Shown: positions 1 through 64,000 of the stretch, piece after piece
Position numbering within the stretch: the stretch's first letter is position 1
How the letters are laid out: every line of letters begins with the position of its first letter
DNA from: Enterovibrio calviensis DSM 14347
GTDB taxonomy: Bacteria > Pseudomonadota > Gammaproteobacteria > Enterobacterales > Vibrionaceae
Reading direction: 5' to 3'
Length of the DNA stretch: 64,000 nt
Assembly: GCF_000621165.1 (NCBI RefSeq)
Contig: NZ_JHZA01000001.1
Location: 744,001-808,000 of the forward strand
The notes under the pieces: model-generated
Seen by the model: the letters and a program-made list of their open reading frames with translations, nothing else
The model's database searches: none
What the model was told of the DNA's origin: nothing
Made by a program: the position numbers and the translations under genes

Positions 1-752
1 AAATTAAAGCGGGTAAACACGCTGGCAATGGCGAGTTCATGCCAGTTTATGGCGCTAACCCAATTTACCTGAACAAAGACAGTGGTCTAGCACGTGTTGA
101 AGTGGGTTATGAGATAACGTCTCCGGAGCCTGACTATGGTGTGACCATTGATGGTTTGGCGAAAGAATACATGATTGCTGACGATGCCGTTGAACTAGAT
201 TTCACCGCCACAGCATCAGGTGATATAACCGTTGAAATGACTGTGTATGACCACGCACAAGATACATTGGCTTATGAAAAACTGGCATTGGCTGATGGTG
301 TATCTGAGAACGTGAACATGTCTCTGACCACAGTGAAAGCTGGCCACCATATGCTGGTAACTCGCGTGAAAGACAGCGAAGGCAACCTTGTTGAACAGCA
401 AACATTCGACTTCCACCTTATCGAGAAAAGTGATGAGTGTGGCGTTGATCCAGACGCGGCGAATCACCCAAGCTGGGAAAGCTCGGCAACCTACACAGGT
501 GGCGAGAAAGTCAGTTTTAATGGTTTAGTTTGGGAAGCCAAATACTGGGTGAAAGGCGACGCACCCAATAACAGCGATGCGTGGAAACTGATCAGCAATA
601 TGCCAGTATCGTGGACAGCAGGAAAAGCCTACACCGGTGGTGAAGAAGTGATCTTTGAAGGTCGCCTATATGCCGCGAAGTGGTGGGTGAACAGCAGCCC
701 TGCTTCTTCACCTGAAGCATGGGAAGACAAAGGCGCGTTTGATTGCGAGTAA
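1..752 (+). CDS. gbpA: GbpA-like chitin-binding protein, 3' part
   Basis: The reading frame is open from the first base, so the N-terminus (where GbpA carries its AA10 lytic polysaccharide monooxygenase domain) lies outside the window. About 250 residues are visible. The first half resembles the beta-rich middle domains of GbpA. The last 100 residues hold two copies of a short aromatic module, YTGGEKVSFNGLVWEAKYWV and YTGGEEVIFEGRLYAAKWWV, typical of CBM5/12-type chitin-binding modules. The known family role is secreted adhesion to chitin and GlcNAc surfaces. Family membership is inferred from the C-terminus only. Two tandem modules are visible, whereas the classic V. cholerae protein has one C-terminal module. 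A bidirectional terminator follows. Confidence 0.8.
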   Translation, partial: IKAGKHAGNGEFMPVYGANPIYLNKDSGLARVEVGYEITSPEPDYGVTIDGLAKEYMIADDAVELDFTATASGDITVEMTVYDHAQDTLAYEKLALADGVSENVNMSLTTVKAGHHMLVTRVKDSEGNLVEQQTFDFHLIEKSDECGVDPDAANHPSWESSATYTGGEKVSFNGLVWEAKYWVKGDAPNNSDAWKLISNMPVSWTAGKAYTGGEEVIFEGRLYAAKWWVNSSPASSPEAWEDKGAFDCE

Positions 753-832
753 TTCATCGTAACTGAACTAGCGCAACGCATGCCAGAGTGTAAAGCACTA
801 TGAATGCTTAAGCGCTCAAACAGAGTGATAAC

Positions 833-862
833 AAAAAGCCCGTCGCTAGCGACGGGCTTTTT
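833..862. terminator. Bidirectional rho-independent terminator
   Basis: Perfect stem of AAAAAGCCCGTCGC and its complement around a tiny loop, with A and T runs on both sides. It lies between the convergent gbpA and L,D-transpeptidase genes and can serve both. Confidence 0.9.
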
Positions 863-871
863 AATTGATGA

Positions 872-1441
872 TCACCATTCGATATCGATAGGCGTGCCGA
901 GCTTGACCATGCGAAGAAACTCGTCCATTTCTTCATTGGCAATAGCGATACAACCGTCAGTCCAATCTTCACCTCTGTTTTCGCTAGGGTGAGGGCCGTT
1001 CCCGTTTTTTTGTCCGTGGATCATAATTTGCCCACCGGGATCAACGCCCAGTAATTTGGCGCGTTTGATATCTCTATCATTGGGGTAATTGATACGAATA
1101 GAGCGGTAAAAACCAGATTCTTCGTTCAGATAGTCGAGGGTATATTGCCCTTCAGGCGTGCGTTTATCGCCTTCTCGGAGTTTATGTCCTTTTGGGTTCG
1201 CCCCCAGCGCAATGGAATAAGATTTTAAGATCCTATCCCCTTGGATCAGATACATCTTTCTGGCTGATTTATCGACCTTCACCAAATCAATATCGACAAT
1301 GCTTGTGTTTGCCGAAGCGGCGGCTGTTTTCTCTCTGGTGGTGGCGTCTGCCTGACCCACCAAAAGCAATGAGATTATGAAGATAAACAAAGGCTGCATG
1401 GCGTTGAATAGATTCCCTGACGTGAGCCGTACTCGATTCAA
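872..1441 (-). CDS. L,D-transpeptidase (YkuD domain) family protein
   Basis: 189 residues. A hydrophobic segment at about residues 16-33 looks like a signal peptide or membrane anchor. The YkuD signature is present: H142 in IMIHGQ, then DWTDGCIAIAN with the catalytic Cys164. The family cross-links peptidoglycan stem peptides or attaches lipoproteins in the periplasm. The domain spans about residues 50-187, so this is a minimal single-domain member without a peptidoglycan-binding module. The exact substrate cannot be told. It is convergent with gbpA and shares its terminator. An internal Met at position 15, just before the hydrophobic stretch, is an alternative start. Confidence 0.85.
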   Translation of the reverse strand: MNRVRLTSGNLFNAMQPLFIFIISLLLVGQADATTREKTAAASANTSIVDIDLVKVDKSARKMYLIQGDRILKSYSIALGANPKGHKLREGDKRTPEGQYTLDYLNEESGFYRSIRINYPNDRDIKRAKLLGVDPGGQIMIHGQKNGNGPHPSENRGEDWTDGCIAIANEEMDEFLRMVKLGTPIDIEW

Positions 1442-1520
1442 AATTCTTTGTTAAGTATTAGAACAAAATCGTCGTTATGACCGCCTGTGGCAGTTACCAA
1501 GCTGATATTTCTTTTCCAAC

Positions 1521-2096
1521 TTACTCCGACATAACATCAATACAGGCATTCCACACACCCTCGGACGGATTCTGGTGACGAGAGTTATTGTCGTAAATGC
1601 TATCGATCACCTCATAAGGACGTGTGGGTTTGTAGCTAGCAAACTCAAGGTACGCATCCATTTTGGGTGCACCACTTTGTTTTAGCGCGTAAGCGCCGCT
1701 CGCTACAATGGATTTCTGCGCGCAATAGTTTGCGATTTTGATGCGAGTGGGGGACACGTTGACGACTTTCACGGCACATTGTTCAAACAGATTGATTGCG
1801 TAATCCATGGCGTTATCTACGTCCGTGCTGTAAATACGCTGAACGGCATTGATATCAATCTGAGCGGTTTGGCCCTGAGTAAACTCATTAATTAAGGCTT
1901 GTTTAGAGCGACCCTTTAGCTTTGCAGACGCGATGTAATAGGCCGTGTCGGCCAACTCTGAGCAGTAAGAAAGCTGAATCACTTCCTTTTTTGAGTAGAG
2001 CTGAATGGGTTTTACGGGTTTGGGTGCAGTAGTACAGGCAACCAAGCTCATTGAAAGTAGCAAAGTGGCCAGAGTCAAACGCGTCGGAGACATCAT
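1521..2096 (-). CDS. Predicted lipoprotein, function unknown
   Basis: 191 residues. The N-terminus has a hydrophobic stretch ending in the lipobox LVAC at residues 18-21, so Cys21 should be lipidated and the protein anchored in the envelope. The mature part has four further cysteines (in SYCSEL, EQCAVK, NYCAQK and NACIDV), which could form two disulfides. I do not recognise a named domain. The start is the first of two adjacent ATG codons, with AAGG a few bases upstream. It is a single gene, co-directional with the L,D-transpeptidase but 79 bp away. Confidence 0.75.
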   Translation of the reverse strand: MMSPTRLTLATLLLSMSLVACTTAPKPVKPIQLYSKKEVIQLSYCSELADTAYYIASAKLKGRSKQALINEFTQGQTAQIDINAVQRIYSTDVDNAMDYAINLFEQCAVKVVNVSPTRIKIANYCAQKSIVASGAYALKQSGAPKMDAYLEFASYKPTRPYEVIDSIYDNNSRHQNPSEGVWNACIDVMSE

Positions 2097-2547
2097 ACAT
2101 CCTTATTAACAGAATCCAGTTCGAGTCCGTTAGGTAACTAACAAACTTGAGTATACCGCTGTCGGTTTGTTGCTTTTGTTCCCAAATTGAGACCGTTAGG
2201 GGATGGTAGGTCGAAGCTTGATTCTTAGAGGTTTCATATACTGTCTGACTTATCGGCATTTAAATGGAATTGAGTGCATTGATTTATTTTTCCATGAATA
2301 AACATGTTAAAAATGATGAATAATTGACCAATAAACCATTTTTTGAATATTAATTAATCATTGAAATTAAACAATTTTAGTTAAATTAAGCATTTTGACT
2401 ATATGTTGACCTTCATCAGTAGTTCTATTGGTCATAACCACAAAAATCTCTGATTGGAGGTGGGTTTGGTGCTTTCGTATACTCGGGGTGTCAATCGGCA
2501 AAAGCTGTTGACCATGATGAATATAAAACTGCCGTGTAGAGGGAACT
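2097..2547. other. Intergenic region, divergent promoters
   Basis: A 450-bp A+T-rich gap between the divergent lipoprotein gene and the 5-oxoproline operon. It must hold the promoters of both. The stretch around 2340-2400 is especially A+T-rich. I see no hairpin or known operator I would defend. A Shine-Dalgarno-like AGAGGGA lies just before the ATG at 2548. Confidence 0.4.
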
Positions 2548-3270
2548 ATGATCGATTTTTGGCCATTAATTGGCGTGGTAATAATTACGGTAGGGTTAGC
2601 GTTAAAACTCAATACATTGTTGGTGATTCTTGTTGCAGGTGTTACCACCGGCTTAATTGCAGATATTGCCATCATGGATATTCTCTCCACCTTGGGGCAA
2701 TCTTTCACCCAAAACCGCTATATGTCCCTGTTTATTCTCATTCTTCCTATGATTGGCATTCTAGAACGCTTCGGTCTTCGTCAGCGTGCTGAAGCCCTGA
2801 TTGGAGCCATGAAAAAGGCATCAGTCAGTAAAATTCTAATGACCTATTTGTTGCTGCGAAAAGTCACAAATGGCATGGGCCTAAGTATCGGCGGTCATCC
2901 GGCTATGATTCGACCACTGATCGCGCCAATGGCAGAAGCCGCAGCAGAAAAAGAATCTCCGAATATGTCTGATGCCAAACGTCAATCCATTAGAGCGCTT
3001 TCTGCGGCGAGTGAGAACTTTGGTAACTTTTTCAGTCAACTTCTGTTTGTCGGTACTGGCGGTATTTTGTTGATTAAAGGCGTGATGGCTGACAATCAAT
3101 TGGATGTGAAGTTAGAAACCATGGCGTTGTGGGCACTTCCGACTGCCGTTGCGTCATTCGTGGTGTTTGTCATTTTCAGTAAGATCATGGAAACGAGGCT
3201 GCTTAAGTCAGCAGCTAGCTCCCAAGTGACGGCGTCTGCAAACGCCACTTCGAAGAAAGCGGGAGAATAA
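2548..3270 (+). CDS. 5-oxoproline transporter subunit, DUF969 family
   Basis: 240 residues with about six hydrophobic segments and a polar C-terminal tail. The sequence MIDFWPLIGVVIITVGLALK and the motif SIGGHPAMIRPLIAPMAEAA match the DUF969 membrane family. Members are nearly always paired with a DUF979 protein and often sit beside pyroglutamyl peptidase or 5-oxoprolinase genes, and the pair has been assigned to 5-oxoproline (pyroglutamate) transport. The next gene is the DUF979 partner, only 3 bases after this stop. The AGAGGGA ribosome-binding site is well placed. The inner-membrane transporter role is inferred from family and context. Confidence 0.85.
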   Translation: MIDFWPLIGVVIITVGLALKLNTLLVILVAGVTTGLIADIAIMDILSTLGQSFTQNRYMSLFILILPMIGILERFGLRQRAEALIGAMKKASVSKILMTYLLLRKVTNGMGLSIGGHPAMIRPLIAPMAEAAAEKESPNMSDAKRQSIRALSAASENFGNFFSQLLFVGTGGILLIKGVMADNQLDVKLETMALWALPTAVASFVVFVIFSKIMETRLLKSAASSQVTASANATSKKAGE

Positions 3271-3273
3271 ACG

Positions 3274-4179
3274 ATGTTAGAGTACATTTATCAGACCACG
3301 GGTTTGCTGCTTCTCGCTTTTTCACTTCAAAGCTTCCTTGATAAGGACAATCCTAAACGTATCGGTAGCGGGCTATTTTGGCTCATCTACGGCATGACGT
3401 TCATGTTTGGCGCAGTCATTCCCAACTGGGTAACAGGCTTGATGGTGCTCGCACTGACAGCCTTGGCGGCGGGTGGCTTTATGGGGGTGGGCAACTACCG
3501 CACAACCACAGAAGAAGAACGTAAGAAAACTGCCACGGTACTGAAAAACAAACTCTTCATTCCTGCTGCTATTGTTCCAGTGGGTACGGTTGCGATCAGT
3601 CAGTTAACCACTTTGGGTGCGTTGGTAGGCTTAGGCATCAGTTCGATTGCGTCTATTTTGGTTGCGCTGATGATCACCAAAAGTAAACCGATGCATAGCC
3701 TAAGTGAAGGTCGCAGACTGATCGATTCAATTGGCTGGGCGGCGATTCTGTCGCAGTTTCTTGCCGCGCTAGGTTATCTCTTTAACCAAGCGGGTGTCGG
3801 TGACACGGTCGCACAGATCGTGAAAATGATGATCCCTGAAAACATGCTATTGGTGAACGTGATTGCGTACTGTGTGGGCATGACTATTTTCACCGTGGTT
3901 ATGGGTAACGCATTTGCTGCTTTTGCTGTGATCACCACGGGTATCGGTATTCCATTGTTGGTGTTAGAAAACGGCGGTAACGCAGCGATCATTGGTGTGT
4001 TGGGTATGCTTTCGGGTTACTGCGGTACGCTGATGACACCGATGGCGGCCAACTTCAACGTTGTGCCAGCTGCCTTGCTTGAACTAAAAAACAAGCACCA
4101 TGTTATTTTGATGCAGGTGTTGCCAGGTCTATGCATTTTGGCCTTCAACATCTTCGTGATGTATAGCTTTGCATTCTGA
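3274..4179 (+). CDS. 5-oxoproline transporter subunit, DUF979 family
   Basis: 301 residues, almost entirely hydrophobic with roughly nine to ten membrane segments. [20 protein letters not shown] at the N-terminus and [20 protein letters not shown] near residue 250 are typical of DUF979 proteins. It follows the DUF969 partner by 3 bases and precedes pcp by 8, so the three genes form a tight operon. The expected job is uptake of 5-oxoproline or pyroglutamyl peptides across the inner membrane together with the DUF969 subunit. Substrate is inferred from context. Confidence 0.85.
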
Positions 4180-4187
4180 GAGTAGTG

Positions 4188-4826
4188 ATGAGAAAAGTAT
4201 TGATTACGGGCTTCGAGCCTTTTGGTGGTGCATCTGTTAACCCAGCCTTAGAAGCGGTTTTGCGATTGGATGGGCTTAAGTTAAATGGTGGCGAAATTGT
4301 AACTTGCTCAGTGCCTGTTACTCGTTACGATGCGATTAACGCAGTGACAAAGGCGATTGAACTTCATCAGCCAACATTTGTTATCACTGTGGGTCAGGCG
4401 GCAGGTCGCAGTGCCATTACCCCTGAGCGTGTCGCGATTAACATCGATGATTTTCGCATTCCAGATAACGGTGGCAATCAGCCCATTGATGAGCCAATTT
4501 TTGATGATGGGCCAGATGCGTATTTCAGCACCTTGCCAATCAAGGCCATGACATTGGCGATGCAGGAACATGGTATTCCTTGCAGCGTATCCAACACAGC
4601 GGGAACATTTGTATGTAACCATGTGTTTTACGGTGTTCAGCACTTCTTGCGTGACACGGACATTGGACATGGTTTCATCCATATCCCACTTTTGCCAGAG
4701 CAAACTGCTGCAACTGACCAGCCATCGATGTCACTAGAAACCATCGTTGAAGGTTTGAAAGTGGCGGCGCAAGCGACACTGGACAATAAGTATGACGTCG
4801 CCGTAGGTGCAGGTAAAATTTGCTAA
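4188..4826 (+). CDS. pcp: Pyroglutamyl-peptidase I (C15 family)
   Basis: 212 residues, the usual length. The cytosolic cysteine peptidase removes N-terminal 5-oxoproline from peptides. The GFEPFGG motif is at residues 8-14. The catalytic triad is in the expected places: Glu80 (ITPERVAIN), Cys143 (TFVCNHVFY) and His165 (GFIHIPLLP). The ATG at 4188 is chosen over the overlapping GTG at 4185 because GAGAG lies just upstream. It is the last gene of the transporter operon, which supports a route of uptake followed by cleavage. No 5-oxoprolinase gene is visible in the window. A strong terminator follows. Confidence 0.93.
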
Positions 4827-4880
4827 TATTATTAATCGTTCATCAAATAGCGCCCTGACGCGAGGGATGAATGTGACGTG

Positions 4881-4914
4881 AAAAAGCCTGACAGCGAAAG
4901 CTGTCAGGCTTTTT
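4881..4914. terminator. Bidirectional terminator after pcp
   Basis: Perfect 15-bp stem AAAAAGCCTGACAGC around a GAAA loop, flanked by A and T runs. It lies between convergent pcp and the secreted Calx-beta-like gene. Confidence 0.92.
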
Positions 4915-4962
4915 AGTTTACTGATAGTGGTTAATTAACAGAGAGTGATTAACTCACTTCTG

Positions 4963-6687
4963 TTAGCGGACAACACAGACGTTGTTGCTGGCATTTTGAT
5001 AACGAAGACCACCGCTACCGTTACAGAAGGTTTCATTCAACGTAATTTGGCATTCAAGGTTTCCGCTGGCATCAAGCTTAATGCTGCCGCTGATACTGGT
5101 GTTAATGCGGGTGCCCGTGGTGCCGCCATTGCTACAAACTGATGAGTTGTTAGAGCCGCTGCCAGAATAGGTGACGGAGCGAAGGTCTCTTACCTCAGTC
5201 ACACCAATTTGGGTATTCCAGTCATTTCGAGTGCCACCACCATAGCTGTTGGTCGACCAAGAAACACGTTTGCTGGTACTTTGTGCACTGATTGAAGGGC
5301 CGCCAATCCGACCGTTTGCGCAGTTCACTTGCACGTAAGCACCGTTGACAGTCACTGATACAGAATTGTTGGTGCCACAGAGATTTGGAACCACAGGTTC
5401 ATCGTTATCATCAATCGTCAATGTGCCGGTTTGCTTATCGCTTTCGTCATCTTTAAACCAAGCATTCAACGTGGCGGATTTAGTTTCTTCATCAGTGGCG
5501 TCATCAATGGTGGGGATTTGAACGACAAACCCATCAACGCCTGCAGGGACGTTAACGACGATACCGCCGCCAGAGATTCTCGTATCGATGGATGTATCAT
5601 CGCTAAAGACAATGGTCACATCGCGCTCATAATCTTCCCCTGCTTTCGCTGTGCCGTTTTTCAGCGATAAGTTAATGTCTTTTGTCGCTTTCGTTTCCAC
5701 ATCAAATGCCACAGAGAGACTGCCTGTTTCACCTTCGGTGACGGTGTCGTTGCCGACCGACTGGACATTAATAATTTTTTCACTTGGGAAGATGGTGGGA
5801 TCATAGCAAGTATGATCTTCCTGCGTGTTGGTGGAAAAGGCATTGATGCGAGCGGGGAATAGCCCAGCTCTTACTTTCTCGCCCGTTTCTGGGTTTAATC
5901 GCCAGAGAATGGTGCTATTGATATTACTGGTGACGTTTTGATTTTTTGCTGCTGCCAACACTTGGCCATTTTGGTCAAGGGTCACCGCGGTCACAAAGTT
6001 GATATTGTGAAATGACTTGAGTGCCAACTCGCCAGTCGCGGTGTTCACGGAGAAAGTGCGTGTATTCGTGACATACAGCAACTCTCCTTCATAGAACAAA
6101 AAATCACCCCACGAGCTAAAGCCGCCAAATCTCACCGAGTCACTAAAATTGGAAAGTTGGGTAACGACGCCGTCACTAGGGTTAATAGAAAAAATGGTGG
6201 CTTTGTCTGACGCGATAAGTCTTTGTGATGCACTGTCATATGCCATTCGATAGGTTTCAGGCACATTGGCAACCACGGTATGGGTTTGGGTGTTGTGATC
6301 GTAATACGCTAATTGGTTTGGTTTTGTCGAGTCAGCATGAATCGACAAACTGTTAAACTCGTCAGCGCTAACCACATTTTCTACGCCTTCAATGTAATAG
6401 CTTTCAGGCTGTGGCACGCTCACGTAATAGGTACGATTAGTCGTAGGGTCATAGGCCATTGCGGAGCTACTAAATAATGCACGAGACGCTAAAAGAGCGC
6501 GAGACGTGGCATCTGAATATCCTACGAGTTGTTTGCCTTCTTGAATATCCAGCAATAAACCGACTTGGCCTCGACCACCATTAATGGAATACACATTCCC
6601 GGGACAGGCTGCGTATGCACTGCTTGAGGCCAGTGCTACAACGGCAATGAATCGAGCAAGGGCTTTCTTTTGATAGTTTCTGACCAT
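4963..6687 (-). CDS. Secreted propeller-like / Calx-beta-like protein
   Basis: 574 residues. A signal peptide ends at about ASSSAYA, residue 27. Residues 28-305 carry repeated short beta motifs (AYDPTTNRTYYV, AYDSASQRLIAS, LWRLNPETGEK) like those of a beta-propeller. Residues about 320-440 look like a Calx-beta module: VTEGETGSLSVAF, NGTAKAGEDYE and a closing TLTIDDNDEP. The last 130 residues are rich in Ser, Gly, Asn and Cys and start after NLCGTNNS. Calx-beta modules bind calcium in extracellular adhesion proteins. The function here is unknown; surface or extracellular location is inferred. A degraded piece of a paralogue lies upstream near 7050-7142. Confidence 0.75.
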   Translation of the reverse strand: MVRNYQKKALARFIAVVALASSSAYAACPGNVYSINGGRGQVGLLLDIQEGKQLVGYSDATSRALLASRALFSSSAMAYDPTTNRTYYVSVPQPESYYIEGVENVVSADEFNSLSIHADSTKPNQLAYYDHNTQTHTVVANVPETYRMAYDSASQRLIASDKATIFSINPSDGVVTQLSNFSDSVRFGGFSSWGDFLFYEGELLYVTNTRTFSVNTATGELALKSFHNINFVTAVTLDQNGQVLAAAKNQNVTSNINSTILWRLNPETGEKVRAGLFPARINAFSTNTQEDHTCYDPTIFPSEKIINVQSVGNDTVTEGETGSLSVAFDVETKATKDINLSLKNGTAKAGEDYERDVTIVFSDDTSIDTRISGGGIVVNVPAGVDGFVVQIPTIDDATDEETKSATLNAWFKDDESDKQTGTLTIDDNDEPVVPNLCGTNNSVSVTVNGAYVQVNCANGRIGGPSISAQSTSKRVSWSTNSYGGGTRNDWNTQIGVTEVRDLRSVTYSGSGSNNSSVCSNGGTTGTRINTSISGSIKLDASGNLECQITLNETFCNGSGGLRYQNASNNVCVVR

Positions 6688-6999
6688 GAGGAGCTCCTTA
6701 TACTAATTATTTTGTGACAATCCCTGTCATGAAGACGAAGCATGTTGTCTCAACTCTATCCTCGAAAATGACACGCAGAGCGGCTCACTTATGAGACCTT
6801 GTGTATATGTAGTGAAACTAATGTTTGGAAACCTAAATTAGGGCTTAGCTTTTTTGAAAGAAAGCCTTTAATTAGAACGGCTTTGGCTTGGCTGGGGCGG
6901 AAAAAAGAACACGTGAGTGTTTTAAACGAGAAGGGTTATCTCTGCATTTTCTGTCTTAGAAAACGTCTATCAAGCGAGGCTTATTCTCAAAATAGTGTT

Positions 7000-7160
7000 T
7001 GAAGAGAAAGGTGCGTAAGGGAGCTTCGCAGAACAAAGGCATGACAAACTAAAAATCACCCCACGACGACAGTCGCCAAAATCATGCTGACGTATGACAA
7101 AATTGTTGGGTAGCAAATGGCCACTGGGGTTAATAGAAATTGATAGTTTCAGCACTCTAT
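7000..7160 (-). pseudogene. Decayed fragment of a paralogue of the 4963-6687 gene
   Basis: Bases 7050-7142 align with 6106-6195 inside the intact gene. Both start AAATCACCCCACGA and end GGGTTAATAGAAA, with scattered substitutions and small indels between. Translated on the minus strand, the fragment reads SISINPSGHLLPNNF, against TIFSINPSDGVVTQLSNF in the intact protein, followed by a matching FG..R/S..G.IF pattern. Only about 40-50 residues remain, without a start or the rest of the gene. It therefore looks like the residue of a tandem duplicate that was mostly deleted. The outer limits are approximate. Confidence 0.6.
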
Positions 7161-7265
7161 AACAATGTTGCGTCACAAAGGTTAAGTGTTGAAGTCATCG
7201 AAGGCGATGTTACCGATTTACCAAGTAAAAAGCAGGCGTTAACAATGAGAATCTCTGTAAAGTAA
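7137..7265 (+). pseudogene. Possible 3' remnant of an unidentified gene
   Basis: An open plus-strand frame without a start ends at TAA 7263-7265. It reads with a strikingly protein-like composition: VASQRLSVEVIEGDVTDLP, then SKKQALTMRISVK. It begins where the paralogue remnant on the other strand ends, as if a deletion joined two gene ends. I do not recognise the family, and chance cannot be excluded for 43 codons. Confidence 0.3.
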
Positions 7266-7477
7266 TAATCACTAATGTATTGATTTCTAAATTAGAAATC
7301 TATTCATGCCCATCCCAAGATTGTATTTCCCGGGTTGATAGTTTCTCGTGGAATATCGCGTTGTTGTCTTTTCTGAATGGCCGTTTTTTAGATTAAGTAT
7401 TTCTTGATATTAGGTATTTTGTCGCAGATGGGTGCAGGGAGGCGGCTGGGAATAGCAAGGCTAGTTAGGTAATAAAT

Positions 7478-7498
7478 AGCCGCCCATTGAGGGCGGCT
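7478..7498 (-). terminator. Hairpin after potD
   Basis: Stem AGCCGCCC / GGGCGGCT with a 5-base loop, directly after the potD stop. On the minus strand it is followed by only a weak T-rich tail (ATTTATT), so efficiency is uncertain. Confidence 0.6.
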
Positions 7499-7505
7499 TC
7501 GGGTG

Positions 7506-8537
7506 TTATTCGCCAGTTTTAAGGCGTAGGAAGTAGTTTTCGTACTTCTCTGTTAATTCACCCACAGCGTCTTGCCATTCCCCACGATCGAGATCTTCTT
7601 GTGGTGGGAATAATGCTGGGTTGTCTTTGTAGGCTGAGTTTGATTTCTCTACCGCCGTCAGATAACCGGTATCCGCACTGATTTTTGCTGCAATCTCAGG
7701 ACGTAGAAGGAAGTCGATCATCTTATGTGCTGCTTCGACGTTCTTCGCGTTCTTTGGAATAGACAGGCTGTCTACCCAGAAGATGCCACCTTCTTTTGGC
7801 CATACCAATTCAATCGGCAAGCCTTCGCGTTGCGCCGCTGCCGCAGAACCATTCCACAACATACCTAGGCCTACTTCGCCTGACATGTAAGGGTTAGCTG
7901 GGTTGTCTGAGTTAAATACCAAAACGTTTGGCATTAACTTTTTCAACTCTTCGTAGGCTTCGTCGATCTGCTTAGGATCGGTCGAGTTACCTGAGTAACC
8001 GAGTTTACGCAATGCAATGTGGAACACTTCGCGGGTGTCGTCCATTAGCATAATTTGACCTTCCAACTCTGGGTTCCATAAATCGCCCCAGCTGGTGAAA
8101 TCGTCAGGGTTGTACATGTCGGTGTTGACTGCCAGACCCGTCATCGCAATCACGTGAGGGATCGAGTAGTCATTGTTTGGGTCGAATGGCTTGTCAAGGT
8201 AGTTTTTGTCTAGCTCGTTGAAGTTGTTCAACTTAGAAAGGTCAAGCTTCTGCAACATATCTTCATCGCGCATTTTTGCAACGAAATAGGTTGATGGCAC
8301 CACAAGATCATACCCTTGAGGGTGCGTCTTCATTTTTGCATACAGGGTTTCGTTTGACTCATAAGTTGAGTAAATCACCTTGATGCCAGTTTCGCGTGTG
8401 AATTGCTCTAGCAACTCGGTGGAGAGGTAAGGTCCCCAGTTCGCGAAAATCAGTTGATCGTTTTCTGCTTTCGCAGGTGTGGTGAACATAGCAACTGCAC
8501 AAGCAGCGCTGGCCAGAATTGCAGACCATTTCTTCAT
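7506..8537 (-). CDS. potD: Spermidine/putrescine-binding protein PotD
   Basis: 343 residues. The start at 8537 is chosen because it begins a proper signal peptide (MKKWSAILASAACAVAMFTT, cleavage after PAKA) and has GGAG upstream. The long in-frame extension up to 8666 lacks such features. The mature protein starts NDQLIFANWGPYLSTELLEQ and contains YDLVVPSTYF and GEVGLGMLWNG, matching the PotD/PotF polyamine-binding family. It delivers polyamines to the PotABC permease from the periplasm. No potA, potB or potC gene lies beside it, so it is an orphan binding protein that must share a permease encoded elsewhere, or act as a polyamine sensor. Confidence 0.9.
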   Translation of the reverse strand: MKKWSAILASAACAVAMFTTPAKAENDQLIFANWGPYLSTELLEQFTRETGIKVIYSTYESNETLYAKMKTHPQGYDLVVPSTYFVAKMRDEDMLQKLDLSKLNNFNELDKNYLDKPFDPNNDYSIPHVIAMTGLAVNTDMYNPDDFTSWGDLWNPELEGQIMLMDDTREVFHIALRKLGYSGNSTDPKQIDEAYEELKKLMPNVLVFNSDNPANPYMSGEVGLGMLWNGSAAAAQREGLPIELVWPKEGGIFWVDSLSIPKNAKNVEAAHKMIDFLLRPEIAAKISADTGYLTAVEKSNSAYKDNPALFPPQEDLDRGEWQDAVGELTEKYENYFLRLKTGE

Positions 8538-8886
8538 TGGTGTTATCCACTCCAAGTCCCGTGTGTCGGGAGCATTCATACAGCGAAAAGAGTGTTTTCT
8601 CTTTCGCTTAGTGTTTGAAAATGTCAGCCATTTTCGTAGGTTATTCGAGCATAAAACTCTTCGCATCGCATGCCAGTTGGGCGCTGCGGGCGAAAAACCG
8701 CGGGATATTACCCATGAAATTCAGTTCAGGCAATACAAAAGCAACAAGACAAAGAACAAATTTATGGGAAACAAAAAAGGGAGACGGATTATTACCAATG
8801 AGTAAGGATGATTTGCCAGAATTGCCGATTATCTCGCCGATGAAAAAGGCTACAATTTCTCCATCAAGTTGAGGGAGGTATCGCTG

Positions 8887-9129
8887 ATGAACCAAGCACG
8901 CGCAGAGAACCTTTACTACTTCCTGCGAAACCAAAACACGCCTCAGGCTGAGATTAACATCGTGATTGAACGCCTATTCGACGTACACGGTATCGATCTT
9001 AGAAAACTGGATCTGCACTACCGCATGAACAGAGGCTATTCCCCAAATCGTTTTGACATCAATACCTATGGTGGCGCAGGGTCTCGTACCATGAATCAAA
9101 CGCGACAAATGCAACGCACAGAGCGATAA
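8887..9129 (+). CDS. Small protein of unknown function
   Basis: 80 residues starting MNQARAENLYYFLRNQNTPQ. The ATG at 8887 has GGGAGG nine bases upstream, which decides it over the in-frame TTG at 8869. The protein is polar and basic, predicted helical in the first half (AEINIVIERLFDVHGIDL) and ends in a Gln/Arg-rich tail. No membrane segment or cysteine is present. It is followed by a strong terminator, which supports its being a real gene. I do not recognise a family. Confidence 0.65.
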   Translation: MNQARAENLYYFLRNQNTPQAEINIVIERLFDVHGIDLRKLDLHYRMNRGYSPNRFDINTYGGAGSRTMNQTRQMQRTER

Positions 9130-9159
9130 ACAGCAGGCTATTGTCAGCTGGCTTATGAT

Positions 9160-9199
9160 AAAAAAAGAGGATCAGGCCGAGCCCTGATCCTCTTTTTTT
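9160..9199. terminator. Bidirectional terminator
   Basis: Stem of A-run plus GAGGATCAGG paired with CCTGATCCTC plus T-run around a short loop. It serves the small gene at 8887 and the convergent fumC operon. Confidence 0.92.
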
Positions 9200-9285
9200 A
9201 GTTGTCACACCCGTGTTATGTCGCGCTGTTGTTCTCAGTAAGGCTTTCTCTATAATCCTCACTTCTCACTCGCGATTTCAGATGT

Positions 9286-10674
9286 CTATTCGTTTGCAAC
9301 GCCACCTTTGGTTAGTGCGGTTGGGTCAAGCAATCGTTCCAGTGTTTCTCTGTCTAATTCCGTCTCTTCTTCCGCCACATCAATGATTGCGCGCCCTTCC
9401 TTGTAAGCTTTCTTCGCGATGGCGGCGGCTTTCAAATACCCAATAACAGGATTCAGCGCCGTGACGAGAATCGGGTTCTTTGCCAGCGCGATGTTGAGGT
9501 TATCTTCTCGCACGGTAAACGTCTTAATGGCCTTATCGGCCAACGCATTAGCGCTGTTTGCTAGCAAGTCGATGCTTTCCAAAATGTTGTGCGCAATCAC
9601 TGGTAGCATAACGTTGAGTTGGAAGTTGCCAGATTGACCCGCAACCGTAATGGTTGCGTCGTTACCGATGACTTGCGCCGAGGCCATGGCCGCCGCTTCG
9701 GGTATAACAGGGTTCACTTTCCCCGGCATGATTGACGACCCCGGTTGCAAAGCCTGAAGCTCGATTTCACCCAAACCTGCTAATGGGCCTGAATTCATCC
9801 AGCGTAGATCGTTGGCGATTTTCATGATGGCAACGGCAGCCGTTTTTAACTGTCCGGATAGCGCAACAATGGCGTCTTGGCTGCTGAGATTAAAGAAGAA
9901 GTTCACACTCGGAGTAAAAGACGTTTTCGTCAGTTGTGAAAGGTTGTCTGCAAACTGTGCAGCAAAACGCGGATCCGCATTGATGCCAGTTCCTACAGCG
10001 GTACCGCCCTGAGCAAGCGCGCGAACGGCTGACAAACTATGTTCAATAGCGCATTTGGCGTGGTCTATTTGGTATTGCCATCCCGCCAGTTCTTGGTCAA
10101 ACGTCACTGGCATCGCGTCCATCAAGTGGGTGCGACCGGTTTTGACTGTCTTACCGACTTCGATACGCTTTTCACTCAGTGTTGATATCAAATGCTCTAG
10201 GGCCGGTAGTAACTGTTTTTCGACGCTTAATACGGTGCTGATCTGTATCGCGGTTGGGATAACATCATTGCTGCTTTGCCCCATATTAACGTGGTCATTC
10301 GGAGATACGTCACCACCAAGCGCTTTGCTCGCGAGTGTTGCGATCACCTCATTCGCGTTCATGTTTGAACTGGTACCAGAGCCTGTTTGGAATACATCAA
10401 TTGGAAACTGATCAAGATGTTGACCGTTGATGATGTCTTGCGACGCTTCTGCGATCACTTGTGCAATGTCACCTTCAAGTAAACCAAGCTGCGTGTTGGT
10501 GAGTGCCGCAGACTGTTTGATGTATGCCAGCGCCTTGATAAATGAGACAGGCATGGTGTGCTTGCTAAATGCAAAGTTGTCTACAGCGCGCTGAGTTTGC
10601 GCCTGATAAAGGGCATTCTCTGGGACGTTCACGTCGCCCATGCTGTCTGTTTCTGTGCGAAATGTTTGCGTCAT
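9286..10674 (-). CDS. fumC: Class II fumarate hydratase
   Basis: 462 residues, the normal length. It hydrates fumarate to malate in the TCA cycle and, unlike class I fumarases, needs no Fe-S cluster. The superfamily signature GSSIMPGKVNP is present near residue 318, along with the active-site segments TGSGTSSNMNANEV and GRTHLMDAMPV. The start has AAGG upstream. It lies 22 bases after a fagA-like gene, and the pair sits behind a Fur box. That arrangement matches the iron-starvation-induced fumC operons of pseudomonads, where FumC replaces the iron-dependent enzyme. No sodA follows here. Confidence 0.95.
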   Translation of the reverse strand: MTQTFRTETDSMGDVNVPENALYQAQTQRAVDNFAFSKHTMPVSFIKALAYIKQSAALTNTQLGLLEGDIAQVIAEASQDIINGQHLDQFPIDVFQTGSGTSSNMNANEVIATLASKALGGDVSPNDHVNMGQSSNDVIPTAIQISTVLSVEKQLLPALEHLISTLSEKRIEVGKTVKTGRTHLMDAMPVTFDQELAGWQYQIDHAKCAIEHSLSAVRALAQGGTAVGTGINADPRFAAQFADNLSQLTKTSFTPSVNFFFNLSSQDAIVALSGQLKTAAVAIMKIANDLRWMNSGPLAGLGEIELQALQPGSSIMPGKVNPVIPEAAAMASAQVIGNDATITVAGQSGNFQLNVMLPVIAHNILESIDLLANSANALADKAIKTFTVREDNLNIALAKNPILVTALNPVIGYLKAAAIAKKAYKEGRAIIDVAEEETELDRETLERLLDPTALTKGGVANE

Positions 10675-10696
10675 ACCTTATCCTGTCCTTTTGAAA

Positions 10697-11077
10697 TCAA
10701 TCGAGTGGTGCTTGAAGATGTTGCAGCAACATTTGAAGCTGGATGAATTTTCTGTCGCCGTCGGGTACTTGCACATAGTGACGTTGTAACGCATAGAGCG
10801 GGCTATGAACTGCATCTAGGCATACTCGTCGGAAATTATGGTTCTTGTACGGACTTTGAATGGCATCGAGGAGTCTGAAATAGACCTGACGAAGAAAAAG
10901 TTCGTTCAATATGATGTTTTCGTTCTCGGCACCAAGTTCATGATAGGACGCCAACATCAATCCTGTTTGCACAAATCCCTGCACGACATCGGGTTCGTAA
11001 CCAAAGGCGCCATGGTCTGTATCGAATCGATCTTTCGCCTTGAAATATGCATTATAGTGTTGTTGTTCAGCATCCAT
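10697..11077 (-). CDS. Small FagA/OrfX-like protein in Fur-controlled fumC operon
   Basis: 126 residues, soluble, rich in aromatic and helical residues, with no signal peptide and a single Cys (VCLDAVHS). It lies directly upstream of fumC with a 22-bp gap and is the first gene after a strong Fur box. In Pseudomonas the Fur-regulated cluster fagA-fumC-orfX-sodA has small proteins of unknown function in comparable positions. This gene could belong to one of those families, but the assignment is by context rather than by a motif I can verify. The biochemical role is unknown; expression under iron limitation is expected. Confidence 0.65.
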   Translation of the reverse strand: MDAEQQHYNAYFKAKDRFDTDHGAFGYEPDVVQGFVQTGLMLASYHELGAENENIILNELFLRQVYFRLLDAIQSPYKNHNFRRVCLDAVHSPLYALQRHYVQVPDGDRKFIQLQMLLQHLQAPLD

Positions 11078-11109
11078 TATCAGTCTCTTTATTTCCCCGC
11101 CAAAACTGC

Positions 11110-11128
11110 AATGATAATTATTATCATT
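11110..11128. promoter_or_regulatory. Fur box
   Basis: AATGATAATTATTATCATT is a near-perfect inverted repeat and matches the 19-bp Fur consensus GATAATGATAATCATTATC at most positions. It lies 33 bases upstream of the start of the first gene of the fumC operon, at the place expected for the promoter -10 region. It predicts repression by Fe(II)-Fur. Confidence 0.85.
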
Positions 11129-11274
11129 TAATGAATCTTATAACAACCCTGAGTTTGTTGGGTTTACTGGTTGAGACATGAATGAGAAATAGACTGACCG
11201 CCAACCTCACCCTATGGGTAAAATTAAGACGCAAACAAAAGCGAGTGAAGCTTGAAAACACAAACGATAGGTAA

Positions 11275-11298
11275 CAAAAAAGGGCACATGGTGCCCTT
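11275..11298 (-). terminator. Terminator of trxC
   Basis: Stem AAGGGCAC / GTGCCCTT with a 3-base loop. On the minus strand it is followed by a run of T, some 65 bases past the trxC stop. Confidence 0.85.
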
Positions 11299-11363
11299 TC
11301 ATCGTTTTCTTCTCTCATAGGTTTCCCAAGCGAGAAAACTAAACGAGAAGCTATATCGTCAGA

Positions 11364-11792
11364 TTAAATTGACTGATCTAACCAAGCGGTAAATTCTGAT
11401 TGTGGCAGCGCACCATTGATTTGATTCGCCATTTTTCCGTCTTTGAACACCATGATGGTTGGAATACTTCTGATGCGGTATTTCGCACCCAATTGCTGCT
11501 CTTGTTCGGTGTTCACTTTCACGAAGATGACATCGTCACCTTTGTTGGCGGCGGTGGCTTCAAATATCGGACCAAAGCTTTGGCAAGGGCCACACCACGG
11601 TGCCCAGAAGTCAATCACGACGGGTTTTCCTGATGCAATTAGCGCGTCCATGTTGGCTTCGGTGCCTTCGATAGGCTTGCCGTTGATCAGTGATGATTTA
11701 CACACGCCACAACTTGGGTTGTCATCAACACGCTCTGCCGGAATGCGGTTTAGTTTTTGGCAGTGGGGACAACGCACGGTTAATGTACTCAT
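11364..11792 (-). CDS. trxC: Thioredoxin 2
   Basis: 142 residues. The N-terminal zinc ribbon typical of TrxC is intact (CPHC at 8-11 and CGVC at 28-31), followed by a thioredoxin domain with WCGPC at 66-70. It is a cytosolic disulfide reductase, usually linked to oxidative stress. The start at 11792 is preceded by GGGAAGG and begins MSTLTVRCPH. The in-frame extension to 11903 runs into the intergenic repeat element and is not coding. Because the repeat lies directly upstream, it may contribute to or insulate the promoter. Confidence 0.95.
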   Translation of the reverse strand: MSTLTVRCPHCQKLNRIPAERVDDNPSCGVCKSSLINGKPIEGTEANMDALIASGKPVVIDFWAPWCGPCQSFGPIFEATAANKGDDVIFVKVNTEQEQQLGAKYRIRSIPTIMVFKDGKMANQINGALPQSEFTAWLDQSI

Positions 11793-11845
11793 AATCAAAC
11801 CTTCCCTTTGTTTATCTTGTTCATATTTGTTCTGTTTATGGTTTG

Positions 11846-11996
11846 TATACCCAAGTAGCCTGAAGATGCAGGATTCAGCGAGCTTGACTGACGTTATGAT
11901 CAAGGCGTCCCTTTGCTGATGTAGTGAGCTCCATCAAAAAGGGACAACACCGAGCATGGCCTCTGAAATCGAGCATCTTCAGGTTACTTGGGTGTA
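11846..11996. repeat. Intergenic inverted-repeat element, copy 1 (151 bp)
   Basis: Ends TATACCCAAGTAGCCTGAAG and, inverted, CTTCAGGTTACTTGGGTGTA form about 24-bp terminal inverted repeats. The interior closely matches the 21086-21351 copy but lacks about 115 bp between GAGCATGG and CCTCTGAAATC. No protein is encoded. It looks like a non-autonomous, MITE-like element between trxC and a LysR gene. Confidence 0.85.
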
Positions 11997-12096
11997 GACT
12001 AAACCGCTCATGCAAAAAACACCATTGGGTTTTGTCTATGAGTTTGATAGCTAAGAGCAATTGATCAGCGCGATTGATTAACGCTGTTAATTATTA

Positions 12097-12996
12097 CTAT
12101 GAGTCAGTGCTACGTGGTTCAACTGTGCGTAGTGATGAAATGCAAAGTTCGAAAAAGTCATAAGCCTGCGGCGAAATGTACCGATCGCGCAGGCGAAATA
12201 CGCCAATTTGCCTTTCGACATCTGGCGATGCTAGGGGTAGCCAGCACAGGTGTTCAGAGTATTCAGGAAAAGCCAATTTTGGGAGTGTGGTGATACCAAT
12301 CCCTAGCTCTAATACCGAAAACAGTGAGGTAATGTTCTCAACACTATAAAGGGCGTTAGCAGCAAGAACATGAGCGGGAGTCGGCTCCAACAGCGAGCAG
12401 GTACCGTTTTTGACGAACGGAAACGGCGTGAGCGCTTCCCACTCTAAGGGCGCATTTGTCGATGCTAGTGCATGGTCACGAAGGCAAACAACACCAATGG
12501 GATCCTCCATAAGCCGCGTGAATTCAATACGGTCATCCTGAATGTGTAAACAGTTTCCCAATGCCAGATCAACATCTCCCGCAAGCAGGCGAGCTTCAAC
12601 CCCTGCGGCATTGTCGTCAATCAGGGCTACCTCAACGTTGGGGTGGCTGTCTTTGTATTCAGCCAAAATACCCGGAATAAGTTTCGCGGCAACCGAAGGC
12701 ACGCTAGCAATTCGTACTTGCCCTCGTTGACCGGCAGCGGCAGCGCGTAGGTCTGAATTGAGATCGTCATAGCGGGTTAGAAACGCGTTGATTTTCGGTA
12801 AGCAGAATTCCCCAAATGGCGTCAACTTGGCTTTGTGCCCTGAATCAAACAGTGTCTGCCCGAGGATCTTTTCTAACTCTTTGACGGATGTCGATAAAGC
12901 GGCTTGTGTGCGATTCGCCTTAGACGCAGCCGCCCTAAAGCCTCTTTGTTCTGCCACCAACGAAAAATGCTTGAGCTGCTGAAGTTTGATGTCCAT
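12097..12996 (-). CDS. LysR-family regulator
   Basis: 299 residues. The N-terminal winged helix-turn-helix is clear (LKHFSLVAEQRGFRAAASKA, then ELEKILGQTLFD), followed by a periplasmic-binding-like effector domain from about residue 90 (GQVRIASVPSVAAKLIPGIL). It is transcribed divergently from the RidA/ALDH/M19-like/BCCT operon with a 140-bp shared promoter region, so it most likely controls that operon in response to the imported substrate or a breakdown product. The effector is unknown. Confidence 0.9.
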   Translation of the reverse strand: MDIKLQQLKHFSLVAEQRGFRAAASKANRTQAALSTSVKELEKILGQTLFDSGHKAKLTPFGEFCLPKINAFLTRYDDLNSDLRAAAAGQRGQVRIASVPSVAAKLIPGILAEYKDSHPNVEVALIDDNAAGVEARLLAGDVDLALGNCLHIQDDRIEFTRLMEDPIGVVCLRDHALASTNAPLEWEALTPFPFVKNGTCSLLEPTPAHVLAANALYSVENITSLFSVLELGIGITTLPKLAFPEYSEHLCWLPLASPDVERQIGVFRLRDRYISPQAYDFFELCISSLRTVEPRSTDS

Positions 12997-13026
12997 GCGC
13001 GTAATCCTCCGTGAGTTTCATTTCTA

Positions 13027-13077
13027 TTGATAAGTAAAATTGAACAATTGTCAAAAATTAACCGTTCGATTTATCAA
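13027..13077. promoter_or_regulatory. Candidate LysR operator region
   Basis: In the divergent promoter, TTGATAA (13027-13033) is matched by TTATCAA (13071-13077). Between them lies the near-palindrome TTGAACAATTGTCAA (13040-13054), which fits the T-N11-A pattern of LysR binding sites. The assignment to the adjacent regulator is an inference. Confidence 0.5.
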
Positions 13078-13136
13078 GTGTTGTGAGGCAGGATTTAACT
13101 ATACGTTAACAACTGCGCGAAATGAGAAGGAAATCC

Positions 13137-13541
13137 ATGTCAGCTTTATCTCTTTCTATGCCGAAGAAGAGGGTTTATCAAACCGAGCTTTTTGCATCTA
13201 AAGCACCTCTTGAGTGGGTCGTCACTCACAACGGGACGCTGTATACAGCGCAAATACCCATTGATGGCGATGGCAACTTAGTGAAAGGGGGAATTGAAGC
13301 GCAAACCCGGCAAACCATGGATAACCTGATGCACACACTTGAGGCCGCTGGCGTAGACAGTGATGCCGTGTTGCAAGTTCTGATCTATGTAACAGATCGT
13401 GATGACCTACCTAAGGTAAACACTATCTATGCAGAGTATTTTTCTGCGCCGTTTCCGAACAGAGCGGCAATGGTTGTTGCGGGACTAGCGCGAGAAGGCA
13501 TGTTGATTGAATTGGTCGTGTATGCCGCTGTGCCACAATAG
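13137..13541 (+). CDS. RidA (YjgF/YER057c/UK114) family protein
   Basis: 134 residues. The family hydrolyses reactive enamine/imine intermediates released by PLP enzymes or amine oxidation, or performs pathway-specific deaminations. The C-terminal motif PFPNRAAMVVAGLAREGMLIELVVYA resembles the RidA core (P.R..V....L...LIEI...A). The residue usually Arg105 in active deaminases falls in NRAAM and seems kept. The ATG at 13137 has GAGAAGG upstream and is preferred to that at 13122. It is the first gene of an operon with an aldehyde dehydrogenase, suggesting an amine or imine-producing catabolic route. Confidence 0.85.
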   Translation: MSALSLSMPKKRVYQTELFASKAPLEWVVTHNGTLYTAQIPIDGDGNLVKGGIEAQTRQTMDNLMHTLEAAGVDSDAVLQVLIYVTDRDDLPKVNTIYAEYFSAPFPNRAAMVVAGLAREGMLIELVVYAAVPQ

Positions 13542-13615
13542 ATTTATCGACCTGCTTATGTCGACATTGGATAGCCAGGCTAAGAAACGGATTTGAAAAA
13601 TTTAAGGAGCATCAA

Positions 13616-15064
13616 ATGACGCACAACACGGAAAGCGCCCTCTATATCGGCGGGGAATGGCAACAAGGTAAGAGCACGGTTGCCAACATCAACCCATCAA
13701 ACATTCGCGAATCCCTTGGTGATTACGCGCAGGCAAGCGAAGCGCAAGTTCAGATGGCGATAGCGTGCGCCCGAGAAGCGCAGCCTACGTGGGAAAAAAC
13801 GCCGTTGGAGCAAAAGCAAAAAGTGCTGCAAAACATTGGTGATGAGCTAATCGCTCGTTGCGATGAATTGGGACGCTTGCTGTCTTGTGAAGAGGGGAAA
13901 CCCTTTGCCGAAGGGCGTGGTGAAGTGTATCGCGCAGGACAATTTTTCCAGTACTACGCAGCAGAAGTGCTTCGTCAGATGGGTGACATTGCAGAATCAG
14001 TAAGGCCGGGTGTGCAGGTAGAAGTGACCCGCGAAGCCGTCGGGGTGGTGGCGATTATCTCTCCTTGGAATTTCCCGACTGCAACAGCGTCTTGGAAAAT
14101 CGCCCCTGCATTGGCGTTTGGTAACAGTGTGATTTGGAAGCCGGCCAATTTAACGCCAGCGAGCGCTGTGGCATTAGCGGACATCATTCATCGTTCAGGT
14201 TTGCCTTCTGGTGCGTTCAACTTGGTGTTGGGCTCTGGCGGCGACGTGGGCGACAGCTTGATCAATAGCCCTTATATCGATGCAGTGAGCTTCACTGGCT
14301 CAGTCGATGTAGGCCGAAAAGTTGCCGCAGCTACAGCCCCCAATTTCGTTCGTTGCCAGTTAGAAATGGGCAGCAAGAATGCCTTGGTTATTGCAGACGA
14401 TGCTGACTTGCAAGTCGCGGTTGAAGCGACCATTGCGGGTTCGTTTTCGGGTACGGGTCAGAAATGTACTGCGTCATCGCGCCTTATCGTGATGGACAGC
14501 ATTCACGATGCTTACGTGGATGCGCTGTCTCAGCGTATGGCTCAGTTAAAAGTGGGACATGCATTGGATGAAGGCGTGTTCATGGGGCCTGTGGTTGATG
14601 AAAAACAGCTGTCATCAAACCTCGCTTGGGTCGATCGTGCGAGAGAGCTGGGTGGTGAACTTGTCACTGGCGGCGAGCGTGTAACCCGCGAACATGAAGG
14701 TTTCTATATGTCGCCAACCTTGTTTATCAATACGCAAAACAACTGGGATGTGAATCAAGAAGAACTGTTCGCCCCGATGGCATGTGTTCAACGTGTTCAT
14801 TCCCTAGAAGAAGCGATTGCTAACGCAAATGACACGCGCTTTGGTCTCACGGCAGGCATTGTCACCACCAGTTTGAAAAACAGCGCCTTGTTTAAGCAAC
14901 AAGCTCAGACAGGGTGTGTGATGGTCAACTTGCCGACAGCAGGAACGGATTACCACGTGCCATTTGGTGGCAGAAAAGAATCGAGCTTTGGCCCAAGAGA
15001 GCAGGGTATGTATGCGCGTGATTTTTACACCATTGTGAAAACCGCATACCAACGCCCTTACTAA
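13616..15064 (+). CDS. NAD(P)-dependent aldehyde dehydrogenase
   Basis: 482 residues, full length. Catalytic residues are all visible: Asn152 in SPWNFP, Lys175 in WKPAN, the FTGSVDVG cofactor motif near 226, Glu250 in LEMGSKNAL and nucleophile Cys284 in GTGQKCTASSR. The MGSKNAL and GQKCTASSR variants are typical of the alpha-ketoglutarate-semialdehyde and related dehydrogenase group. It oxidises an aldehyde to an acid, probably a semialdehyde from the compound imported by the BCCT carrier. The exact substrate is not readable from sequence. An AAGGAGC ribosome-binding site precedes the ATG. It lies 74 bp after the RidA gene. Confidence 0.9.
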   Translation: MTHNTESALYIGGEWQQGKSTVANINPSNIRESLGDYAQASEAQVQMAIACAREAQPTWEKTPLEQKQKVLQNIGDELIARCDELGRLLSCEEGKPFAEGRGEVYRAGQFFQYYAAEVLRQMGDIAESVRPGVQVEVTREAVGVVAIISPWNFPTATASWKIAPALAFGNSVIWKPANLTPASAVALADIIHRSGLPSGAFNLVLGSGGDVGDSLINSPYIDAVSFTGSVDVGRKVAAATAPNFVRCQLEMGSKNALVIADDADLQVAVEATIAGSFSGTGQKCTASSRLIVMDSIHDAYVDALSQRMAQLKVGHALDEGVFMGPVVDEKQLSSNLAWVDRARELGGELVTGGERVTREHEGFYMSPTLFINTQNNWDVNQEELFAPMACVQRVHSLEEAIANANDTRFGLTAGIVTTSLKNSALFKQQAQTGCVMVNLPTAGTDYHVPFGGRKESSFGPREQGMYARDFYTIVKTAYQRPY

Positions 15065-15101
15065 TTTGGTCACCGTTACGCGTTTCGAGCAAGGAGTTTC
15101 C

Positions 15102-16091
15102 ATGTATCAGAATGAAATCATCATCGACGGATTGCAGTACTGCCATTGGGATCGTGCCTATTTTCAGTCGCTACAACAAAGCGGTGTCACCGCGGTACAC
15201 GCGACCTTGGTGTACCACGAGAATGCCAGAGAAACCTTGACCCGTTTTGCTGAGTGGAACCTGCTGTTTGAACGCAATGCGGATGTCATTATGCCTGTGA
15301 TGACGATGGATGATGTGCGAGAAGCCAAGCGCCTGGGCAAAGTCGGCATCTTCTTTGGCGCGCAAAATTGCTCCCCGATTGATGATGAGATCGGTCTGGT
15401 TGAAGTGATGCGAAAGCAAGGTCTGCTGATCATGCAACTGACTTACAACAACCAAAGTTTGTTGGCGACAGGCTGCTATGAAAAGGATGACGCGGGAATT
15501 ACCCGCTTTGGTAAGCAGGTTGTCGAAGAAATGAACCGTGTCGGCATGGTGATTGATATGTCCCATAGCTCGGAACGTTCAACGCTGGAGGCTGTTGATC
15601 TGTCCTCTCGCCCGATCTGCATCAGTCATGCCAATCCAACAAAAGCGCACTCCGCATTAAGAAACAAATCCTCAAAGGTTATTCAGGCGCTCACCGCGCG
15701 TGGGGGTCTATTGGGTTTTAGTCTCTATCCGTTTCATTTACCGGATGGAAGTAACTGCAGCCTAGATACGTTCTGTCAGATGATCGCCGACACCGCCAAT
15801 GAGTTTGGTGTGGAGCATTTGGCAATAGGAAGTGATTTGTGTCTGAACCAACCACAAAGTGTGTTGGATTGGATGCGAAATGGTAAATGGTCGAAAAGCC
15901 CCGATTATGGAGAAGGCTCGGCTTCGAATGCTGGGTGGCCAGCGGCACTGCCATGGTTCCCAGACAGTAGTGGTATGAAAAATATTTATAAGGGATTGCG
16001 CGATATTGGGTTCAACGACGCCGAAGTCACCGCGGTGATGGGGCGAAATTGGCTCAACTTTTTAGAAGCGGGTTTAAAACCCACTCACTAA
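15102..16091 (+). CDS. M19 membrane-dipeptidase-like protein with altered metal site
   Basis: 329 residues. AAGGAG eleven bases before the ATG at 15102 decides the start. The fold and several M19 (renal dipeptidase) motifs are present: VIDMSHSSERST (His155), ICISHANP (His176), RGGLLGFSLYP and AIGSD (Asp245). However, the canonical DGHxD opening is DGLQYCHWD, with an H-x-D four residues late. The bridging Glu position reads GAQNCSPI (Gln88). The di-zinc site may therefore be changed, and the substrate may not be a dipeptide. From memory, similar proteins occur near glycine-betaine catabolic genes in pseudomonads. It sits in the operon between an aldehyde dehydrogenase and a BCCT transporter. 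Confidence 0.8.
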   Translation: MYQNEIIIDGLQYCHWDRAYFQSLQQSGVTAVHATLVYHENARETLTRFAEWNLLFERNADVIMPVMTMDDVREAKRLGKVGIFFGAQNCSPIDDEIGLVEVMRKQGLLIMQLTYNNQSLLATGCYEKDDAGITRFGKQVVEEMNRVGMVIDMSHSSERSTLEAVDLSSRPICISHANPTKAHSALRNKSSKVIQALTARGGLLGFSLYPFHLPDGSNCSLDTFCQMIADTANEFGVEHLAIGSDLCLNQPQSVLDWMRNGKWSKSPDYGEGSASNAGWPAALPWFPDSSGMKNIYKGLRDIGFNDAEVTAVMGRNWLNFLEAGLKPTH

Positions 16092-16156
16092 CTATCGCAG
16101 TGCGGGTTTTGCCCGCTCACAAGGATTAAATACAGTCTGCTAAGACGTGGAGACAG

Positions 16157-17731
16157 ATGATGTCTGATTTACTCAATACCGAGAAGACAACAGCGACGCA
16201 GAAAAAGCAAAGTGTTTGGGCCAAACTGGGGCTCGACAACCCCGTACTTTGGCTAAGTGGCGGCTTTCTTACCGCCTTTGTGGTGATGGCGTTGGTTAAT
16301 AACCAACTGCTTTCTAGCATGGTCAATAGCGGTTTCAGTTGGAGTGTGAGAATCTTCGGCCCTTACTGGCAGTTGCTGTTGCTATTCACCTTTTTGATTG
16401 GCCTCGCCTTGGCGTTCAACCCGTCAACGGGCAAAGTGCGTCTAGGTGCAATGGATAAACCTGAACTCGATACGTTCAAGTGGCTGGCCATCATTCTCTG
16501 TACCTTATTGGCTGGCGGCGGTGTTTTCTGGGCCGCAGCAGAGCCGATTGCGCACTTTGTCAATCCGCCTCCGCTTTATGGTGTGCCGGAAGAAAACATT
16601 CAGCGCCAGGCCTTCAATGCGCTCGCACAGTCTTTCATGCATTGGGGTTTCCTCGCATGGGCGATTCTTGGCACCTTGACCACCATCGTGTTGATGCATC
16701 TTCATTATGACAAAGGCTTACCGCTTAAGCCTCGTACCCTGCTGTATCCTGTGTTTGGTGATCGCGCCATGACAGGTTGGTTAGGTGCTGTGATTGATGC
16801 GTGTTGTATCGTTGCTGTGGCGGCGGGCACCATCGGTCCTATTGGCTTTCTTGGCTTGCAAATCAGCTATGCCTTGAACGCATTGTTCGCGTTACCTGAT
16901 GGCTTTACTACCCAATTTATTATCATTTTATGTGCCATCGCCATCTATACCATTTCTGCACTGAGCGGTGTGAACCGTGGTATCCAGATCCTAAGCCGAT
17001 ACAACGTTATCCTTGCCGTCGCGCTCATGATTTACATTTTATTGGTCGGGCCGACTGACTTCATCATCAATGGCTACGTGCAAGGCGTGGGCACCATGAT
17101 AGACAAGTTCATTCCCATGGCCACGTTCCGCGGTGATATGGGATGGTTGAGCTGGTGGACGGTATTCTTCTGGGGCTGGTTCTTGGGCTACGGGCCGATG
17201 ATGGCCATCTTCATTGCGCGAATTTCGCGAGGAAGAACCATCCGTCAGTTGATTGTCACCATCAGCATTATTGCCCCTTTGATCACCTGTTTCTGGTTCA
17301 CCATTGTCGGTGGCTCCGGTTTGGCGTTCGAAATGGCAGAACCAGGATCGGTCAGTAAAGCGTTTGAAGGGTTTAATCTTCCTGCATCCTTGTTGGCGAT
17401 TACGCAGCAGTTGCCATTCCCGACGTTGATTTCGATCTTGTTCTTGATTTTAACCACGGTATTTATTGTCACAACGGGTGACTCCATGACGTACACCATT
17501 AGTGTGGTGATCAGTGGGGATCTGAACCCGAATGGTCTAATGCGTACCTTCTGGGGTGTCATGATGGGGGCGACGGCCATCATTCTCATTTCGCTAGGTT
17601 CAGGTGGAGTGTCAGCGCTGCAATCATTCATTGTTATTACGGCTGTCCCCGTGTCTTTGATTCTTCTTCCTGCCCTTTGGAATGGGCCGAAAATCGCGTT
17701 GCAGATGGCAAAAGCGCAAGGGCTGGATTAA
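16157..17731 (+). CDS. BCCT-family (betaine/carnitine/choline) transporter
   Basis: 524 residues with about 12 membrane segments. The BCCT signature region is clear near residue 330: DMGWLSWWTVFFWGWFLGYG followed by PMMAIFIARISRGRTIR. The aromatic-rich segment lines the quaternary-ammonium binding site. It imports a betaine-like compound with Na+ or H+, or exchanges it. Two adjacent ATG codons open the gene, with GTGGAGACAG upstream. It lies 65 bp after the M19-like gene and before two unknown genes, and presumably provides the operon's substrate. The C-terminus is short, without the long regulatory tail of osmosensing BetP-type members, which favours a nutritional role. Confidence 0.92.
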   Translation: MMSDLLNTEKTTATQKKQSVWAKLGLDNPVLWLSGGFLTAFVVMALVNNQLLSSMVNSGFSWSVRIFGPYWQLLLLFTFLIGLALAFNPSTGKVRLGAMDKPELDTFKWLAIILCTLLAGGGVFWAAAEPIAHFVNPPPLYGVPEENIQRQAFNALAQSFMHWGFLAWAILGTLTTIVLMHLHYDKGLPLKPRTLLYPVFGDRAMTGWLGAVIDACCIVAVAAGTIGPIGFLGLQISYALNALFALPDGFTTQFIIILCAIAIYTISALSGVNRGIQILSRYNVILAVALMIYILLVGPTDFIINGYVQGVGTMIDKFIPMATFRGDMGWLSWWTVFFWGWFLGYGPMMAIFIARISRGRTIRQLIVTISIIAPLITCFWFTIVGGSGLAFEMAEPGSVSKAFEGFNLPASLLAITQQLPFPTLISILFLILTTVFIVTTGDSMTYTISVVISGDLNPNGLMRTFWGVMMGATAIILISLGSGGVSALQSFIVITAVPVSLILLPALWNGPKIALQMAKAQGLD

Positions 17732-17851
17732 CGCCAAGCTTGATATCTGATTCGACGCATTATCAGGACAACGCCAACTGGCGTTGTTCCCGATACTCTA
17801 AAAAGGCTGAGGAACGGCCTGTTTGTCACGTGATTGAGTATAGGTAAAGTG

Positions 17852-19564
17852 ATGAATACAAATTCTGCCTTGGAAGCGACAACAGCACTGCGGGATCCTT
17901 CGATTGTGATGGATCCCCTTCGACTCGGGGCAATGCACCAAACACGCATCAGTTTTGTGCGTTCGCTACTTCGAAAAATGGCTAACGAAGAATGGACACT
18001 CTCGACAAAGCGATGGGATCTTGAGTCTGACGGTTTGGGCACGGCGATCTACGAATTGACGACCCCGACGCATACGTATCAACTTGTCGTATTTTGTGAT
18101 GCGATTGAGGATGAAGAGCGAAACGATCGTGTCATAGCCGAAAAATGGGATGTGACGTTTGCCTTGATCAAAGGCCGCGTTAGTCAAAAAGGACTCGATC
18201 AATTGAGACAGAATGTGCCACTGCAAGAGGCGGGGCGTAACTCCCCGAAAGTATTGGTACTTTCCCGAGCAAATAAAAGCGTTCGGGTGTTTGATTCGTT
18301 GATATCGTCGCTCTCGAAAGGTGTTCAACCGGATCCAATAGAGATCGCAAAGGTTGGCTACATCCTGCGTACCACGGCGGTATATGGCAATGGTAAATTT
18401 GGCATTGCCGACTTTGAAACCTTACAAGACAATGCCGACTTCAACCTGTCTTTCAGTGCGCAGATGTGTGCAGTCTATTTGCTGCGCCAGTTCAGCTTGG
18501 ACTGGGTACATTTCATTGCGGCGCAGCAAGGTGGCGACACAGCAGTGACACTAACACCCGCCTTACAACGCTACATTGGCATTGGTAACGCCACAGGTTT
18601 GGGGATGGCACCGTTTTTGATCACCCATCCTCGTGTGGTTGCTCAATGGATCACGCAACGCGAAATTGGGTTTGCAAGCATACTGGCTTTGGCTGTCGAC
18701 CTTGAGCGATTGCATGGGGTTTGCCAACTGCTCGATAAAGCGAAGATCCATTTGTGCCAAGTTACAACGATTAATGATCAGCAAAGAACGCTCAACCAGC
18801 ACAGCGTGTCTGAGCTGAATGATCTTATTCTACGTGTTCAAGATAACGCCGAAAGTGTGGCTCGTTGGGCTGAAGTGTACGCACTGTGTGCTGAGTGCAG
18901 CTTTGAAACGCAAGAGATATTTTTTAGTTGTATTATAGAGTTACACCCTGAACAGGTGGATGTGCTGGTTGATGATATGAATTGCGATCCGAGCCTTTCG
19001 CTCACACCGGGCGTGACTGTTAGCGAGATGATGTCGTTAATTGAAACGCGTTATCAGTGGGCGATCAATATCGATTTTTCAGCGCCTGATAACCAGTATT
19101 GGTTTTGGTATCGCTCCGTAGACAAAGAAGAACCACGACTCGCTGTGCGCGGAGATGAACCTGGCGAGGAAAACGAATTGGCGTTGGACATTGCTCGTCA
19201 AGTATCGAGACTCTATAGCTCGCTACAAGATAGCGATGGAAACGGGTCGCTCGCTCAGTTTTTGCTGATTCATCCAAAACTCAGAACCATTGCTCGACGC
19301 GTATGGACCATGGGCAATGTGCCAATGGGAGATATTCAGATCAACGCGCTAGCGCACGATATGCTGCCTATTCACCTTCTTAGGTGCAAACTTTCGATGT
19401 TTGGGGCAACCAAGTTCGACCCTCGTTCTGATCGCTGGGTGCGTGTCACGCTGTTCCAAGGTGCGCCGTTGTTTGCTGATTTGGCGTCTGATCATGAAGA
19501 AGAGAGCTGGCTGTTCCCTTTGCTACCCAACACGGTAGCGAGTAACGAGGAGCGCAGCCAATGA
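17852..19564 (+). CDS. Conserved-looking protein of unknown function (570 aa)
   Basis: 570 residues from the ATG at 17852 (AGGTAAAG upstream; an in-frame TTG at 17834 is less likely). The protein is soluble, with no signal peptide or clear membrane segment. Notable segments are RISFVRSLLRKMANEEW, YQLVVFCDAIEDEERNDRVI and NDQYWFWYRSVDKEEPRLAV-like aromatic stretches in the second half. I cannot assign a domain. Its stop overlaps the next start (ATGA), so the two products are made together and may form a complex. Position after a RidA/ALDH/M19-like/BCCT set suggests an enzyme or accessory subunit in the same catabolic route. Confidence 0.7.
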   Translation: MNTNSALEATTALRDPSIVMDPLRLGAMHQTRISFVRSLLRKMANEEWTLSTKRWDLESDGLGTAIYELTTPTHTYQLVVFCDAIEDEERNDRVIAEKWDVTFALIKGRVSQKGLDQLRQNVPLQEAGRNSPKVLVLSRANKSVRVFDSLISSLSKGVQPDPIEIAKVGYILRTTAVYGNGKFGIADFETLQDNADFNLSFSAQMCAVYLLRQFSLDWVHFIAAQQGGDTAVTLTPALQRYIGIGNATGLGMAPFLITHPRVVAQWITQREIGFASILALAVDLERLHGVCQLLDKAKIHLCQVTTINDQQRTLNQHSVSELNDLILRVQDNAESVARWAEVYALCAECSFETQEIFFSCIIELHPEQVDVLVDDMNCDPSLSLTPGVTVSEMMSLIETRYQWAINIDFSAPDNQYWFWYRSVDKEEPRLAVRGDEPGEENELALDIARQVSRLYSSLQDSDGNGSLAQFLLIHPKLRTIARRVWTMGNVPMGDIQINALAHDMLPIHLLRCKLSMFGATKFDPRSDRWVRVTLFQGAPLFADLASDHEEESWLFPLLPNTVASNEERSQ

Positions 19565-20286
19565 AGGTGTCACATAACGAACTCGTGACCTTGTGTGCCA
19601 AAGCCTATGACAGCTTAAAGCGAGAGTGTGGCGAAGCGGAAAACATCGCCAACATGGTCGTTGATTTAGAAATGGCGGGCATGAATGGCGTGGCACTGTT
19701 TCTGTCCGCGTTAACCTCCATTGAACAAGAAGGGGATTACCCTGTCGCATCGGTTGTGCAGGACGGAGAGACGATCATCGTTGACTTGTCAGGCGCTAGT
19801 TTGCTGTGTCATTTTCCTGCGTTGATTGATGTTGCGGTGGAACAGTTGATTGGCAATCAGCATGTGCAGCTTCATATTCGCCATTGTCGCAATAGATGGT
19901 TCGGGTTTAGCGAGTTGCTTAAGTTGGCAGGCAAGGGCTTGTCAGTGAGGGCGCAATGGGCAAACGGCGAGTCACCTGAGTTTGTTGACTGTGTTCACAA
20001 TGCGGGATATCGCTACCCAGAGATCTATTTTGATAAACCTAAACAGCAATGGGTGAGTGAGTTACAACATCACGATTTGTTGATCGATATTCAGCTCGCG
20101 CCTTTTGACGACACGGTTTTTGACGGTGAACCAAGCATCAGCTCAGACATGCAAATTGCTGCCGAAGCGAAAGCATGGAAGAAAGGCATTAATGTCGATG
20201 AGAGCCACTGGCAGGCGCTGAAGAAGTATGTCGCTCGTGGGTTGGTGGAAAACAGTGAGCGGTCGTTGCAAGGCGCGGGTGAGTAG
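19561..20286 (+). CDS. Unknown protein, possibly DUF3726 family
   Basis: 241 residues. It starts inside the stop of the previous gene (ATGA overlap), which implies translational coupling. The N-terminal third (NELVTLCAKAYDSLKRECGE, then ANMVVDLEMAGMNGVALFL) recalls the helical entry region of Ldh2/malate-dehydrogenase-type proteins and the DUF3726 group, but I hold that loosely. Three cysteines (in SLLCHF, RHCRNR, VDCVHN) are present. No signal peptide. It is the last gene of the LysR-controlled operon and is followed by a terminator. Confidence 0.65.
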   Translation: MKVSHNELVTLCAKAYDSLKRECGEAENIANMVVDLEMAGMNGVALFLSALTSIEQEGDYPVASVVQDGETIIVDLSGASLLCHFPALIDVAVEQLIGNQHVQLHIRHCRNRWFGFSELLKLAGKGLSVRAQWANGESPEFVDCVHNAGYRYPEIYFDKPKQQWVSELQHHDLLIDIQLAPFDDTVFDGEPSISSDMQIAAEAKAWKKGINVDESHWQALKKYVARGLVENSERSLQGAGE

Positions 20287-20349
20287 TTTATTAGCTTGAT
20301 TAAAAACCACAACCACGAAGCAATCTAGCAAATAACCCGCTTAACCAAT

Positions 20350-20406
20350 AAAAAAAAAGCCCTGATTCCGAATTCATCAAATCGATGACATGGACTCAGG
20401 GCTTTC
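20350..20406. terminator. Bidirectional terminator
   Basis: Long hairpin AAAGCCCTGA...TCAGGGCTTT with an imperfect 30-base centre (GATTCC / GGACTC and CATC / GATG also pair), preceded by an A-run. It lies between the convergent catabolic operon and efpL. Confidence 0.8.
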
Positions 20407-20453
20407 TGTTTGCGCTAACTAATTATGTTGGCGCAAGAATGTGCTGCGTAGAT

Positions 20454-21026
20454 TTACGCGCGGCTCATGAACTTGTGTTCAGTGGTGTTGATGCGAATTT
20501 TGTCGCCAATACCAATGTACTCAGGAACTTGAACAGTTAGGCCAGTTGAAACGGTAGCTGGCTTAGTGCGCGCACTTGCAGAAGCACCTTTGATAGACGG
20601 TGAGGTCTCGGTGATCACCATATCAACCGTTGAAGGCAATTCAATCGCAACAGGACGACCGCTAACAGTCAGAACCTGAATACCTTTAGTCTCTTCGTTG
20701 ATGAACAGAAGTTCTTCAGCAATGGTTTCTTTGTTGAAGTGGTAAGGCGTGTAGTCTTCGCTGTCCATGAAGATGTACTCGTCACCATCGATGTATGAGA
20801 AATCTGCCGCGTGACGGCTGAAGTCTGCAAGGTTTAGCATGTCGTCAGCTTTGAAGCTTTCGTCAACTTTTGCACCTGTTGCTACATCGTAAAGACGCAT
20901 TCTGTATAGGCTTGTACCTGCACGACCAGCAGGAGTTAGCTTAGAAATGTCTTTAACCGCAAGCACTTTGCCGCCATGTTCGATAACTGCGTTTTTTTTG
21001 ATTTCACTTGCCTTTGGCATGGTCAT
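20454..21026 (-). CDS. efpL: EF-P-like elongation factor EfpL (YeiP)
   Basis: 190 residues (or 188 from the second Met, MPKASEIKK). It has the three beta-domains of EF-P, and sequence such as [20 protein letters not shown] and [20 protein letters not shown] matches YeiP/EfpL rather than canonical EF-P. At the loop tip, where EF-P carries its modified Lys or Arg, the sequence is [10 protein letters not shown], as in EfpL with an unmodified Arg. The C-terminal signature [20 protein letters not shown] is intact. It relieves ribosome stalling at proline-containing motifs. It is a single gene and an intergenic inverted-repeat element lies just upstream. Confidence 0.92.
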
Positions 21027-21085
21027 TTTTCCAGTTTAGAAAATTTGGCAAGAAAATATCACGATTATGGATTTTCGCAAGTGGA

Positions 21086-21351
21086 TATACCCAAACAACC
21101 TGAAGATGCAGGATTCAGCGAGCTTTACTGACGTTATGATCAAGGCGTCCCTTTGCCGATGTAGTGAGCTCCATCAAAAAGGGACAACACCGAGCATGGC
21201 GTCAGTAAACTCGCCCGAAGGGAGGCCCTCAGAGCGTCCACTTCATCGTTAAATTCCTGTGAAATAGAATGACTATTCCTACAAGAATTTGCCTCGAATT
21301 GAACACGCTGATGGCCTCTGAAATCGAGCATCTTCAGGTTGTTTGGGTATA
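21086..21351. repeat. Intergenic inverted-repeat element, copy 2 (266 bp, longest)
   Basis: Ends TATACCCAAACAACCTGAAG and CTTCAGGTTGTTTGGGTATA are exact inverted repeats. The interior matches copy 1 through GAGCATGG, then continues with about 115 extra bases (including GCCCGAAGGGAGGC and AATAGAATGACTATTCCTAC) before rejoining at GGCCTCTGAAATCGAGC. No long reading frame is present. It is probably the fullest form of the family in this window. It lies between efpL and a Nudix gene. Confidence 0.85.
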
Positions 21352-21529
21352 TATATCAAAATACCAACCCGTGTCTTTGCCTGTGAATGAGATTAGCGAC
21401 CCGAATTTAGCTGACGTGAATGCACATATTGTCCCTTGAGGTGACGGCAAAACAACGTAGCAGAACTTGATCTGTTGATGAAAAACAGTGGACTATGGCG
21501 AACAAAGTGTTCGTGCCTATAACAACTTG

Positions 21530-22075
21530 ATGGATAAGCCTGTGATAAAGAAACTAGAAAGCCACATTGTTTACCAGAACAAATGGATGAGCGTAAGAGA
21601 AGACAAAGTAGTGCGACCAAGCGGTGCTGAGGGAATCTACGGTGTGGTAGATAAACCGGATTGCGCAGCCATTCTCGCCATCGACAATGACAGAATTCAT
21701 CTCGTACAACAATTCCGTTACACCGTTCAGCAACGTTGTTGGGAAATCCCTCAAGGGGCATGGGAATCAAACCCTGATGCGGATCACCTCGAATTAGCCA
21801 AAGGCGAATTGCGAGAGGAAACGGGCATGCAGGCAGAAAAAATGACTTATCTTGGCGCGCAGTTTGTGGCTTATGGGTTTCTTAATCAGACCTGTCACGT
21901 CTATTTAGCGACGGGATTAACTGATGTGGGTAAACAACTTGATACCGAAGAAGAAGACCTGATTTCAGCCTCTTTTGCTGTCAGCGAGTTTGAACAAATG
22001 ATCATTGACGGAAAACTGAAAGATACGGTCACTATCGCAGCTTATGGCTTGGCAAAACTTAAGCGGCTTATTTAA
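21530..22075 (+). CDS. Nudix hydrolase (ADP-ribose pyrophosphatase-like)
   Basis: 181 residues from the ATG at 21530; a GTG at 21488 would add 14. The Nudix box is recognisable at LELAKGELREETGM, but the first Arg of the REUxEExGU core is Gly (GELREETGM). The catalytic glutamates are kept, and this variant occurs in other Nudix proteins. The N-terminal part KLESHIVYQNKWMSVREDKV, with YGVVDKPDCAAIL, is typical of the ADP-ribose/nucleoside-diphosphate sugar group. It cleaves a nucleoside diphosphate linked to another moiety; the substrate is unknown. No clear Shine-Dalgarno sequence is visible, so the start is uncertain. Confidence 0.85.
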   Translation: MDKPVIKKLESHIVYQNKWMSVREDKVVRPSGAEGIYGVVDKPDCAAILAIDNDRIHLVQQFRYTVQQRCWEIPQGAWESNPDADHLELAKGELREETGMQAEKMTYLGAQFVAYGFLNQTCHVYLATGLTDVGKQLDTEEEDLISASFAVSEFEQMIIDGKLKDTVTIAAYGLAKLKRLI

Positions 22076-22434
22076 TTTATTTTTCTGATAGAAAACCTAA
22101 AAAACACAATCGATTGGATCGCAATAAATATGATGTTTATTGCGTCTATTTCATAAACTTTAGCGTCGAATAACTGTCACTCCCTCTGTCTTTTCCGTCA
22201 TATAAATGACACCTCTTGCTTTCACTCCCAGAACAATTAAAAAATAGCGAATTCATTGAGTTATAGGAGTACGAAATCCAGATTGTTGCACGTATAATGT
22301 ATGAAAAAATACACTGTAATCCAACGGCTCTTTTATATGGTCGAATGCGGAGCAGTCAATACACAATAACGCAGTAATAACACGCAATAAGAAGCTTTAG
22401 CGTAAATAAAACTGCGATCTTCTGGAAGCCCATA
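22076..22434. other. Intergenic region before TonB receptor operon
   Basis: A 359-bp gap that must hold the promoter of the receptor/YfiR/GGDEF operon. It is A+T-rich. I see no Fur box: no GATAAT-type inverted repeat is present, which argues against simple iron control. I recognise no other operator. Confidence 0.4.
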
Positions 22435-24591
22435 ATGCTTAAAGCCCGTCTGGCAGTCTCTACTGCTTGTTTAAGCCTACTCATCTCTTCGCCCGTCCTT
22501 GCTGACGATGAACTTGCCGCGCTGTTAGACATGCCTTTTGAATCGCTCAGCGATACCAAAGTTGTTTCCGCTACGCGTACAGCACTCAGCCTGTCCGATG
22601 TGCCAGCGGCTGTTCATGTTATTACGGCAAAAGAAATCCAGCGCTCAGGCGCGCGTTCCGTGGCAGATGTGCTGGTGTTAGCGCCAGGCTTGCACGTTGC
22701 GAAATACTCTAACTACGACTGGGGTATTGCCGCACGTTCGCCCAATGAGACGTTAAGCAACACCATGTTAGTGATGGTAGATGGGCGCAGTGTATTTAAC
22801 GGTATGTTCTCTGGCGTGGACTGGGATCTTATCCCTGTTAGCTTGGACAGCATCGAACGTATTGAAGTGGTGATGGGCCCTGTGGGCACTATTTGGGGCG
22901 GTAACGCTGTGAATGCTGTCGTTAACGTCATTACTTATGATGCAGAAGATGCGCCACGCAATAAAGTGTCAGCCTCTATCGGCAACTACAAATACAAGGA
23001 AGCACGGGTTCACCACGGTGGCCAAGTCACCGATAATCTTCACATGAGCGGGTACGCCGAGCTTGTCGAGCACATGCCATGGACCAGTGATGAAGATCGT
23101 GTTCAGCCAATACAGCATTTCCGCGTTCAGACTGAACGTTTTGGCGTGCGTGGTGACTATCAGAAAAATGACCGTGAAGTGTCGTTCCAGCTTGGCGGCA
23201 TTCGTTCTCGCGAAGACTACAACTGGGGTTCTTATCAACCTCACTTTTTGAACCCAGGTGTTGATGGTCCAGATTACGTCAATTATGAAACTGAAATGCT
23301 GGCGGAAGAATATTTTGCTGGCGTTAAGTTCTTACAAGAATTAGGTGATTCCAAACAATGGGAGCAGCAATTCTGGCTAACGTATAGCAGTAGCGATAGC
23401 GCGGATCGTAATGCCTATTTCACCCGTATCGATTCGGAAACGCGCTATAGCGACAATAACGTGTGGGGTGGGCAGCTAACGGTTGGTTTTGACTATCGCG
23501 TAATTGACGAATATTTCCGACCATATGAACAGAGTGAAATCTATACCTCTCCGTACGTGCGTGTGGCAGACGAATCCGGTTTCGTGAATCAAAGCGCTGC
23601 GGCGTACTTCAACTATACCTATCCACTCACTGACACTACGTCATTGATGGTGGGTAACCGTTGGCAGTATTTCAATATGGTGAGTGAGACCTTCTCTCAG
23701 CCTCAAGTACGTGTCATGCAAGAGGTGGGTGACAATCAGCGAGTGTGGGCTGGTTGGGGCCGCGCGGTCGTGACACCTGCGCGTCAAGGGCGCACCACGG
23801 ATTTCCATCAAAATGCCTATGGAAGCAACTTGGCATTTTGCGATCAAGGCACGCCACCAAACTGTATCCCGGTTGACTACCTTCAGATCGTTGAGAACCT
23901 TGGAAACGAAGATCTTCCAGTTCAGAACGTTGATACTTACGAAGTGGGTTACCGTTTCTGGCAAGGTAGCCGATTCCAGTTTAACGCTAATTTATTTTAT
24001 AGCGAAGAAGACGGTATAACGGCTTGGCAGCTGATTAACTCTCAACGCGTATTACTTATTGGAGATTCATCACCTGGAACCGTAGCAACGGTCATCGACG
24101 TCTTCCAATATGAACATATTGCGCCGCTCAGTTCTCAGACCTACGGCGGTGAGTTGAGCATGAAATGGCAGCCATCTTCAGCGGTACAGGTGAATGCAAG
24201 TTACAGCTATCGTGAAATCAAAGCTGACTGTCACGGTGCTATCTGTTCTTCGACGGACGTCCCAATACGTTCTTACGAAAATGAACCTGTGCATTTAGCC
24301 AATGCCCAAATCATGTGGGACATCACGTCACAATGGTGGGTGAGCAACGTCATTAACTATGTGCATGCTAGCAATCCTGATGACCTGCTTCAGGATGACG
24401 AATTCTACGCGTGGCCAGAAGTGTTAACGTGGGATATGGTGATCGGATGGCAAGCATCTGAACACATGCCACTGGTTACTTTGAGCGCAGAAAGCTTGTT
24501 TAACGACCAAGTGAATGAGTATCCAGAAAGTTATGCTGGATTTAATAACGGCACACAATATTGGCTAGAAGTCGATTGGCAATGGAAATAA
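22435..24591 (+). CDS. TonB-dependent outer-membrane receptor
   Basis: 718 residues. The signal peptide ends near VLA at residue 23. The mature start ELAALLDMPFESLSDTKVVS is the short lead-in typical of TonB-dependent receptors. The plug domain spans about 45-165 (VPAAVHVITAKEIQRSGARS, VVMGPVGTIWGGNAVNAVVN). The rest is a beta-barrel with aromatic-rich strands, ending in the aromatic residue pattern WLEVDWQWK expected for BAM recognition. The ligand is unknown. It is followed after 28 bp by a YfiR-like gene and then a diguanylate cyclase, so it may report or import a signal linked to c-di-GMP rather than, or besides, iron. Confidence 0.9.
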   Translation: MLKARLAVSTACLSLLISSPVLADDELAALLDMPFESLSDTKVVSATRTALSLSDVPAAVHVITAKEIQRSGARSVADVLVLAPGLHVAKYSNYDWGIAARSPNETLSNTMLVMVDGRSVFNGMFSGVDWDLIPVSLDSIERIEVVMGPVGTIWGGNAVNAVVNVITYDAEDAPRNKVSASIGNYKYKEARVHHGGQVTDNLHMSGYAELVEHMPWTSDEDRVQPIQHFRVQTERFGVRGDYQKNDREVSFQLGGIRSREDYNWGSYQPHFLNPGVDGPDYVNYETEMLAEEYFAGVKFLQELGDSKQWEQQFWLTYSSSDSADRNAYFTRIDSETRYSDNNVWGGQLTVGFDYRVIDEYFRPYEQSEIYTSPYVRVADESGFVNQSAAAYFNYTYPLTDTTSLMVGNRWQYFNMVSETFSQPQVRVMQEVGDNQRVWAGWGRAVVTPARQGRTTDFHQNAYGSNLAFCDQGTPPNCIPVDYLQIVENLGNEDLPVQNVDTYEVGYRFWQGSRFQFNANLFYSEEDGITAWQLINSQRVLLIGDSSPGTVATVIDVFQYEHIAPLSSQTYGGELSMKWQPSSAVQVNASYSYREIKADCHGAICSSTDVPIRSYENEPVHLANAQIMWDITSQWWVSNVINYVHASNPDDLLQDDEFYAWPEVLTWDMVIGWQASEHMPLVTLSAESLFNDQVNEYPESYAGFNNGTQYWLEVDWQWK

Positions 24592-24619
24592 AGACAATTT
24601 GATTGGGTTGCGCTTTTGA

Positions 24620-25168
24620 ATGATTGATTTGGCGAAACGTACTTTCTCGCGAAGAATAAGCTGGCTATTGCTGACGACAGTCATCATGGTCAGTTTAGGC
24701 GTGCGTGCGAACGAATTTCGTGATGAAGATTTGAAAGCGGTTTACTTATATCGCTTCGCATTTTTGATTGATTGGAAAACCCTTCAACCTAAATCTGGCC
24801 GCTATGAATTTTGTTCAGACAGCGACAACGAAGTCAGTCTTCGATTGAAAGACGTGATAGCGAAAAAACCAGAACAAGCGAAGTTTAATGATCTTGTACA
24901 ACGGTATGAAACCGATTTGAACTGCCACATCATTTATACCGCCGAAACCTCGACGCAACACATCACGACATTACGCACTCAATTTCCTGACGCCTTGATT
25001 GTAGGCGAGGGGAATGAGTTTACTGCTAATGGTGGTATGGCGGCTTTTGTCAAAATGAATAATCGAGTTAGACCACTGATTAACCTTGGTAACTTGCGAG
25101 GCGTTGCTTTTTCGATGCGCTCTCAATTGTTGTCAATTTCGATCATTGAAGAAGGAGATAACGCATGA
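24620..25168 (+). CDS. YfiR-family periplasmic protein
   Basis: 182 residues. A hydrophobic signal segment covers about residues 13-30 (ISWLLLTTVIMVSLGVRA). The body fits the YfiR/DUF4154 family: LKAVYLYRFAFLIDW at the start, VGEGNEFTANGGMAAFVKMN in the last third, and the closing SQLLSISII. In Pseudomonas YfiR represses the membrane diguanylate cyclase YfiN by binding its periplasmic part. Here the gene overlaps the following diguanylate cyclase gene by ATGA, which makes the same relation likely. Two Cys (EFCSD, LNCHI) may give redox sensitivity, as known for YfiR. Confidence 0.85.
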   Translation: MIDLAKRTFSRRISWLLLTTVIMVSLGVRANEFRDEDLKAVYLYRFAFLIDWKTLQPKSGRYEFCSDSDNEVSLRLKDVIAKKPEQAKFNDLVQRYETDLNCHIIYTAETSTQHITTLRTQFPDALIVGEGNEFTANGGMAAFVKMNNRVRPLINLGNLRGVAFSMRSQLLSISIIEEGDNA

Positions 25169-27153
25169 TCCTTCGTTTTCTCAATAACCTTCCATTAAGA
25201 GCGAAGTTCATATTCCCGACGTGGGTATTGATGACATTCGGCTTGATTGTGTTGGGCAGTGCTGTCGATCACGCCGTGGTGCGATACTTAGAGAAAAGCC
25301 TCATCGACAGTTCGAAAGTGATGGCGATGTCTGCGGCAAGCAACTTAAATGCTGCGGTGGCATTTGGCGATGTGGAAACAGGACGTGAACAGCTTCATGC
25401 TTTGAGCGCTGATCCTGACCTTATCGCAGCGCGAGTCATGACCAATGAAAATTGGGAATTTGCCTCGTTCTCACGTCTGCCTGATGATTGTTATCGACAA
25501 GGTCAGCAAATCCTATGTGTGAACACAGCGGTAGAGAGAGTCTCTGCTGAAATTGTTCTCGGCGACGATAAGTTGGGGGAGATTTTCCTCATTGTATCGA
25601 GAGACAATATCGAGGAAGAGCGACGTGCGTTGTTGATGTATTTAGCCGCGGGCACGGCAGCTTTGTCTATCCTTTCCTTGGTCTTTGCGCAAATGCTTCA
25701 CCGCATTGTTGCCTCTCCGTTGGCATCACTGCACCAATCAATGTCTGCGATTATTAGGCTTGGTGTGGTGAATCGGAGTATTCCGGTGAGACACAACGAT
25801 GAGCTGGGTCAAGTGACTGCCTGCTTTAACGAAATGGTGACCAATCTTTCTGAGCGTGACGGTCAGTTGAAACAAACGCTGCAGGAACTTGAGAACAAGA
25901 GCCGATATATCAGCCAAGTTATGGATACCATGGACCAAGGTGTTATGGTTGTTGCGCCGGGAGACAACGTCACGTATTACAACCCTGCCGCAGAAAAGCA
26001 ACTTCGCCGTTTTGGATGTGCGCCTACAGACCTAGAAAGCTTGTTGGATGTGCTTGAGCCCGCGGAAAATATGATTGCGATATCCAATGCGATCGATGCG
26101 CATTTACCACTTAAAAATGTGGAACTCTCGCACCCAAAAACGGGGCAGGTCTTTTTAATCAGCACGGATCCAATGGCAACTGCGCATCACTCATTACTGC
26201 AGTTTGAAGATGTGACGGCTCACCGCGAGTCTGAGCAGCGTCGAAAATTTGCTGAGATGATTTTTGACAAGAGCCAAAACGCCACCTTGGTGTTATCACG
26301 CTCACTAAAAATAAAAACGCAGAATACAGCGAGTATTCGCTTATTTGGTGAAAATCGAACGTGGGAAGAACTGGATGTTGATCATCGTTTCCGCGCTACT
26401 TTCAGCGAGATTAAAGCGTTAATTTCAGCAGGAAGCTACCAATGGCGAGGTACGTTGATGTCTGAGGCTGGCGATGATCTGCCATGCCAAATCACCGCTC
26501 AAACCTTGGTTAACCATCGCGGGAAAATCGATGGCTACGTCGTTTCAATTGTTGATCAGACCGTAGAGATGGAAATTAAGCGCCTGAATCACATCGCCAA
26601 TCATGATTTATTGACGGGCTTACCGAATCGCGCACATGCGTTCGATAAGCTCTCTCGCGATCATGAGAAGGGACACAGTATGCATGTCCTGTTTATCGAC
26701 TTAGATGGATTCAAAGCGGTCAACGATCAATTTGGACACAACATTGGCGATGAGCTTTTGAAAGTGGTGGCAAGTCGTATGAAATCGTGTCTGCCACGCA
26801 GTGATTTTGTTGCGCGTTTATCGGGCGATGAATTTCTCATTGCGATTCAGGACACGTCGTCGGTGGATAGCATTGTGAAGCGTCTACTCGAACGGCTGAG
26901 TCAGGAAATGGTGATCAACCAATGCAAGCCAAAGGTGAGTGCGAGTATCGGCATTCGTCGTTGGGCAGAGAATGATAATACATCGCTGGCGACGGTTATC
27001 GAGCAGGCAGACAAAGCGATGTACGGTGCTAAGGCCAATGGTAAGAATGGCTTCGCGCTGGCCAAAGAAGGTTCTTTAGCCAGCCAAGGTTCTTTAGCCA
27101 ATCAAGATTCTCTAGCCAACCAAGGTTCGCTTGAGGCTTTCACCGAAGAGTGA
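25165..27153 (+). CDS. Membrane diguanylate cyclase (HAMP-PAS-GGDEF)
   Basis: 662 residues. Membrane segments lie at about 15-36 and 152-174 and enclose a periplasmic sensor of about 115 residues like the YfiN/CHASE8 type. A HAMP-like stretch follows (VASPLASLHQSMSAIIRLGV), then two PAS-like segments (about 250-350 and 365-470) and a GGDEF domain. The active-site motif is SGDEF at 553-557, a functional variant. The canonical inhibitory RxxD site upstream is not present (PRSD). It makes c-di-GMP. Four imperfect 6-residue repeats (GSLANQ type) extend the C-terminus. Start overlaps the YfiR-like stop. Confidence 0.88.
   Translation: MILRFLNNLPLRAKFIFPTWVLMTFGLIVLGSAVDHAVVRYLEKSLIDSSKVMAMSAASNLNAAVAFGDVETGREQLHALSADPDLIAARVMTNENWEFASFSRLPDDCYRQGQQILCVNTAVERVSAEIVLGDDKLGEIFLIVSRDNIEEERRALLMYLAAGTAALSILSLVFAQMLHRIVASPLASLHQSMSAIIRLGVVNRSIPVRHNDELGQVTACFNEMVTNLSERDGQLKQTLQELENKSRYISQVMDTMDQGVMVVAPGDNVTYYNPAAEKQLRRFGCAPTDLESLLDVLEPAENMIAISNAIDAHLPLKNVELSHPKTGQVFLISTDPMATAHHSLLQFEDVTAHRESEQRRKFAEMIFDKSQNATLVLSRSLKIKTQNTASIRLFGENRTWEELDVDHRFRATFSEIKALISAGSYQWRGTLMSEAGDDLPCQITAQTLVNHRGKIDGYVVSIVDQTVEMEIKRLNHIANHDLLTGLPNRAHAFDKLSRDHEKGHSMHVLFIDLDGFKAVNDQFGHNIGDELLKVVASRMKSCLPRSDFVARLSGDEFLIAIQDTSSVDSIVKRLLERLSQEMVINQCKPKVSASIGIRRWAENDNTSLATVIEQADKAMYGAKANGKNGFALAKEGSLASQGSLANQDSLANQGSLEAFTEE
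27070..27135 (+). repeat. 18-bp tandem repeat in the diguanylate cyclase C-terminus
   Basis: Three units of GGTTCTTTAGCCAATCAA with few mismatches start at 27070, 27088 and 27106, and a partial fourth starts at 27124. They stay in frame and encode GSLASQ, GSLANQ, DSLANQ, GSLEAF. They lie after the GGDEF domain, so they form a low-complexity tail. Confidence 0.9.
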
Positions 27154-27172
27154 TGAAGAAAAGATAAGCGCC

Positions 27173-27232
27173 TATACCTAAGTAAACTGAATATGCTCGC
27201 TGAATCCTGCATCTTCAGGTTACTTGGGTATA
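27173..27232. repeat. Inverted-repeat element, copy 3 (60-bp mini form)
   Basis: TATACCTAAGTAAACTGAAT and its partner ATCTTCAGGTTACTTGGGTATA are the two terminal repeats with only TCGCTGAATCCT-like sequence between them. It sits between two convergent genes and can fold into one long hairpin, so it may also stop transcription. Confidence 0.85.
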
Positions 27233-27260
27233 GATGCAATGGCGCTTATCTAAATTGCGG

Positions 27261-27641
27261 CTAAGAACTGTTTTGGGTCAACTTAGCCAATGCGGAACAC
27301 TCTGACGTTTCAACGTCTGATTCGAAAGCTTGGCAAGATAACGCTGTCATGCTTTTCAAACAGGATGTCGCCGCGGCATCAACCTTGTTGCTGAGGCTCA
27401 TCACATCAAATTCGCCACGTATCTGCCGACACGCCGCCCCAATCATCTTCTCCACAAAGGCTTTGTTGCTTGAATCAACACCCTCACCACCCAGACTTTC
27501 AAGCGCACAAGATTGCATCTTGTCACACAACACCGATATCTGGTTATCAAGGGCTGGGCTGACAGCGGATTGAGCTGTAAAGCTCAAAAATAAGCTTAAT
27601 AACATAGCGACTGACGCACCGTTTCGGGAGTGTTCTGCCAT
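27261..27641 (-). CDS. Small secreted cysteine-rich protein, unknown
   Basis: 126 residues from the ATG at 27641, with AAGGAA upstream; an in-frame GTG at 27665 would add 8. A signal peptide (VAMLLSLFLSFTAQSA, cleavage near residue 28) precedes a polar helical domain with six Cys (LCDKM, SCALE, ACRQI, SCLKS, SCQAF, ECSAL), enough for three disulfides. The spacing suggests a small periplasmic helical bundle. I recognise no family. It is a single gene, convergent with the diguanylate cyclase. Confidence 0.7.
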   Translation of the reverse strand: MAEHSRNGASVAMLLSLFLSFTAQSAVSPALDNQISVLCDKMQSCALESLGGEGVDSSNKAFVEKMIGAACRQIRGEFDVMSLSNKVDAAATSCLKSMTALSCQAFESDVETSECSALAKLTQNSS

Positions 27642-27900
27642 CCTACTTTTGGCTTCCTTTCTCACTGGCTGTCCCTATCTGAATGTCTACGCCATATCGT
27701 GAAATTAGCAGCGTTTTCGCTGCTACAAGGCTCACAAATGTAAGATTCAACCCTTATTTCCTAACCCTCTTTCATGCCAAAGGAAGTGACAAATATGCCA
27801 CCGCGTATTCAGTGTGTGAACTCATACAAAACTCCTCTCGTCTCCATGCAAACTTTCTGTTACTTTCGATTTGTTGTTAGAAATATCCATAGGAAAAATA

Positions 27901-28524
27901 ATGTCTATCGAAGGGGCACTGACGTTTACGTTAGCCATTTTCATTTTTGTATTAACGCCTGGTCCTGGCATCTTCGCGATTCTTGCACGCGCGATGGTGA
28001 AAGGTGCGCGAGGCTGTACTGCATTGGCTGCAGGAATGGTGGTGAGTGATTTGGTTTATCTCACTTTGGCGTGTTTTGGTTTGGCTACGATAGCGGAAAA
28101 CTACTCTGAGTTGTTTACTGTCATTCGCCTTGCTGGTGCTGCCTATTTGATTTATCTCGGCTATAAAATGTTCCGTGCGCTGCCACAACTGGCAACCGTT
28201 TCGGGCTCAACCGAGGAGACAAGGAAAGGGCATGTTTCTGCCTTTGTTCAAGGCTTTCTAATTTCCGCATCAAACCCGAAAGTGATTCTGTTCTACATTG
28301 CATTCTTGCCGACGTTTATGGATTTAACGGTTCTCAGCATGGCTGATGTGGTGTTAGCTAACGTATTGGCAGCTATCGCACTAATGAGTGGTGCAATGCT
28401 GGTGGCCTTTGGCGCAGCGAAAGCCGCTAAACTGCTGAAAACTGAAAAAGCGGTGCGACGCATGAACCGCGGCGCTGGCTCAATCATGATTGGGGCAGGG
28501 GCGTACTTAGCGTTAAGCCGATAA
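27901..28524 (+). CDS. LysE/RhtB-family exporter
   Basis: 207 residues, about six membrane segments. The N-terminal TPGPG motif (FVLTPGPGIFAILARAM) and the middle GFLISASNPKVILFYIAF are diagnostic of the LysE/RhtB amino-acid and homoserine-lactone exporters. The ATG at 27901 with AGGAAAAAT upstream is preferred over an earlier in-frame codon. It probably exports an amino acid or metabolite; the substrate cannot be told. It is a single gene with a strong terminator shared with a convergent LysR gene. Confidence 0.92.
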   Translation: MSIEGALTFTLAIFIFVLTPGPGIFAILARAMVKGARGCTALAAGMVVSDLVYLTLACFGLATIAENYSELFTVIRLAGAAYLIYLGYKMFRALPQLATVSGSTEETRKGHVSAFVQGFLISASNPKVILFYIAFLPTFMDLTVLSMADVVLANVLAAIALMSGAMLVAFGAAKAAKLLKTEKAVRRMNRGAGSIMIGAGAYLALSR

Positions 28525-28556
28525 CGCATGATGTAATTATTGCGGTCAACTCAACG

Positions 28557-28588
28557 AAAAAAAAGCAGCGTTATCGCTGCTTTTTTTG
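28557..28588. terminator. Bidirectional terminator
   Basis: Perfect stem AAAAAAAAGCAGCG / CGCTGCTTTTTTT around TTAT, between the convergent LysE-type exporter and LysR genes. Confidence 0.92.
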
Positions 28589-28640
28589 TGCTTATGGAAT
28601 AACAGCTTTTAGGCATCATGACTTGCCACATTTGACGATG

Positions 28641-29516
28641 CTAAGACGCTATCGAAGCCACTTGTGTGCTGTCTGGGCTGTCCAAAAAATGGTGAGATAT
28701 TTGCGAAATAATAGCCGGTGAAATCAGTGGGTGAGAGCGACTCGTGGTCACCACCACAATATCGACCGCCGGCAAAGGGGGAAGATTGGCACTGGCGATG
28801 ATTTGTAAGTCAGGTGGGACGCTGCCGGATGCCATGGCAGAAATCGCGAGATTGGCACGCGCTAAACCATGCAGGGTGGAAGCACTGGTGGTAAATGCAA
28901 CCAAGTCCACCTCAATACCGAGCTTGCCTAATCCGTCTAATGCGGTGGAGTGAAACTTACAGTTTTTGTCGAACAACGCCACCGGTAAAGGGCGACGATT
29001 AAGTAAAGTCGCATCACTGCCGCTTACCCATACACCTTTGTCATGTTTGAGCAGCCAGCCTTCATCAGAATCTGGTGAGCGGGTAAGAATCGCCATGTCC
29101 AACTCACCGCTATCTAAGCGTTGTCTCAGGCGCGTGCTAGATGCACACAGAACATCAAAGGTTTGGTCACCAATCAGTGAGCGAAGCGCGTTAATAAATT
29201 CGGGTAATAAGGATTTGGCATAGTCATCAGGGCAGCCCAACCGGATAGGGCGTGACGTGTCTTCGCGCTTGAACGTATCGAGAGCCTCATCATGCCCAGC
29301 AACAAGGCGGCGCGCATGGCTGACAAGACGTTGCCCAGACAAGCTCAAGCTGAGAGGGCGCTTTTCACGATCAAACAGTGGGCTGTCTAACTCTTCCTCA
29401 AGCCGCTTTATTTGCATGCTGATCGCCGATTGCGTGCGGTGAATCTGCGCCGCTGCTCGGGTGAAACTGCCAGTGTCCACAATGGCTAAAAAACTTCTCA
29501 GTGAATCAATATCCAT
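28641..29516 (-). CDS. LysR-family regulator
   Basis: 291 residues. The HTH region MDIDSLRSFLAIVDTGSFTR with AAQIHRTQSAISMQIKRLEE is classic. The effector domain starts near residue 92 (PIRLGCPDDYAKSLLPEFIN). It is divergent from a glutathione-S-transferase gene, which is the most likely target, and convergent with the LysE exporter. The DxxAK pocket resembles that of regulators sensing small organic acids or toxic aromatics, but no ligand can be named. Confidence 0.9.
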   Translation of the reverse strand: MDIDSLRSFLAIVDTGSFTRAAAQIHRTQSAISMQIKRLEEELDSPLFDREKRPLSLSLSGQRLVSHARRLVAGHDEALDTFKREDTSRPIRLGCPDDYAKSLLPEFINALRSLIGDQTFDVLCASSTRLRQRLDSGELDMAILTRSPDSDEGWLLKHDKGVWVSGSDATLLNRRPLPVALFDKNCKFHSTALDGLGKLGIEVDLVAFTTSASTLHGLARANLAISAMASGSVPPDLQIIASANLPPLPAVDIVVVTTSRSHPLISPAIISQISHHFLDSPDSTQVASIAS

Positions 29517-29662
29517 GCATCACTCGCTTATCTAAACCTTGCCTCGTTGTCGATAGTATCAACGATTCAAATATTAAGTATCAAGACTATGCGTTAGAAA
29601 CCATCATCACAACCTTGCATACTGAACTCGTCCTAACCTATCTCACTGCAAAGGAATGTGCC

Positions 29663-30319
29663 ATGAAACTCATCATTGCTAACAAAAACTATTCGACGTG
29701 GTCACTGCGTGGCTGGCTTGTATTACGTGGTTTCGACATCGAGTTCGATGAAATTGAACTTGAGTTATTTACAGACAATTTCTATGCAGAGATCGCCAAA
29801 CACTCAGGCGCTGCAAAAGTCCCCGTATTGGTAGACGGTTCGATAGAGGTATGGGATTCGTTGGCGATTTGTGAGTACGTCAACGATCAATATCTGGCTG
29901 GTAAAGGCTGGCCTGCTGACGTTGCACAACGCGCCAAAGCCCGCGCTTTCTCCGCAGAAATGCATTCTGGTTTTATGGCTCTGCGTAATGAAATGCCAAT
30001 GAACATTCGTGGGCGACGCAAAATCACACCGTCAGAGGCTTGCCAAAAAGACGTGGCCCGCATCGATGAGATCTGGGCGGGACAGTGGCAAGAATTCGGA
30101 AACAACGGCGGTTGGCTATTTGGCGAGTATTCCATCGCGGATGTCATGTTCGCGCCTGTTGTGTTGCGCTTTATCACCTATGGCGTGGCGCTATCTGATG
30201 ATGCGCAAGCCTACGCCAATCATGTATTAAATCATGCTGCTTTACAGCAATGGATCGCTGAATCGAAATCTGACACCTCTGTGGTTGCCGAAGACGAAGC
30301 AGGCACAGAAATCGGGTAA
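29663..30319 (+). CDS. Glutathione S-transferase family protein
   Basis: 218 residues from the ATG at 29663, with AAAGGA upstream. The N-terminal thioredoxin-like domain begins MKLIIANKNYSTWSLRGWLV, where Ser11 or Ser14 is the likely catalytic residue. The cis-Pro region AKVPVLVDGSIEVWDSLAI (glutathione-binding E/D-S) is intact. The helical domain follows (EMHSGFMALRNEMPMNIRGR). Cytosolic detoxification or reduction by glutathione is the family role. It is divergent from a LysR gene that may control it. Confidence 0.9.
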   Translation: MKLIIANKNYSTWSLRGWLVLRGFDIEFDEIELELFTDNFYAEIAKHSGAAKVPVLVDGSIEVWDSLAICEYVNDQYLAGKGWPADVAQRAKARAFSAEMHSGFMALRNEMPMNIRGRRKITPSEACQKDVARIDEIWAGQWQEFGNNGGWLFGEYSIADVMFAPVVLRFITYGVALSDDAQAYANHVLNHAALQQWIAESKSDTSVVAEDEAGTEIG

Positions 30320-30369
30320 ACGCACAATTCGGCATCAATGAACGATGCCACCAGTTACCATACTTTTGG

Positions 30370-30393
30370 CGGGCGTTTGCCCGTCTTTTTTTG
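30370..30393 (+). terminator. Terminator after GST gene
   Basis: Stem CGGGC / GCCCG with a GTTT loop and a following run of seven T. An inverted-repeat element follows immediately. Confidence 0.8.
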
Positions 30394-30399
30394 TTTGTT

Positions 30400-30446
30400 T
30401 ATACCCAAGCAACTTGAAGATGCAGGATTCAGGTTGCTTGGGTATA
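30400..30446. repeat. Inverted-repeat element, copy 4 (47-bp mini form)
   Basis: TATACCCAAGCAACTTGAAG is followed by GATGCAGGATTC and then AGGTTGCTTGGGTATA. It is the shortest form, little more than the two terminal repeats, and the ends show matched changes (AAGCAAC / GTTGCTT), which keep the hairpin. Confidence 0.85.
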
Positions 30447-30549
30447 TATTCTCACCAAATCGAATATTTCTTTGATGTAACCCATATAAAATGCGCCGCG
30501 CTTCAGTTTAAGGTGTGCCTTCATCCCGTAGAAAAGAAGTTGCACTCTG

Positions 30550-31656
30550 ATGACAAAGATTAATCAAGAAAGACTGGTTGAGCATTTTATTGAGCTAGTG
30601 AAAATTGACAGTGAATCTGGCAATGAAAAAGCCGTTGCTGAAGCACTGGCTGAACAACTGGGTCAAATGGGCTTCGCAGTGACTAAACTGCCTGTTCCTG
30701 ACACCATTTCTAACGGTTTTAACATCTACGGAAAATTACAAGGCACGTTGGAAGGCAGCATTATTTTCAGCAGCCACATGGACACAGTCACTCCGGGCAA
30801 CGGCATTGAGCCAATCATCGAAGATGGCATTATTCGTTCAAATGGCGAGACCATTCTGGGTGGTGATGACAAATCAGGTATTGCCGCGGTCATGGAAGCG
30901 GTGCGTTCTATTCAAGAAAGCGGTGACGCCCACAAAACGATTGAAGTGGCGTTCACGGTTTATGAAGAACTTGGCCTTGAAGGCGCGAAGCATTTCGACA
31001 TCGGCATGATTGAATCACAACAAGCGATCGTGTTGGATTCAGGGGGCCCTATCGGCACCATCATCACCACTGCGCCGGGTCAACAAAGCCTGAAGATCAC
31101 CATCAAAGGCAAACCAGCGCACGCGGGCTTGGCACCAGAAACCGGCATCAATGCACTGACCGTTGCCTCTGATGCGATCAGTAACATGACCCTGAGCCGT
31201 ATTGATGAAGAAACCACCGCGAATATCGGTGTCGTGCGCGGCGGTCAAGCGACTAACATCGTGATGCCTGAGCTTTACATCGAAGCGGAAGCACGCTCGC
31301 TAGACGACAGTAAACTGGCGAAACAAGTTGAGCACATGGTGTCGACGTTTGAAGCCGCGGCTGAAAAGCACGGAGCTGGTATCCAAATCGAATCAACGCG
31401 TTCTTACAATGCTTACCGCATTGCTGATGACAACCCACACGTTGTTGCCATCAAAGCTGCGTTTGAATCGATTGGCATTGAGCCTGTGACCAAACCTACG
31501 GGTGGCGGTTCTGACGCGAACGTATTCAACGAGAAAGGTCTGCTGACGGTGAACATGTCTACTGGCATGGCAAAAGTCCACACCACGGAAGAATTCATTG
31601 CTGTGAGCGACCTTGTGTCTATCAGTGAATTTGTTCGTGCATACGTGACACGATAA
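30550..31656 (+). CDS. M20-family metallopeptidase (peptidase T-like)
   Basis: 368 residues. Metal-binding motifs are intact: SSHMDTVTPG (His and Asp), LGGDDKSG (bridging Asp), YEELGLEGA (catalytic and ligand Glu), VLDSGG (Asp) and KVHTTEEF (His). The dimerisation domain lies at about 180-285 (KITIKGKPAHAGLAPETGIN). The family cleaves N-terminal residues from short peptides with two zinc or cobalt ions in the cytosol. It resembles the PepT-like subgroup rather than ArgE or DapE, but the peptide substrate is not defined. Terminator follows. Confidence 0.9.
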   Translation: MTKINQERLVEHFIELVKIDSESGNEKAVAEALAEQLGQMGFAVTKLPVPDTISNGFNIYGKLQGTLEGSIIFSSHMDTVTPGNGIEPIIEDGIIRSNGETILGGDDKSGIAAVMEAVRSIQESGDAHKTIEVAFTVYEELGLEGAKHFDIGMIESQQAIVLDSGGPIGTIITTAPGQQSLKITIKGKPAHAGLAPETGINALTVASDAISNMTLSRIDEETTANIGVVRGGQATNIVMPELYIEAEARSLDDSKLAKQVEHMVSTFEAAAEKHGAGIQIESTRSYNAYRIADDNPHVVAIKAAFESIGIEPVTKPTGGGSDANVFNEKGLLTVNMSTGMAKVHTTEEFIAVSDLVSISEFVRAYVTR

Positions 31657-31672
31657 GCATTGACAATAAATG

Positions 31673-31701
31673 AAAAAACCGCCGAGTTCTGGCGGTTTTT
31701 T
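31673..31701. terminator. Bidirectional terminator
   Basis: Stem AAAAAACCGCC / GGCGGTTTTTT with a 7-base loop between the convergent M20 peptidase and LysE-type genes. Confidence 0.92.
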
Positions 31702-31745
31702 TCTATCTAAATCAAAGTGATATGAGCCAATGAATCTTGATTTTT

Positions 31746-32348
31746 CTATTTGAACCAAGGGGTATAAACATTTTGGTAGAAAATATCGATGGCAACGAAG
31801 GCGAGCATGAGCGCCATTAACACGTTGAACACACGAAAATAGTTGGGCTGCCGAATACGACGACCTATCAAGCCGCCAATCACCGAATATGAGGTGGGTG
31901 CGCCAAAGGCCAAGATACTTAATACAAAAATCCAGAATAGGCTGCTTGTGCCATGAATACCCGCGGCAGGAAACTGAATGGTCACAATAGGCAATGTCGC
32001 AATAAGGCCTTTCGGATTGAGCAATTGCAGTACCAAGCCATCTTTGAATGTCAGTGAATCATCGATTTCCTTATTATCGATTTGCACCCGAGCGACCATT
32101 AACTTACTGGCAATGTAGAGAATATACCCACACCCCGCCGCGCTAACGAAAGGCAGCGAATCCTCCGTTACCAATGACCCTCCGACCACATTTAATGAAA
32201 CAAACAGAATCAGCATGGCAATGGCGACGCCCGTAAAGTAAGGGAGGTTTTGTTTGGTTTTACCCTGAATACCGCCATTGAGGCCCAGTAGATTGACGGG
32301 GCCAGGCGAATACATAATGCCAATGGCGTAGGCGAAAATTTCTAGCAT
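31746..32348 (-). CDS. LysE-family exporter
   Basis: 200 residues, about six membrane segments. The SPGPVNLL motif near the N-terminus and LQLLNPKGLIATLPIV in the middle are LysE-family hallmarks. It is distant from the first exporter at 27901. An AraC regulator gene lies 140 bp upstream on the same strand, a common arrangement for inducible exporters. Substrate unknown. Confidence 0.88.
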   Translation of the reverse strand: MLEIFAYAIGIMYSPGPVNLLGLNGGIQGKTKQNLPYFTGVAIAMLILFVSLNVVGGSLVTEDSLPFVSAAGCGYILYIASKLMVARVQIDNKEIDDSLTFKDGLVLQLLNPKGLIATLPIVTIQFPAAGIHGTSSLFWIFVLSILAFGAPTSYSVIGGLIGRRIRQPNYFRVFNVLMALMLAFVAIDIFYQNVYTPWFK

Positions 32349-32488
32349 GGCAATGTAACCTCATTAATGAAGGCGAGAGAAAGCGTCCTCAGCGTGCGGG
32401 CTGAAGCAGAGAGTGTTGGATAATTGCTTTGTTATCAGTGGCTACGTAAAGCCGTCGCTCTGTTGTTGAGCTGATAGCGGGCTAAGCG

Positions 32489-33337
32489 CTAATCGAGGAC
32501 AGGAGGCGGTAGTGCCCTCACTTGGAGTTGATATTGCTTCGGCGTCATACCAAATACTCGCTTAAAACGGCGGTTGAAGTGACTACTATCAGAGAAGCCA
32601 AATGCTTGCGCGACGTCGCTCGATTGCATACCAGATTCCAACGCCTTCCTCGCACCATTGATGCGGCAGTTGAGGACATATTGATGCGGAGTAATACCGA
32701 ACTGTGCTCGGAAAAGGCGAATAAAGTGGAACTTAGACAAAGACGCCGCGTTTGCAATGTCATCAATGGAAATGTCTTTATCGATATTGGCTTGAATGAA
32801 ATCTTTGGCGCGAAGCAGCAGGGTTTCTTGTCGTCGTGCTGGCACGACATCTTCAAGAAAACCCGAGCAGGAAACCATGGCATGAGAGAGTTGAAATAGC
32901 GCGGACTCTTGCTCGATCCGGTTACTTGTTGGGTCTTTAATCAGAGACGACATAATCAATGCTTGGTTGCGCAGTGCCATGCTGTCGATGAGACAGCCGT
33001 CAATGCGCAGGCTGGATGGGTCTTTAACCCCAAGCGCTTTGAATTGGCTTTCGACACTGCTTGGGTGCACATACAGCATTAAATATTCAAGATCTTGCTG
33101 CCCACCTGACTGCCCATCATGAACATCTTCAGGATTAAAGAGCAACACCGAACCTGCAGGGTTCTTGTGGTATGCCCCCTGACAGAAGAAATCTTGCCGA
33201 CCTTGCAAGGTCACCCCAATCGAAAATTCTTCATGGGCGTGTTTGTCGTAGGAGAAATCACACATATTTGCGTCAAGCACAGACACACCATCAAGGTGTT
33301 GGCTTTGAGCAAATTGAAAATGATTTTGTGTCGTCAT
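32489..33337 (-). CDS. AraC-family regulator
   Basis: 282 residues. An N-terminal cupin-like sensing domain (residues 1-160, KHAHEEFSIGVTLQGRQDFF and NPEDVHDGQSG) is followed by the double HTH DNA-binding domain at about 175-272. HTH 1 includes SIDDIANAASLSKFHFIRLF and HTH 2 includes DVAQAFGFSDSSHFNRRFKR. It probably controls the LysE exporter located downstream on the same strand. Confidence 0.92.
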   Translation of the reverse strand: MTTQNHFQFAQSQHLDGVSVLDANMCDFSYDKHAHEEFSIGVTLQGRQDFFCQGAYHKNPAGSVLLFNPEDVHDGQSGGQQDLEYLMLYVHPSSVESQFKALGVKDPSSLRIDGCLIDSMALRNQALIMSSLIKDPTSNRIEQESALFQLSHAMVSCSGFLEDVVPARRQETLLLRAKDFIQANIDKDISIDDIANAASLSKFHFIRLFRAQFGITPHQYVLNCRINGARKALESGMQSSDVAQAFGFSDSSHFNRRFKRVFGMTPKQYQLQVRALPPPVLD

Positions 33338-33429
33338 GGTGATTCCCCCCCGTTACTTACTTAACATCTTTGCAAAGTATATGTATCGAAGGGAACCAAA
33401 ACTTGAACAAAATTGCTTGATTGAGAGAG

Positions 33430-33445
33430 AGGTTACTTGGGTATA
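33430..33445. repeat. Single end of the inverted-repeat element
   Basis: AGGTTACTTGGGTATA matches the right terminal repeat of copies 1 and 3 exactly. No partner repeat is visible nearby, so this is a truncated remnant. Confidence 0.6.
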
Positions 33446-33451
33446 AACGAT

Positions 33452-33823
33452 CTATTCCGATAAGTTGATTGATTGAACCTCTTCGGGCGGAAGGGATATT
33501 TGTCGTAAATGCTGGCGTATTTCTTTTGCCGCAGAGTCGGTGAGAATCACGTTCATTGCGCATAAGAAAACGACCGAGCCAGCCAGCCCTGCGGAGAAAA
33601 ACGCACCTGAGCCAAGAAACATAAAGCACTGAACCACAAATATCACAGCGCAAAGCAGTTGCCCGATCTGATTGTAGGTTACGGCAAGGGTGTCTTTGGC
33701 TTTGTCGTGTTTGATGGTGATGGGCAACACCGCCCATCCTGAATGCACACGGACATTGCCGTCTTTCATTGTTGCGTTGAAGCCATTGTTATTCAGAAGG
33801 TCAGAAAGTGCGTCTAACTGCAT
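33452..33823 (-). CDS. Small membrane protein, unknown
   Basis: 123 residues. The N-terminal 50 residues are polar (MQLDALSDLLNNNGFNATMK). One or two hydrophobic segments follow (QLLCAVIFVVQCFMFLGSGA and AGLAGSVVFLCAMNVIL), then a polar C-terminus. The start codon overlaps the stop of the preceding zinc-ribbon-like gene (TAATG), so translation is coupled and the two products probably act together at the inner membrane. No family recognised. Confidence 0.65.
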   Translation of the reverse strand: MQLDALSDLLNNNGFNATMKDGNVRVHSGWAVLPITIKHDKAKDTLAVTYNQIGQLLCAVIFVVQCFMFLGSGAFFSAGLAGSVVFLCAMNVILTDSAAKEIRQHLRQISLPPEEVQSINLSE

Positions 33824-34047
33824 TAAATACCGCCAATACTGTCGGTGTGCCCAAATGTTGAACCACAGCATGTGCACTGTTCATAAGAGCTGCCGAGCAT
33901 TAAATCCATTGAGTTCGAAAGAACAATCGTAGCGCGTTGAAAGAGCGTGCTGTCTGGCGAGATCTTTCGCGGCTCAAGTTGAATGTGCGTGTGTGGCGTT
34001 ACCTGTCCACAGTCATCACAGTAAAGCGTGTGGTTTTGTTCTGCCAT
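33823..34047 (-). CDS. Small zinc-ribbon-like protein, unknown
   Basis: 74 residues with two CxxC pairs, YCDDCG at residues 9-13 and QCTCCG near 58-62, the pattern of a zinc ribbon. A CCTCC-complement (GGAGGG) precedes the ATG. Its last base pairs overlap the following membrane-protein start. The function is unknown; a structural or regulatory role for the partner is plausible. Confidence 0.65.
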   Translation of the reverse strand: MAEQNHTLYCDDCGQVTPHTHIQLEPRKISPDSTLFQRATIVLSNSMDLMLGSSYEQCTCCGSTFGHTDSIGGI

Positions 34048-34399
34048 GTCGCCCTCCTTGGTTTCCCTGTCAGAATCCCGTGCTGCAACTTGAAACGGAA
34101 TAGCTTGTTTCTGCTGCTTGGGTGGTTTCAGACTACGGTTTGGGAACCGGAAGGGTAGTGAAAGTGGGTTGTTTTGCGATCTTGGTCAACCTATTGCCAG
34201 TGGTTTGATGCGGTTTTAATCATTATCAACCAGCAGAAACAGTGAAAGAATTTACCTCTAAGCTTCGTGTAAGAAGGAAGTGGGGGCTGTTTTTTGTTCA
34301 AATACTGTTGACCCGCCTATTGGTACAGGCGTTACATTTTGGATCTGCCATCGTTAATGGTTGCAGGTTTGGCATAACCCAATAGAGAGGTATGAATTG
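34048..34399. other. Intergenic region between divergent genes
   Basis: A 352-bp gap holding the promoters of the zinc-ribbon-like pair and of the unknown gene at 34400. CCTATTGGTACAGGCGTTAC near 34315 has no obvious partner. I see no terminator, repeat or reading frame of note. Confidence 0.35.
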
Positions 34400-34897
34400 A
34401 TGAATACGAAATCAACGACAACGGCACAGATACTCTTGGAACAAACACTCACTGTCAGCCGCACGCACAAGATCATCGTGGATTTTCCTCTTCACCAAGC
34501 AGCAAGGCTTTTCACCGCGCAAGGTGAAGTGCTTTGGACTCCGAATTGGTTACCCATTCTTATCAAAGGTGACGGTTTCCATACCGGGGATACGTTTTTG
34601 AATGCCTCCGATAACAATACGATATTTGTCGTCACTGATTACAACGAACAGAATGGCCACATTGGATATGTCCGAGTTGCAGAAGGCGTCAGCGTCGCGA
34701 CAATTGACATCAATATTGATTCAAAAGGCGAATCGTCGTCCGTTGAAATCACTTACACCATGACCGCGTTAAACAAAGAAGCCAATGACAGTGTTGCCAA
34801 ACTGACCGATGATGCCTTTAAACAAGAGATGTTGAATTGGGAAATGTGGATTCACTCAGCGGACACAGAAATAAAAGCATGGCTAGAAACGATGTGA
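34400..34897 (+). CDS. SRPBCC-like protein of unknown function
   Basis: 165 residues from the ATG at 34400 (AGAGG upstream). The alternation of strands, the opening helix-turn (HKIIVDFPLHQAARLFTAQG) and the later pattern GHIGYVRVAEGVSVATIDIN, followed by a long C-terminal helix (FKQEMLNWEMWIHSADTEIK), look like the helix-grip SRPBCC/polyketide-cyclase fold. The fold assignment is an inference. Members bind small hydrophobic ligands in the cytosol. Single gene. Confidence 0.65.
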   Translation: MNTKSTTTAQILLEQTLTVSRTHKIIVDFPLHQAARLFTAQGEVLWTPNWLPILIKGDGFHTGDTFLNASDNNTIFVVTDYNEQNGHIGYVRVAEGVSVATIDINIDSKGESSSVEITYTMTALNKEANDSVAKLTDDAFKQEMLNWEMWIHSADTEIKAWLETM

Positions 34898-34938
34898 TTG
34901 GCGTTAATCGAAAACCGATGGTTAAAGAGTGAAAGGTT

Positions 34939-34948
34939 GGGGGGGGGG
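34939..34948. repeat. Poly-G tract
   Basis: A run of ten G downstream of the SRPBCC-like gene and before the EexN-like gene's 3' end. It lies outside any gene I accept, so phase variation of a protein is unlikely, but the tract would be prone to length change. Confidence 0.7.
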
Positions 34949-35028
34949 AATATAGAGCCAGACAGGTGTGGCTGGCTCGAATAGGGGTATTTTCAGTAAG
35001 AAATGACAGACAGAAAAATGTTAATTCA

Positions 35029-35250
35029 TCAGTTGGTTTTAAACATGTCAAGGATCGCGAGCTGTGAAATTGCATTAAGAGCATTCTTGCAGTTTGGAGT
35101 GTCTGCAATTCGTGCATCATTTTTACACTCTTCAACTTTCACTTTCATTGCATCGACATTGCTCATGTACCAATCCCTGTCTCGAGGTACCTCATCTTCA
35201 GCGCAACCAGAAACAACGAAAACCAATAAAGGTAAGGCATATAGTTTCAT
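35029..35250 (-). CDS. EexN-like small lipoprotein
   Basis: 73 residues. The signal peptide ends with the lipobox VSGC at residues 13-16, so Cys16 would be lipidated. The mature part carries DWYMSN, EECKND and DTPNCKNA, in the order and spacing of the EexN family (tryptophan near the start, two conserved Cys, NCxNAxxA at the end). EexN lipoproteins mediate entry exclusion on some conjugative plasmids, and stray copies occur on chromosomes. No conjugation genes are near, so the role here is open. It is a single gene. Confidence 0.7.
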   Translation of the reverse strand: MKLYALPLLVFVVSGCAEDEVPRDRDWYMSNVDAMKVKVEECKNDARIADTPNCKNALNAISQLAILDMFKTN

Positions 35251-35590
35251 TTTTAAGACCTCATTAAATTCAATCTGGAAAATACTGAGAGAAGTTGATT
35301 TTAAGAGGAAATAATCCTCTGTTTTTTGCGTGGTGGAAAGGTGACCTATGTAAATGACTTAATTCATTTTGGTTAAAAATGCGCGCCATTTGGTGTTGAG
35401 GAATAGGATTACGAATCACATATGAAAAGAAGTGGCTGGTGTTCACTGATTTTAAAAATGAAACACGGACAGGCACTTTAAAAGGCAGAAAACTCCAGTT
35501 TAGACTGTCTTAGCATTGGGGGAAGTGGACACATTGTAACCCTCGATCAAAAAAACGGAGGGTGTTCCTCCGTTTAAGTTGCGCTTGATC
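35251..35590. other. Intergenic region between two minus-strand genes
   Basis: Holds the terminator of the gene at 35591-36007 (35548-35576) and, in the remaining A+T-rich part, the promoter of the EexN-like gene. Nothing else is recognised. Confidence 0.4.
35548..35576 (-). terminator. Terminator of the 35591-36007 gene
   Basis: Stem AAACGGAGG / CCTCCGTTT with a GTGTT loop; on the minus strand a run of T follows. Confidence 0.88.
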
Positions 35591-36007
35591 TTATTCTGGC
35601 ACTACGGCTGCCTGACACCCCACCTTGACCACTTTCCCGCCGTGCTGATGGGTGTAGCCTTTCGCATCCGAAACTGAAGAGAACCAGTGAACCAAGTAAC
35701 CGGCATCTAGCTGTTCAGTGCTATAGGGGAGAATGGTGCCTTGCGGCGCTGCGGATATGATTTTTTTAAAGTCCGCCCAACAGCTTTCACCATTCTCGGC
35801 TGCCAGCATATGAAGTAGATGTTTACGTTGAATGGTCGCAGAGTGACGCTTGAGTTCTGGCAAGGTGATATTGGTTAATACCTTGGATTCAAGCAAACGC
35901 CTAAGTACCGGCAGAGATTGCGCCAGTGAATCAGATTGAGCTGCTTTTTGTAGAAACTTGGCTTCGCGAAGCCACAATTTAAGATCGGAATCGTCTTGAT
36001 GACGCAT
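35591..36007 (-). CDS. Soluble protein of unknown function
   Basis: 138 residues. The ATG at 36007 has a very strong AAGGAGG eight bases upstream, which fixes the start. The protein is polar, mostly helical in the first 90 residues (KLWLREAKFLQKAAQSDSLA, PVLRRLLESKVLTNITLPEL) and ends in a short domain with HQHGGKVVKVGC. Cys at CWADF and VGC. No signal peptide or family recognised. It has its own terminator. Confidence 0.65.
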   Translation of the reverse strand: MRHQDDSDLKLWLREAKFLQKAAQSDSLAQSLPVLRRLLESKVLTNITLPELKRHSATIQRKHLLHMLAAENGESCWADFKKIISAAPQGTILPYSTEQLDAGYLVHWFSSVSDAKGYTHQHGGKVVKVGCQAAVVPE

Positions 36008-36527
36008 ATCGTCCTCCTTGTATACAACCTGCTCGCTATTGGTTGTGGGATGATATGCAAGTGAAATGCTTGCTAATTCTAGTTTATACGTTGGTACGAT
36101 TGCTTTTGCGAGGCAGGTTTCCAACTAACCTAATTGAAGGGTACTACTGTAACCTTCATTTATCAACTGTGGCTATTGTTCCTTTAATTTGTCTTTGCAT
36201 CAATAGATTAGGAACCGATTTCCGCCAACCCGCCATCCAATATCCGAACGAAACCCATTGCAATGACGGAGGCCAAAATGGCTGGTCGACGTTCATCATT
36301 ATCACTGAATCACTGACATTTCGACGTCAATAGTCGTGCGCACAAAAGCTGATTTTGATTAAAGCAGTTTAGGAACGTCCCGAGTTAACACGGATTCCGG
36401 TCTTTAAAATGGCGTAATTCAAAGGTCTGCTTTCTCTCAATTCTAACGTTGTACCGTCCGATTTTGTTGCTCAAACATGCCTGTAATGTGATTATAAAGT
36501 CCTCATGTCAGCGTTGGCTTTGTTTCT
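36008..36527. other. Intergenic region before LysR gene
   Basis: A 520-bp gap between divergent genes that contains both promoters. Short frames here lack ribosome-binding sites and coding character. CTTTGGTT-like and other short motifs give nothing I can name. Confidence 0.35.
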
Positions 36528-37421
36528 ATGAATATCACTTATGACCAAGTTGAAGCGTTTATTGCCGTTGCGGATAGTGGCTCGTTCAGCGCTGCTGCCA
36601 AACAAATTGGGAAACACCGAACAACATTGGGGCAGACGATTGCGAACCTCGAAATCGAGATTGATTTAGTGCTGTTTGATCGAAGCGGTCGCTACCCATC
36701 ATTGACGTCTGATGGAGAGAAAATATACCAACAAGCGAAAGCGCTAGCTGTTGCCTCAAGTGCTTTTGAGCAACTCTGTTTGTACCAATCAAAGGGCGTA
36801 GAAACAGAGCTGAAAATCTACTATTCAGAGCAGCTGCCTGCCCAAATCATTGTCGATACCATGATTCAATTGAGACAGCATTATCAACAAGTGCGTGTTC
36901 ACTGGTTAAAAGACAGTAATGACAACATATTGAAAATATTAAGCAATAGAGAGGCTGACCTAGCTTTGGTTGTTAACCCAATGGGTGATTCGGTAACATC
37001 ACTAGATTTTACCTATCTGTTTCAAATGCCTTATACCCTGTGCGCAAGCAAAGACTTTATTCGCCGTCACAGACCTCAAGGCATGGCCAGCTTGCAGCAT
37101 TTACATCAGCTCGTGCTCAAAGACTACTATCACAGTGGCGTAGCAAAAACCGTGTGTACCTCCAATCAGGTGCAGGTGTTTGATAGCTTGCCAACATTGG
37201 TCAGTTTACTTAAATCAGGCGAGGGATGGGCCATGCTGCCTTCGCACTCAGTCAGTGACGATATTGCCGCTAAACACCTAGACGTCATTCCAATCAAAGA
37301 ACTCAATAATACGTTACGATTTCCCGTTATCTGCTGGCAGGCGTCAAAGTCGATGGGCCCCGTTGCGTCGTTCGTTATTGAGCAAATTAAGCAGCGAGTA
37401 AATAAATATGAGCTAATGTGA
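36528..37421 (+). CDS. LysR-family regulator
   Basis: 297 residues. HTH: YDQVEAFIAVADSGSFSAAA with KQIGKHRTTLGQTIANLEIE. Here the recognition helix has HRTTLGQ instead of the more usual TQSAVSR pattern. The effector domain starts near residue 90. It is followed after 89 bp, same strand, by the secreted Ntn-hydrolase gene, which may be its target. Ligand unknown. Confidence 0.9.
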   Translation: MNITYDQVEAFIAVADSGSFSAAAKQIGKHRTTLGQTIANLEIEIDLVLFDRSGRYPSLTSDGEKIYQQAKALAVASSAFEQLCLYQSKGVETELKIYYSEQLPAQIIVDTMIQLRQHYQQVRVHWLKDSNDNILKILSNREADLALVVNPMGDSVTSLDFTYLFQMPYTLCASKDFIRRHRPQGMASLQHLHQLVLKDYYHSGVAKTVCTSNQVQVFDSLPTLVSLLKSGEGWAMLPSHSVSDDIAAKHLDVIPIKELNNTLRFPVICWQASKSMGPVASFVIEQIKQRVNKYELM

Positions 37422-37510
37422 TGGCTTTTCCATCATGATGCGAGTTTGGTAATTTTCAACTTACCCATACTATGTTCCTCAACGAAACAACAATTTTGGT
37501 GGGACTTAAT

Positions 37511-38524
37511 ATGATGAAATTAAAACCTCTTGCGCTTGGTATTTTAATGGCGGGTTTGACGGCTGGCGCAGCACATGCCTGTACTTCTGTTGCATGGAAC
37601 ACCGAAGACCATGGCACCATTACGTCACGTACAAACGATTGGATGGAAGCAACTAATCCCCGTTTAGGTGGCATTGTAAAAGGCGAGACTCGCTATATCC
37701 AAGGTCCAAGTGCGGGTATAGATTACACCGTGAAATATGATGTGGTCGCGGTACTTCCATACGGCTTGGATCTGGTACATGACGGCGTGAATAGTGAAGG
37801 TCTTCAGGTCAACACGCTTTACTACCGCCCGATGACGATGGACGCGGTATCAAAGTCTAGTCAAATCTCACAGCTGACGTTGAGTGAATATATCATCACT
37901 AACTATGCCTCTGTTGCAGAAGCTGTTGAAGCCTTACCAACGCTTGATTACGGTTACCTAAAGTTAGAAGGAATGCCCGCTGATATTGTCCTGCACTGGT
38001 CAATTACGGACAAAAGTGGCGACCGAGCAGTGATTGAAATGGACCCTGATGGGCTAAAAATTTACCGTGGGGAAGAGGCCGCGGTCATGACAAATGACCC
38101 GTCAATGCAAGAGCACATCGACAATCTAAAAGAGTTGACCCCAAAGTGGGAATCGGCGGACCGTAATCTGACATTCGGTTCAAATGGTAATAGTGCATCA
38201 CGCAGCCGTTTTGTTCACGCAAGTTACTTCCTAAGCCAGCTAGACGAGCCAAGCAGTGCATTCAACGGCATGATGAAGCTCTCGACTGTACCTTACAGAG
38301 TACCGGCAGATGCACCTTATATGGATTTTGGTGAGGGCATGACAGGTTATGCGACCGAGTGGACTCTCTCACAAAGCCTAGAAACCGGTGACAGTGTCTT
38401 TGAATATAATTTTGGTGAGAACTGGAACACTGTGCGTTTCAATGTGTATGAGTTGATGGGAACATCTTTTGAAGCATCACTCATTGAGTCAGATATGGGG
38501 CAATTGGACGTGGTAGAGAAGTAA
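37511..38524 (+). CDS. Secreted Ntn-hydrolase, penicillin V acylase/choloylglycine hydrolase family
   Basis: 338 residues. The signal peptide ends in AHA|C, so processing exposes Cys24 as the N-terminal nucleophile, as needed for Ntn enzymes. Other active-site residues fit: Asp43 (TNDW, position 20 in mature numbering), Asn195 (MTNDPSM) and Arg231 (ASRSRF). Gram-negative members cleave linear amides such as penicillin V and, in several species, long-chain N-acyl-homoserine lactones. Location is periplasmic. The preceding LysR gene is on the same strand. The real substrate cannot be read from the sequence. Start taken at the first of two adjacent ATG codons. Confidence 0.9.
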   Translation: MMKLKPLALGILMAGLTAGAAHACTSVAWNTEDHGTITSRTNDWMEATNPRLGGIVKGETRYIQGPSAGIDYTVKYDVVAVLPYGLDLVHDGVNSEGLQVNTLYYRPMTMDAVSKSSQISQLTLSEYIITNYASVAEAVEALPTLDYGYLKLEGMPADIVLHWSITDKSGDRAVIEMDPDGLKIYRGEEAAVMTNDPSMQEHIDNLKELTPKWESADRNLTFGSNGNSASRSRFVHASYFLSQLDEPSSAFNGMMKLSTVPYRVPADAPYMDFGEGMTGYATEWTLSQSLETGDSVFEYNFGENWNTVRFNVYELMGTSFEASLIESDMGQLDVVEK

Positions 38525-39106
38525 CGCGTTAGCCATGGTAGCCAGGCATTGTTGGATACGATGCCTAGCTATCTAACCGCGATTATAGAGTGTAGGTAAA
38601 CGTCACTCGGTGATGCATAGACGAGCGTCAACGCAATGAAAAAAGTTTTAAGGGTTCACGATTTTTCTTTGTTCTACAGGCTGAGGTGAAAGGTTGAGGA
38701 TGCTTGTAGATATATCTAAAACCAACAGTGGGATTTATTTCGTTAATATTTTCATTTTTGGTTTTTTTGTCGATAAATATCAATATTCAAGTCATTCGTT
38801 AATGCATTAATTAATTTGTTTGTGGTGTATTTTAATTCACCTACTTTAATAAGCTTCTGGTGTGATTTCTATTTTTCTGTAAGCTCGCTTTAGATTTTCA
38901 TTGTGTTCTACCACAACTATTAGATTTAATTGCGCTTTTTATTTAAATTTTCCGTCATTTTATTTATACTTGGGTGTCATGGTTTAGGGGATAATAAAGC
39001 TTGTACCATCGGCACCAAGAGCCCTAAATGACAAGTGGATTAATCATTCATCTAATGAAGAATCCAAGATAAGTGAAGACGAATATTTTAATTTGGGAAG
39101 AGTGTA
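38525..39106. other. A+T-rich intergenic region
   Basis: A 582-bp gap, unusually A+T-rich from about 38700 on, with no credible reading frame. ATACTTGGGTGTCATGG near 38967 resembles one end of the inverted-repeat element but is too short to be sure. It holds the promoter of the aldo/keto reductase gene; GGGAAGAG precedes the ATG at 39107. Confidence 0.4.
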
Positions 39107-39985
39107 ATGAATGAAAACATCAATGAACAGCTGATAGCTGGATTCTGGCGAACATCTCTTTGGGGTAAGTCTTCTAATGAGTTGAATTACTTTATAAATC
39201 AGCTTATTGAGTGTGGAATTACGACGTTCGATCATGCCTACGTTTATCGTAGTGAAGCGGCTTTTGGTGAGGCGATGGCACTTTCAGACTCCCTCAGAGA
39301 TCAGACCAAAATAATCACGAAATGCGGTATTCGTGGTGTTGGTCCTGGTTCTTTAGATGCGAAGAGCACTAGCCACTATGATTCTGATAAATCAACCATC
39401 ATTAAATCAGTTGATAACTCGCTAAAGGATCTAAAAACTGACTATATTGATACGTTGCTTTTACATCGTCCTGACTACTTGATGAATGTCCAAGAGGTCA
39501 ATGAAGCGTTTAATGAATTGAAGAACGCTGGAAAAGTTAGGAACTTTGGTGTTTCAAACTTTAATGTCACGCAGTTCAACCTGTTGCAAAACGCCTTGGA
39601 CGTCAAGCTATGCACCAACCAAATTGAGTTTTCTCCATTTAATACGGAAGCACTTGATAATGGCTTGTTTGATCAATGCTATCAAAATCAAGTTAGCCCA
39701 ATGATTTGGTCTTGTTTAGGTGGAGGGAAACTCTTTGATGAGAGTCATCCTGTGACAGCTAGGCTGACAAAAGTGTTGAATGAAATTGCAGAGGAAATTG
39801 GCGCAGTCTCAATTTCACAGGTTGTATACGCATGGGTGTTTAAATTGCCGTGTCAGCCTAGAATCATTACTGGTTCTAGCAAGATTGAAAATATTGCACC
39901 ATTGGTAGATTCAATTAATTTAGCGCTTTCAAAAGAGCAGTGGTATCAAATTTGGGCTGCTGCTGTGGGCCATGACGTTGCTTAA
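39107..39985 (+). CDS. Aldo/keto reductase
   Basis: 292 residues, (alpha/beta)8 family. The catalytic tetrad is present: Asp and Tyr in TTFDHAYVYRSEAAFGEA, Lys in KIITKCGI and His in TLLLHRPDYL. KVRNFGVSNFNVTQFNLL is the usual later signature. It resembles the YdhF-type oxidoreductases. It reduces a carbonyl with NAD(P)H in the cytosol; substrate unknown. The gene and its upstream region are more A+T-rich, with more TTA/AAT/GAT codons than neighbours, which suggests later acquisition. Single gene. Confidence 0.9.
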   Translation: MNENINEQLIAGFWRTSLWGKSSNELNYFINQLIECGITTFDHAYVYRSEAAFGEAMALSDSLRDQTKIITKCGIRGVGPGSLDAKSTSHYDSDKSTIIKSVDNSLKDLKTDYIDTLLLHRPDYLMNVQEVNEAFNELKNAGKVRNFGVSNFNVTQFNLLQNALDVKLCTNQIEFSPFNTEALDNGLFDQCYQNQVSPMIWSCLGGGKLFDESHPVTARLTKVLNEIAEEIGAVSISQVVYAWVFKLPCQPRIITGSSKIENIAPLVDSINLALSKEQWYQIWAAAVGHDVA

Positions 39986-40020
39986 TGTCACCTCACTTAA
40001 CAGGTAAAAGAACAAACACT

Positions 40021-40049
40021 AAAAAGGCGAACCGAGCGGTTCGCCTTTT
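40021..40049. terminator. Bidirectional terminator
   Basis: Stem AAAAAGGCGAACCG / CGGTTCGCCTTTT around a tiny loop, between the convergent aldo/keto reductase and gcvP genes. Confidence 0.9.
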
Positions 40050-40094
40050 CTTATTCAAGTCAGAACCTGACTTGGTTAGAAGCAATCAGGACGA

Positions 40095-42959
40095 TCAGTC
40101 TTCCATGTAGCTTTCAATGCTTGGGCAAGAACAAATCAGGTTACGGTCACCGTAAACGTTGTCGACACGGTTGACGGTTGGCCAGTATTTGGCTGCTTTT
40201 GCTTGTTCGCTCGGGAAGCACGCTTGTTCACGGCTGTATGGGCGTTCCCATTCGTTCGCCATGAGGTCTGCTTGTGTGTGAGGGGCGTTAACCAATGGGT
40301 TGTTTTCCAAAGGCCATTCACCATCTTGCACTTTGGCAATTTCTTCACGAATCGCAATCATGGCGTCACAGAAGCGATCTAGCTCTGCTTTGTCTTCACT
40401 TTCTGTTGGCTCAATCATGAGCGTGCCCGCAACGGGGAACGACATGGTTGGCGCGTGGAAACCAAAGTCCATCAAACGTTTTGCGATGTCCTCTTCTGAA
40501 ATGCCCGACGCATCTTTCAGCGGACGAATATCAATGATGCACTCATGCGCAATACGACCGTGTGTACCGCGGTACAACACTGGATAATATGGGCGTAAAC
40601 GCTCCATCACGTAGTTCGCGCTTAGAATGGCTATCTTAGTGGCTTCAGTCAGGCCTTCTTCACCCATCATGGCAATGTATGCCCACGAGATTGGCAAGAT
40701 AGAGGCGCTACCGAGTTGCGCGGCAGAAACTGCGTAGTTGGAGCCGTCTTCGACGTGACCTGGCAAGAAAGGCGCAAGGTGCGATTTCACACCGATTGGG
40801 CCCATACCCGGACCGCCGCCGCCGTGCGGAATGCAGAAGGTTTTGTGCAAGTTCAGGTGAGAAACATCGGAGCCAATGAAGCCGGGCGTCGTGAGGCCGA
40901 CCTGTGCATTCATGTTTGCACCGTCTAGGTAAACCTGACCGCCTGCTTCGTGGACCAATTCACACACTTCTTGAACCGCTTCTTCATACACACCGTGCGT
41001 GGAAGGGTAGGTGATCATGATGCATGACAATTCGTTGCGGTGTTTTTCGATCTTCGCTTTCAGATCGTTCACATCGATGTTGCCGTTGTCATCACAACCC
41101 ACAACTACTACTTTCATGGAAACCATGGCGGCTGATGCTGGGTTGGTACCATGCGCAGAGCTTGGGATCAGACACACGTTACGCTGTGCATCACCGCGGC
41201 TTTCGTGATAGCGCTGAATGGCAATCAAGCCTGCGTATTCGCCCTGTGCGCCAGAGTTTGGCTGAAGCGACATGGCGTCATAACCAGTGATTTCGCATAG
41301 CATTTTGTTGAGAGAGTCAGCGAGTTCGTTGTAACCAAGTGCTTGGTCAGCAGGCACGAACGGGTGCAGCGCACCGAATTCAGGCCATGTGACTGGGATC
41401 ATCTCTGCCGCCGCGTTTAGCTTCATGGTGCAGCTACCGAGCGGGATCATGCCGTGCGTCAGTGAGAAGTCTTTGTTTTCAAGCTTCTTCATGTAGCGCA
41501 TTAACTGCGTTTCACTTTGGTGTGTGTTAAACACTGGGTGAGTCAGGTAATCGCTGGTACGGCGGCAAGATTCTGGAATCGCGGCGAACTCATCTGCTTC
41601 GACGGAAGAAGCAAATTGCGCGACGTTCGATTCGCCCGTCATGGCTGCAACTAACCCATCGATTTCTTCAAGCGTGGTGGTTTCATCAAGGCTTACACCG
41701 AGTTGACCATCAAGCTTGCGTAGGTTGAAGCCTGCATCTTGCGCTTTCTGGAACAAGGCATCTGTTTCTGCGCCTGTGTTCAAGGTGATGGTGTCGAAGA
41801 AATCATGGTAGGCAAGTGTCACGCCAGCGTGGTTAAACGCAGCGGCTGCCAATGCTGTCAGGTGATGTACGCGACGCGCGATTTTCTTCAAGCCTTCTGG
41901 ACCATGATACACAGCGTAGAAAGCCGCCATGTTCGCCAGTAACGCCTGAGCGGTACAGATATTTGACGTGGCTTTTTCACGGCGAATATGTTGTTCGCGT
42001 GTTTGCATTGCCATACGCAGCGCTTGGTTGCCTTTAGTATCAACCGAGACGCCAATCACGCGGCCTGGCATGGTGCGCTTGAGTTTGTCACGTGTTGCCA
42101 TAAATGCAGCATGTGGACCACCAAAGCCCATTGGCACGCCGAAACGTTGCGCCGAACCAATCACCACGTCTGCGCCCATTTCACCCGGTGCTTTTAGCAG
42201 GGTCAATGAGAGAAGGTCGGTAGCGACTGCGACTAAGGTTTTCTTGGCTTGTGCAGCAGCAATCAAGTCGGTCAAATCACGGACTTGCCCTGTGGTGCCA
42301 GGGTATTGCAGCAATGCGCCAAAAACATCATGCGTTGACAATGACTCTTCTGGGCCGACAATCACATCAAAGCCCATGAACAGGGCGCGAGTGTTGATCA
42401 CGTCCAGCGTTTGAGGGTGAACGTTGTCTGCAACGAAGAATGCATTGCTTTTGCTTTTACCGCCACGCTTACACAAGGTCATGGCTTCGGCAGCTGCGGT
42501 TGCTTCGTCCAGTAGAGAGGCGTTCGCCAGATCCATGCCCGTCAAATCCATCACCATTTGTTGGAAGTTCAACAGTGATTCAAGACGACCTTGAGAGATC
42601 TCTGGCTGGTATGGCGTATAGGCGGTGTACCAACCTGGGTTTTCTAGTACGTTGCGCAAAATTGGGTGTGGCGTATGTGTGCCGTAGTAACCTTGACCAA
42701 TAAAGCTGCGCTTGATGACGTTCTTGCTCGCAATGGCTTTAAGCTTTTGCAGCATAGCGACTTCGCTCAATGCGTCATCAAGGTCTAGCGGTTGTGGCAA
42801 ACGAATGCCAGCGGGCACGGTTTCTTCAATCAAATGCTCGACGCTGGTGGCGTTAACGGTTTTTAGCATCTCTTGTTGGTCGGCTTCACGCGGACCATTG
42901 TGACGAGTCGCAAACTCAGCATGTGGTTGAAGTTGATCGAGTAGGCGTGATTCTGTCAT
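40095..42959 (-). CDS. gcvP: Glycine dehydrogenase (decarboxylating), P-protein
   Basis: 954 residues, full length. The PLP lysine is Lys706 in [17 protein letters not shown], which is the invariant site. [20 protein letters not shown] opens the N-terminal half, and the [20 protein letters not shown] segment is also typical. It decarboxylates glycine and transfers the aminomethyl group to lipoylated GcvH. It lies 15 bp downstream of gcvH on the same strand and ends the sdaA-gcvH-gcvP group. The T-protein gene is separate, on the other strand beyond sdaA. Confidence 0.97.
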
Positions 42960-42974
42960 GACCTGACTCCTGAA

Positions 42975-43352
42975 TTAGTCTTCGATGGTTTCTTGGTAAG
43001 CGTCAGCATTCATCAGATGATCAAGGTTGCTGTCATCTGCGAGCTTGATTTTTGCAATCCAGCCGCCTTCAAAAGGTTCTTCGTTGACTAGCTCTGGGCT
43101 GTCTTCGAGATTCTCGTTCACTTCAACGACTTCACCGTTTACTGGGCCGTAAATATCAGATGCGGCTTTTACAGATTCTACGAGAGAAAAGCCTTCGCCA
43201 ACTTCGACGTCGCTGCCGACTTCTGGCAGATCGACAAAAACGACATCGCCAAGAAGCTGTTGAGCGTGCTCAGAAATACCAACAGTTACAGTGCCGTCGC
43301 CATTGTCTTTTACCCACTCATGGCTCTCAGAAAACTTCAGGGTTGCATCCAT
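42975..43352 (-). CDS. gcvH: Glycine cleavage system H-protein
   Basis: 125 residues, normal length. The lipoyl lysine is Lys62 in [35 protein letters not shown] is diagnostic. It carries the aminomethyl group between P, T and L proteins. GGAG precedes the ATG. A 147-bp gap to sdaA shows no clear terminator and probably includes its own promoter; the sequence GCTTCCTAGGTG there only faintly resembles the palindromes near sdaA. Confidence 0.97.
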
Positions 43353-43499
43353 TTTTACATCTCCGTATGAAACGAGTTAATTGTTGTCTGTTACTCAAGC
43401 AACAGAAAATTCGGGCTTCCTAGGTGTTCAGGTTTAGGTATTCAGTTTTTCCAACTGAACACCTATATGTTCGTGGTGTTTGTTAACACGCGAAATCTC

Positions 43500-44900
43500 T
43501 TAACAAGCGACGACGTTGATAGCGATAGCGTTCGTTGCTAAGCCGCCTTGCGATGTTTCTTTGTATTTACTCATCATGTCTAGCCCCGTCTCATGCATGG
43601 TTTTAATCACGCTATCGAGCGAAACATGGTGGCTGCCATCACCACTGAGGGCGAGTCGCGTTGCGTTAATTGCCTTCACTGCGCCCATGGTGTTGCGTTC
43701 TATACATGGCACTTGTACGAGGCCATTAATCGGGTCGCAGGTTAGGCCAAGGTTATGTTCCATGCCGATTTCAGCTGCGTTTTCAATTTGCTCTGGTGTG
43801 GCATCCATGGCAGCGGCTAACCCAGCAGCAGCCATCGAACACGCCACGCCAATTTCACCTTGGCAACCGACTTCTGCCGCGGAAATAGAGGCATTGGTTT
43901 TGTACAGTGAACCAATCGCCGCAGCAGTGGCTAAAAATGTGCGTATACCTTCATCATTGTTTGGCGATACAAATTTATTGTAGTAAGCCAACACAGCAGG
44001 AATGACACCCGCAGCACCGTTTGTTGGTGCCGTTACAACACGTCCACCTGCGGCATTTTCTTCATTGACCGCCATCGCGTACATGTTGACCCAATCGTTC
44101 GTGTCGACAGGCAAACCGTCAGTGTCTTTCTTCAAGATAGAGTCATGTAATTTCTTGGCGCGTCGCTTCAGTTCCAACCCGCCGGGCAAGACACCATCTT
44201 CAACAATGCCGCGTTCAATGCAGGCAAGCATGACTTCCCATATTGCGTCGACCTGCTCGTTGACCGAGTTTATCGTTGCCTTTTTGTCATCATGTTTGGC
44301 TCGTGCCAATTCGTTAAGAAACATGATTTGTGAAATCGATTTTTGTTCACTTTCACAATGAGCAAGCAACTCAACCGCGCTGCTAAAAGGAAAGGGCGGT
44401 TTGAAATCAGAAGCGAGTGCATCTGTCTCACCTTTCTTAACGACAAAACCTCCGCCTACAGAGAAGTACGTGCAAGAGAGCAACTCTTCATCGCTTTCCC
44501 CAAAAGCCGTTAGCGTCATACCATTTGGGTGCTCTGGGAGCACCTTGTCGAAATGGAAGACCAAATCAGTCTCCCAGTCGAACGGAATAAAGCGATGTCC
44601 GTCTAACGGTAACTCTTTGCTGCCTTTCACCATGGCTGTCATGGTGGGGATGTCATCTGAGTTTATGGTGTCTGGCCATTCCCCCATCAATCCCATAACA
44701 CATGCAACGTCTGTTGCGTGGCCTTTTCCGGTCAAGGCGAGTGAGCCATATAGCTCGACACGTACCTTTTCCACACTGTGTAGCAGTTCGTTATCACGTA
44801 AAGCAGAAGCGAATCGGGCGCTTGCCAACATAGGTCCCACTGTGTGGGAGCTTGATGGGCCTACGCCAATTTTAAACAGGTCAAACATGCTATGGCTCAT
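43500..44900 (-). CDS. sdaA: L-serine dehydratase (Fe-S type)
   Basis: 466 residues, single-chain alpha/beta fusion as in E. coli SdaA. FDLFKIGVGPSSSHTVGPM opens the beta-domain. Cysteines for the oxygen-sensitive [4Fe-4S] cluster lie in EVGCQGEIGVACSM and GLTCDPINGLVQVPCIERN. It deaminates serine to pyruvate. Position beside gcvHP links glycine cleavage and serine (via SHMT, not in the window) to pyruvate. AAGGA precedes the ATG at 44900. A near-palindromic operator lies upstream at 45115. Confidence 0.96.
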   Translation of the reverse strand: MSHSMFDLFKIGVGPSSSHTVGPMLASARFASALRDNELLHSVEKVRVELYGSLALTGKGHATDVACVMGLMGEWPDTINSDDIPTMTAMVKGSKELPLDGHRFIPFDWETDLVFHFDKVLPEHPNGMTLTAFGESDEELLSCTYFSVGGGFVVKKGETDALASDFKPPFPFSSAVELLAHCESEQKSISQIMFLNELARAKHDDKKATINSVNEQVDAIWEVMLACIERGIVEDGVLPGGLELKRRAKKLHDSILKKDTDGLPVDTNDWVNMYAMAVNEENAAGGRVVTAPTNGAAGVIPAVLAYYNKFVSPNNDEGIRTFLATAAAIGSLYKTNASISAAEVGCQGEIGVACSMAAAGLAAAMDATPEQIENAAEIGMEHNLGLTCDPINGLVQVPCIERNTMGAVKAINATRLALSGDGSHHVSLDSVIKTMHETGLDMMSKYKETSQGGLATNAIAINVVAC

Positions 44901-45114
44901 CGCACGTATCCTTGCTTTGTAGGTTATGCATCACGGATGTCATCGTTGTGACTGAACCGTGTCATGTGTTGTGGCCTTATCTTCGCACCGTGTTGTCTAT
45001 TAGCGTGTGTTTCAACACATCACTACTTTGGGTATAGCAACAGTGGTTCGTTATCGTTATTTTGGCATCAACATTTGCGTAACATACAACTCGAATTTGC
45101 GGCCTGCAAAACAA

Positions 45115-45132
45115 AATTTCTTATAGGAAACT
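45115..45132. promoter_or_regulatory. Palindromic operator, sdaA-proximal site
   Basis: AATTTCTTATAGGAAACT is an imperfect copy of the perfect palindrome at 45398, with two mismatches in one half. It lies 215 bases before the sdaA start, a position suited to control of the minus-strand promoter. Confidence 0.65.
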
Positions 45133-45397
45133 CTCAATGTGATCTCATAGACAGTTCTGAGTTTCAATCGCCAGTTCATCGTCACTTGGCGACCCATCTC
45201 ACGCAATCGTTTGCCTTTTTACTATTTTGCTGAAAGAATTGCAATTATAAATGACGAATAAATAATTAATTATCAATAAAAACAATGATTTAATTCGTTT
45301 CTTGTTTTGATGTGTATTTTGCGGTCTGAATAGCCATGATTCCTATCAATAGGGATCGCGCTGGACTTCTCCATTGAGGGCGCTAAGGTAAATACGT

Positions 45398-45417
45398 AAG
45401 TTTCCTATAGGAAACTT
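45398..45417. promoter_or_regulatory. Perfect palindromic operator, regulator-proximal site
   Basis: AAGTTTCCTATAGGAAACTT is a perfect 20-bp inverted repeat 117 bases before the XRE-cupin start. It is the likely binding site of that regulator (autoregulation) and, with the site at 45115, of the divergent sdaA promoter. The link is inferred from position. Confidence 0.75.
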
Positions 45418-45533
45418 TTTGTTAAAAATGTTAACTTGCCCGTATTGAGTAAACGTAATCTCGTGTAAAAATGGCCGTGCCACAGAATCGCGAGTAAGGC
45501 GTTGTGAAGAATCGGCAAGGTGAGGGACGAACA

Positions 45534-46166
45534 ATGACAGATTCAGATGCACAGGATGTGTATCCGTCAGTAACCATTGAAAGATCGAATGGTCAAGCGG
45601 ATGCCCATATCGCACCGCTAAAACTCGGTGAAAGGCTGAAGGAAATTCGAACGGGCAGTGGACTGACGTTAGAAGAAGCGAGCAAGCTAACTGGTTTGGC
45701 GCGTTCTACCTTGTCTAAGATTGAAAATGAACAAATATCACCGACCTTTCAAGCCATGCAAAAGCTGGCGGCGGGGTTGAGTATTGATATTCCGCAACTC
45801 TTCGCGCCGCCAAAACAGACCAAAGCGATGGGCCGCCGAGACGTTACGCGCGTTAATGAAGGCAAGATGCGACCAACAGGCACGTATGAGCATGAACTGT
45901 TGGCGTCGCAATTAACCAATAAGAAAATGTTCCCTTTCAAATCTCGTGTCCGCGCACGTTCTTTTGAAGAGTATGACGAGTGGATTCGACACGATGGTGA
46001 AGAGTTCTTGTTGGTGTTGGAAGGCAGCATTGCTTTCTTTTCGGAATTTTATGAATCGATAGAGTTGAACGAGGGCGATAGCGTTTATTACGACGCTGCA
46101 ATGGGCCATATGCTTACCTCGGTCAGTGAAGAAGATGCCCTGATTTTATGGGTAACCGCGTCTTGA
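45534..46166 (+). CDS. XRE-family regulator with cupin domain
   Basis: 210 residues from the ATG at 45534 (GAGGGACGA upstream). HTH_XRE domain at about 28-85 (LGERLKEIRTGSGLTLEEAS, ARSTLSKIENEQISPTFQAM) and a C-terminal cupin at about 135-205 (HDGEEFLLVLEGSIAFFSEF, LNEGDSVYYDAAMGHMLTSV). Such proteins sense a small metabolite in the cupin. It lies between sdaA and gcvT and, with two palindromes in its promoter region, probably controls glycine/serine use in response to one of these amino acids or a derivative. Confidence 0.9.
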   Translation: MTDSDAQDVYPSVTIERSNGQADAHIAPLKLGERLKEIRTGSGLTLEEASKLTGLARSTLSKIENEQISPTFQAMQKLAAGLSIDIPQLFAPPKQTKAMGRRDVTRVNEGKMRPTGTYEHELLASQLTNKKMFPFKSRVRARSFEEYDEWIRHDGEEFLLVLEGSIAFFSEFYESIELNEGDSVYYDAAMGHMLTSVSEEDALILWVTAS

Positions 46167-46248
46167 CGGTTTAGGAAAAAATTAATGCCGCTACGTGACG
46201 TAGTGGACAGTGAGAACGTCGGCAGAAGCCGTGATCATGGAGTGAAAC

Positions 46249-47367
46249 ATGTCTCAAGATCTTTTGAAAACACCGCTATACGATTTGCACGTTGAGATGG
46301 GTGCGAAAATGGTGCCATTTGCTGGCTACGATATGCCTGTTCAATACGCGTTGGGCGTGCGCAAGGAGCACATTCATTGTCGTGAAAACGCAGGTCTATT
46401 CGATGTGTCACACATGGGGCAAGTTCGTCTGCATGGCGAAAATGCTGCGAAAGCATTAGAAGCCTTGGTTCCTGTCGACATTATCGACTTGCCTTCAGGC
46501 AAACAGCGTTACGCCATGTTTACCAATGATCAAGGTGGCCTAATGGACGACCTGATGGTGGCAAACTTTGGCGACCATCTGTTTGTTGTGGTGAATGCTG
46601 CGTGCAAAGACCAAGACATTGCGCATCTTCGAGCCAATCTGCCAAATGACGTATCTCTGGAAGTGATTGAAGATCGCGCATTGCTGGCACTTCAAGGCCC
46701 TAAAGCGGCTGCCATTTTAGCCACCGTGAACCCCGCCGTGGCTGACATGGTATTTATGGATGCGGCTGCTATGGATCTCGGTGGCGTTGAATGTTTGGTG
46801 AGCCGCTCGGGTTACACCGGCGAAGATGGCTATGAAATCTCAGTGCCTGCCGATCAAGCTGATGCTTTTGCTCGTCAATTGCTCGCGCATGATGATGTTG
46901 AATGGATTGGTCTTGGCGCGCGTGATTCATTACGCCTTGAATGTGGCCTATGCCTCTATGGTCATGACATTGACACGACAACGACGCCAGTCGAAGCAAG
47001 TTTGCTTTGGGCGATCAGCAAGCCTCGCCGTGCTGATGGTGAACGTACTGGTGGTTTCCCTGGTGCAGACATTGTACTCGACCAAATTGCCACCAAAGAT
47101 GTTCAACGCAAACGCGTTGGCTTGTTAGGCACGAGTAAAGCCCCTGTTCGTGAAGGCGCAAAACTGTTTGATGCCGATGACAATGAAATTGGTATCGTGA
47201 CGAGCGGTACATTCGGGCCAACCAAAGGCCAACCCGTTGCAATGGGTTACGTGACGACTGAGCTAGCAGTATTGGGCACAGAAGTGTTTGCGGAAGTCCG
47301 TGGTAAGAAGTTACCAATGGTGATCGAAAAGATGCCATTCGTACCGCAACGGTACTATCGCGGATAA
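46249..47367 (+). CDS. gcvT: Glycine cleavage system T-protein (aminomethyltransferase)
   Basis: 372 residues, normal length. It transfers the methylene group from GcvH to tetrahydrofolate. LYDLHVEMGAKMVPFAGYDM and ENAGLFDVSHMGQVRL are typical N-terminal motifs, and GARDSLRLECGLCLYGHDID is the folate-site signature. GGAGTGAAAC precedes the ATG. It lies 82 bp after the XRE-cupin gene and may share its transcript. A 20-bp tandem duplication overlaps the stop codon. Confidence 0.97.
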   Translation: MSQDLLKTPLYDLHVEMGAKMVPFAGYDMPVQYALGVRKEHIHCRENAGLFDVSHMGQVRLHGENAAKALEALVPVDIIDLPSGKQRYAMFTNDQGGLMDDLMVANFGDHLFVVVNAACKDQDIAHLRANLPNDVSLEVIEDRALLALQGPKAAAILATVNPAVADMVFMDAAAMDLGGVECLVSRSGYTGEDGYEISVPADQADAFARQLLAHDDVEWIGLGARDSLRLECGLCLYGHDIDTTTTPVEASLLWAISKPRRADGERTGGFPGADIVLDQIATKDVQRKRVGLLGTSKAPVREGAKLFDADDNEIGIVTSGTFGPTKGQPVAMGYVTTELAVLGTEVFAEVRGKKLPMVIEKMPFVPQRYYRG

Positions 47368-47400
47368 TGTAACCTTAAGGCGGATAATGTAACCCTAAGC
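47361..47400 (+). repeat. 20-bp tandem duplication across the gcvT stop
   Basis: CGGATAATGTAACCTTAAGG is followed directly by CGGATAATGTAACCCTAAGC, two mismatches. The first copy contains the last Gly codon and TAA stop of gcvT. Confidence 0.9.
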
Positions 47401-47821
47401 GTCGCCAGCATAACCATCTACACAATCAGTGGCACAACAGCGTCAGTTTTTTGCCGCCATGTATGCCACCACTTGTTGCCGCTATGCGCTGTTGGTGGTT
47501 AGAACGACATCGTCGTATTGTCGCAATAATGAAATGACCAATGAAAGGCCAGAGCAAACGCTCTGGCCTTTTTGCTTTGTTCTCAACACACTGCAAATTG
47601 CCCACCGAGAGACTGTCAGATATTTTTACACATCATGCTAAAGCTGGCATTTTCTATGCAATGAGTATTGAGCCTTTTATCATTAGCAAAATGGAATGCA
47701 AGGCAAAGGGCAACATAGAGATGTGACTCATTGCAGAACAATGGAATTTTGCGAGCGATTCACAGAGATTTGGATTAATGTCTTATATGTACGACATGAT
47801 GTCGATAGGAGATATAGCAGT
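47368..47821. other. Intergenic region, gcvT to J-domain gene
   Basis: A 454-bp gap. It holds the second copy of the tandem repeat, a terminator at 47544-47573, and then the promoter of the J-domain gene. An in-frame extension upstream of 47822 exists but looks non-coding (Cys/His/Arg-rich) and lacks a ribosome-binding site. Confidence 0.45.
47544..47573 (+). terminator. Terminator of gcvT transcript
   Basis: Stem AAAGGCCAGAG / CTCTGGCCTTT with loop CAAACG and T-run, about 180 bases past the gcvT stop. Confidence 0.88.
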
Positions 47822-48430
47822 ATGCTTGCAGAACAACGGGATGAGATTGATAACCCTCTGATCTGGCCAATACTCAGTGTGCTAGAAGGCTCCAATGAGA
47901 GCTGGAAAGTTCACTACCTGATGGCTGAACTTCAGAAAAATACCATCATGGACCATTTGGATGATGATCCCCAATTGGATCTGTTCAAGCGCAATTTCCT
48001 TATCATGAACGCGCTCTACCAATTGCAGGAATCCCTGTTGCCAAATCAATGGCTGCAGGTTGAATCAATGGATATTCGTTTAATGTGGCGAGGGGCGGGG
48101 GCAGGATTCGTTCAGCATGAAGTTAATCGTGATGATCCGCTTCGCGAGTATTACATGGATTGGAAAAACTATGATGCACAAACAGAAGATGTACGGGAAC
48201 TTCTGAAGTCGTTCTGGAAACGCTATCAACAGCATGTTGGGCATTGTAGCGAAACAACGGTCGAACGACGAAATGCTCTAAACGCATTGGGTTTGTCAGA
48301 CAGTGCCACTGACACTGAGATCCGCCGCCAATGGCGCAAAATGGCTCTGAAATGGCACCCCGATCGCCCTGAAGGCAATGCGGAAACATTCAGAACCATG
48401 TGTGAGGCGTGGCAGAGCTTAAGGCTCTAG
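47822..48430 (+). CDS. DnaJ-related J-domain protein
   Basis: 202 residues from the ATG at 47822 (AGGAG ten bases before). The N-terminal 130 residues (NPLIWPILSVLEGSNESWKV, FKRNFLIMNALYQLQESLLP) match the DNAJ-related family domain. The C-terminus is a J domain (LNALGLSDSATDTEIRRQWR) with the HPD motif at KWHPDRPEG. It should stimulate DnaK ATPase for a specific client. It is a single gene followed by a short tandem repeat and a terminator. Confidence 0.88.
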   Translation: MLAEQRDEIDNPLIWPILSVLEGSNESWKVHYLMAELQKNTIMDHLDDDPQLDLFKRNFLIMNALYQLQESLLPNQWLQVESMDIRLMWRGAGAGFVQHEVNRDDPLREYYMDWKNYDAQTEDVRELLKSFWKRYQQHVGHCSETTVERRNALNALGLSDSATDTEIRRQWRKMALKWHPDRPEGNAETFRTMCEAWQSLRL

Positions 48431-48447
48431 TTGCTGGATAATCATGT

Positions 48448-48497
48448 ATTGTTAACCGCGTCTTGTTAAGCGCGCATTGTTAACCACGTCTTGTTAA
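48448..48497 (+). repeat. 28-bp-period tandem repeat after J-domain gene
   Basis: ATTGTTAACCGCGTCTTGTT (48448 on) recurs as ATTGTTAACCACGTCTTGTT (48476 on), each followed by AA and a few more bases. It is non-coding and lies between the stop and the terminator. Confidence 0.85.
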
Positions 48498-48528
48498 TGA
48501 CTTCTTGATAACTGATGAAGAGAGTCCG

Positions 48529-48558
48529 AAACCCAGCGAATCACTAGCTGGGTTTTTT
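48529..48558 (+). terminator. Terminator of J-domain gene
   Basis: Stem CCCAGC / GCTGGG with a 9-base loop and six T. It overlaps the last codons of the convergent EamA gene. Confidence 0.8.
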
Positions 48559-49431
48559 ATTGAGCGAGTGTCGGCTCTTTGCCGATGACAGGGTAAACAG
48601 CACTAAGGTTAGCATAACAATACTTCCGCCAATCAGTACCTTGTCACTGGGCACTTCACCCAGCACCATCCATACAAACAGTGGTCCCAGTATCGCCTCT
48701 AATAGCATGAACAGATTGGCATGAGCTGCCGGAAGAAATTTCGGGCCAATGGATATCAGGATAAACGCGGAAGGAACCACAACCGCGCATAGGATGATGA
48801 CATAAACCCACTCTTGTGATGTTAGCGAGAGTGGCTCCGCGCCTGCGAGTATCGCAATCATTGCGGTACATAGCCCGCCAAAAACCAAAAACAGGGGCGC
48901 ATTTTCACTTTTGCTTTCTCGCAACACCACGAAATAGATAGCGAGCATTAATGCCGTGACCAAGGCCAACATATTGCCAAATGAGGCATTAGGCAGGGCT
49001 TTACCGTAGAAAACAAACACAATGCCTAGTGTTGCCGCCACAATGGCAATCAAGGTGCGCAATTCGATGGTTTCTTTTAGGAAAACAAAAGCAAGTGCAG
49101 CGCAGATTAAAGGGCTGACGTTGATGATAATGAGCGTGCTGGCAACTTGAGTGTGTTCAATAGACAACACAAAACATACTGTCGAAAGAGAGAATGCCAC
49201 TGAACCTATCAGTAAGCTTTTAGAGGGTTTGCGAAGGGCTTTCAGGGTTTGTTCAGGTTTTGTTGCCATCGTAAAAGCTAACACCACCAAGGCCGAAATG
49301 ATTCCTCGCCAGAACAGCAGCGTCCAACCGGATGATTCAATTAAGCGAATGAGAAGGCTATCAACACTCAATATGCCAACGCCAGCCATCATGGCTAGCG
49401 TTCCTTTGTAAATCGGTGCCAATGCATACAC
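48544..49431 (-). CDS. EamA/DMT-family exporter
   Basis: 295 residues, about ten membrane segments in two EamA repeats (1-140 and 150-285). HTQVASTLIIINVSPLICAA and the second-repeat motif PAAHANLFMLLEAILGPLFV are typical. Inner-membrane efflux of amino acids or metabolites is the family role; substrate unknown. The start is uncertain: GTG at 49431 begins MYALAPIYKG, but its Shine-Dalgarno is too close, and TTG at 49422 has GGGAG better placed. Confidence 0.88.
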   Translation of the reverse strand: MYALAPIYKGTLAMMAGVGILSVDSLLIRLIESSGWTLLFWRGIISALVVLAFTMATKPEQTLKALRKPSKSLLIGSVAFSLSTVCFVLSIEHTQVASTLIIINVSPLICAALAFVFLKETIELRTLIAIVAATLGIVFVFYGKALPNASFGNMLALVTALMLAIYFVVLRESKSENAPLFLVFGGLCTAMIAILAGAEPLSLTSQEWVYVIILCAVVVPSAFILISIGPKFLPAAHANLFMLLEAILGPLFVWMVLGEVPSDKVLIGGSIVMLTLVLFTLSSAKSRHSLNKKPS

Positions 49432-49596
49432 TCCCTGTGCCTATTACATCAATAAACCGTTAATGACATGTTCATTTATGACGCGTTCCAATCGTAAGTG
49501 CAATCATGCTTTTGCTTTTTCTCACTTTATCAACAGCGACTAGGGGTCTACGCTTATCTGAGGTAGTGTCACCAATTCGAGATCCTTGGAGACAAA

Positions 49597-52500
49597 ATGA
49601 GATCGATTCGTCACATATTCTTTGCATTGATGGGATTTATTCTCCTGCTTGGTGTGCTAATAATTTCCGCCAATCTCCGTTCGGAGGCGCTGTCTAAAGA
49701 GATCAATTTGATCTACGAGCAACGTTACCAACAATTTAGGTTAGCGACCGAACTTAAGAACAGTTCAGATTTGCTCACACAGTTTGCGCGCAACTATGCG
49801 ATAACCTCCAACAAGCGCTGGCGTCATTTGTTTGATCATGTCAACGCGGTCCGAGAAGGGCATTTACCACTGCCAGAAAGCTACAATTTCGATTACTGGG
49901 CGCAATTGTCCGATCCAAATTATGAAGTCCAAGAACCCGATATTCCTATCCGTCCTGACTATCCGTCTTTGTTGAGCCGCTTGCGAGAGTCGGGCATCAG
50001 TGAAGCGCATATGTCTTTCTTAACACAGGCGCTTTCGCGGTCTCAGGCACTAATATCCATTGAGCAAGATGCCATGTCGATTGTGCAAGGCAGAAAGCGA
50101 ACCGCACGAGGTTTTGAGCGCGTTATCCCTGATAGACAACTGGCTCAAGATATGCTTTTTGGCCCTGAGTATATCCATGAAAAAAACAAAATCATGGGGC
50201 CCATTGGTGCCTTTTACGACATCATCAATAAAACAACGCGCAGCAAATTGGATGAACTCATTCAGCAGCGCAGTAATATGGACGGTGTGGCCACCTCCAT
50301 GTCATTCCTATTGATATTGACCGTTGGTCTTTCCACTGTGCTGCTGTGGTATCGCTTCCTTAAACCGCTCGACAATATTCGCCGCGTGATCGTCAACAAA
50401 GTCCGTAACAAGGAATTTGAGTTCAAACTCGATGTAGACAGCCAAGGTGAGCTGAAAGACCTCGCCGCGGCGCAAAATGAAGTGTTGGCTGAGATTGCTC
50501 AGCGATTTGAATTTAGTCGACAGATTAAGGCGTTTTCCGACCTTATTCGTGGCTGTTCTGATACCAAAGATCTCGGCTTACAAGTTGCGAACTTCTATTC
50601 GCAACGTCTCGAATTGCCGTATGTGGCGATTTATGTTCATCGAAACGAGAAACTGCATTTGGTTGGTGGCGTCGGGATCGACGAAACCACCAAAGAGATG
50701 GACGTTGAGTCGGTCTCTTTCCATCGCACGATTATGCTCACCAAAGAATATCTGCGTATTCGAAATGAAAAAGATAAGTTCTCTTTGATGCTGCCAGCCG
50801 GAGAGTTGCGGTTGGAAGAGATGTATTTCATGCCACTTGTCGTCAATAACGACATGGTCGGTGTGCTTGAGTTAGGTTCAACGCGTTCCTTTACTGATCA
50901 GGAAATTGATTGGTTGCTGGAAGCGCAGGAAGATTTGGCGGTAGGCATACAGCTCACCATTAACTCTGAGCTACAACTTGAAGCCGAGCAGCGCGTTTCT
51001 GAACAGCTCAAACTGAACCAGCAAATTATCAATGCGATTCCTAACCCGACCTATTTCAGAAATACCAACGGCGTATACATTGGCGTGAACGATGCGTTTA
51101 CCGATTTCCTCGGACTGTTTTATGTCGATGTGGTGGATAAAGCGCCGAGTGAGTTGTTCCCTAGTGATGTCGCGAGCATGTTCAGCGAAAAAGAAACCGC
51201 ATTGCTGGAGAGCCCTGGGTCGAGTGTTTATGACATTGAACTGCCCAATCCTAGCGGTGATATTCGCATCTTGACCGTATATGAAGCGACTTACTTTGGC
51301 AGTGATGGAGAACCGCTAGGCATTGTTGGGTTATTCGTTGATGTCACGACTCAGAAACGTTTGGAATCTGATTTGATCTCCGCAAAAGATCAGGCCAACG
51401 AAGCCAGTAAGGCAAAAGGTGAGTTCCTCGCCAATATGAGTCACGAAATTCGTACGCCAATGAACGCGATACTAGGGATGTCGCACCTTGCGTTATTGAC
51501 GGATTTGAATGATAAGCAGCGAAATTATGTCGGTAATATAGAGAAAGCGGGTAAATCTCTGTTGGGCATTATCAATGACATTTTGGACTTTTCCAAAATT
51601 GAAGCTGGGAAACTATCTGTTGAACATATCGGCTTCCGCTTCAGTGAAGTGCTCGACAACATCAGCAATATCATTTCTGTAAAAGCGAAAGAAAAAGATT
51701 TGGAATTGATATTCGATATCGATCCCGACCTGCCTGACGATCTGGTGGGTGATCCTTTGCGCTTGGGCCAAATCATCATCAACTTGACCGGTAATTCGGT
51801 GAAGTTTACCGAAAGCGGTGAAATCATCATTCGGGCGAAGAAATTGTCTGAATGTGACGATATGGTGGAAGTTCAATTCGACATTCAAGATTCAGGCATT
51901 GGTATGTCTGAAGAGCAGCTTGGGCGTTTGTTCCAGTCGTTCTCACAGGCGGACGGGTCAATTACCCGTAAATATGGTGGCACAGGGTTGGGCTTAACCA
52001 TATCCAAGAGCTTTGTTGAATTGATGGGCGGTCGGATATGGGTGGAGAGTGAACCAGGACATGGTTCAACGTTCTCATTCACCATTCGATGTGGTCGAAG
52101 CGAAGCGAGTATCAAAGAGCAAGTGGCAAGAACCACAGTGCTTAATGATAAACGTGTGCTGGTGGTGGATGACAACCAAGCGTCACGAGACATCATGTAT
52201 GCGTTGCTTGATAACTTGGATTTACGCGTTGCTGCTGTATCAAACGGTGAAGAGGCCGTGTTTGAAGTGCAATCAGCAGATGAAGGTAATGATGGTTTCG
52301 ATGTGGTGGTGATGGACTGGAAGATGCCGGGCATCAATGGAGATGAAGCCACATTGCAGATCCACGCATTAGACATTGGGAAAATGCCGAAAGTGATTCT
52401 GGCCAGTGCGTATGGCGAGGATGCTGGGTTGATTGGTGACGACATCCAAAACATCTTTGATGCGTCATTGGTGAAACCAATTAACCCGTCGTCGTTGTTT

Positions 52501-53649
52501 GATGCATTAATGGAAGCGTTTGGGCAGGAGGAACTGAAACTTCTCAATAGTCGAGATGCTCATGAAGAAGTCTCCGAAGACATAGATTTCAGCGGCTTGA
52601 ATATCTTGCTGGTGGAAGACAACATGATTAACCAAGAAGTTGCCAAAGGAATACTGGAGCAATTTAACCCAACGATAGAAGTGGCTGACAACGGCCAGAT
52701 TGCGCTCGACATGGTGCAAGAGCAACGATTTGATATTGTGCTCATGGACATGCAAATGCCTGTCATGGATGGCGTGACAGCCACTCAAAAAATCCGAGAG
52801 ATTGAATCTCTTGCTGACATGCCAATCGTAGCAATGACAGCCAATGCGATGGAGCGAGACGTTAAGCAATGTAAAGAAGCGGGCATGAATGACCACGTTT
52901 CTAAGCCAATTGATGTTGACGAGTTGATTTCAGCGATTCGCCGTTGGACCGCGGCATCGAAAGAAACCGTTAAAACCTCTGTGGTGATGAACGCACCTAA
53001 ATCCGAGGCACTAGAAACCCACGCGGATATGGCGAACATTGACCCCTTAGTGCTGGATGCGAACGAAGGCATACAGCGTATTGGTGGTAATGCAACGGCG
53101 TATTGGAAAGTGATCGGTGCATTCACCGACACCAAATTGGCGGTAATTGATAAAATCCGACAAGCATTGGCTGACGGAAACCGAGACGATGTTGAAATGT
53201 TTGCGCATTCATTAAAAGGTGCTGCCGCCAATGTGTCAGCGAAGGGCTTGGCGGTTATCGCTGGAACATTGGAAGATCAATCAGGGTCGGATCTTAAAAT
53301 GGATCCTGTGCTGATGGATAAAATCGAAGTGTGTTTGAAAGAAATCAAAACATACATTCCGGTAGAAAAAGAGAAAAAAGTTGAGGAAGAAGCCGCTTTT
53401 GCAGGGTATACCCCGAGGGAGTTTCGAATTGAACTCGAACAACTGAAGATCTTGCTCAACAACTTTGACACGCAGGCCGTTGATTTCATTTCAGGTATTA
53501 AAGAAAGCTCGAAGAGTATGAATGTCGATCTCGCGTCTGTCGAAGACGCCATTCGTAAGTTTGAGTATGAAGTTGCCGCGAAGAAACTTGAAGCCGTATT
53601 AGCAACGTTGGGTGTTGATGAAGAGGAAGACACGCCAACCTTGTTTTAA
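49597..53649 (+). CDS. Hybrid sensor histidine kinase with two receivers and HPt
   Basis: 1350 residues. Membrane segments at about 8-26 and 230-250 enclose a large helical periplasmic sensor. Then come a HAMP-like linker (about 255-305), a GAF domain (about 315-460), a PAS domain (about 475-590), HisKA with His616 (FLANMSHEIRTPMNA), HATPase (ITRKYGGTGLGLTISKSFVE), receiver 1 with Asp907 (VVMDWKMPG), receiver 2 with Asp1051 (VLMDMQMPV) and an HPt domain with His1204 (FAHSLKGAAAN). All phospho-acceptors are intact. The output regulator is not nearby. GGAGACAAA precedes the ATG. A Glu/Lys-rich C-terminal tail follows. Confidence 0.93.
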   Translation: MRSIRHIFFALMGFILLLGVLIISANLRSEALSKEINLIYEQRYQQFRLATELKNSSDLLTQFARNYAITSNKRWRHLFDHVNAVREGHLPLPESYNFDYWAQLSDPNYEVQEPDIPIRPDYPSLLSRLRESGISEAHMSFLTQALSRSQALISIEQDAMSIVQGRKRTARGFERVIPDRQLAQDMLFGPEYIHEKNKIMGPIGAFYDIINKTTRSKLDELIQQRSNMDGVATSMSFLLILTVGLSTVLLWYRFLKPLDNIRRVIVNKVRNKEFEFKLDVDSQGELKDLAAAQNEVLAEIAQRFEFSRQIKAFSDLIRGCSDTKDLGLQVANFYSQRLELPYVAIYVHRNEKLHLVGGVGIDETTKEMDVESVSFHRTIMLTKEYLRIRNEKDKFSLMLPAGELRLEEMYFMPLVVNNDMVGVLELGSTRSFTDQEIDWLLEAQEDLAVGIQLTINSELQLEAEQRVSEQLKLNQQIINAIPNPTYFRNTNGVYIGVNDAFTDFLGLFYVDVVDKAPSELFPSDVASMFSEKETALLESPGSSVYDIELPNPSGDIRILTVYEATYFGSDGEPLGIVGLFVDVTTQKRLESDLISAKDQANEASKAKGEFLANMSHEIRTPMNAILGMSHLALLTDLNDKQRNYVGNIEKAGKSLLGIINDILDFSKIEAGKLSVEHIGFRFSEVLDNISNIISVKAKEKDLELIFDIDPDLPDDLVGDPLRLGQIIINLTGNSVKFTESGEIIIRAKKLSECDDMVEVQFDIQDSGIGMSEEQLGRLFQSFSQADGSITRKYGGTGLGLTISKSFVELMGGRIWVESEPGHGSTFSFTIRCGRSEASIKEQVARTTVLNDKRVLVVDDNQASRDIMYALLDNLDLRVAAVSNGEEAVFEVQSADEGNDGFDVVVMDWKMPGINGDEATLQIHALDIGKMPKVILASAYGEDAGLIGDDIQNIFDASLVKPINPSSLFDALMEAFGQEELKLLNSRDAHEEVSEDIDFSGLNILLVEDNMINQEVAKGILEQFNPTIEVADNGQIALDMVQEQRFDIVLMDMQMPVMDGVTATQKIREIESLADMPIVAMTANAMERDVKQCKEAGMNDHVSKPIDVDELISAIRRWTAASKETVKTSVVMNAPKSEALETHADMANIDPLVLDANEGIQRIGGNATAYWKVIGAFTDTKLAVIDKIRQALADGNRDDVEMFAHSLKGAAANVSAKGLAVIAGTLEDQSGSDLKMDPVLMDKIEVCLKEIKTYIPVEKEKKVEEEAAFAGYTPREFRIELEQLKILLNNFDTQAVDFISGIKESSKSMNVDLASVEDAIRKFEYEVAAKKLEAVLATLGVDEEEDTPTLF

Positions 53650-53685
53650 ATGGCCATACCTTGTTTTGAAAGGTAATACCTTGTC
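53638..53685 (+). repeat. 20-bp-period tandem repeat across the kinase stop
   Basis: ACCTTGTTTTAAATGGCCAT, then ACCTTGTTTTGAAAGGTAAT, then ACCTTGTC. The first copy holds the TAA stop of the hybrid kinase. Confidence 0.85.
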
Positions 53686-53697
53686 GCTCTAAAATTA

Positions 53698-53730
53698 AAA
53701 GGCCGCCAATGAACAACATTGGCGGCCTTT
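53698..53730. terminator. Bidirectional terminator
   Basis: Stem AAAGGCCGCCAAT / ATTGGCGGCCTTT with a 7-base loop, between the kinase and the convergent YfcZ-like gene. Confidence 0.9.
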
Positions 53731-53781
53731 CTTCAGTCTGTTTTGCATAACATTGGTGTGTCGAGGACACCAAGATATGAC

Positions 53782-54078
53782 TTATTTTGCCAGTGAGCGG
53801 CTACGCAATTCGAAAATCAGCTTTTCAGCACTGCACTCGAACTTCAGTTTAACGCTCAGTGGGCTGAAGGAAAAATCAGCTTCTGCATCGAGATCATGAA
53901 TCACTGCGTCATTAACTTCTTTTGCAAGTGCAAGGTATGCACCAAACTCAGCGAGGGCAGCAGCTTTATCAGTTGCAAAGATTTCGACTTCAGCAACGTC
54001 GTCGCCTTCGCTGATCACGTAACCCATTTCAGCGGTTACACCACAAGCATCACATACTTGAATTTCTTCCTGGCTCAT
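53782..54078 (-). CDS. YfcZ/YiiS-family (DUF406) protein
   Basis: 98 residues. CDACGVTAEMGYVISEGDDV near the N-terminus, an Ala-rich helix (TDKAAALAEFGAYLALAKEV) and the closing KFECSAEKLIFELRSR match DUF406, in which a late Cys-x-AE-LIF motif is conserved. The family is small, soluble and of unknown function. A CxxC pair at residues 9-12 may be redox active or bind metal. Single gene. Confidence 0.85.
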   Translation of the reverse strand: MSQEEIQVCDACGVTAEMGYVISEGDDVAEVEIFATDKAAALAEFGAYLALAKEVNDAVIHDLDAEADFSFSPLSVKLKFECSAEKLIFELRSRSLAK

Positions 54079-54222
54079 TGATCACTCTCTCGATGTTAGG
54101 GATGAGGATAGTCATCGCCTGATATATTTGACGTAATATTACTACATTTAACGGTGCGTTTTGTAGGGTTTTTTCCGAGCGAGAGAAAGTAAAAATCGAA
54201 AGAGTACTGGCCGCGATAAATG

Positions 54223-54248
54223 AAAAACGGGCCATAGGGCCCGTTTAA
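54223..54248 (-). terminator. Terminator of the acyl-CoA ligase gene
   Basis: Stem AAACGGGCC / GGCCCGTTT with a four-base loop; a run of T follows on the minus strand. Confidence 0.85.
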
Positions 54249-54276
54249 ATCATTGAAGTGTAATAAAGAGAGGAGT

Positions 54277-55923
54277 TTACTCTTCCCACTGCACCAATTT
54301 ATCAGACGGCCAGCTGGCGCCCACATCGTGGTACTGTTTTTCAAGTAAGTGACGGCGAATTTTCAACGTTGGTGTTAGTAGGCCGTTTTCAATGCTCCAC
54401 GCTTCTTTGATCATCAACACACCTTTGATTTTCGCGTGTGATTCCAACTCTTTGTTAATGGTCTCGATGGCATTCGTCACTTTGCGCTCATAGCGCGCAC
54501 GGTCAAAGTTAGGGAATTGATGAGGAAGAGCCAGCAGAATTGGGCCTGGCATACCTGAACCCACCAAACACATCATTTCTACGTTACTAAGTTCAAACAG
54601 GCGCTTTTCAATTGGAACAGGGCTAACAAACTTACCTTTGGCAGTTTTGAACGTATCATTTTTACGCCCTTGGATGGTGAGGTAACCATCTTGATCAATG
54701 TCGCCAATATCGCCAGTGTGCAGCCAACCGTCGATAATAGATTCTGCACTCGCTTCTGGATTTTTGTAGTACCCAGCAAAAAGTCCCTGACTTTTCGCCA
54801 AGATTTCACCATCGGCTGCGATGCGCAGTTCAATGCCGGGCCCTGCATTGCCCACAGTGCCGATTTTATCAGCTCTAAAAGGGTAATTTAGGGTGGTGTA
54901 AGCGAAAGCCTCAGTCATACCCCAGGCTTCGGTAATGTGCAGACCGAGCTTTTCGTACCATTCTAACAGTGCGGCTGAAACTGGCGCCGAGCCACAACCC
55001 AGCACGCGCGCTTGGTCTAGGCCGAGATTCTGTGCAATTTTCTTTTTTATCAACCCTGACACAACAGGGATTTTCAACAACAGATTCAGTTTGGCTGGTG
55101 GTAGCTTTTGCTGAATACGTTGCTGGAACAGTGTCCACAATCGAGGCACAGAGATAAATAAAGTAGGGCGATGCATTTTCACATCGTCAATAAACGTATC
55201 AAGAGACTCTGGGAACGCCGTACAGATACCTGATAGCAATGCCGTACCCAAGATGTAAACACGCTCTGTGATGTGCGCGAGGGGTAGATACGAGAACAGT
55301 CGCTCGCCGTCTTTCATGCCGATATGGTTGATCAGCTGCTGTGATGACCAAGCAAACGCACCGTGGGTGAGCATGGCACCTTTCGGCAAACCTGATGTTC
55401 CTGACGTATAAACAATCGACATTAAGTCGTCGTCTTTGTGGTCAGGGTTAACGTCAGCTCGGCTATGCTGCGCAATTAAATCGCCCCAGTCGTAACCACA
55501 ATGAATGGTTGGGTAGGGGAGCGCAATAGTGGGTAACTTACTGCGAGTTTCTAGCGTTTCTTTTAGTGCTTTCGTGTCGTCGAGTTTGCCGACGAATAGC
55601 AATTTGGCTTCTGAGTGGTCAAGACAATGACCAATGGTGTCGCTGCCTGCGGTCGGAAAAATAGGAACGCTGACATAGCTTCCAAGCATCAACGCGAGAT
55701 CGGTGATAAACCACTCGGCGCAGTTTTTAGAGATAAGCCCGACTTTGTCCCCTGGCTCTAATCCCATCCCCCTTAACGCCGATACCATTCTTAAGGCTTG
55801 GTCGACGACATCAGAATACGTGAAGTCCGTGAACTGGCGATTAATGATTTGGCGAAGAAAAATCTCATTAGGACGTTCTTCAGCCCAGCGCAGTGCTTGT
55901 TGGTAAGGTTTTGATTGAGCCAT
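54277..55923 (-). CDS. AMP-forming long-chain acyl-CoA ligase family protein
   Basis: 548 residues. ANL-superfamily motifs are complete: A3 P-loop SIVYTSGTSGLPKGAMLTH near 170, A5 ITEAWGMTEAFAYTTL near 330, A7 GWLHTGDIGDIDQDGYLTI and A8 GRKNDTFKTAKGKFVSPVPI. The closest look is to AMP-dependent long-chain-fatty-acid ligases of the FAA1/FadD15 type. It activates a fatty acid with ATP and joins it to CoA. The closing motif PTLKIRRHLLEKQY fits that group (the catalytic Lys is normally there). The TetR gene 454 bp upstream is divergent and may control it. Confidence 0.9.
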   Translation of the reverse strand: MAQSKPYQQALRWAEERPNEIFLRQIINRQFTDFTYSDVVDQALRMVSALRGMGLEPGDKVGLISKNCAEWFITDLALMLGSYVSVPIFPTAGSDTIGHCLDHSEAKLLFVGKLDDTKALKETLETRSKLPTIALPYPTIHCGYDWGDLIAQHSRADVNPDHKDDDLMSIVYTSGTSGLPKGAMLTHGAFAWSSQQLINHIGMKDGERLFSYLPLAHITERVYILGTALLSGICTAFPESLDTFIDDVKMHRPTLFISVPRLWTLFQQRIQQKLPPAKLNLLLKIPVVSGLIKKKIAQNLGLDQARVLGCGSAPVSAALLEWYEKLGLHITEAWGMTEAFAYTTLNYPFRADKIGTVGNAGPGIELRIAADGEILAKSQGLFAGYYKNPEASAESIIDGWLHTGDIGDIDQDGYLTIQGRKNDTFKTAKGKFVSPVPIEKRLFELSNVEMMCLVGSGMPGPILLALPHQFPNFDRARYERKVTNAIETINKELESHAKIKGVLMIKEAWSIENGLLTPTLKIRRHLLEKQYHDVGASWPSDKLVQWEE

Positions 55924-56377
55924 AAAGGACCCCGTATAGCTGTAGGGAATAGAGTAATAGTTTTAATTCTATGTTATCGAAGTGTTAAATTAAGGATTTT
56001 GTTGCGCTAACGTCAAGTGATTCATTCAAACGCTTGTTCAAATTTTGATGCAGGTAACGCTCAGTGCTTTTAAAACTGTTTTTAAGTATAACAATAGCAT
56101 TTTGCTTTCAGTACGTTACAGGATTGGGTGATTGATGTGACGACAAATCTAACCCTGTTCACGCTTCTCGGAATTTTGGCTTACTTTTGCTCAAAAAATA
56201 AACGCATGTACTATCTTTAAGATCGTTAGCTTAAGGGTTGGTGGTCGGTAACTCTTTTGTGTGATGCAGAATCAAGACATACAGCAAAGCGATAACACTA
56301 CTAAAAGCGCTCGCGGCAATTGTCGCTATGTCTTGGTTTTTTATGAGTTACAGAAGCCATGAAACAGGGATAAAACG
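55924..56377. other. Divergent promoter region, acyl-CoA ligase / TetR
   Basis: A 454-bp A+T-rich gap between divergent genes. It must hold both promoters. I see no palindrome convincing enough to name as an operator. Confidence 0.35.
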
Positions 56378-56839
56378 ATGCCAAAGAGAAGCAAGGAAGA
56401 TACAGAAATCACGATTCGCTTGATACTTGACGCTGTGGTCGATCAATTGGTGACGTTGGGTTACGACAAGATGTCATACACGACGCTTAGCCAGCAGACG
56501 GGTATATCACGCACTGGGATTAGTCATCATTTTCCAAAGAAGACCGATTTCATCACGCGTCTTGATGACAGGTTGCTAGGAATATTGATTGATCGGCTCG
56601 ACCTTGAAGGTGATAAGCGTTCGTTTATTGAAAGCTGGTTAACAGCGCTTCGCTCAGATAATCGTTTTACCGCGGTACTCCGTCTCTTTTTTCTGCACAC
56701 TGTTTCGTCAGAGAATGCCGTCGAGTTCACGAGTCATGCGAGCCAGAAACTGCATGATGTTTGCTGCAATCGATACGGTGAAGAATTCGAAAAAGAATTT
56801 GAATGGCTGCTGGGTAAATCACTGCTTACCATGGCGTGA
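56378..56839 (+). CDS. TetR-family regulator (short)
   Basis: 153 residues, shorter than the usual 190-210. The DNA-binding helices are clear (LILDAVVDQLVTLGYDKMSY, TLSQQTGISRTGISHHFPKK). The ligand domain is short, and the fragment ends LLGKSLLTMA without an obvious frameshift. It is divergent from the acyl-CoA ligase, which suggests control of fatty-acid metabolism. Confidence 0.85.
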   Translation: MPKRSKEDTEITIRLILDAVVDQLVTLGYDKMSYTTLSQQTGISRTGISHHFPKKTDFITRLDDRLLGILIDRLDLEGDKRSFIESWLTALRSDNRFTAVLRLFFLHTVSSENAVEFTSHASQKLHDVCCNRYGEEFEKEFEWLLGKSLLTMA

Positions 56840-56880
56840 CCGCTGAGTCATCGATGCAAGGCAACAACACTTCTTTTATA

Positions 56881-56907
56881 AAGGCGTCCCTAGTGGGCGT
56901 TTTTTGT
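56881..56907 (+). terminator. Probable terminator of the TetR gene
   Basis: GGCGTCCC / GGGCG with one bulge and a run of six T. Weaker than the others. Confidence 0.5.
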
Positions 56908-57083
56908 TCATACCTCTTTATTGGCGCTGTGTTTTTTTTCTAGAAATGCACCCATTCTTGATCTGAGACAGTAAAAGGGTGAAAAACACCTTATCGTTCA
57001 AATAAAAGTTGAGTAGCTCAAAAATAATTGAATAATGGGTATTCTGAACGTTCCGTATCACCCATTTGCCAACGAGATTTTTC

Positions 57084-58283
57084 ATGAGCAATTCACTAGT
57101 ACTCGTCCTGAACGCAGGCAGTTCCTCTCTTAAATTCGCATTGATGGATGCACAAACCGGCGAGGCGATGTTATCTGGCCTTGGTGAGTGCTTCGGCCTT
57201 GACGATGCGCGTATTAGCTGGAAGCGCGAAGGACAAGACAAGCAAGAAGTTATGCTTGAGCAAGGTGGTAGCCACCACGAAAAAGCGGTGGGTCTCATCG
57301 TTGAATTGGTCGAAAGCATGGACGTGGGTAGCCGATTGGTTGCTATCGGTCACCGTGTTGTTCACGGTGGCGAGAAGTTTGCTACTGCGACCTTGCTTGA
57401 TGAAAGTGTTGTGGCAGAGATTGATGCGTTGAGCGATCTGGCTCCGCTGCACAACCCAGCCAACGTCATGGGCATTCGTGCTGCGATGAAGGCGTTCCCA
57501 AGCCTGCCACAAGTGGCTGTGTTTGATACTGCATTCCACCAAACCATGCCAGAGAAAGCCTTCACTGGTGCAATCTCTAATGAGCTTTACAAAGATTACG
57601 GCATTCGTCGTTACGGATTCCACGGCACAAGCCACTACTTTGTTAGCCGCGAAGCCGCGAAGGTATTGGACAAGAACATCGATGAAGCTAACTTCATTTC
57701 TGTTCACCTAGGTAACGGTGCATCTGTTTGTGCAGTGCGCAACGGTCAATCAGTTGATACCTCAATGGGCTTTACGCCGCTTTCTGGTTTGATGATGGGC
57801 ACACGTTGTGGTGACCTTGACCCAGGCATCATTGAGTTCCTGCTGAAAAAAGGCTGGAGCCAAGAGAAAGTATTCGAAGCACTGAACAAGAAATCCGGTT
57901 TCTTGGGTGTGTCTGGCCTAACTTCTGACGCACGTGGCATTCTTGAAGCCATGGAAAGCGGTCACGAAGGTTCGAAGCTGGCGTTTGAAGTATTCACCTA
58001 CCGTGTGGCGAAATACATCGGTTCTTACCTGATCCCTCTAGACAGCCTAGACGCGATTATCTTCACCGGTGGTATCGGCGAAAACTCGCTGCCAATCCGT
58101 CGTGAAATCCTAAGCAACCTGAAACTGTTGGGCTTTGTTGAAGATGAAGCGGGCAACGAAGCGGCACGCTTCGGCAATGGTGGCATCATCGCGAAATCAG
58201 AAATGATGGGCGCGGTAGCGATTGTTGTACCAACCAACGAAGAGTTCGTTATCGCTTCACAAGCGGCTAGCTTTGCTAAGTAA
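57084..58283 (+). CDS. ackA: Acetate kinase
   Basis: 399 residues, normal length. LVLNAGSSSLKFALMD is the ASKHA phosphate-1 motif. GFHGTSHYFVSREA and NFISVHLGNGASVCAVRNGQ are the remaining signatures. It interconverts acetate and acetyl phosphate with ATP in the cytosol. Start at 57084 (MSNSLVLVLN), as the upstream in-frame codons lack a ribosome-binding site. The usual partner pta does not follow: a terminator and then a convergent gene come next. It may therefore be a second ackA copy. Confidence 0.96.
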   Translation: MSNSLVLVLNAGSSSLKFALMDAQTGEAMLSGLGECFGLDDARISWKREGQDKQEVMLEQGGSHHEKAVGLIVELVESMDVGSRLVAIGHRVVHGGEKFATATLLDESVVAEIDALSDLAPLHNPANVMGIRAAMKAFPSLPQVAVFDTAFHQTMPEKAFTGAISNELYKDYGIRRYGFHGTSHYFVSREAAKVLDKNIDEANFISVHLGNGASVCAVRNGQSVDTSMGFTPLSGLMMGTRCGDLDPGIIEFLLKKGWSQEKVFEALNKKSGFLGVSGLTSDARGILEAMESGHEGSKLAFEVFTYRVAKYIGSYLIPLDSLDAIIFTGGIGENSLPIRREILSNLKLLGFVEDEAGNEAARFGNGGIIAKSEMMGAVAIVVPTNEEFVIASQAASFAK

Positions 58284-58310
58284 GTAACGACACCGAATGG
58301 TTATATGAAT

Positions 58311-58340
58311 AGCCGCTGATGAGAATCAGCGGCTTTTTTT
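58311..58340. terminator. Terminator after ackA
   Basis: Stem AGCCGCTGAT / ATCAGCGGCT with a GAGA-type loop and a run of seven T. Confidence 0.92.
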
Positions 58341-58484
58341 GAGTCGTCTGCTAATACATTTTGTGCTGCTAATAAAAAAGTTACTAGCCTTAACCTGTTA
58401 CTGTTCTATGTAAGAGCGGGTAGCGGATAATAAGAAGCAGGCATACTTTTTCACTAACCGCTTTCTATCATAAAAGAGAATTAA

Positions 58485-61400
58485 CTAATCGTTCTCCCCA
58501 ACTCTTATCCAACCTTCTGCAAGATCAGGGTCAATCCAACTCGAGCCTGATGCTGCTATCTTTTGTACCGTGGTCAAATACGTCTGTTGTCTGGGAATAA
58601 AACTTCGCCACTGATAAATAGCTCTACGTCTTACAATGCCATCGAGCAGATCTTGAGGATCGACGATTTCTAAAATTGTGGCAGAGGGACTTGCGGCGTA
58701 AAGTGGCGCAGAAAGCTGGTATTTTTCTGTCGGTTTTTCTTGCTGTTCTTTTTTGTCCTTTTTCTCAGTGTCCTTAACCTCACTTTCCTCTTTAATAACA
58801 GAGAGCTGAAGCATGGCAAAGTTTGAGGGATTTTGTGGATGTAGCGGTTTGTCGACCACGTCGAAGAACAGTTGATTGTGCATTTTGGCGTTGTCTTTGC
58901 CATTCGATGATGCGGTTTTCAAAACAACACGAAGTTCCAAAATGTCGTCCGGTAGGAGTTCATAGTTATCGAGCTCCAGCGTGTAGGACAAATGATCCCT
59001 ACCATCAATAGCGTTGGGCCAGCCAAATTTTGCCATTTCCTCGTTCTGAGGTTGGCCATTCGACGTTCTGTTACGGTATACGGCCAATTCCAAAACGTTG
59101 TCTTTGAGTGTGGCAATGTTGTTACTGATTGAACCTCCACCAAATGTTATTGATGCATTGGTCTCTTCGCTATCGTCTTGGCGTAGCCCAAGAGCCAGCT
59201 CCAATCTGTCATTTTTCCTGACATCGTTAAGGTCGGCGGCAAAGACCAGATCTACTTTTTCGGCAACTCCAACAGGGCAGAAGTCCATTTTTGCAATGCC
59301 ATTTAGCCGATCGTTGTATTCAGGGTCGTCAAATCGCAGATATACGGGTATTTCTGTCGAGCTGAGTTCGCCACTGGCAGTGAGAAGCTCAAAGCGTAAT
59401 TGGCGCTCTATTGAATTGTCTCCGTCTGATTTCACTTCGATGATTACCTCTATCGGTGTAGCTGGTGGTTTGCTCATCGCCGCACTGAGAAGTGATTGCT
59501 TTGTTGAAAGACTAAACGGATAGAGATCGTGTGCGAGCGTGACTTTCTGATGTTCTATTTCACCCTGAGCTGCCTTTTGAGCTGTGTTCAGTATCTTCTC
59601 AATGTGTTGGAGGTCAAGGCTAAACACTTCGCCCTCTAAACGCGCTTCAGCCTTATTCACTAGCCATTTTTCAAGACTTGTTCCAGCCAGTAATTCGAAT
59701 GACAGAACGCCATTCCATTCACGACCTATCAACCCACGAGAAGGAGACCCAACCTTGAATGATGAGGCCCAAGCTGATCGGGGAGAACGGTCTAAGCCAT
59801 CGTAGCTACCGTTAATGCTTGGCTTTTGCGCCCGTGGGCCATGCAAAATAAGCAATGGGTCGGTTCCTGCCGCTACGATTTCCCCTTTTTCATGAGAGCT
59901 CGCACGTGTCCTGTCGTTGGCAGCCAATAAGGGAGGACGGGGTAGTTTGATATTGATTGGCACTTCAGATGCACGCAGGCCGGAGAAATCGAGACCAAGT
60001 CGCGTATCGGCCCAGGCTCCTGCTCTATCTGCCAACCTTGCGGTAAATGATCTGCCTGGGAGTATCGTTTGCATGTATGAAGCCGTTTCATCCGGTGATT
60101 TGTGAAGGTGTGCTGTTGGAAGCATGCCATCTGGCAAACGCGCTTGGAAATTGTCTGGCAGAGCACTAGTCAATCGCTGTGATTCCTGTTTTTCATGCCA
60201 CACTTCAGCCTCACGGAACGAGACTTGAGTGCGGTTATGCATTCGCATTGAAATCTTTTTTTCCCCAGATTTGGTAAGATAGGCAGCAGCGCCATGGTGC
60301 AATTGCCAAACGGTTTCAGAAGCTGTTGCAGTTAGCCTTGGGCCATCCGTTTCGGTTCCAAACAGCACATTGTCCTCACTTGCCCATAGTGCGGCTTGCG
60401 TTCGTATTGGAGAAAAGCCAGCAACCAGATAGTCGGGCACAGAAATGTTTTTCTCGCTGGGTGGTGTAATTCGCTGAGCCTGAGGTGGGGTTAATCTTGG
60501 GAGTGGAGTTGCAGCACTGGGGCGGATATTTTTTACAGCGCTGCTTAGGGCTTTTTCTGTGTCTTTCGATATTACAAAGAAATCGCTGTCACCATCATTG
60601 TGTCTGCGTGTGAGCGTGCCGGAGGAGCTCCATGGAGCTAACCGCTGGATAGTTTGATAAGCCCAACGTTTCTCTCGCTGCAGATTATCTTCACCCTCTA
60701 TAGTCATTTTTATTTGCTGTTTGCTGAGTTCAAGGATCTTTCTTCCATCACGAGCAGCGACATGGACAATCAGCTCGTAAGATTCTGATTTAGAGCTTTT
60801 AGCGTCATTTTGAGCGTCATTGACTTCACTTGTAGGGGAGGCAACCAAGTGACCTGCCAAGCTCTGTGCATAGTGTTTCATTGAAGCAAGCAGCGACTGT
60901 AAATTTGTTTCTCCTGACTCAGAAGTTGGGGCGGCACTGCTACCTCCCTGTGAAAACGTAAAGCCTTGAGGATTGTTGTCTGGCTTACGCTTACCGAGAA
61001 CACCTAAGATCAATACCTGATGTAACGCCGGGTAGTGGAGCCCTGCGAGCACCGTTTTATGGCTGCGTTTTATCAGTACGAACGACTGAAAAACCGAACG
61101 CGTTTCATAAGGGACTATGGCATCGTTGGAGGCCAATAGCTCGGGAAGTCCTAAAGCGCAGGCGGGGGCATCACCAGGGTGTTTGTTATGGGTGGTATCG
61201 GTGACTGATTTTCGGGCCTGGGATAACATTTCCCTGCTTGGTCTAGCGATTGTGCCAGGCAGGGGAAGATCCGTTCCATGTACCCATATGGATTCAGGGT
61301 GCGCCAATTTTGTGCGAAAAATGTCCAGGAACTCATCGTCAGGCTGCCAACGATTTGCAGTAAGAATGCTTGAGAAGGGGAGTGGTAAAACAACCCAATC

Positions 61401-64000
61401 TCTTTCTCCGTTTTCCGCAAAATCTAGCTGATGATGCGCAGAAAGGTCAACCACAAGCCCATTTTCGACGTTTTCATCAAGCCATTTTTGGCGAAGTGTT
61501 CCATTAAGTGCACTGTGTTTAGCCACTTTTTGACGGAATAACATTTTGGATAGGTTTGTGTCTTCAAGGTTTAAATTTTTGGGCTTGATGATGGCAAATA
61601 TCGAACATTCCCCTCTGTCTGGATGACCTTCGTCCAGTTTCCTGAGGTTCGAGCTGAGAACCTGAACGTTCAATAGCCTGACCACTTGGTACTGAATCCA
61701 GGACAACTGCGGACGGTCATTTTCTCGACCACCCCAATGCAGGCTATGTTTGACACGTGCAGCAAATTTCAGGTTTTTCCCTGAAAAGCGATGAAACGGT
61801 TGCCCCTCTAATATGATGTTAGCGGTATGCTTTATTATCTCAGTGCTGGAAGCATCGAGTTCTAGCTTGTTCCATCCACTTACAAGGTCGTCAGGCATTG
61901 CAATTTCGGGCCATGTGAAGAAGTTTTGCACAGGAATTGAGCCATAGAGACGGAAGTTATTGTCACTCCGTGTTTTTTGAAGCGTAAGGCTCGACTGGGT
62001 CGAAGCTTTTGGATTGGTGAGATTTGGGTTGAATACAGACAAAGTAGCCTTTGCTTCCAAAACTGCGTTGTTTAGCCGAAATCGAAACTCACCCCGATCT
62101 TTCTTATCTTTCTCAATACTCGGCAATGAAATACCTGCGGAAAAAATGCCTTGAATGCTACTTGGGGTGAATGGCTCGCTATCTACAACCTTCTCGTTGC
62201 CCGTGTTCCAGAGAAAATGAAGCCCCGTGTTATCCATTACCACGGTTTCGGGTGCAACGCGAATGTTTACGGCCTCGGAAAACAATGGGGTGGTGACAGT
62301 GCCATCCGCATGCGTGACTGGCATTGATGGTTGCTTCAGGTCTAACGTGATAGTTGTATAGATGTAAATATCGCTGTTAAGGCTGTCAGAGATAGTAGCC
62401 TTAATTTTTAGATCTGCAGCTTTTAGTGCCAACTGCCCTAGACCATTTTCTTCAGCGTCAATAAATGCTCTACAAACCGTCAACTCTCCCTTATGACAAT
62501 TGTTGTTTTCGAATACAGCCTTGAGAGACCTTGTCGTCCCTTGTTTTTCAAAATGAACTTTAAGTGGAATGCGAAGAGTTGTGCCAAGTAGTGTTACTTG
62601 CAACTCACCATTGTCTTCAGAAGGCACGTCAGTGTTAGGCCATTGCTTTAATGTCAGCACTGGAACGGGGTCGTCAAAGCCAGCACGATAGGCTAAAGGC
62701 CAACGAATCGAGGTGCTATTGAACGTCTCGAAGCGGGAGGTAAATGTGTCACCAGAAATGGTAAGCACCAGTTTTAGCAATCCATCACTGCCTCTCGGAG
62801 GTACAGTGTCAGGGTTTTGGGTATTCACTAACAAAAATGGCTGGCCAATAATTTCAATGGTCAGTTCGTCTTTTCCACGTTTTACGTTGTGAAGAGTAAG
62901 CGGAGTAAAGCGGATGCCGTCAACAGTGATGACGTCGGTTTTATATATTTCCTCGTTATATCCTAACCACCAACGAAAGCCTTGAAAAGGCGTATTGAGA
63001 TAGCTGTTGGCATTGACTGTGTGACGACTCCAATTATCTTGCTCATTGTTATTGTCTAATCGTGCGCGTGGATGCAGTTCTTTGGAGGACTCTTCAAGTG
63101 GTACATCGCTGAACCAAAACCTAAGAGATGTATTTGCGTCGCAAGAATAAGGCTTTTTCGCAGACAATAGCGTTACCTTTTCACCGTGAACTTGCAATTC
63201 CCGAGCAATAGTTGTGTCTGCGAATTCGAATTGATGAGGCGATATTAAAAGGCCGCGTTGGTCGTGAAATTCCCTTGTCTCGGATGCTTTCAACGTTGCT
63301 GTACCAAACTGAAACGCATTGCCCGACGCATCCAGTTTCGCGAACTGACCAATTAAATCCCCTTCACTAGGTAAACCTTCAACTGAGTGCAAATTCTTTT
63401 TATCGTCATCGAATGACCATGTCCCGACAGACTTCAGCCACCAAGGAGCAGGCCCGCCTTCATGAAAGCTATGGTCGCCTGCTTCTCGCTCGGCGGTGAT
63501 GGTTGTAAGTGCGCACAATTTCATTTTGACAGGCGAGGCCGTATAGCCGTCAGTGTGCAAATAGTACTGCGCCTGTTTTTTTGACTCATCGCTTTCGGAG
63601 GAAACTAGTTTGAAGGAAACAAGTGTGCGTCGGTCGGTAGCGGAAAGTGCGAGATCTTTTTGTAAGCCAGACCATACTGAATGCCACACTGCATCACTCC
63701 AATCTTCCCGCGTTGGCTTGTCCGGTCCGTTGTCCCTGCGTGGCAGAAACAAACGCGGTGCTGCGGGCTCGTGGTTTAGAGCAGTTTGCTGATTGTTTTT
63801 CTTTGATTGGTTTTTAGGGATGGTGCTTGTCGCGTATGCCTCATCTCTCCATGCTAAATCACAGCGAATTTCGATAGGCGTTTCTAAAATGGAATGTTTA
63901 GTCTCTACGGCGGGTTTATCGCCCCACTGAAGTGTACGGATGGGAATACGCTGGGGGGCTTGATCGTAAGAAGCTAAGCCTGGGTAGGCGACAATACTCG
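58485..64000 (-). CDS. Giant protein of unknown function, 5' end beyond window
   Basis: The frame ends at TAA-type stop 58485 and stays open to base 64000, so at least 1838 residues are present and the N-terminus is missing. (A TTG at 63752 is only an internal codon.) I see no transmembrane helix, lipobox or catalytic signature. The sequence is beta-rich with many WLGY, LPRPPLLAANDR and QFGTATLK-like stretches, and it includes Arg/Lys/Ser-rich spacers. A Lys/Glu low-complexity segment (KDTEKKDKKEQQEKPTEK) lies about 90-110 residues from the C-terminus (58700-58800). A cytoplasmic or exported structural protein is possible. I do not recognise the family. It faces ackA and is followed by no visible partner. 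Confidence 0.7.
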   Translation of the reverse strand, partial: SIVAYPGLASYDQAPQRIPIRTLQWGDKPAVETKHSILETPIEIRCDLAWRDEAYATSTIPKNQSKKNNQQTALNHEPAAPRLFLPRRDNGPDKPTREDWSDAVWHSVWSGLQKDLALSATDRRTLVSFKLVSSESDESKKQAQYYLHTDGYTASPVKMKLCALTTITAEREAGDHSFHEGGPAPWWLKSVGTWSFDDDKKNLHSVEGLPSEGDLIGQFAKLDASGNAFQFGTATLKASETREFHDQRGLLISPHQFEFADTTIARELQVHGEKVTLLSAKKPYSCDANTSLRFWFSDVPLEESSKELHPRARLDNNNEQDNWSRHTVNANSYLNTPFQGFRWWLGYNEEIYKTDVITVDGIRFTPLTLHNVKRGKDELTIEIIGQPFLLVNTQNPDTVPPRGSDGLLKLVLTISGDTFTSRFETFNSTSIRWPLAYRAGFDDPVPVLTLKQWPNTDVPSEDNGELQVTLLGTTLRIPLKVHFEKQGTTRSLKAVFENNNCHKGELTVCRAFIDAEENGLGQLALKAADLKIKATISDSLNSDIYIYTTITLDLKQPSMPVTHADGTVTTPLFSEAVNIRVAPETVVMDNTGLHFLWNTGNEKVVDSEPFTPSSIQGIFSAGISLPSIEKDKKDRGEFRFRLNNAVLEAKATLSVFNPNLTNPKASTQSSLTLQKTRSDNNFRLYGSIPVQNFFTWPEIAMPDDLVSGWNKLELDASSTEIIKHTANIILEGQPFHRFSGKNLKFAARVKHSLHWGGRENDRPQLSWIQYQVVRLLNVQVLSSNLRKLDEGHPDRGECSIFAIIKPKNLNLEDTNLSKMLFRQKVAKHSALNGTLRQKWLDENVENGLVVDLSAHHQLDFAENGERDWVVLPLPFSSILTANRWQPDDEFLDIFRTKLAHPESIWVHGTDLPLPGTIARPSREMLSQARKSVTDTTHNKHPGDAPACALGLPELLASNDAIVPYETRSVFQSFVLIKRSHKTVLAGLHYPALHQVLILGVLGKRKPDNNPQGFTFSQGGSSAAPTSESGETNLQSLLASMKHYAQSLAGHLVASPTSEVNDAQNDAKSSKSESYELIVHVAARDGRKILELSKQQIKMTIEGEDNLQREKRWAYQTIQRLAPWSSSGTLTRRHNDGDSDFFVISKDTEKALSSAVKNIRPSAATPLPRLTPPQAQRITPPSEKNISVPDYLVAGFSPIRTQAALWASEDNVLFGTETDGPRLTATASETVWQLHHGAAAYLTKSGEKKISMRMHNRTQVSFREAEVWHEKQESQRLTSALPDNFQARLPDGMLPTAHLHKSPDETASYMQTILPGRSFTARLADRAGAWADTRLGLDFSGLRASEVPINIKLPRPPLLAANDRTRASSHEKGEIVAAGTDPLLILHGPRAQKPSINGSYDGLDRSPRSAWASSFKVGSPSRGLIGREWNGVLSFELLAGTSLEKWLVNKAEARLEGEVFSLDLQHIEKILNTAQKAAQGEIEHQKVTLAHDLYPFSLSTKQSLLSAAMSKPPATPIEVIIEVKSDGDNSIERQLRFELLTASGELSSTEIPVYLRFDDPEYNDRLNGIAKMDFCPVGVAEKVDLVFAADLNDVRKNDRLELALGLRQDDSEETNASITFGGGSISNNIATLKDNVLELAVYRNRTSNGQPQNEEMAKFGWPNAIDGRDHLSYTLELDNYELLPDDILELRVVLKTASSNGKDNAKMHNQLFFDVVDKPLHPQNPSNFAMLQLSVIKEESEVKDTEKKDKKEQQEKPTEKYQLSAPLYAASPSATILEIVDPQDLLDGIVRRRAIYQWRSFIPRQQTYLTTVQKIAASGSSWIDPDLAEGWIRVGEND

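What the first reader, a model, noticed from the sequence alone, without database searches (positions are those of the whole stretch)
58485..64000. Giant unidentified protein of at least 1838 residues
Sequence shows one uninterrupted minus-strand frame from the window edge to 58485 with coding character throughout. No known domain, signal or membrane segment is recognised. It is beta-rich with acidic/basic low-complexity spacers. Its 5' end and any partner genes lie beyond the window. A gene of this size without a recognisable domain is the best candidate for an undescribed system, possibly starting an accessory locus beside ackA. That interpretation is inference.
Basis: partly seen in the sequence, partly recalled or inferred. 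Interest (0 to 1): 0.7.

Follow-up and report, generated by a model that had tools for sequence, protein, structure and literature searches.

The report
Giant protein pair with swappable wall-cutter
The open frame is the end of one of two giant, unidentified bacterial proteins that travel together as a mobile unit, usually beside a small enzyme of a cell-wall-cutting type that differs from host to host, which looks like an undescribed microbial conflict device whose working is still unproven.

Summary
In detail: 58485-64000 is open and coding. It is the last 1838 codons of a 2644-aa gene (B) that ends a run of four genes, mostly outside the window: T (163 aa, membrane) - M (610 aa, M23 peptidase) - A (3735 aa) - B. 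Neither giant matches a Pfam, NCBIfam, PHROG, PADLOC or PDB family significantly.

Beside them usually lies a small peptidoglycan-type or papain-like enzyme of changing family: M23, YkuD, C70, Amidase_6 or Tse1-like (11 of 15 by database similarity, two of these below the curated cut-off; 2 by motif only; 2 none seen). Two Rhizobium plasmids are 98% identical over 21 kb of A, B and a membrane gene, then diverge before that enzyme (YkuD or M23). Here the unit lies between 112-bp repeats of the ackA 3' end, 22.3 kb apart; related species hold other genes there.

Most likely a conflict module: a two-giant chassis that positions or delivers an exchangeable wall-cutting enzyme. Architecture and joint mobility are shown; function, target and route are inferred. 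Structure predictions failed (pLDDT 43 and 33).

The parts
58485..64000 (-). C-terminal 1838 codons of giant gene B (whole gene 2644 aa, G000:C1:802485-810419). Parts of the same unit beyond the window, in genome coordinates G000:C1, all minus strand: A 810450-821657 (3735 aa; residues about 899-1680 are the core alignable in the 14 A sequences compared), M 821654-823486 (610 aa, M23 domain at residues 64-151, overlaps A by 4 bp), T 823538-824029 (163 aa, two predicted membrane stretches)
   Evidence: B; A; M; T:
58230..58341 (+). left copy of the 112-bp direct repeat: last 54 bp of ackA, its stop and a terminator-like hairpin (hairpin by eye); the other copy is G000:C1:824576-824687, 111 of 112 identical, about 22.3 kb away
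57066..58283 (+). ackA (acetate kinase), the gene whose 3' end is duplicated; the open frame is complete

Best explanation
Shown: A and B are a two-giant unit that is found together and moves together, and in most loci a small enzyme of peptidoglycan-hydrolase or papain-like type, of a family that changes from locus to locus, sits next to them. Inferred: this is a microbial conflict module. A (3.3-4.1 thousand aa) and B (2.2-2.7 thousand aa) are made in the cytoplasm, assemble into a large complex, and hold, position or deliver the small enzyme; the enzyme cuts peptidoglycan, killing either a competitor (delivered effector) or the infected cell itself (defence by lysis). Membrane genes in some loci, or membrane segments fused to the enzyme, would help it reach the wall. 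The choice between competitor and self is open; I lean slightly to a delivered antibacterial effector, because one partner is a Tse1/Tae1-type amidase and the soluble partners seem to lack signal peptides, while the defence-rich surroundings speak for self-directed use.
For: A is followed by B in 15 of 15 loci (B similarity detected in 14; in Cupriavidus the neighbour has only the position and size of B). A tree (14 rows) and B tree (12 rows) agree in their well-supported groups. Partner enzymes with database support in 11 of 15 loci: M23 in the window genome, Ruegeria (6.3e-6, below Pfam's cut-off), Neorhizobium (by tblastn to M only) and R. leguminosarum; YkuD in Bradyrhizobium and R. ruizarguesonis (2.6e-4, below cut-off); C70 in S. 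chiapasense, R. anhuiense and Undibacterium; Amidase_6 in G723; a Tse1-like amidase in R. brockwellii, E=1.6e-19 to the T6SS effector. Cassette exchange: 98.1% identity over 21,149 bp ends 200 bp before the YkuD frame in one plasmid and 28 bp before the annotated M23 gene in the other. Mobility: A+B is the 80% identical block between Bradyrhizobium and Mesorhizobium plasmids; 112-bp repeats at ackA. Conflict context: AbiE, TIR, CHAT, FRG or ThiF/multiubiquitin genes in 5 of 9 annotated plasmid stretches; a GT4-conflict protein with a STAND-like part at the ackA site of a related species.
Against: No function of A or B is known or could be modelled. No wall enzyme was seen beside A-B in S. terangae (an M12 metallopeptidase lies 2.1 kb behind B) or Mesorhizobium, where only annotation and reading by eye were used for most neighbours. 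In Cupriavidus and G474 it rests on motifs read by eye that Pfam and the PDB did not support. The R. ruizarguesonis and G723 enzymes have no PDB match and the Bradyrhizobium one only E=0.005. C70 enzymes are known as protein proteases rather than wall cutters (recalled). No conserved immunity-like gene was seen behind the four enzymes checked. Membrane genes are not universal. PADLOC has no match for T, M, A, B. The ackA site also carries metabolic-looking cargo, no empty site was seen, and the right flank of the unit occurs in only 2 of 18 genomes of the genus. GC of A and B equals that of the window.
Confidence: 0.42

Rival explanations
1. Lysis-and-release cassette: the signal-less wall enzyme and the small membrane protein act like an endolysin and a holin, freeing a giant A-B particle or toxin from the producing cell, as pyocins and other tailocins are freed.
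For: Window M and Ruegeria M have no membrane span and the other soluble enzymes look signal-less by eye; membrane genes or fusions lie next to A-B in the window genome, R. ruizarguesonis, R. leguminosarum, S. terangae, R. brockwellii, G723 and G474; enzyme families vary as phage endolysins do (recalled).
Against: No multi-span gene found beside A-B in Ruegeria, Bradyrhizobium, Mesorhizobium or Undibacterium; L,D-transpeptidase and C70 folds are not usual endolysins (recalled); nothing shows that A-B form a particle.
Confidence: 0.17
2. Processing or anchoring: the small enzymes are peptidases or amidases that mature or attach the giants, which themselves act as surface or extracellular adhesive proteins in symbiosis or biofilm.
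For: Nine of the 11 plasmid hosts are rhizobia; very large bacterial proteins are often surface proteins (e.g. PMC12863079, title and start of abstract only); at the ackA site a related species carries a giant Ig-like repeat protein.
Against: No membrane span in window A or B by hydropathy, though single stretches reach the threshold in some relatives; no adhesin repeat domain in Pfam; exchange between unrelated enzyme folds is odd for a dedicated processing protease.
Confidence: 0.2
3. The enzyme association is a by-product of plasmid and island context, and A-B is a unit of some other function.
For: Mobile islands are rich in peptidases: M48, M12, C25, S8 and M20 genes are annotated farther away; in 2 of 15 loci no wall enzyme is seen.
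Against: 4-bp overlap of M and A in the window genome and Ruegeria, gaps of about 40 bp after B in S. chiapasense, R. anhuiense, Bradyrhizobium and G723; among the 183 annotated features of the nine annotated plasmid stretches the three named M23, L,D-transpeptidase or papain-like genes all lie within two genes of B.
Confidence: 0.13

Closest known systems
Pfam DUF6603 (PF20248)
   Same: The A core aligns with DUF6603 in two colinear stretches (hhalign P 1.1e-4 and 1.6e-4); one of 14 A cores hits the Pfam model at E=5e-4; DUF6603 proteins can also be giants, in at least two genomes beside further large genes.
   Different: Below Pfam's cut-off (19.2 of 27 bits) and no hit for the window's own A; no B relative detected in the four DUF6603 loci. 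DUF6603 has no known function (Pfam description).
Tse1/Tae1 and other peptidoglycan-targeting T6SS effectors (Tlde1 for L,D-transpeptidase folds)
   Same: The R. brockwellii partner is Tse1-like (E=1.6e-19); the set of folds (amidase, L,D-transpeptidase, M23) overlaps with effectors that kill by acting on peptidoglycan (Tlde1: PMC9638812, title and abstract start seen; the rest recalled).
   Different: No T6SS part is annotated in the plasmid stretches read; the chassis is a pair of unrelated giants; no immunity gene was identified.
Tc/Rhs toxin complexes and polymorphic toxins
   Same: Very large conserved scaffold with an exchangeable small toxic part (recalled).
   Different: No RHS/YD, Tc, PAAR or other known trafficking domain in A or B; the small enzyme is a separate gene.
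Anti-phage systems with exchangeable effectors (CBASS, Avs; recalled)
   Same: Large conserved component, variable effector, mobile islands, defence-rich surroundings.
   Different: No PADLOC match; no nucleotide-binding domain found; peptidoglycan enzymes are not usual effectors there (recalled).

Membership tests
Pfam DUF6603 (PF20248) | score above the curated cut-off of 27 bits | tested here: not met
   Best of 14 A cores 19.2 bits (S. terangae); the window's own A none; 0 of 4 genomes (own, G723, G474, G465) match the model even at E 10
Pfam DUF6603 (PF20248) | remote profile-profile similarity in the same order along the domain | tested here: met
   hhalign, two colinear stretches, probability 57% and 50%; suggestive, not a family assignment; a plain HMM search of the A profile against the DUF6603 loci reached only E=0.048
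Peptidase M23 (gene M) | Pfam score above cut-off | tested here: met
   32.8 against 28.7 bits, E=8.2e-8; PDB M23 chain E=9.7e-7
Peptidase M23 (gene M) | metal-binding HxxxD and HxH motifs | tested here: met
   read by eye in the translation as HNGVD and HVH; the motif itself is recalled
Known anti-phage defence systems (PADLOC) | any model match for T, M, A or B | tested here: not met
   0 families for all four, E up to 1
Tc/Rhs or T6SS-delivered polymorphic toxins | RHS/YD, Tc, PAAR, VgrG or other trafficking domain in the giants | tested here: not met
   No such family in Pfam, NCBIfam or PHROGs for window A and B, nor in Pfam for the G474 and G723 giants (A given in part)
Tc/Rhs or T6SS-delivered polymorphic toxins | immunity gene next to the toxic enzyme | tested here: inconclusive
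   No obvious candidate by eye behind the enzymes of Bradyrhizobium, R. leguminosarum, R. ruizarguesonis and G723; T or other membrane genes could serve
Tse1/Tae1 amidases (R. brockwellii partner only) | sequence match along the catalytic domain | tested here: met
   residues 206-336, E=1.6e-19

The most novel reading that the evidence does not exclude
A and B form a new kind of giant protein vehicle or cage, unrelated to contractile injection systems, Tc/Rhs shells or phage tails, that carries an interchangeable peptidoglycan-cutting enzyme to the cell wall of a target bacterium and spreads on plasmids and at gene-end integration sites.
Probability: 0.2. Interest if true: 0.9.

Novelty: categorically new. 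Interest (0 to 1): 0.64.

Why it matters
More than 5,400 codons of conserved coding DNA per locus with no known fold, moving between distant Proteobacteria together with exchangeable wall-type enzymes, one of them of an antibacterial effector type, point to an undescribed conflict machine. If true it adds a new chassis to the short list of ways in which bacteria place a killing enzyme. It also gives a first functional clue to the uncharacterised DUF6603 giants.

Tried and rejected
Structure: the A core (811 aa, 4 rows) gave pLDDT 43 and the B C-terminus (355 aa, 4 rows) pLDDT 33. PDB profile searches with A4, A2 and A1 gave nothing significant. No similarity between A and B was detected. B did not match the large neighbours of the G522 DUF6603 gene, nor, by HMM search, the other frames of the four DUF6603 loci. 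Phage or prophage origin: no match in 50,697 phage records or in two pattern scans of viral contigs. A holin-endolysin reading was considered and kept as a rival only, because the membrane gene is not universal. The genome-contig scan used two short peptide patterns only, so it under-counts. R. ruizarguesonis has a second place with similarity to A that I did not open.

Full report
Check of the observation. The minus-strand frame 58485-64000 is open to the window edge. The window is G000:C1:744001-808000; with the flanking DNA the gene is 2644 aa, 802485-810419. It is the last gene of a run of four on the minus strand: T (163 aa, membrane stretches near residues 32 and 106), M (610 aa), A (3735 aa) and B (2644 aa, the finding). 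M and A overlap by 4 bp and A and B are 30 bp apart. Scans of T, M, A and B gave one family above a curated cut-off: Peptidase_M23 in M, 32.8 bits against 28.7; PHROGs also report peptidase-type families for M, PADLOC nothing, NCBIfam only far below cut-off. The PDB agrees for M. Profiles of A and B find no significant PDB chain.

Distribution. B is absent from the 99 other genomes among 100 relatives searched, 17 of them of the same genus. With a profile of the A core, matches were 1 of 369 genomes of the class (the own one), 3 of 398 of the phylum (own, G723, G474), 2 of 385 of Ruegeria's class (Ruegeria and G1016, whose coordinates equal G474), 1 of 248 of G723's family (G723) and 2 of 249 of G474's order (G474, G723). 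The pattern scan of named genomes found Ruegeria lacuscaerulensis. Among 72,556 plasmid records 11 match: nine rhizobial ones and one each of Cupriavidus and Undibacterium. No match was found in 50,697 phage records. That makes 15 loci compared here.

The pair. In the 15 loci A is followed by B or by a gene of B's place and size. A is 3266-4108 aa and B 2191-2723 aa where intact, with an open frame of 2760 codons in R. leguminosarum. B similarity was detected in 14; in Cupriavidus (2304 aa) no BLAST match to another B was found. B is split in Undibacterium and R. ruizarguesonis, and both genes are frameshifted in the unannotated Neorhizobium record. A core of about 780 aa of A (899-1680) is alignable in the 14 sequences compared, Neorhizobium left out. 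Trees of A (14 rows) and B (12 rows; Undibacterium and R. ruizarguesonis dropped as split) agree in their well-supported groups; several branches are long, so deep joins are uncertain.

The small enzyme. Next to the pair usually lies a small gene of peptidoglycan-hydrolase or papain-like type. Database support: M23 in the window genome (8.2e-8), Ruegeria (6.3e-6, 26.7 bits, below the cut-off of 28.7), Neorhizobium (tblastn to M over 27% of it, 1e-21) and R. leguminosarum (2.3e-19); YkuD in Bradyrhizobium (2.3e-8) and R. ruizarguesonis (2.6e-4, 22 bits, below the cut-off of 23.4); C70 in S. chiapasense (4.6e-8), R. anhuiense (4.7e-11) and Undibacterium (6.2e-22); Amidase_6 in G723 (2.1e-6); and in R. 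brockwellii a domain that matches the T6SS amidase effector Tse1 at 1.6e-19, which Pfam had shown only as CHAP at 0.029. This is 11 of 15. PDB searches gave E=0.005 for the Bradyrhizobium enzyme and nothing for those of R. ruizarguesonis and G723. In G474 (M15-like motif behind membrane spans) and Cupriavidus (amidase-like motif) the call rests on my reading alone; Pfam and PDB did not confirm it. In S. terangae and Mesorhizobium I saw none; there most neighbours were judged by annotation or by eye, and an M12 metallopeptidase lies 2.1 kb behind B in S. terangae. Positions vary: before A (window genome, Ruegeria, Neorhizobium, G474, and 1.5 kb away in Cupriavidus), after B (S. chiapasense, R. 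anhuiense, G723, Bradyrhizobium, 0.46 kb away in Undibacterium), second gene after B (R. leguminosarum, R. ruizarguesonis), divergent before A (R. brockwellii). As a rough control, the nine annotated plasmid stretches list 183 features, three of them named M23, L,D-transpeptidase or papain-like; all three lie within two genes of B. Hypothetical proteins in those stretches were not all scanned.

Exchange and mobility. R. ruizarguesonis and R. leguminosarum plasmid stretches are 98.1% identical over 21,149 bp (A, B and a 317-aa membrane gene). The identity ends at 38400 and 38385, before a YkuD gene in one (38600-39181) and an M23 gene in the other (38413-38949). Bradyrhizobium and Mesorhizobium share an 80.5% identical block of 19,559 bp that begins 5 bp before A and ends in the last part of B. 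In the window genome the unit lies between two copies of a 112-bp repeat, 111 of 112 identical, that contains the last 54 bp of ackA, its stop and a terminator-like hairpin; the copies start 22.3 kb apart. No integrase was recognised by eye among the open frames between them. The closest species examined (ackA 91% identical, G012) has ackA and the same flanking regulator and transporter, but other genes between, again with a second, diverged copy of the ackA end: a 2318-aa protein with Ig-like and cadherin-like domains and three small genes, of which the one scanned has a phage collar domain. That right flank was found in only 2 of 18 genomes of the genus, and no empty site was seen. G001, G017 and G011 also carry a second, diverged copy of the ackA end with other cargo: a MotA/ExbB-type gene with unassigned neighbours, a GT4-conflict protein with a STAND-like part (the latter below cut-off), and sugar-use genes (by eye). 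In G016, G003 and G009 no second copy was seen in the 14 kb read. Overall GC does not set A and B apart from the window; third-position GC is somewhat lower (0.44 against 0.47-0.52 in three neighbours) and T is AT-richer. The Ruegeria copy has transposase-like and recombinase-like frames on its two sides (by eye).

What A may be. One of 14 A cores hits Pfam DUF6603 at 5e-4, below the curated cut-off. An alignment of four DUF6603 domains and the A-core profile give two colinear local matches with P 1.1e-4 and 1.6e-4, probability 57% and 50%. An HMM search of the A profile against the DUF6603 loci reached only E=0.048 and of the B profile 0.11. DUF6603 proteins occur in 4 of 200 genomes of the phylum (1513-3390 aa); at least in G632 and G522 they lie beside further large genes, and no B relative was detected there. 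No paper in the library holds the word DUF6603. Structure prediction did not help.

Mechanism. The exchange of unrelated folds that mostly share a substrate class, on a conserved chassis, is the strongest hint: the constant part positions or delivers, the variable part acts. The soluble partners show no signal peptide by eye (hydropathy was run on the M23 proteins of the window genome and Ruegeria only), as in T6SS effectors (recalled), and one partner is of that very type. Surroundings with AbiE, TIR, CHAT, FRG or ThiF/multiubiquitin genes (5 of 9 annotated stretches) and, by eye, AIPR-like and type III restriction-like genes beside G723's copy indicate conflict islands. I therefore commit to a conflict module with a wall-cutting output. 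Whether the wall is the cell's own or a competitor's is not decided; the missing immunity gene and the fused membrane spans in R. brockwellii and G474 keep self-directed lysis alive.

Literature. Searches for giant genes with cell wall and bacteria, for DUF6603, for M23/effector/polymorphic-toxin terms, for six accessions of A or B genes, and for giant proteins with plasmid, rhizobium and M23 showed no description of this pair among the papers listed (only titles and abstract beginnings of the listed part were seen; subscription papers and bioRxiv are not held).

Noticed in passing
window 58230-58341 and G000:C1:824576-824687: The 3' end of ackA with its terminator is duplicated around the 22-kb unit; five related genomes (G001, G008, G011, G012, G017) also show extra copies of the ackA end, in some of them tens of kb away, so it looks like an integration hotspot without a recognised integrase.
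   Followed up: partly
L043 (G001:C6) 2417-8752: At the ackA site a related species carries a MotA/ExbB-type gene (weak ZorA-like PADLOC hits, best 9e-5) with five scanned neighbours, four without any Pfam match and one with a weak one: a possible separate unknown system.
   Followed up: partly
L044 (G017:C62) 1088-5140: At the same site another related species carries a 1350-aa protein with GT4-conflict (2e-76), STAND-like and TPR parts.
   Followed up: partly
L033-L034 (G632) and L039-L040 (G522): DUF6603 giants lie beside further large proteins of no Pfam family (501, 1234, 620 aa; 681, 323, 1268, 1274 aa); two of these are similar between the two loci.
   Followed up: partly
L014 7238-13754: Upstream of and divergent to the G723 giants: a membrane protein with six predicted spans and a 996-aa patatin-like phospholipase with membrane spans; in S. 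terangae (L019 14959-16709) two adjacent frames look by eye like the same membrane protein in two pieces.
   Followed up: partly
CP140857.1 (R. ruizarguesonis plasmid): A second place with similarity to A on the same plasmid was reported but not opened.
   Followed up: no
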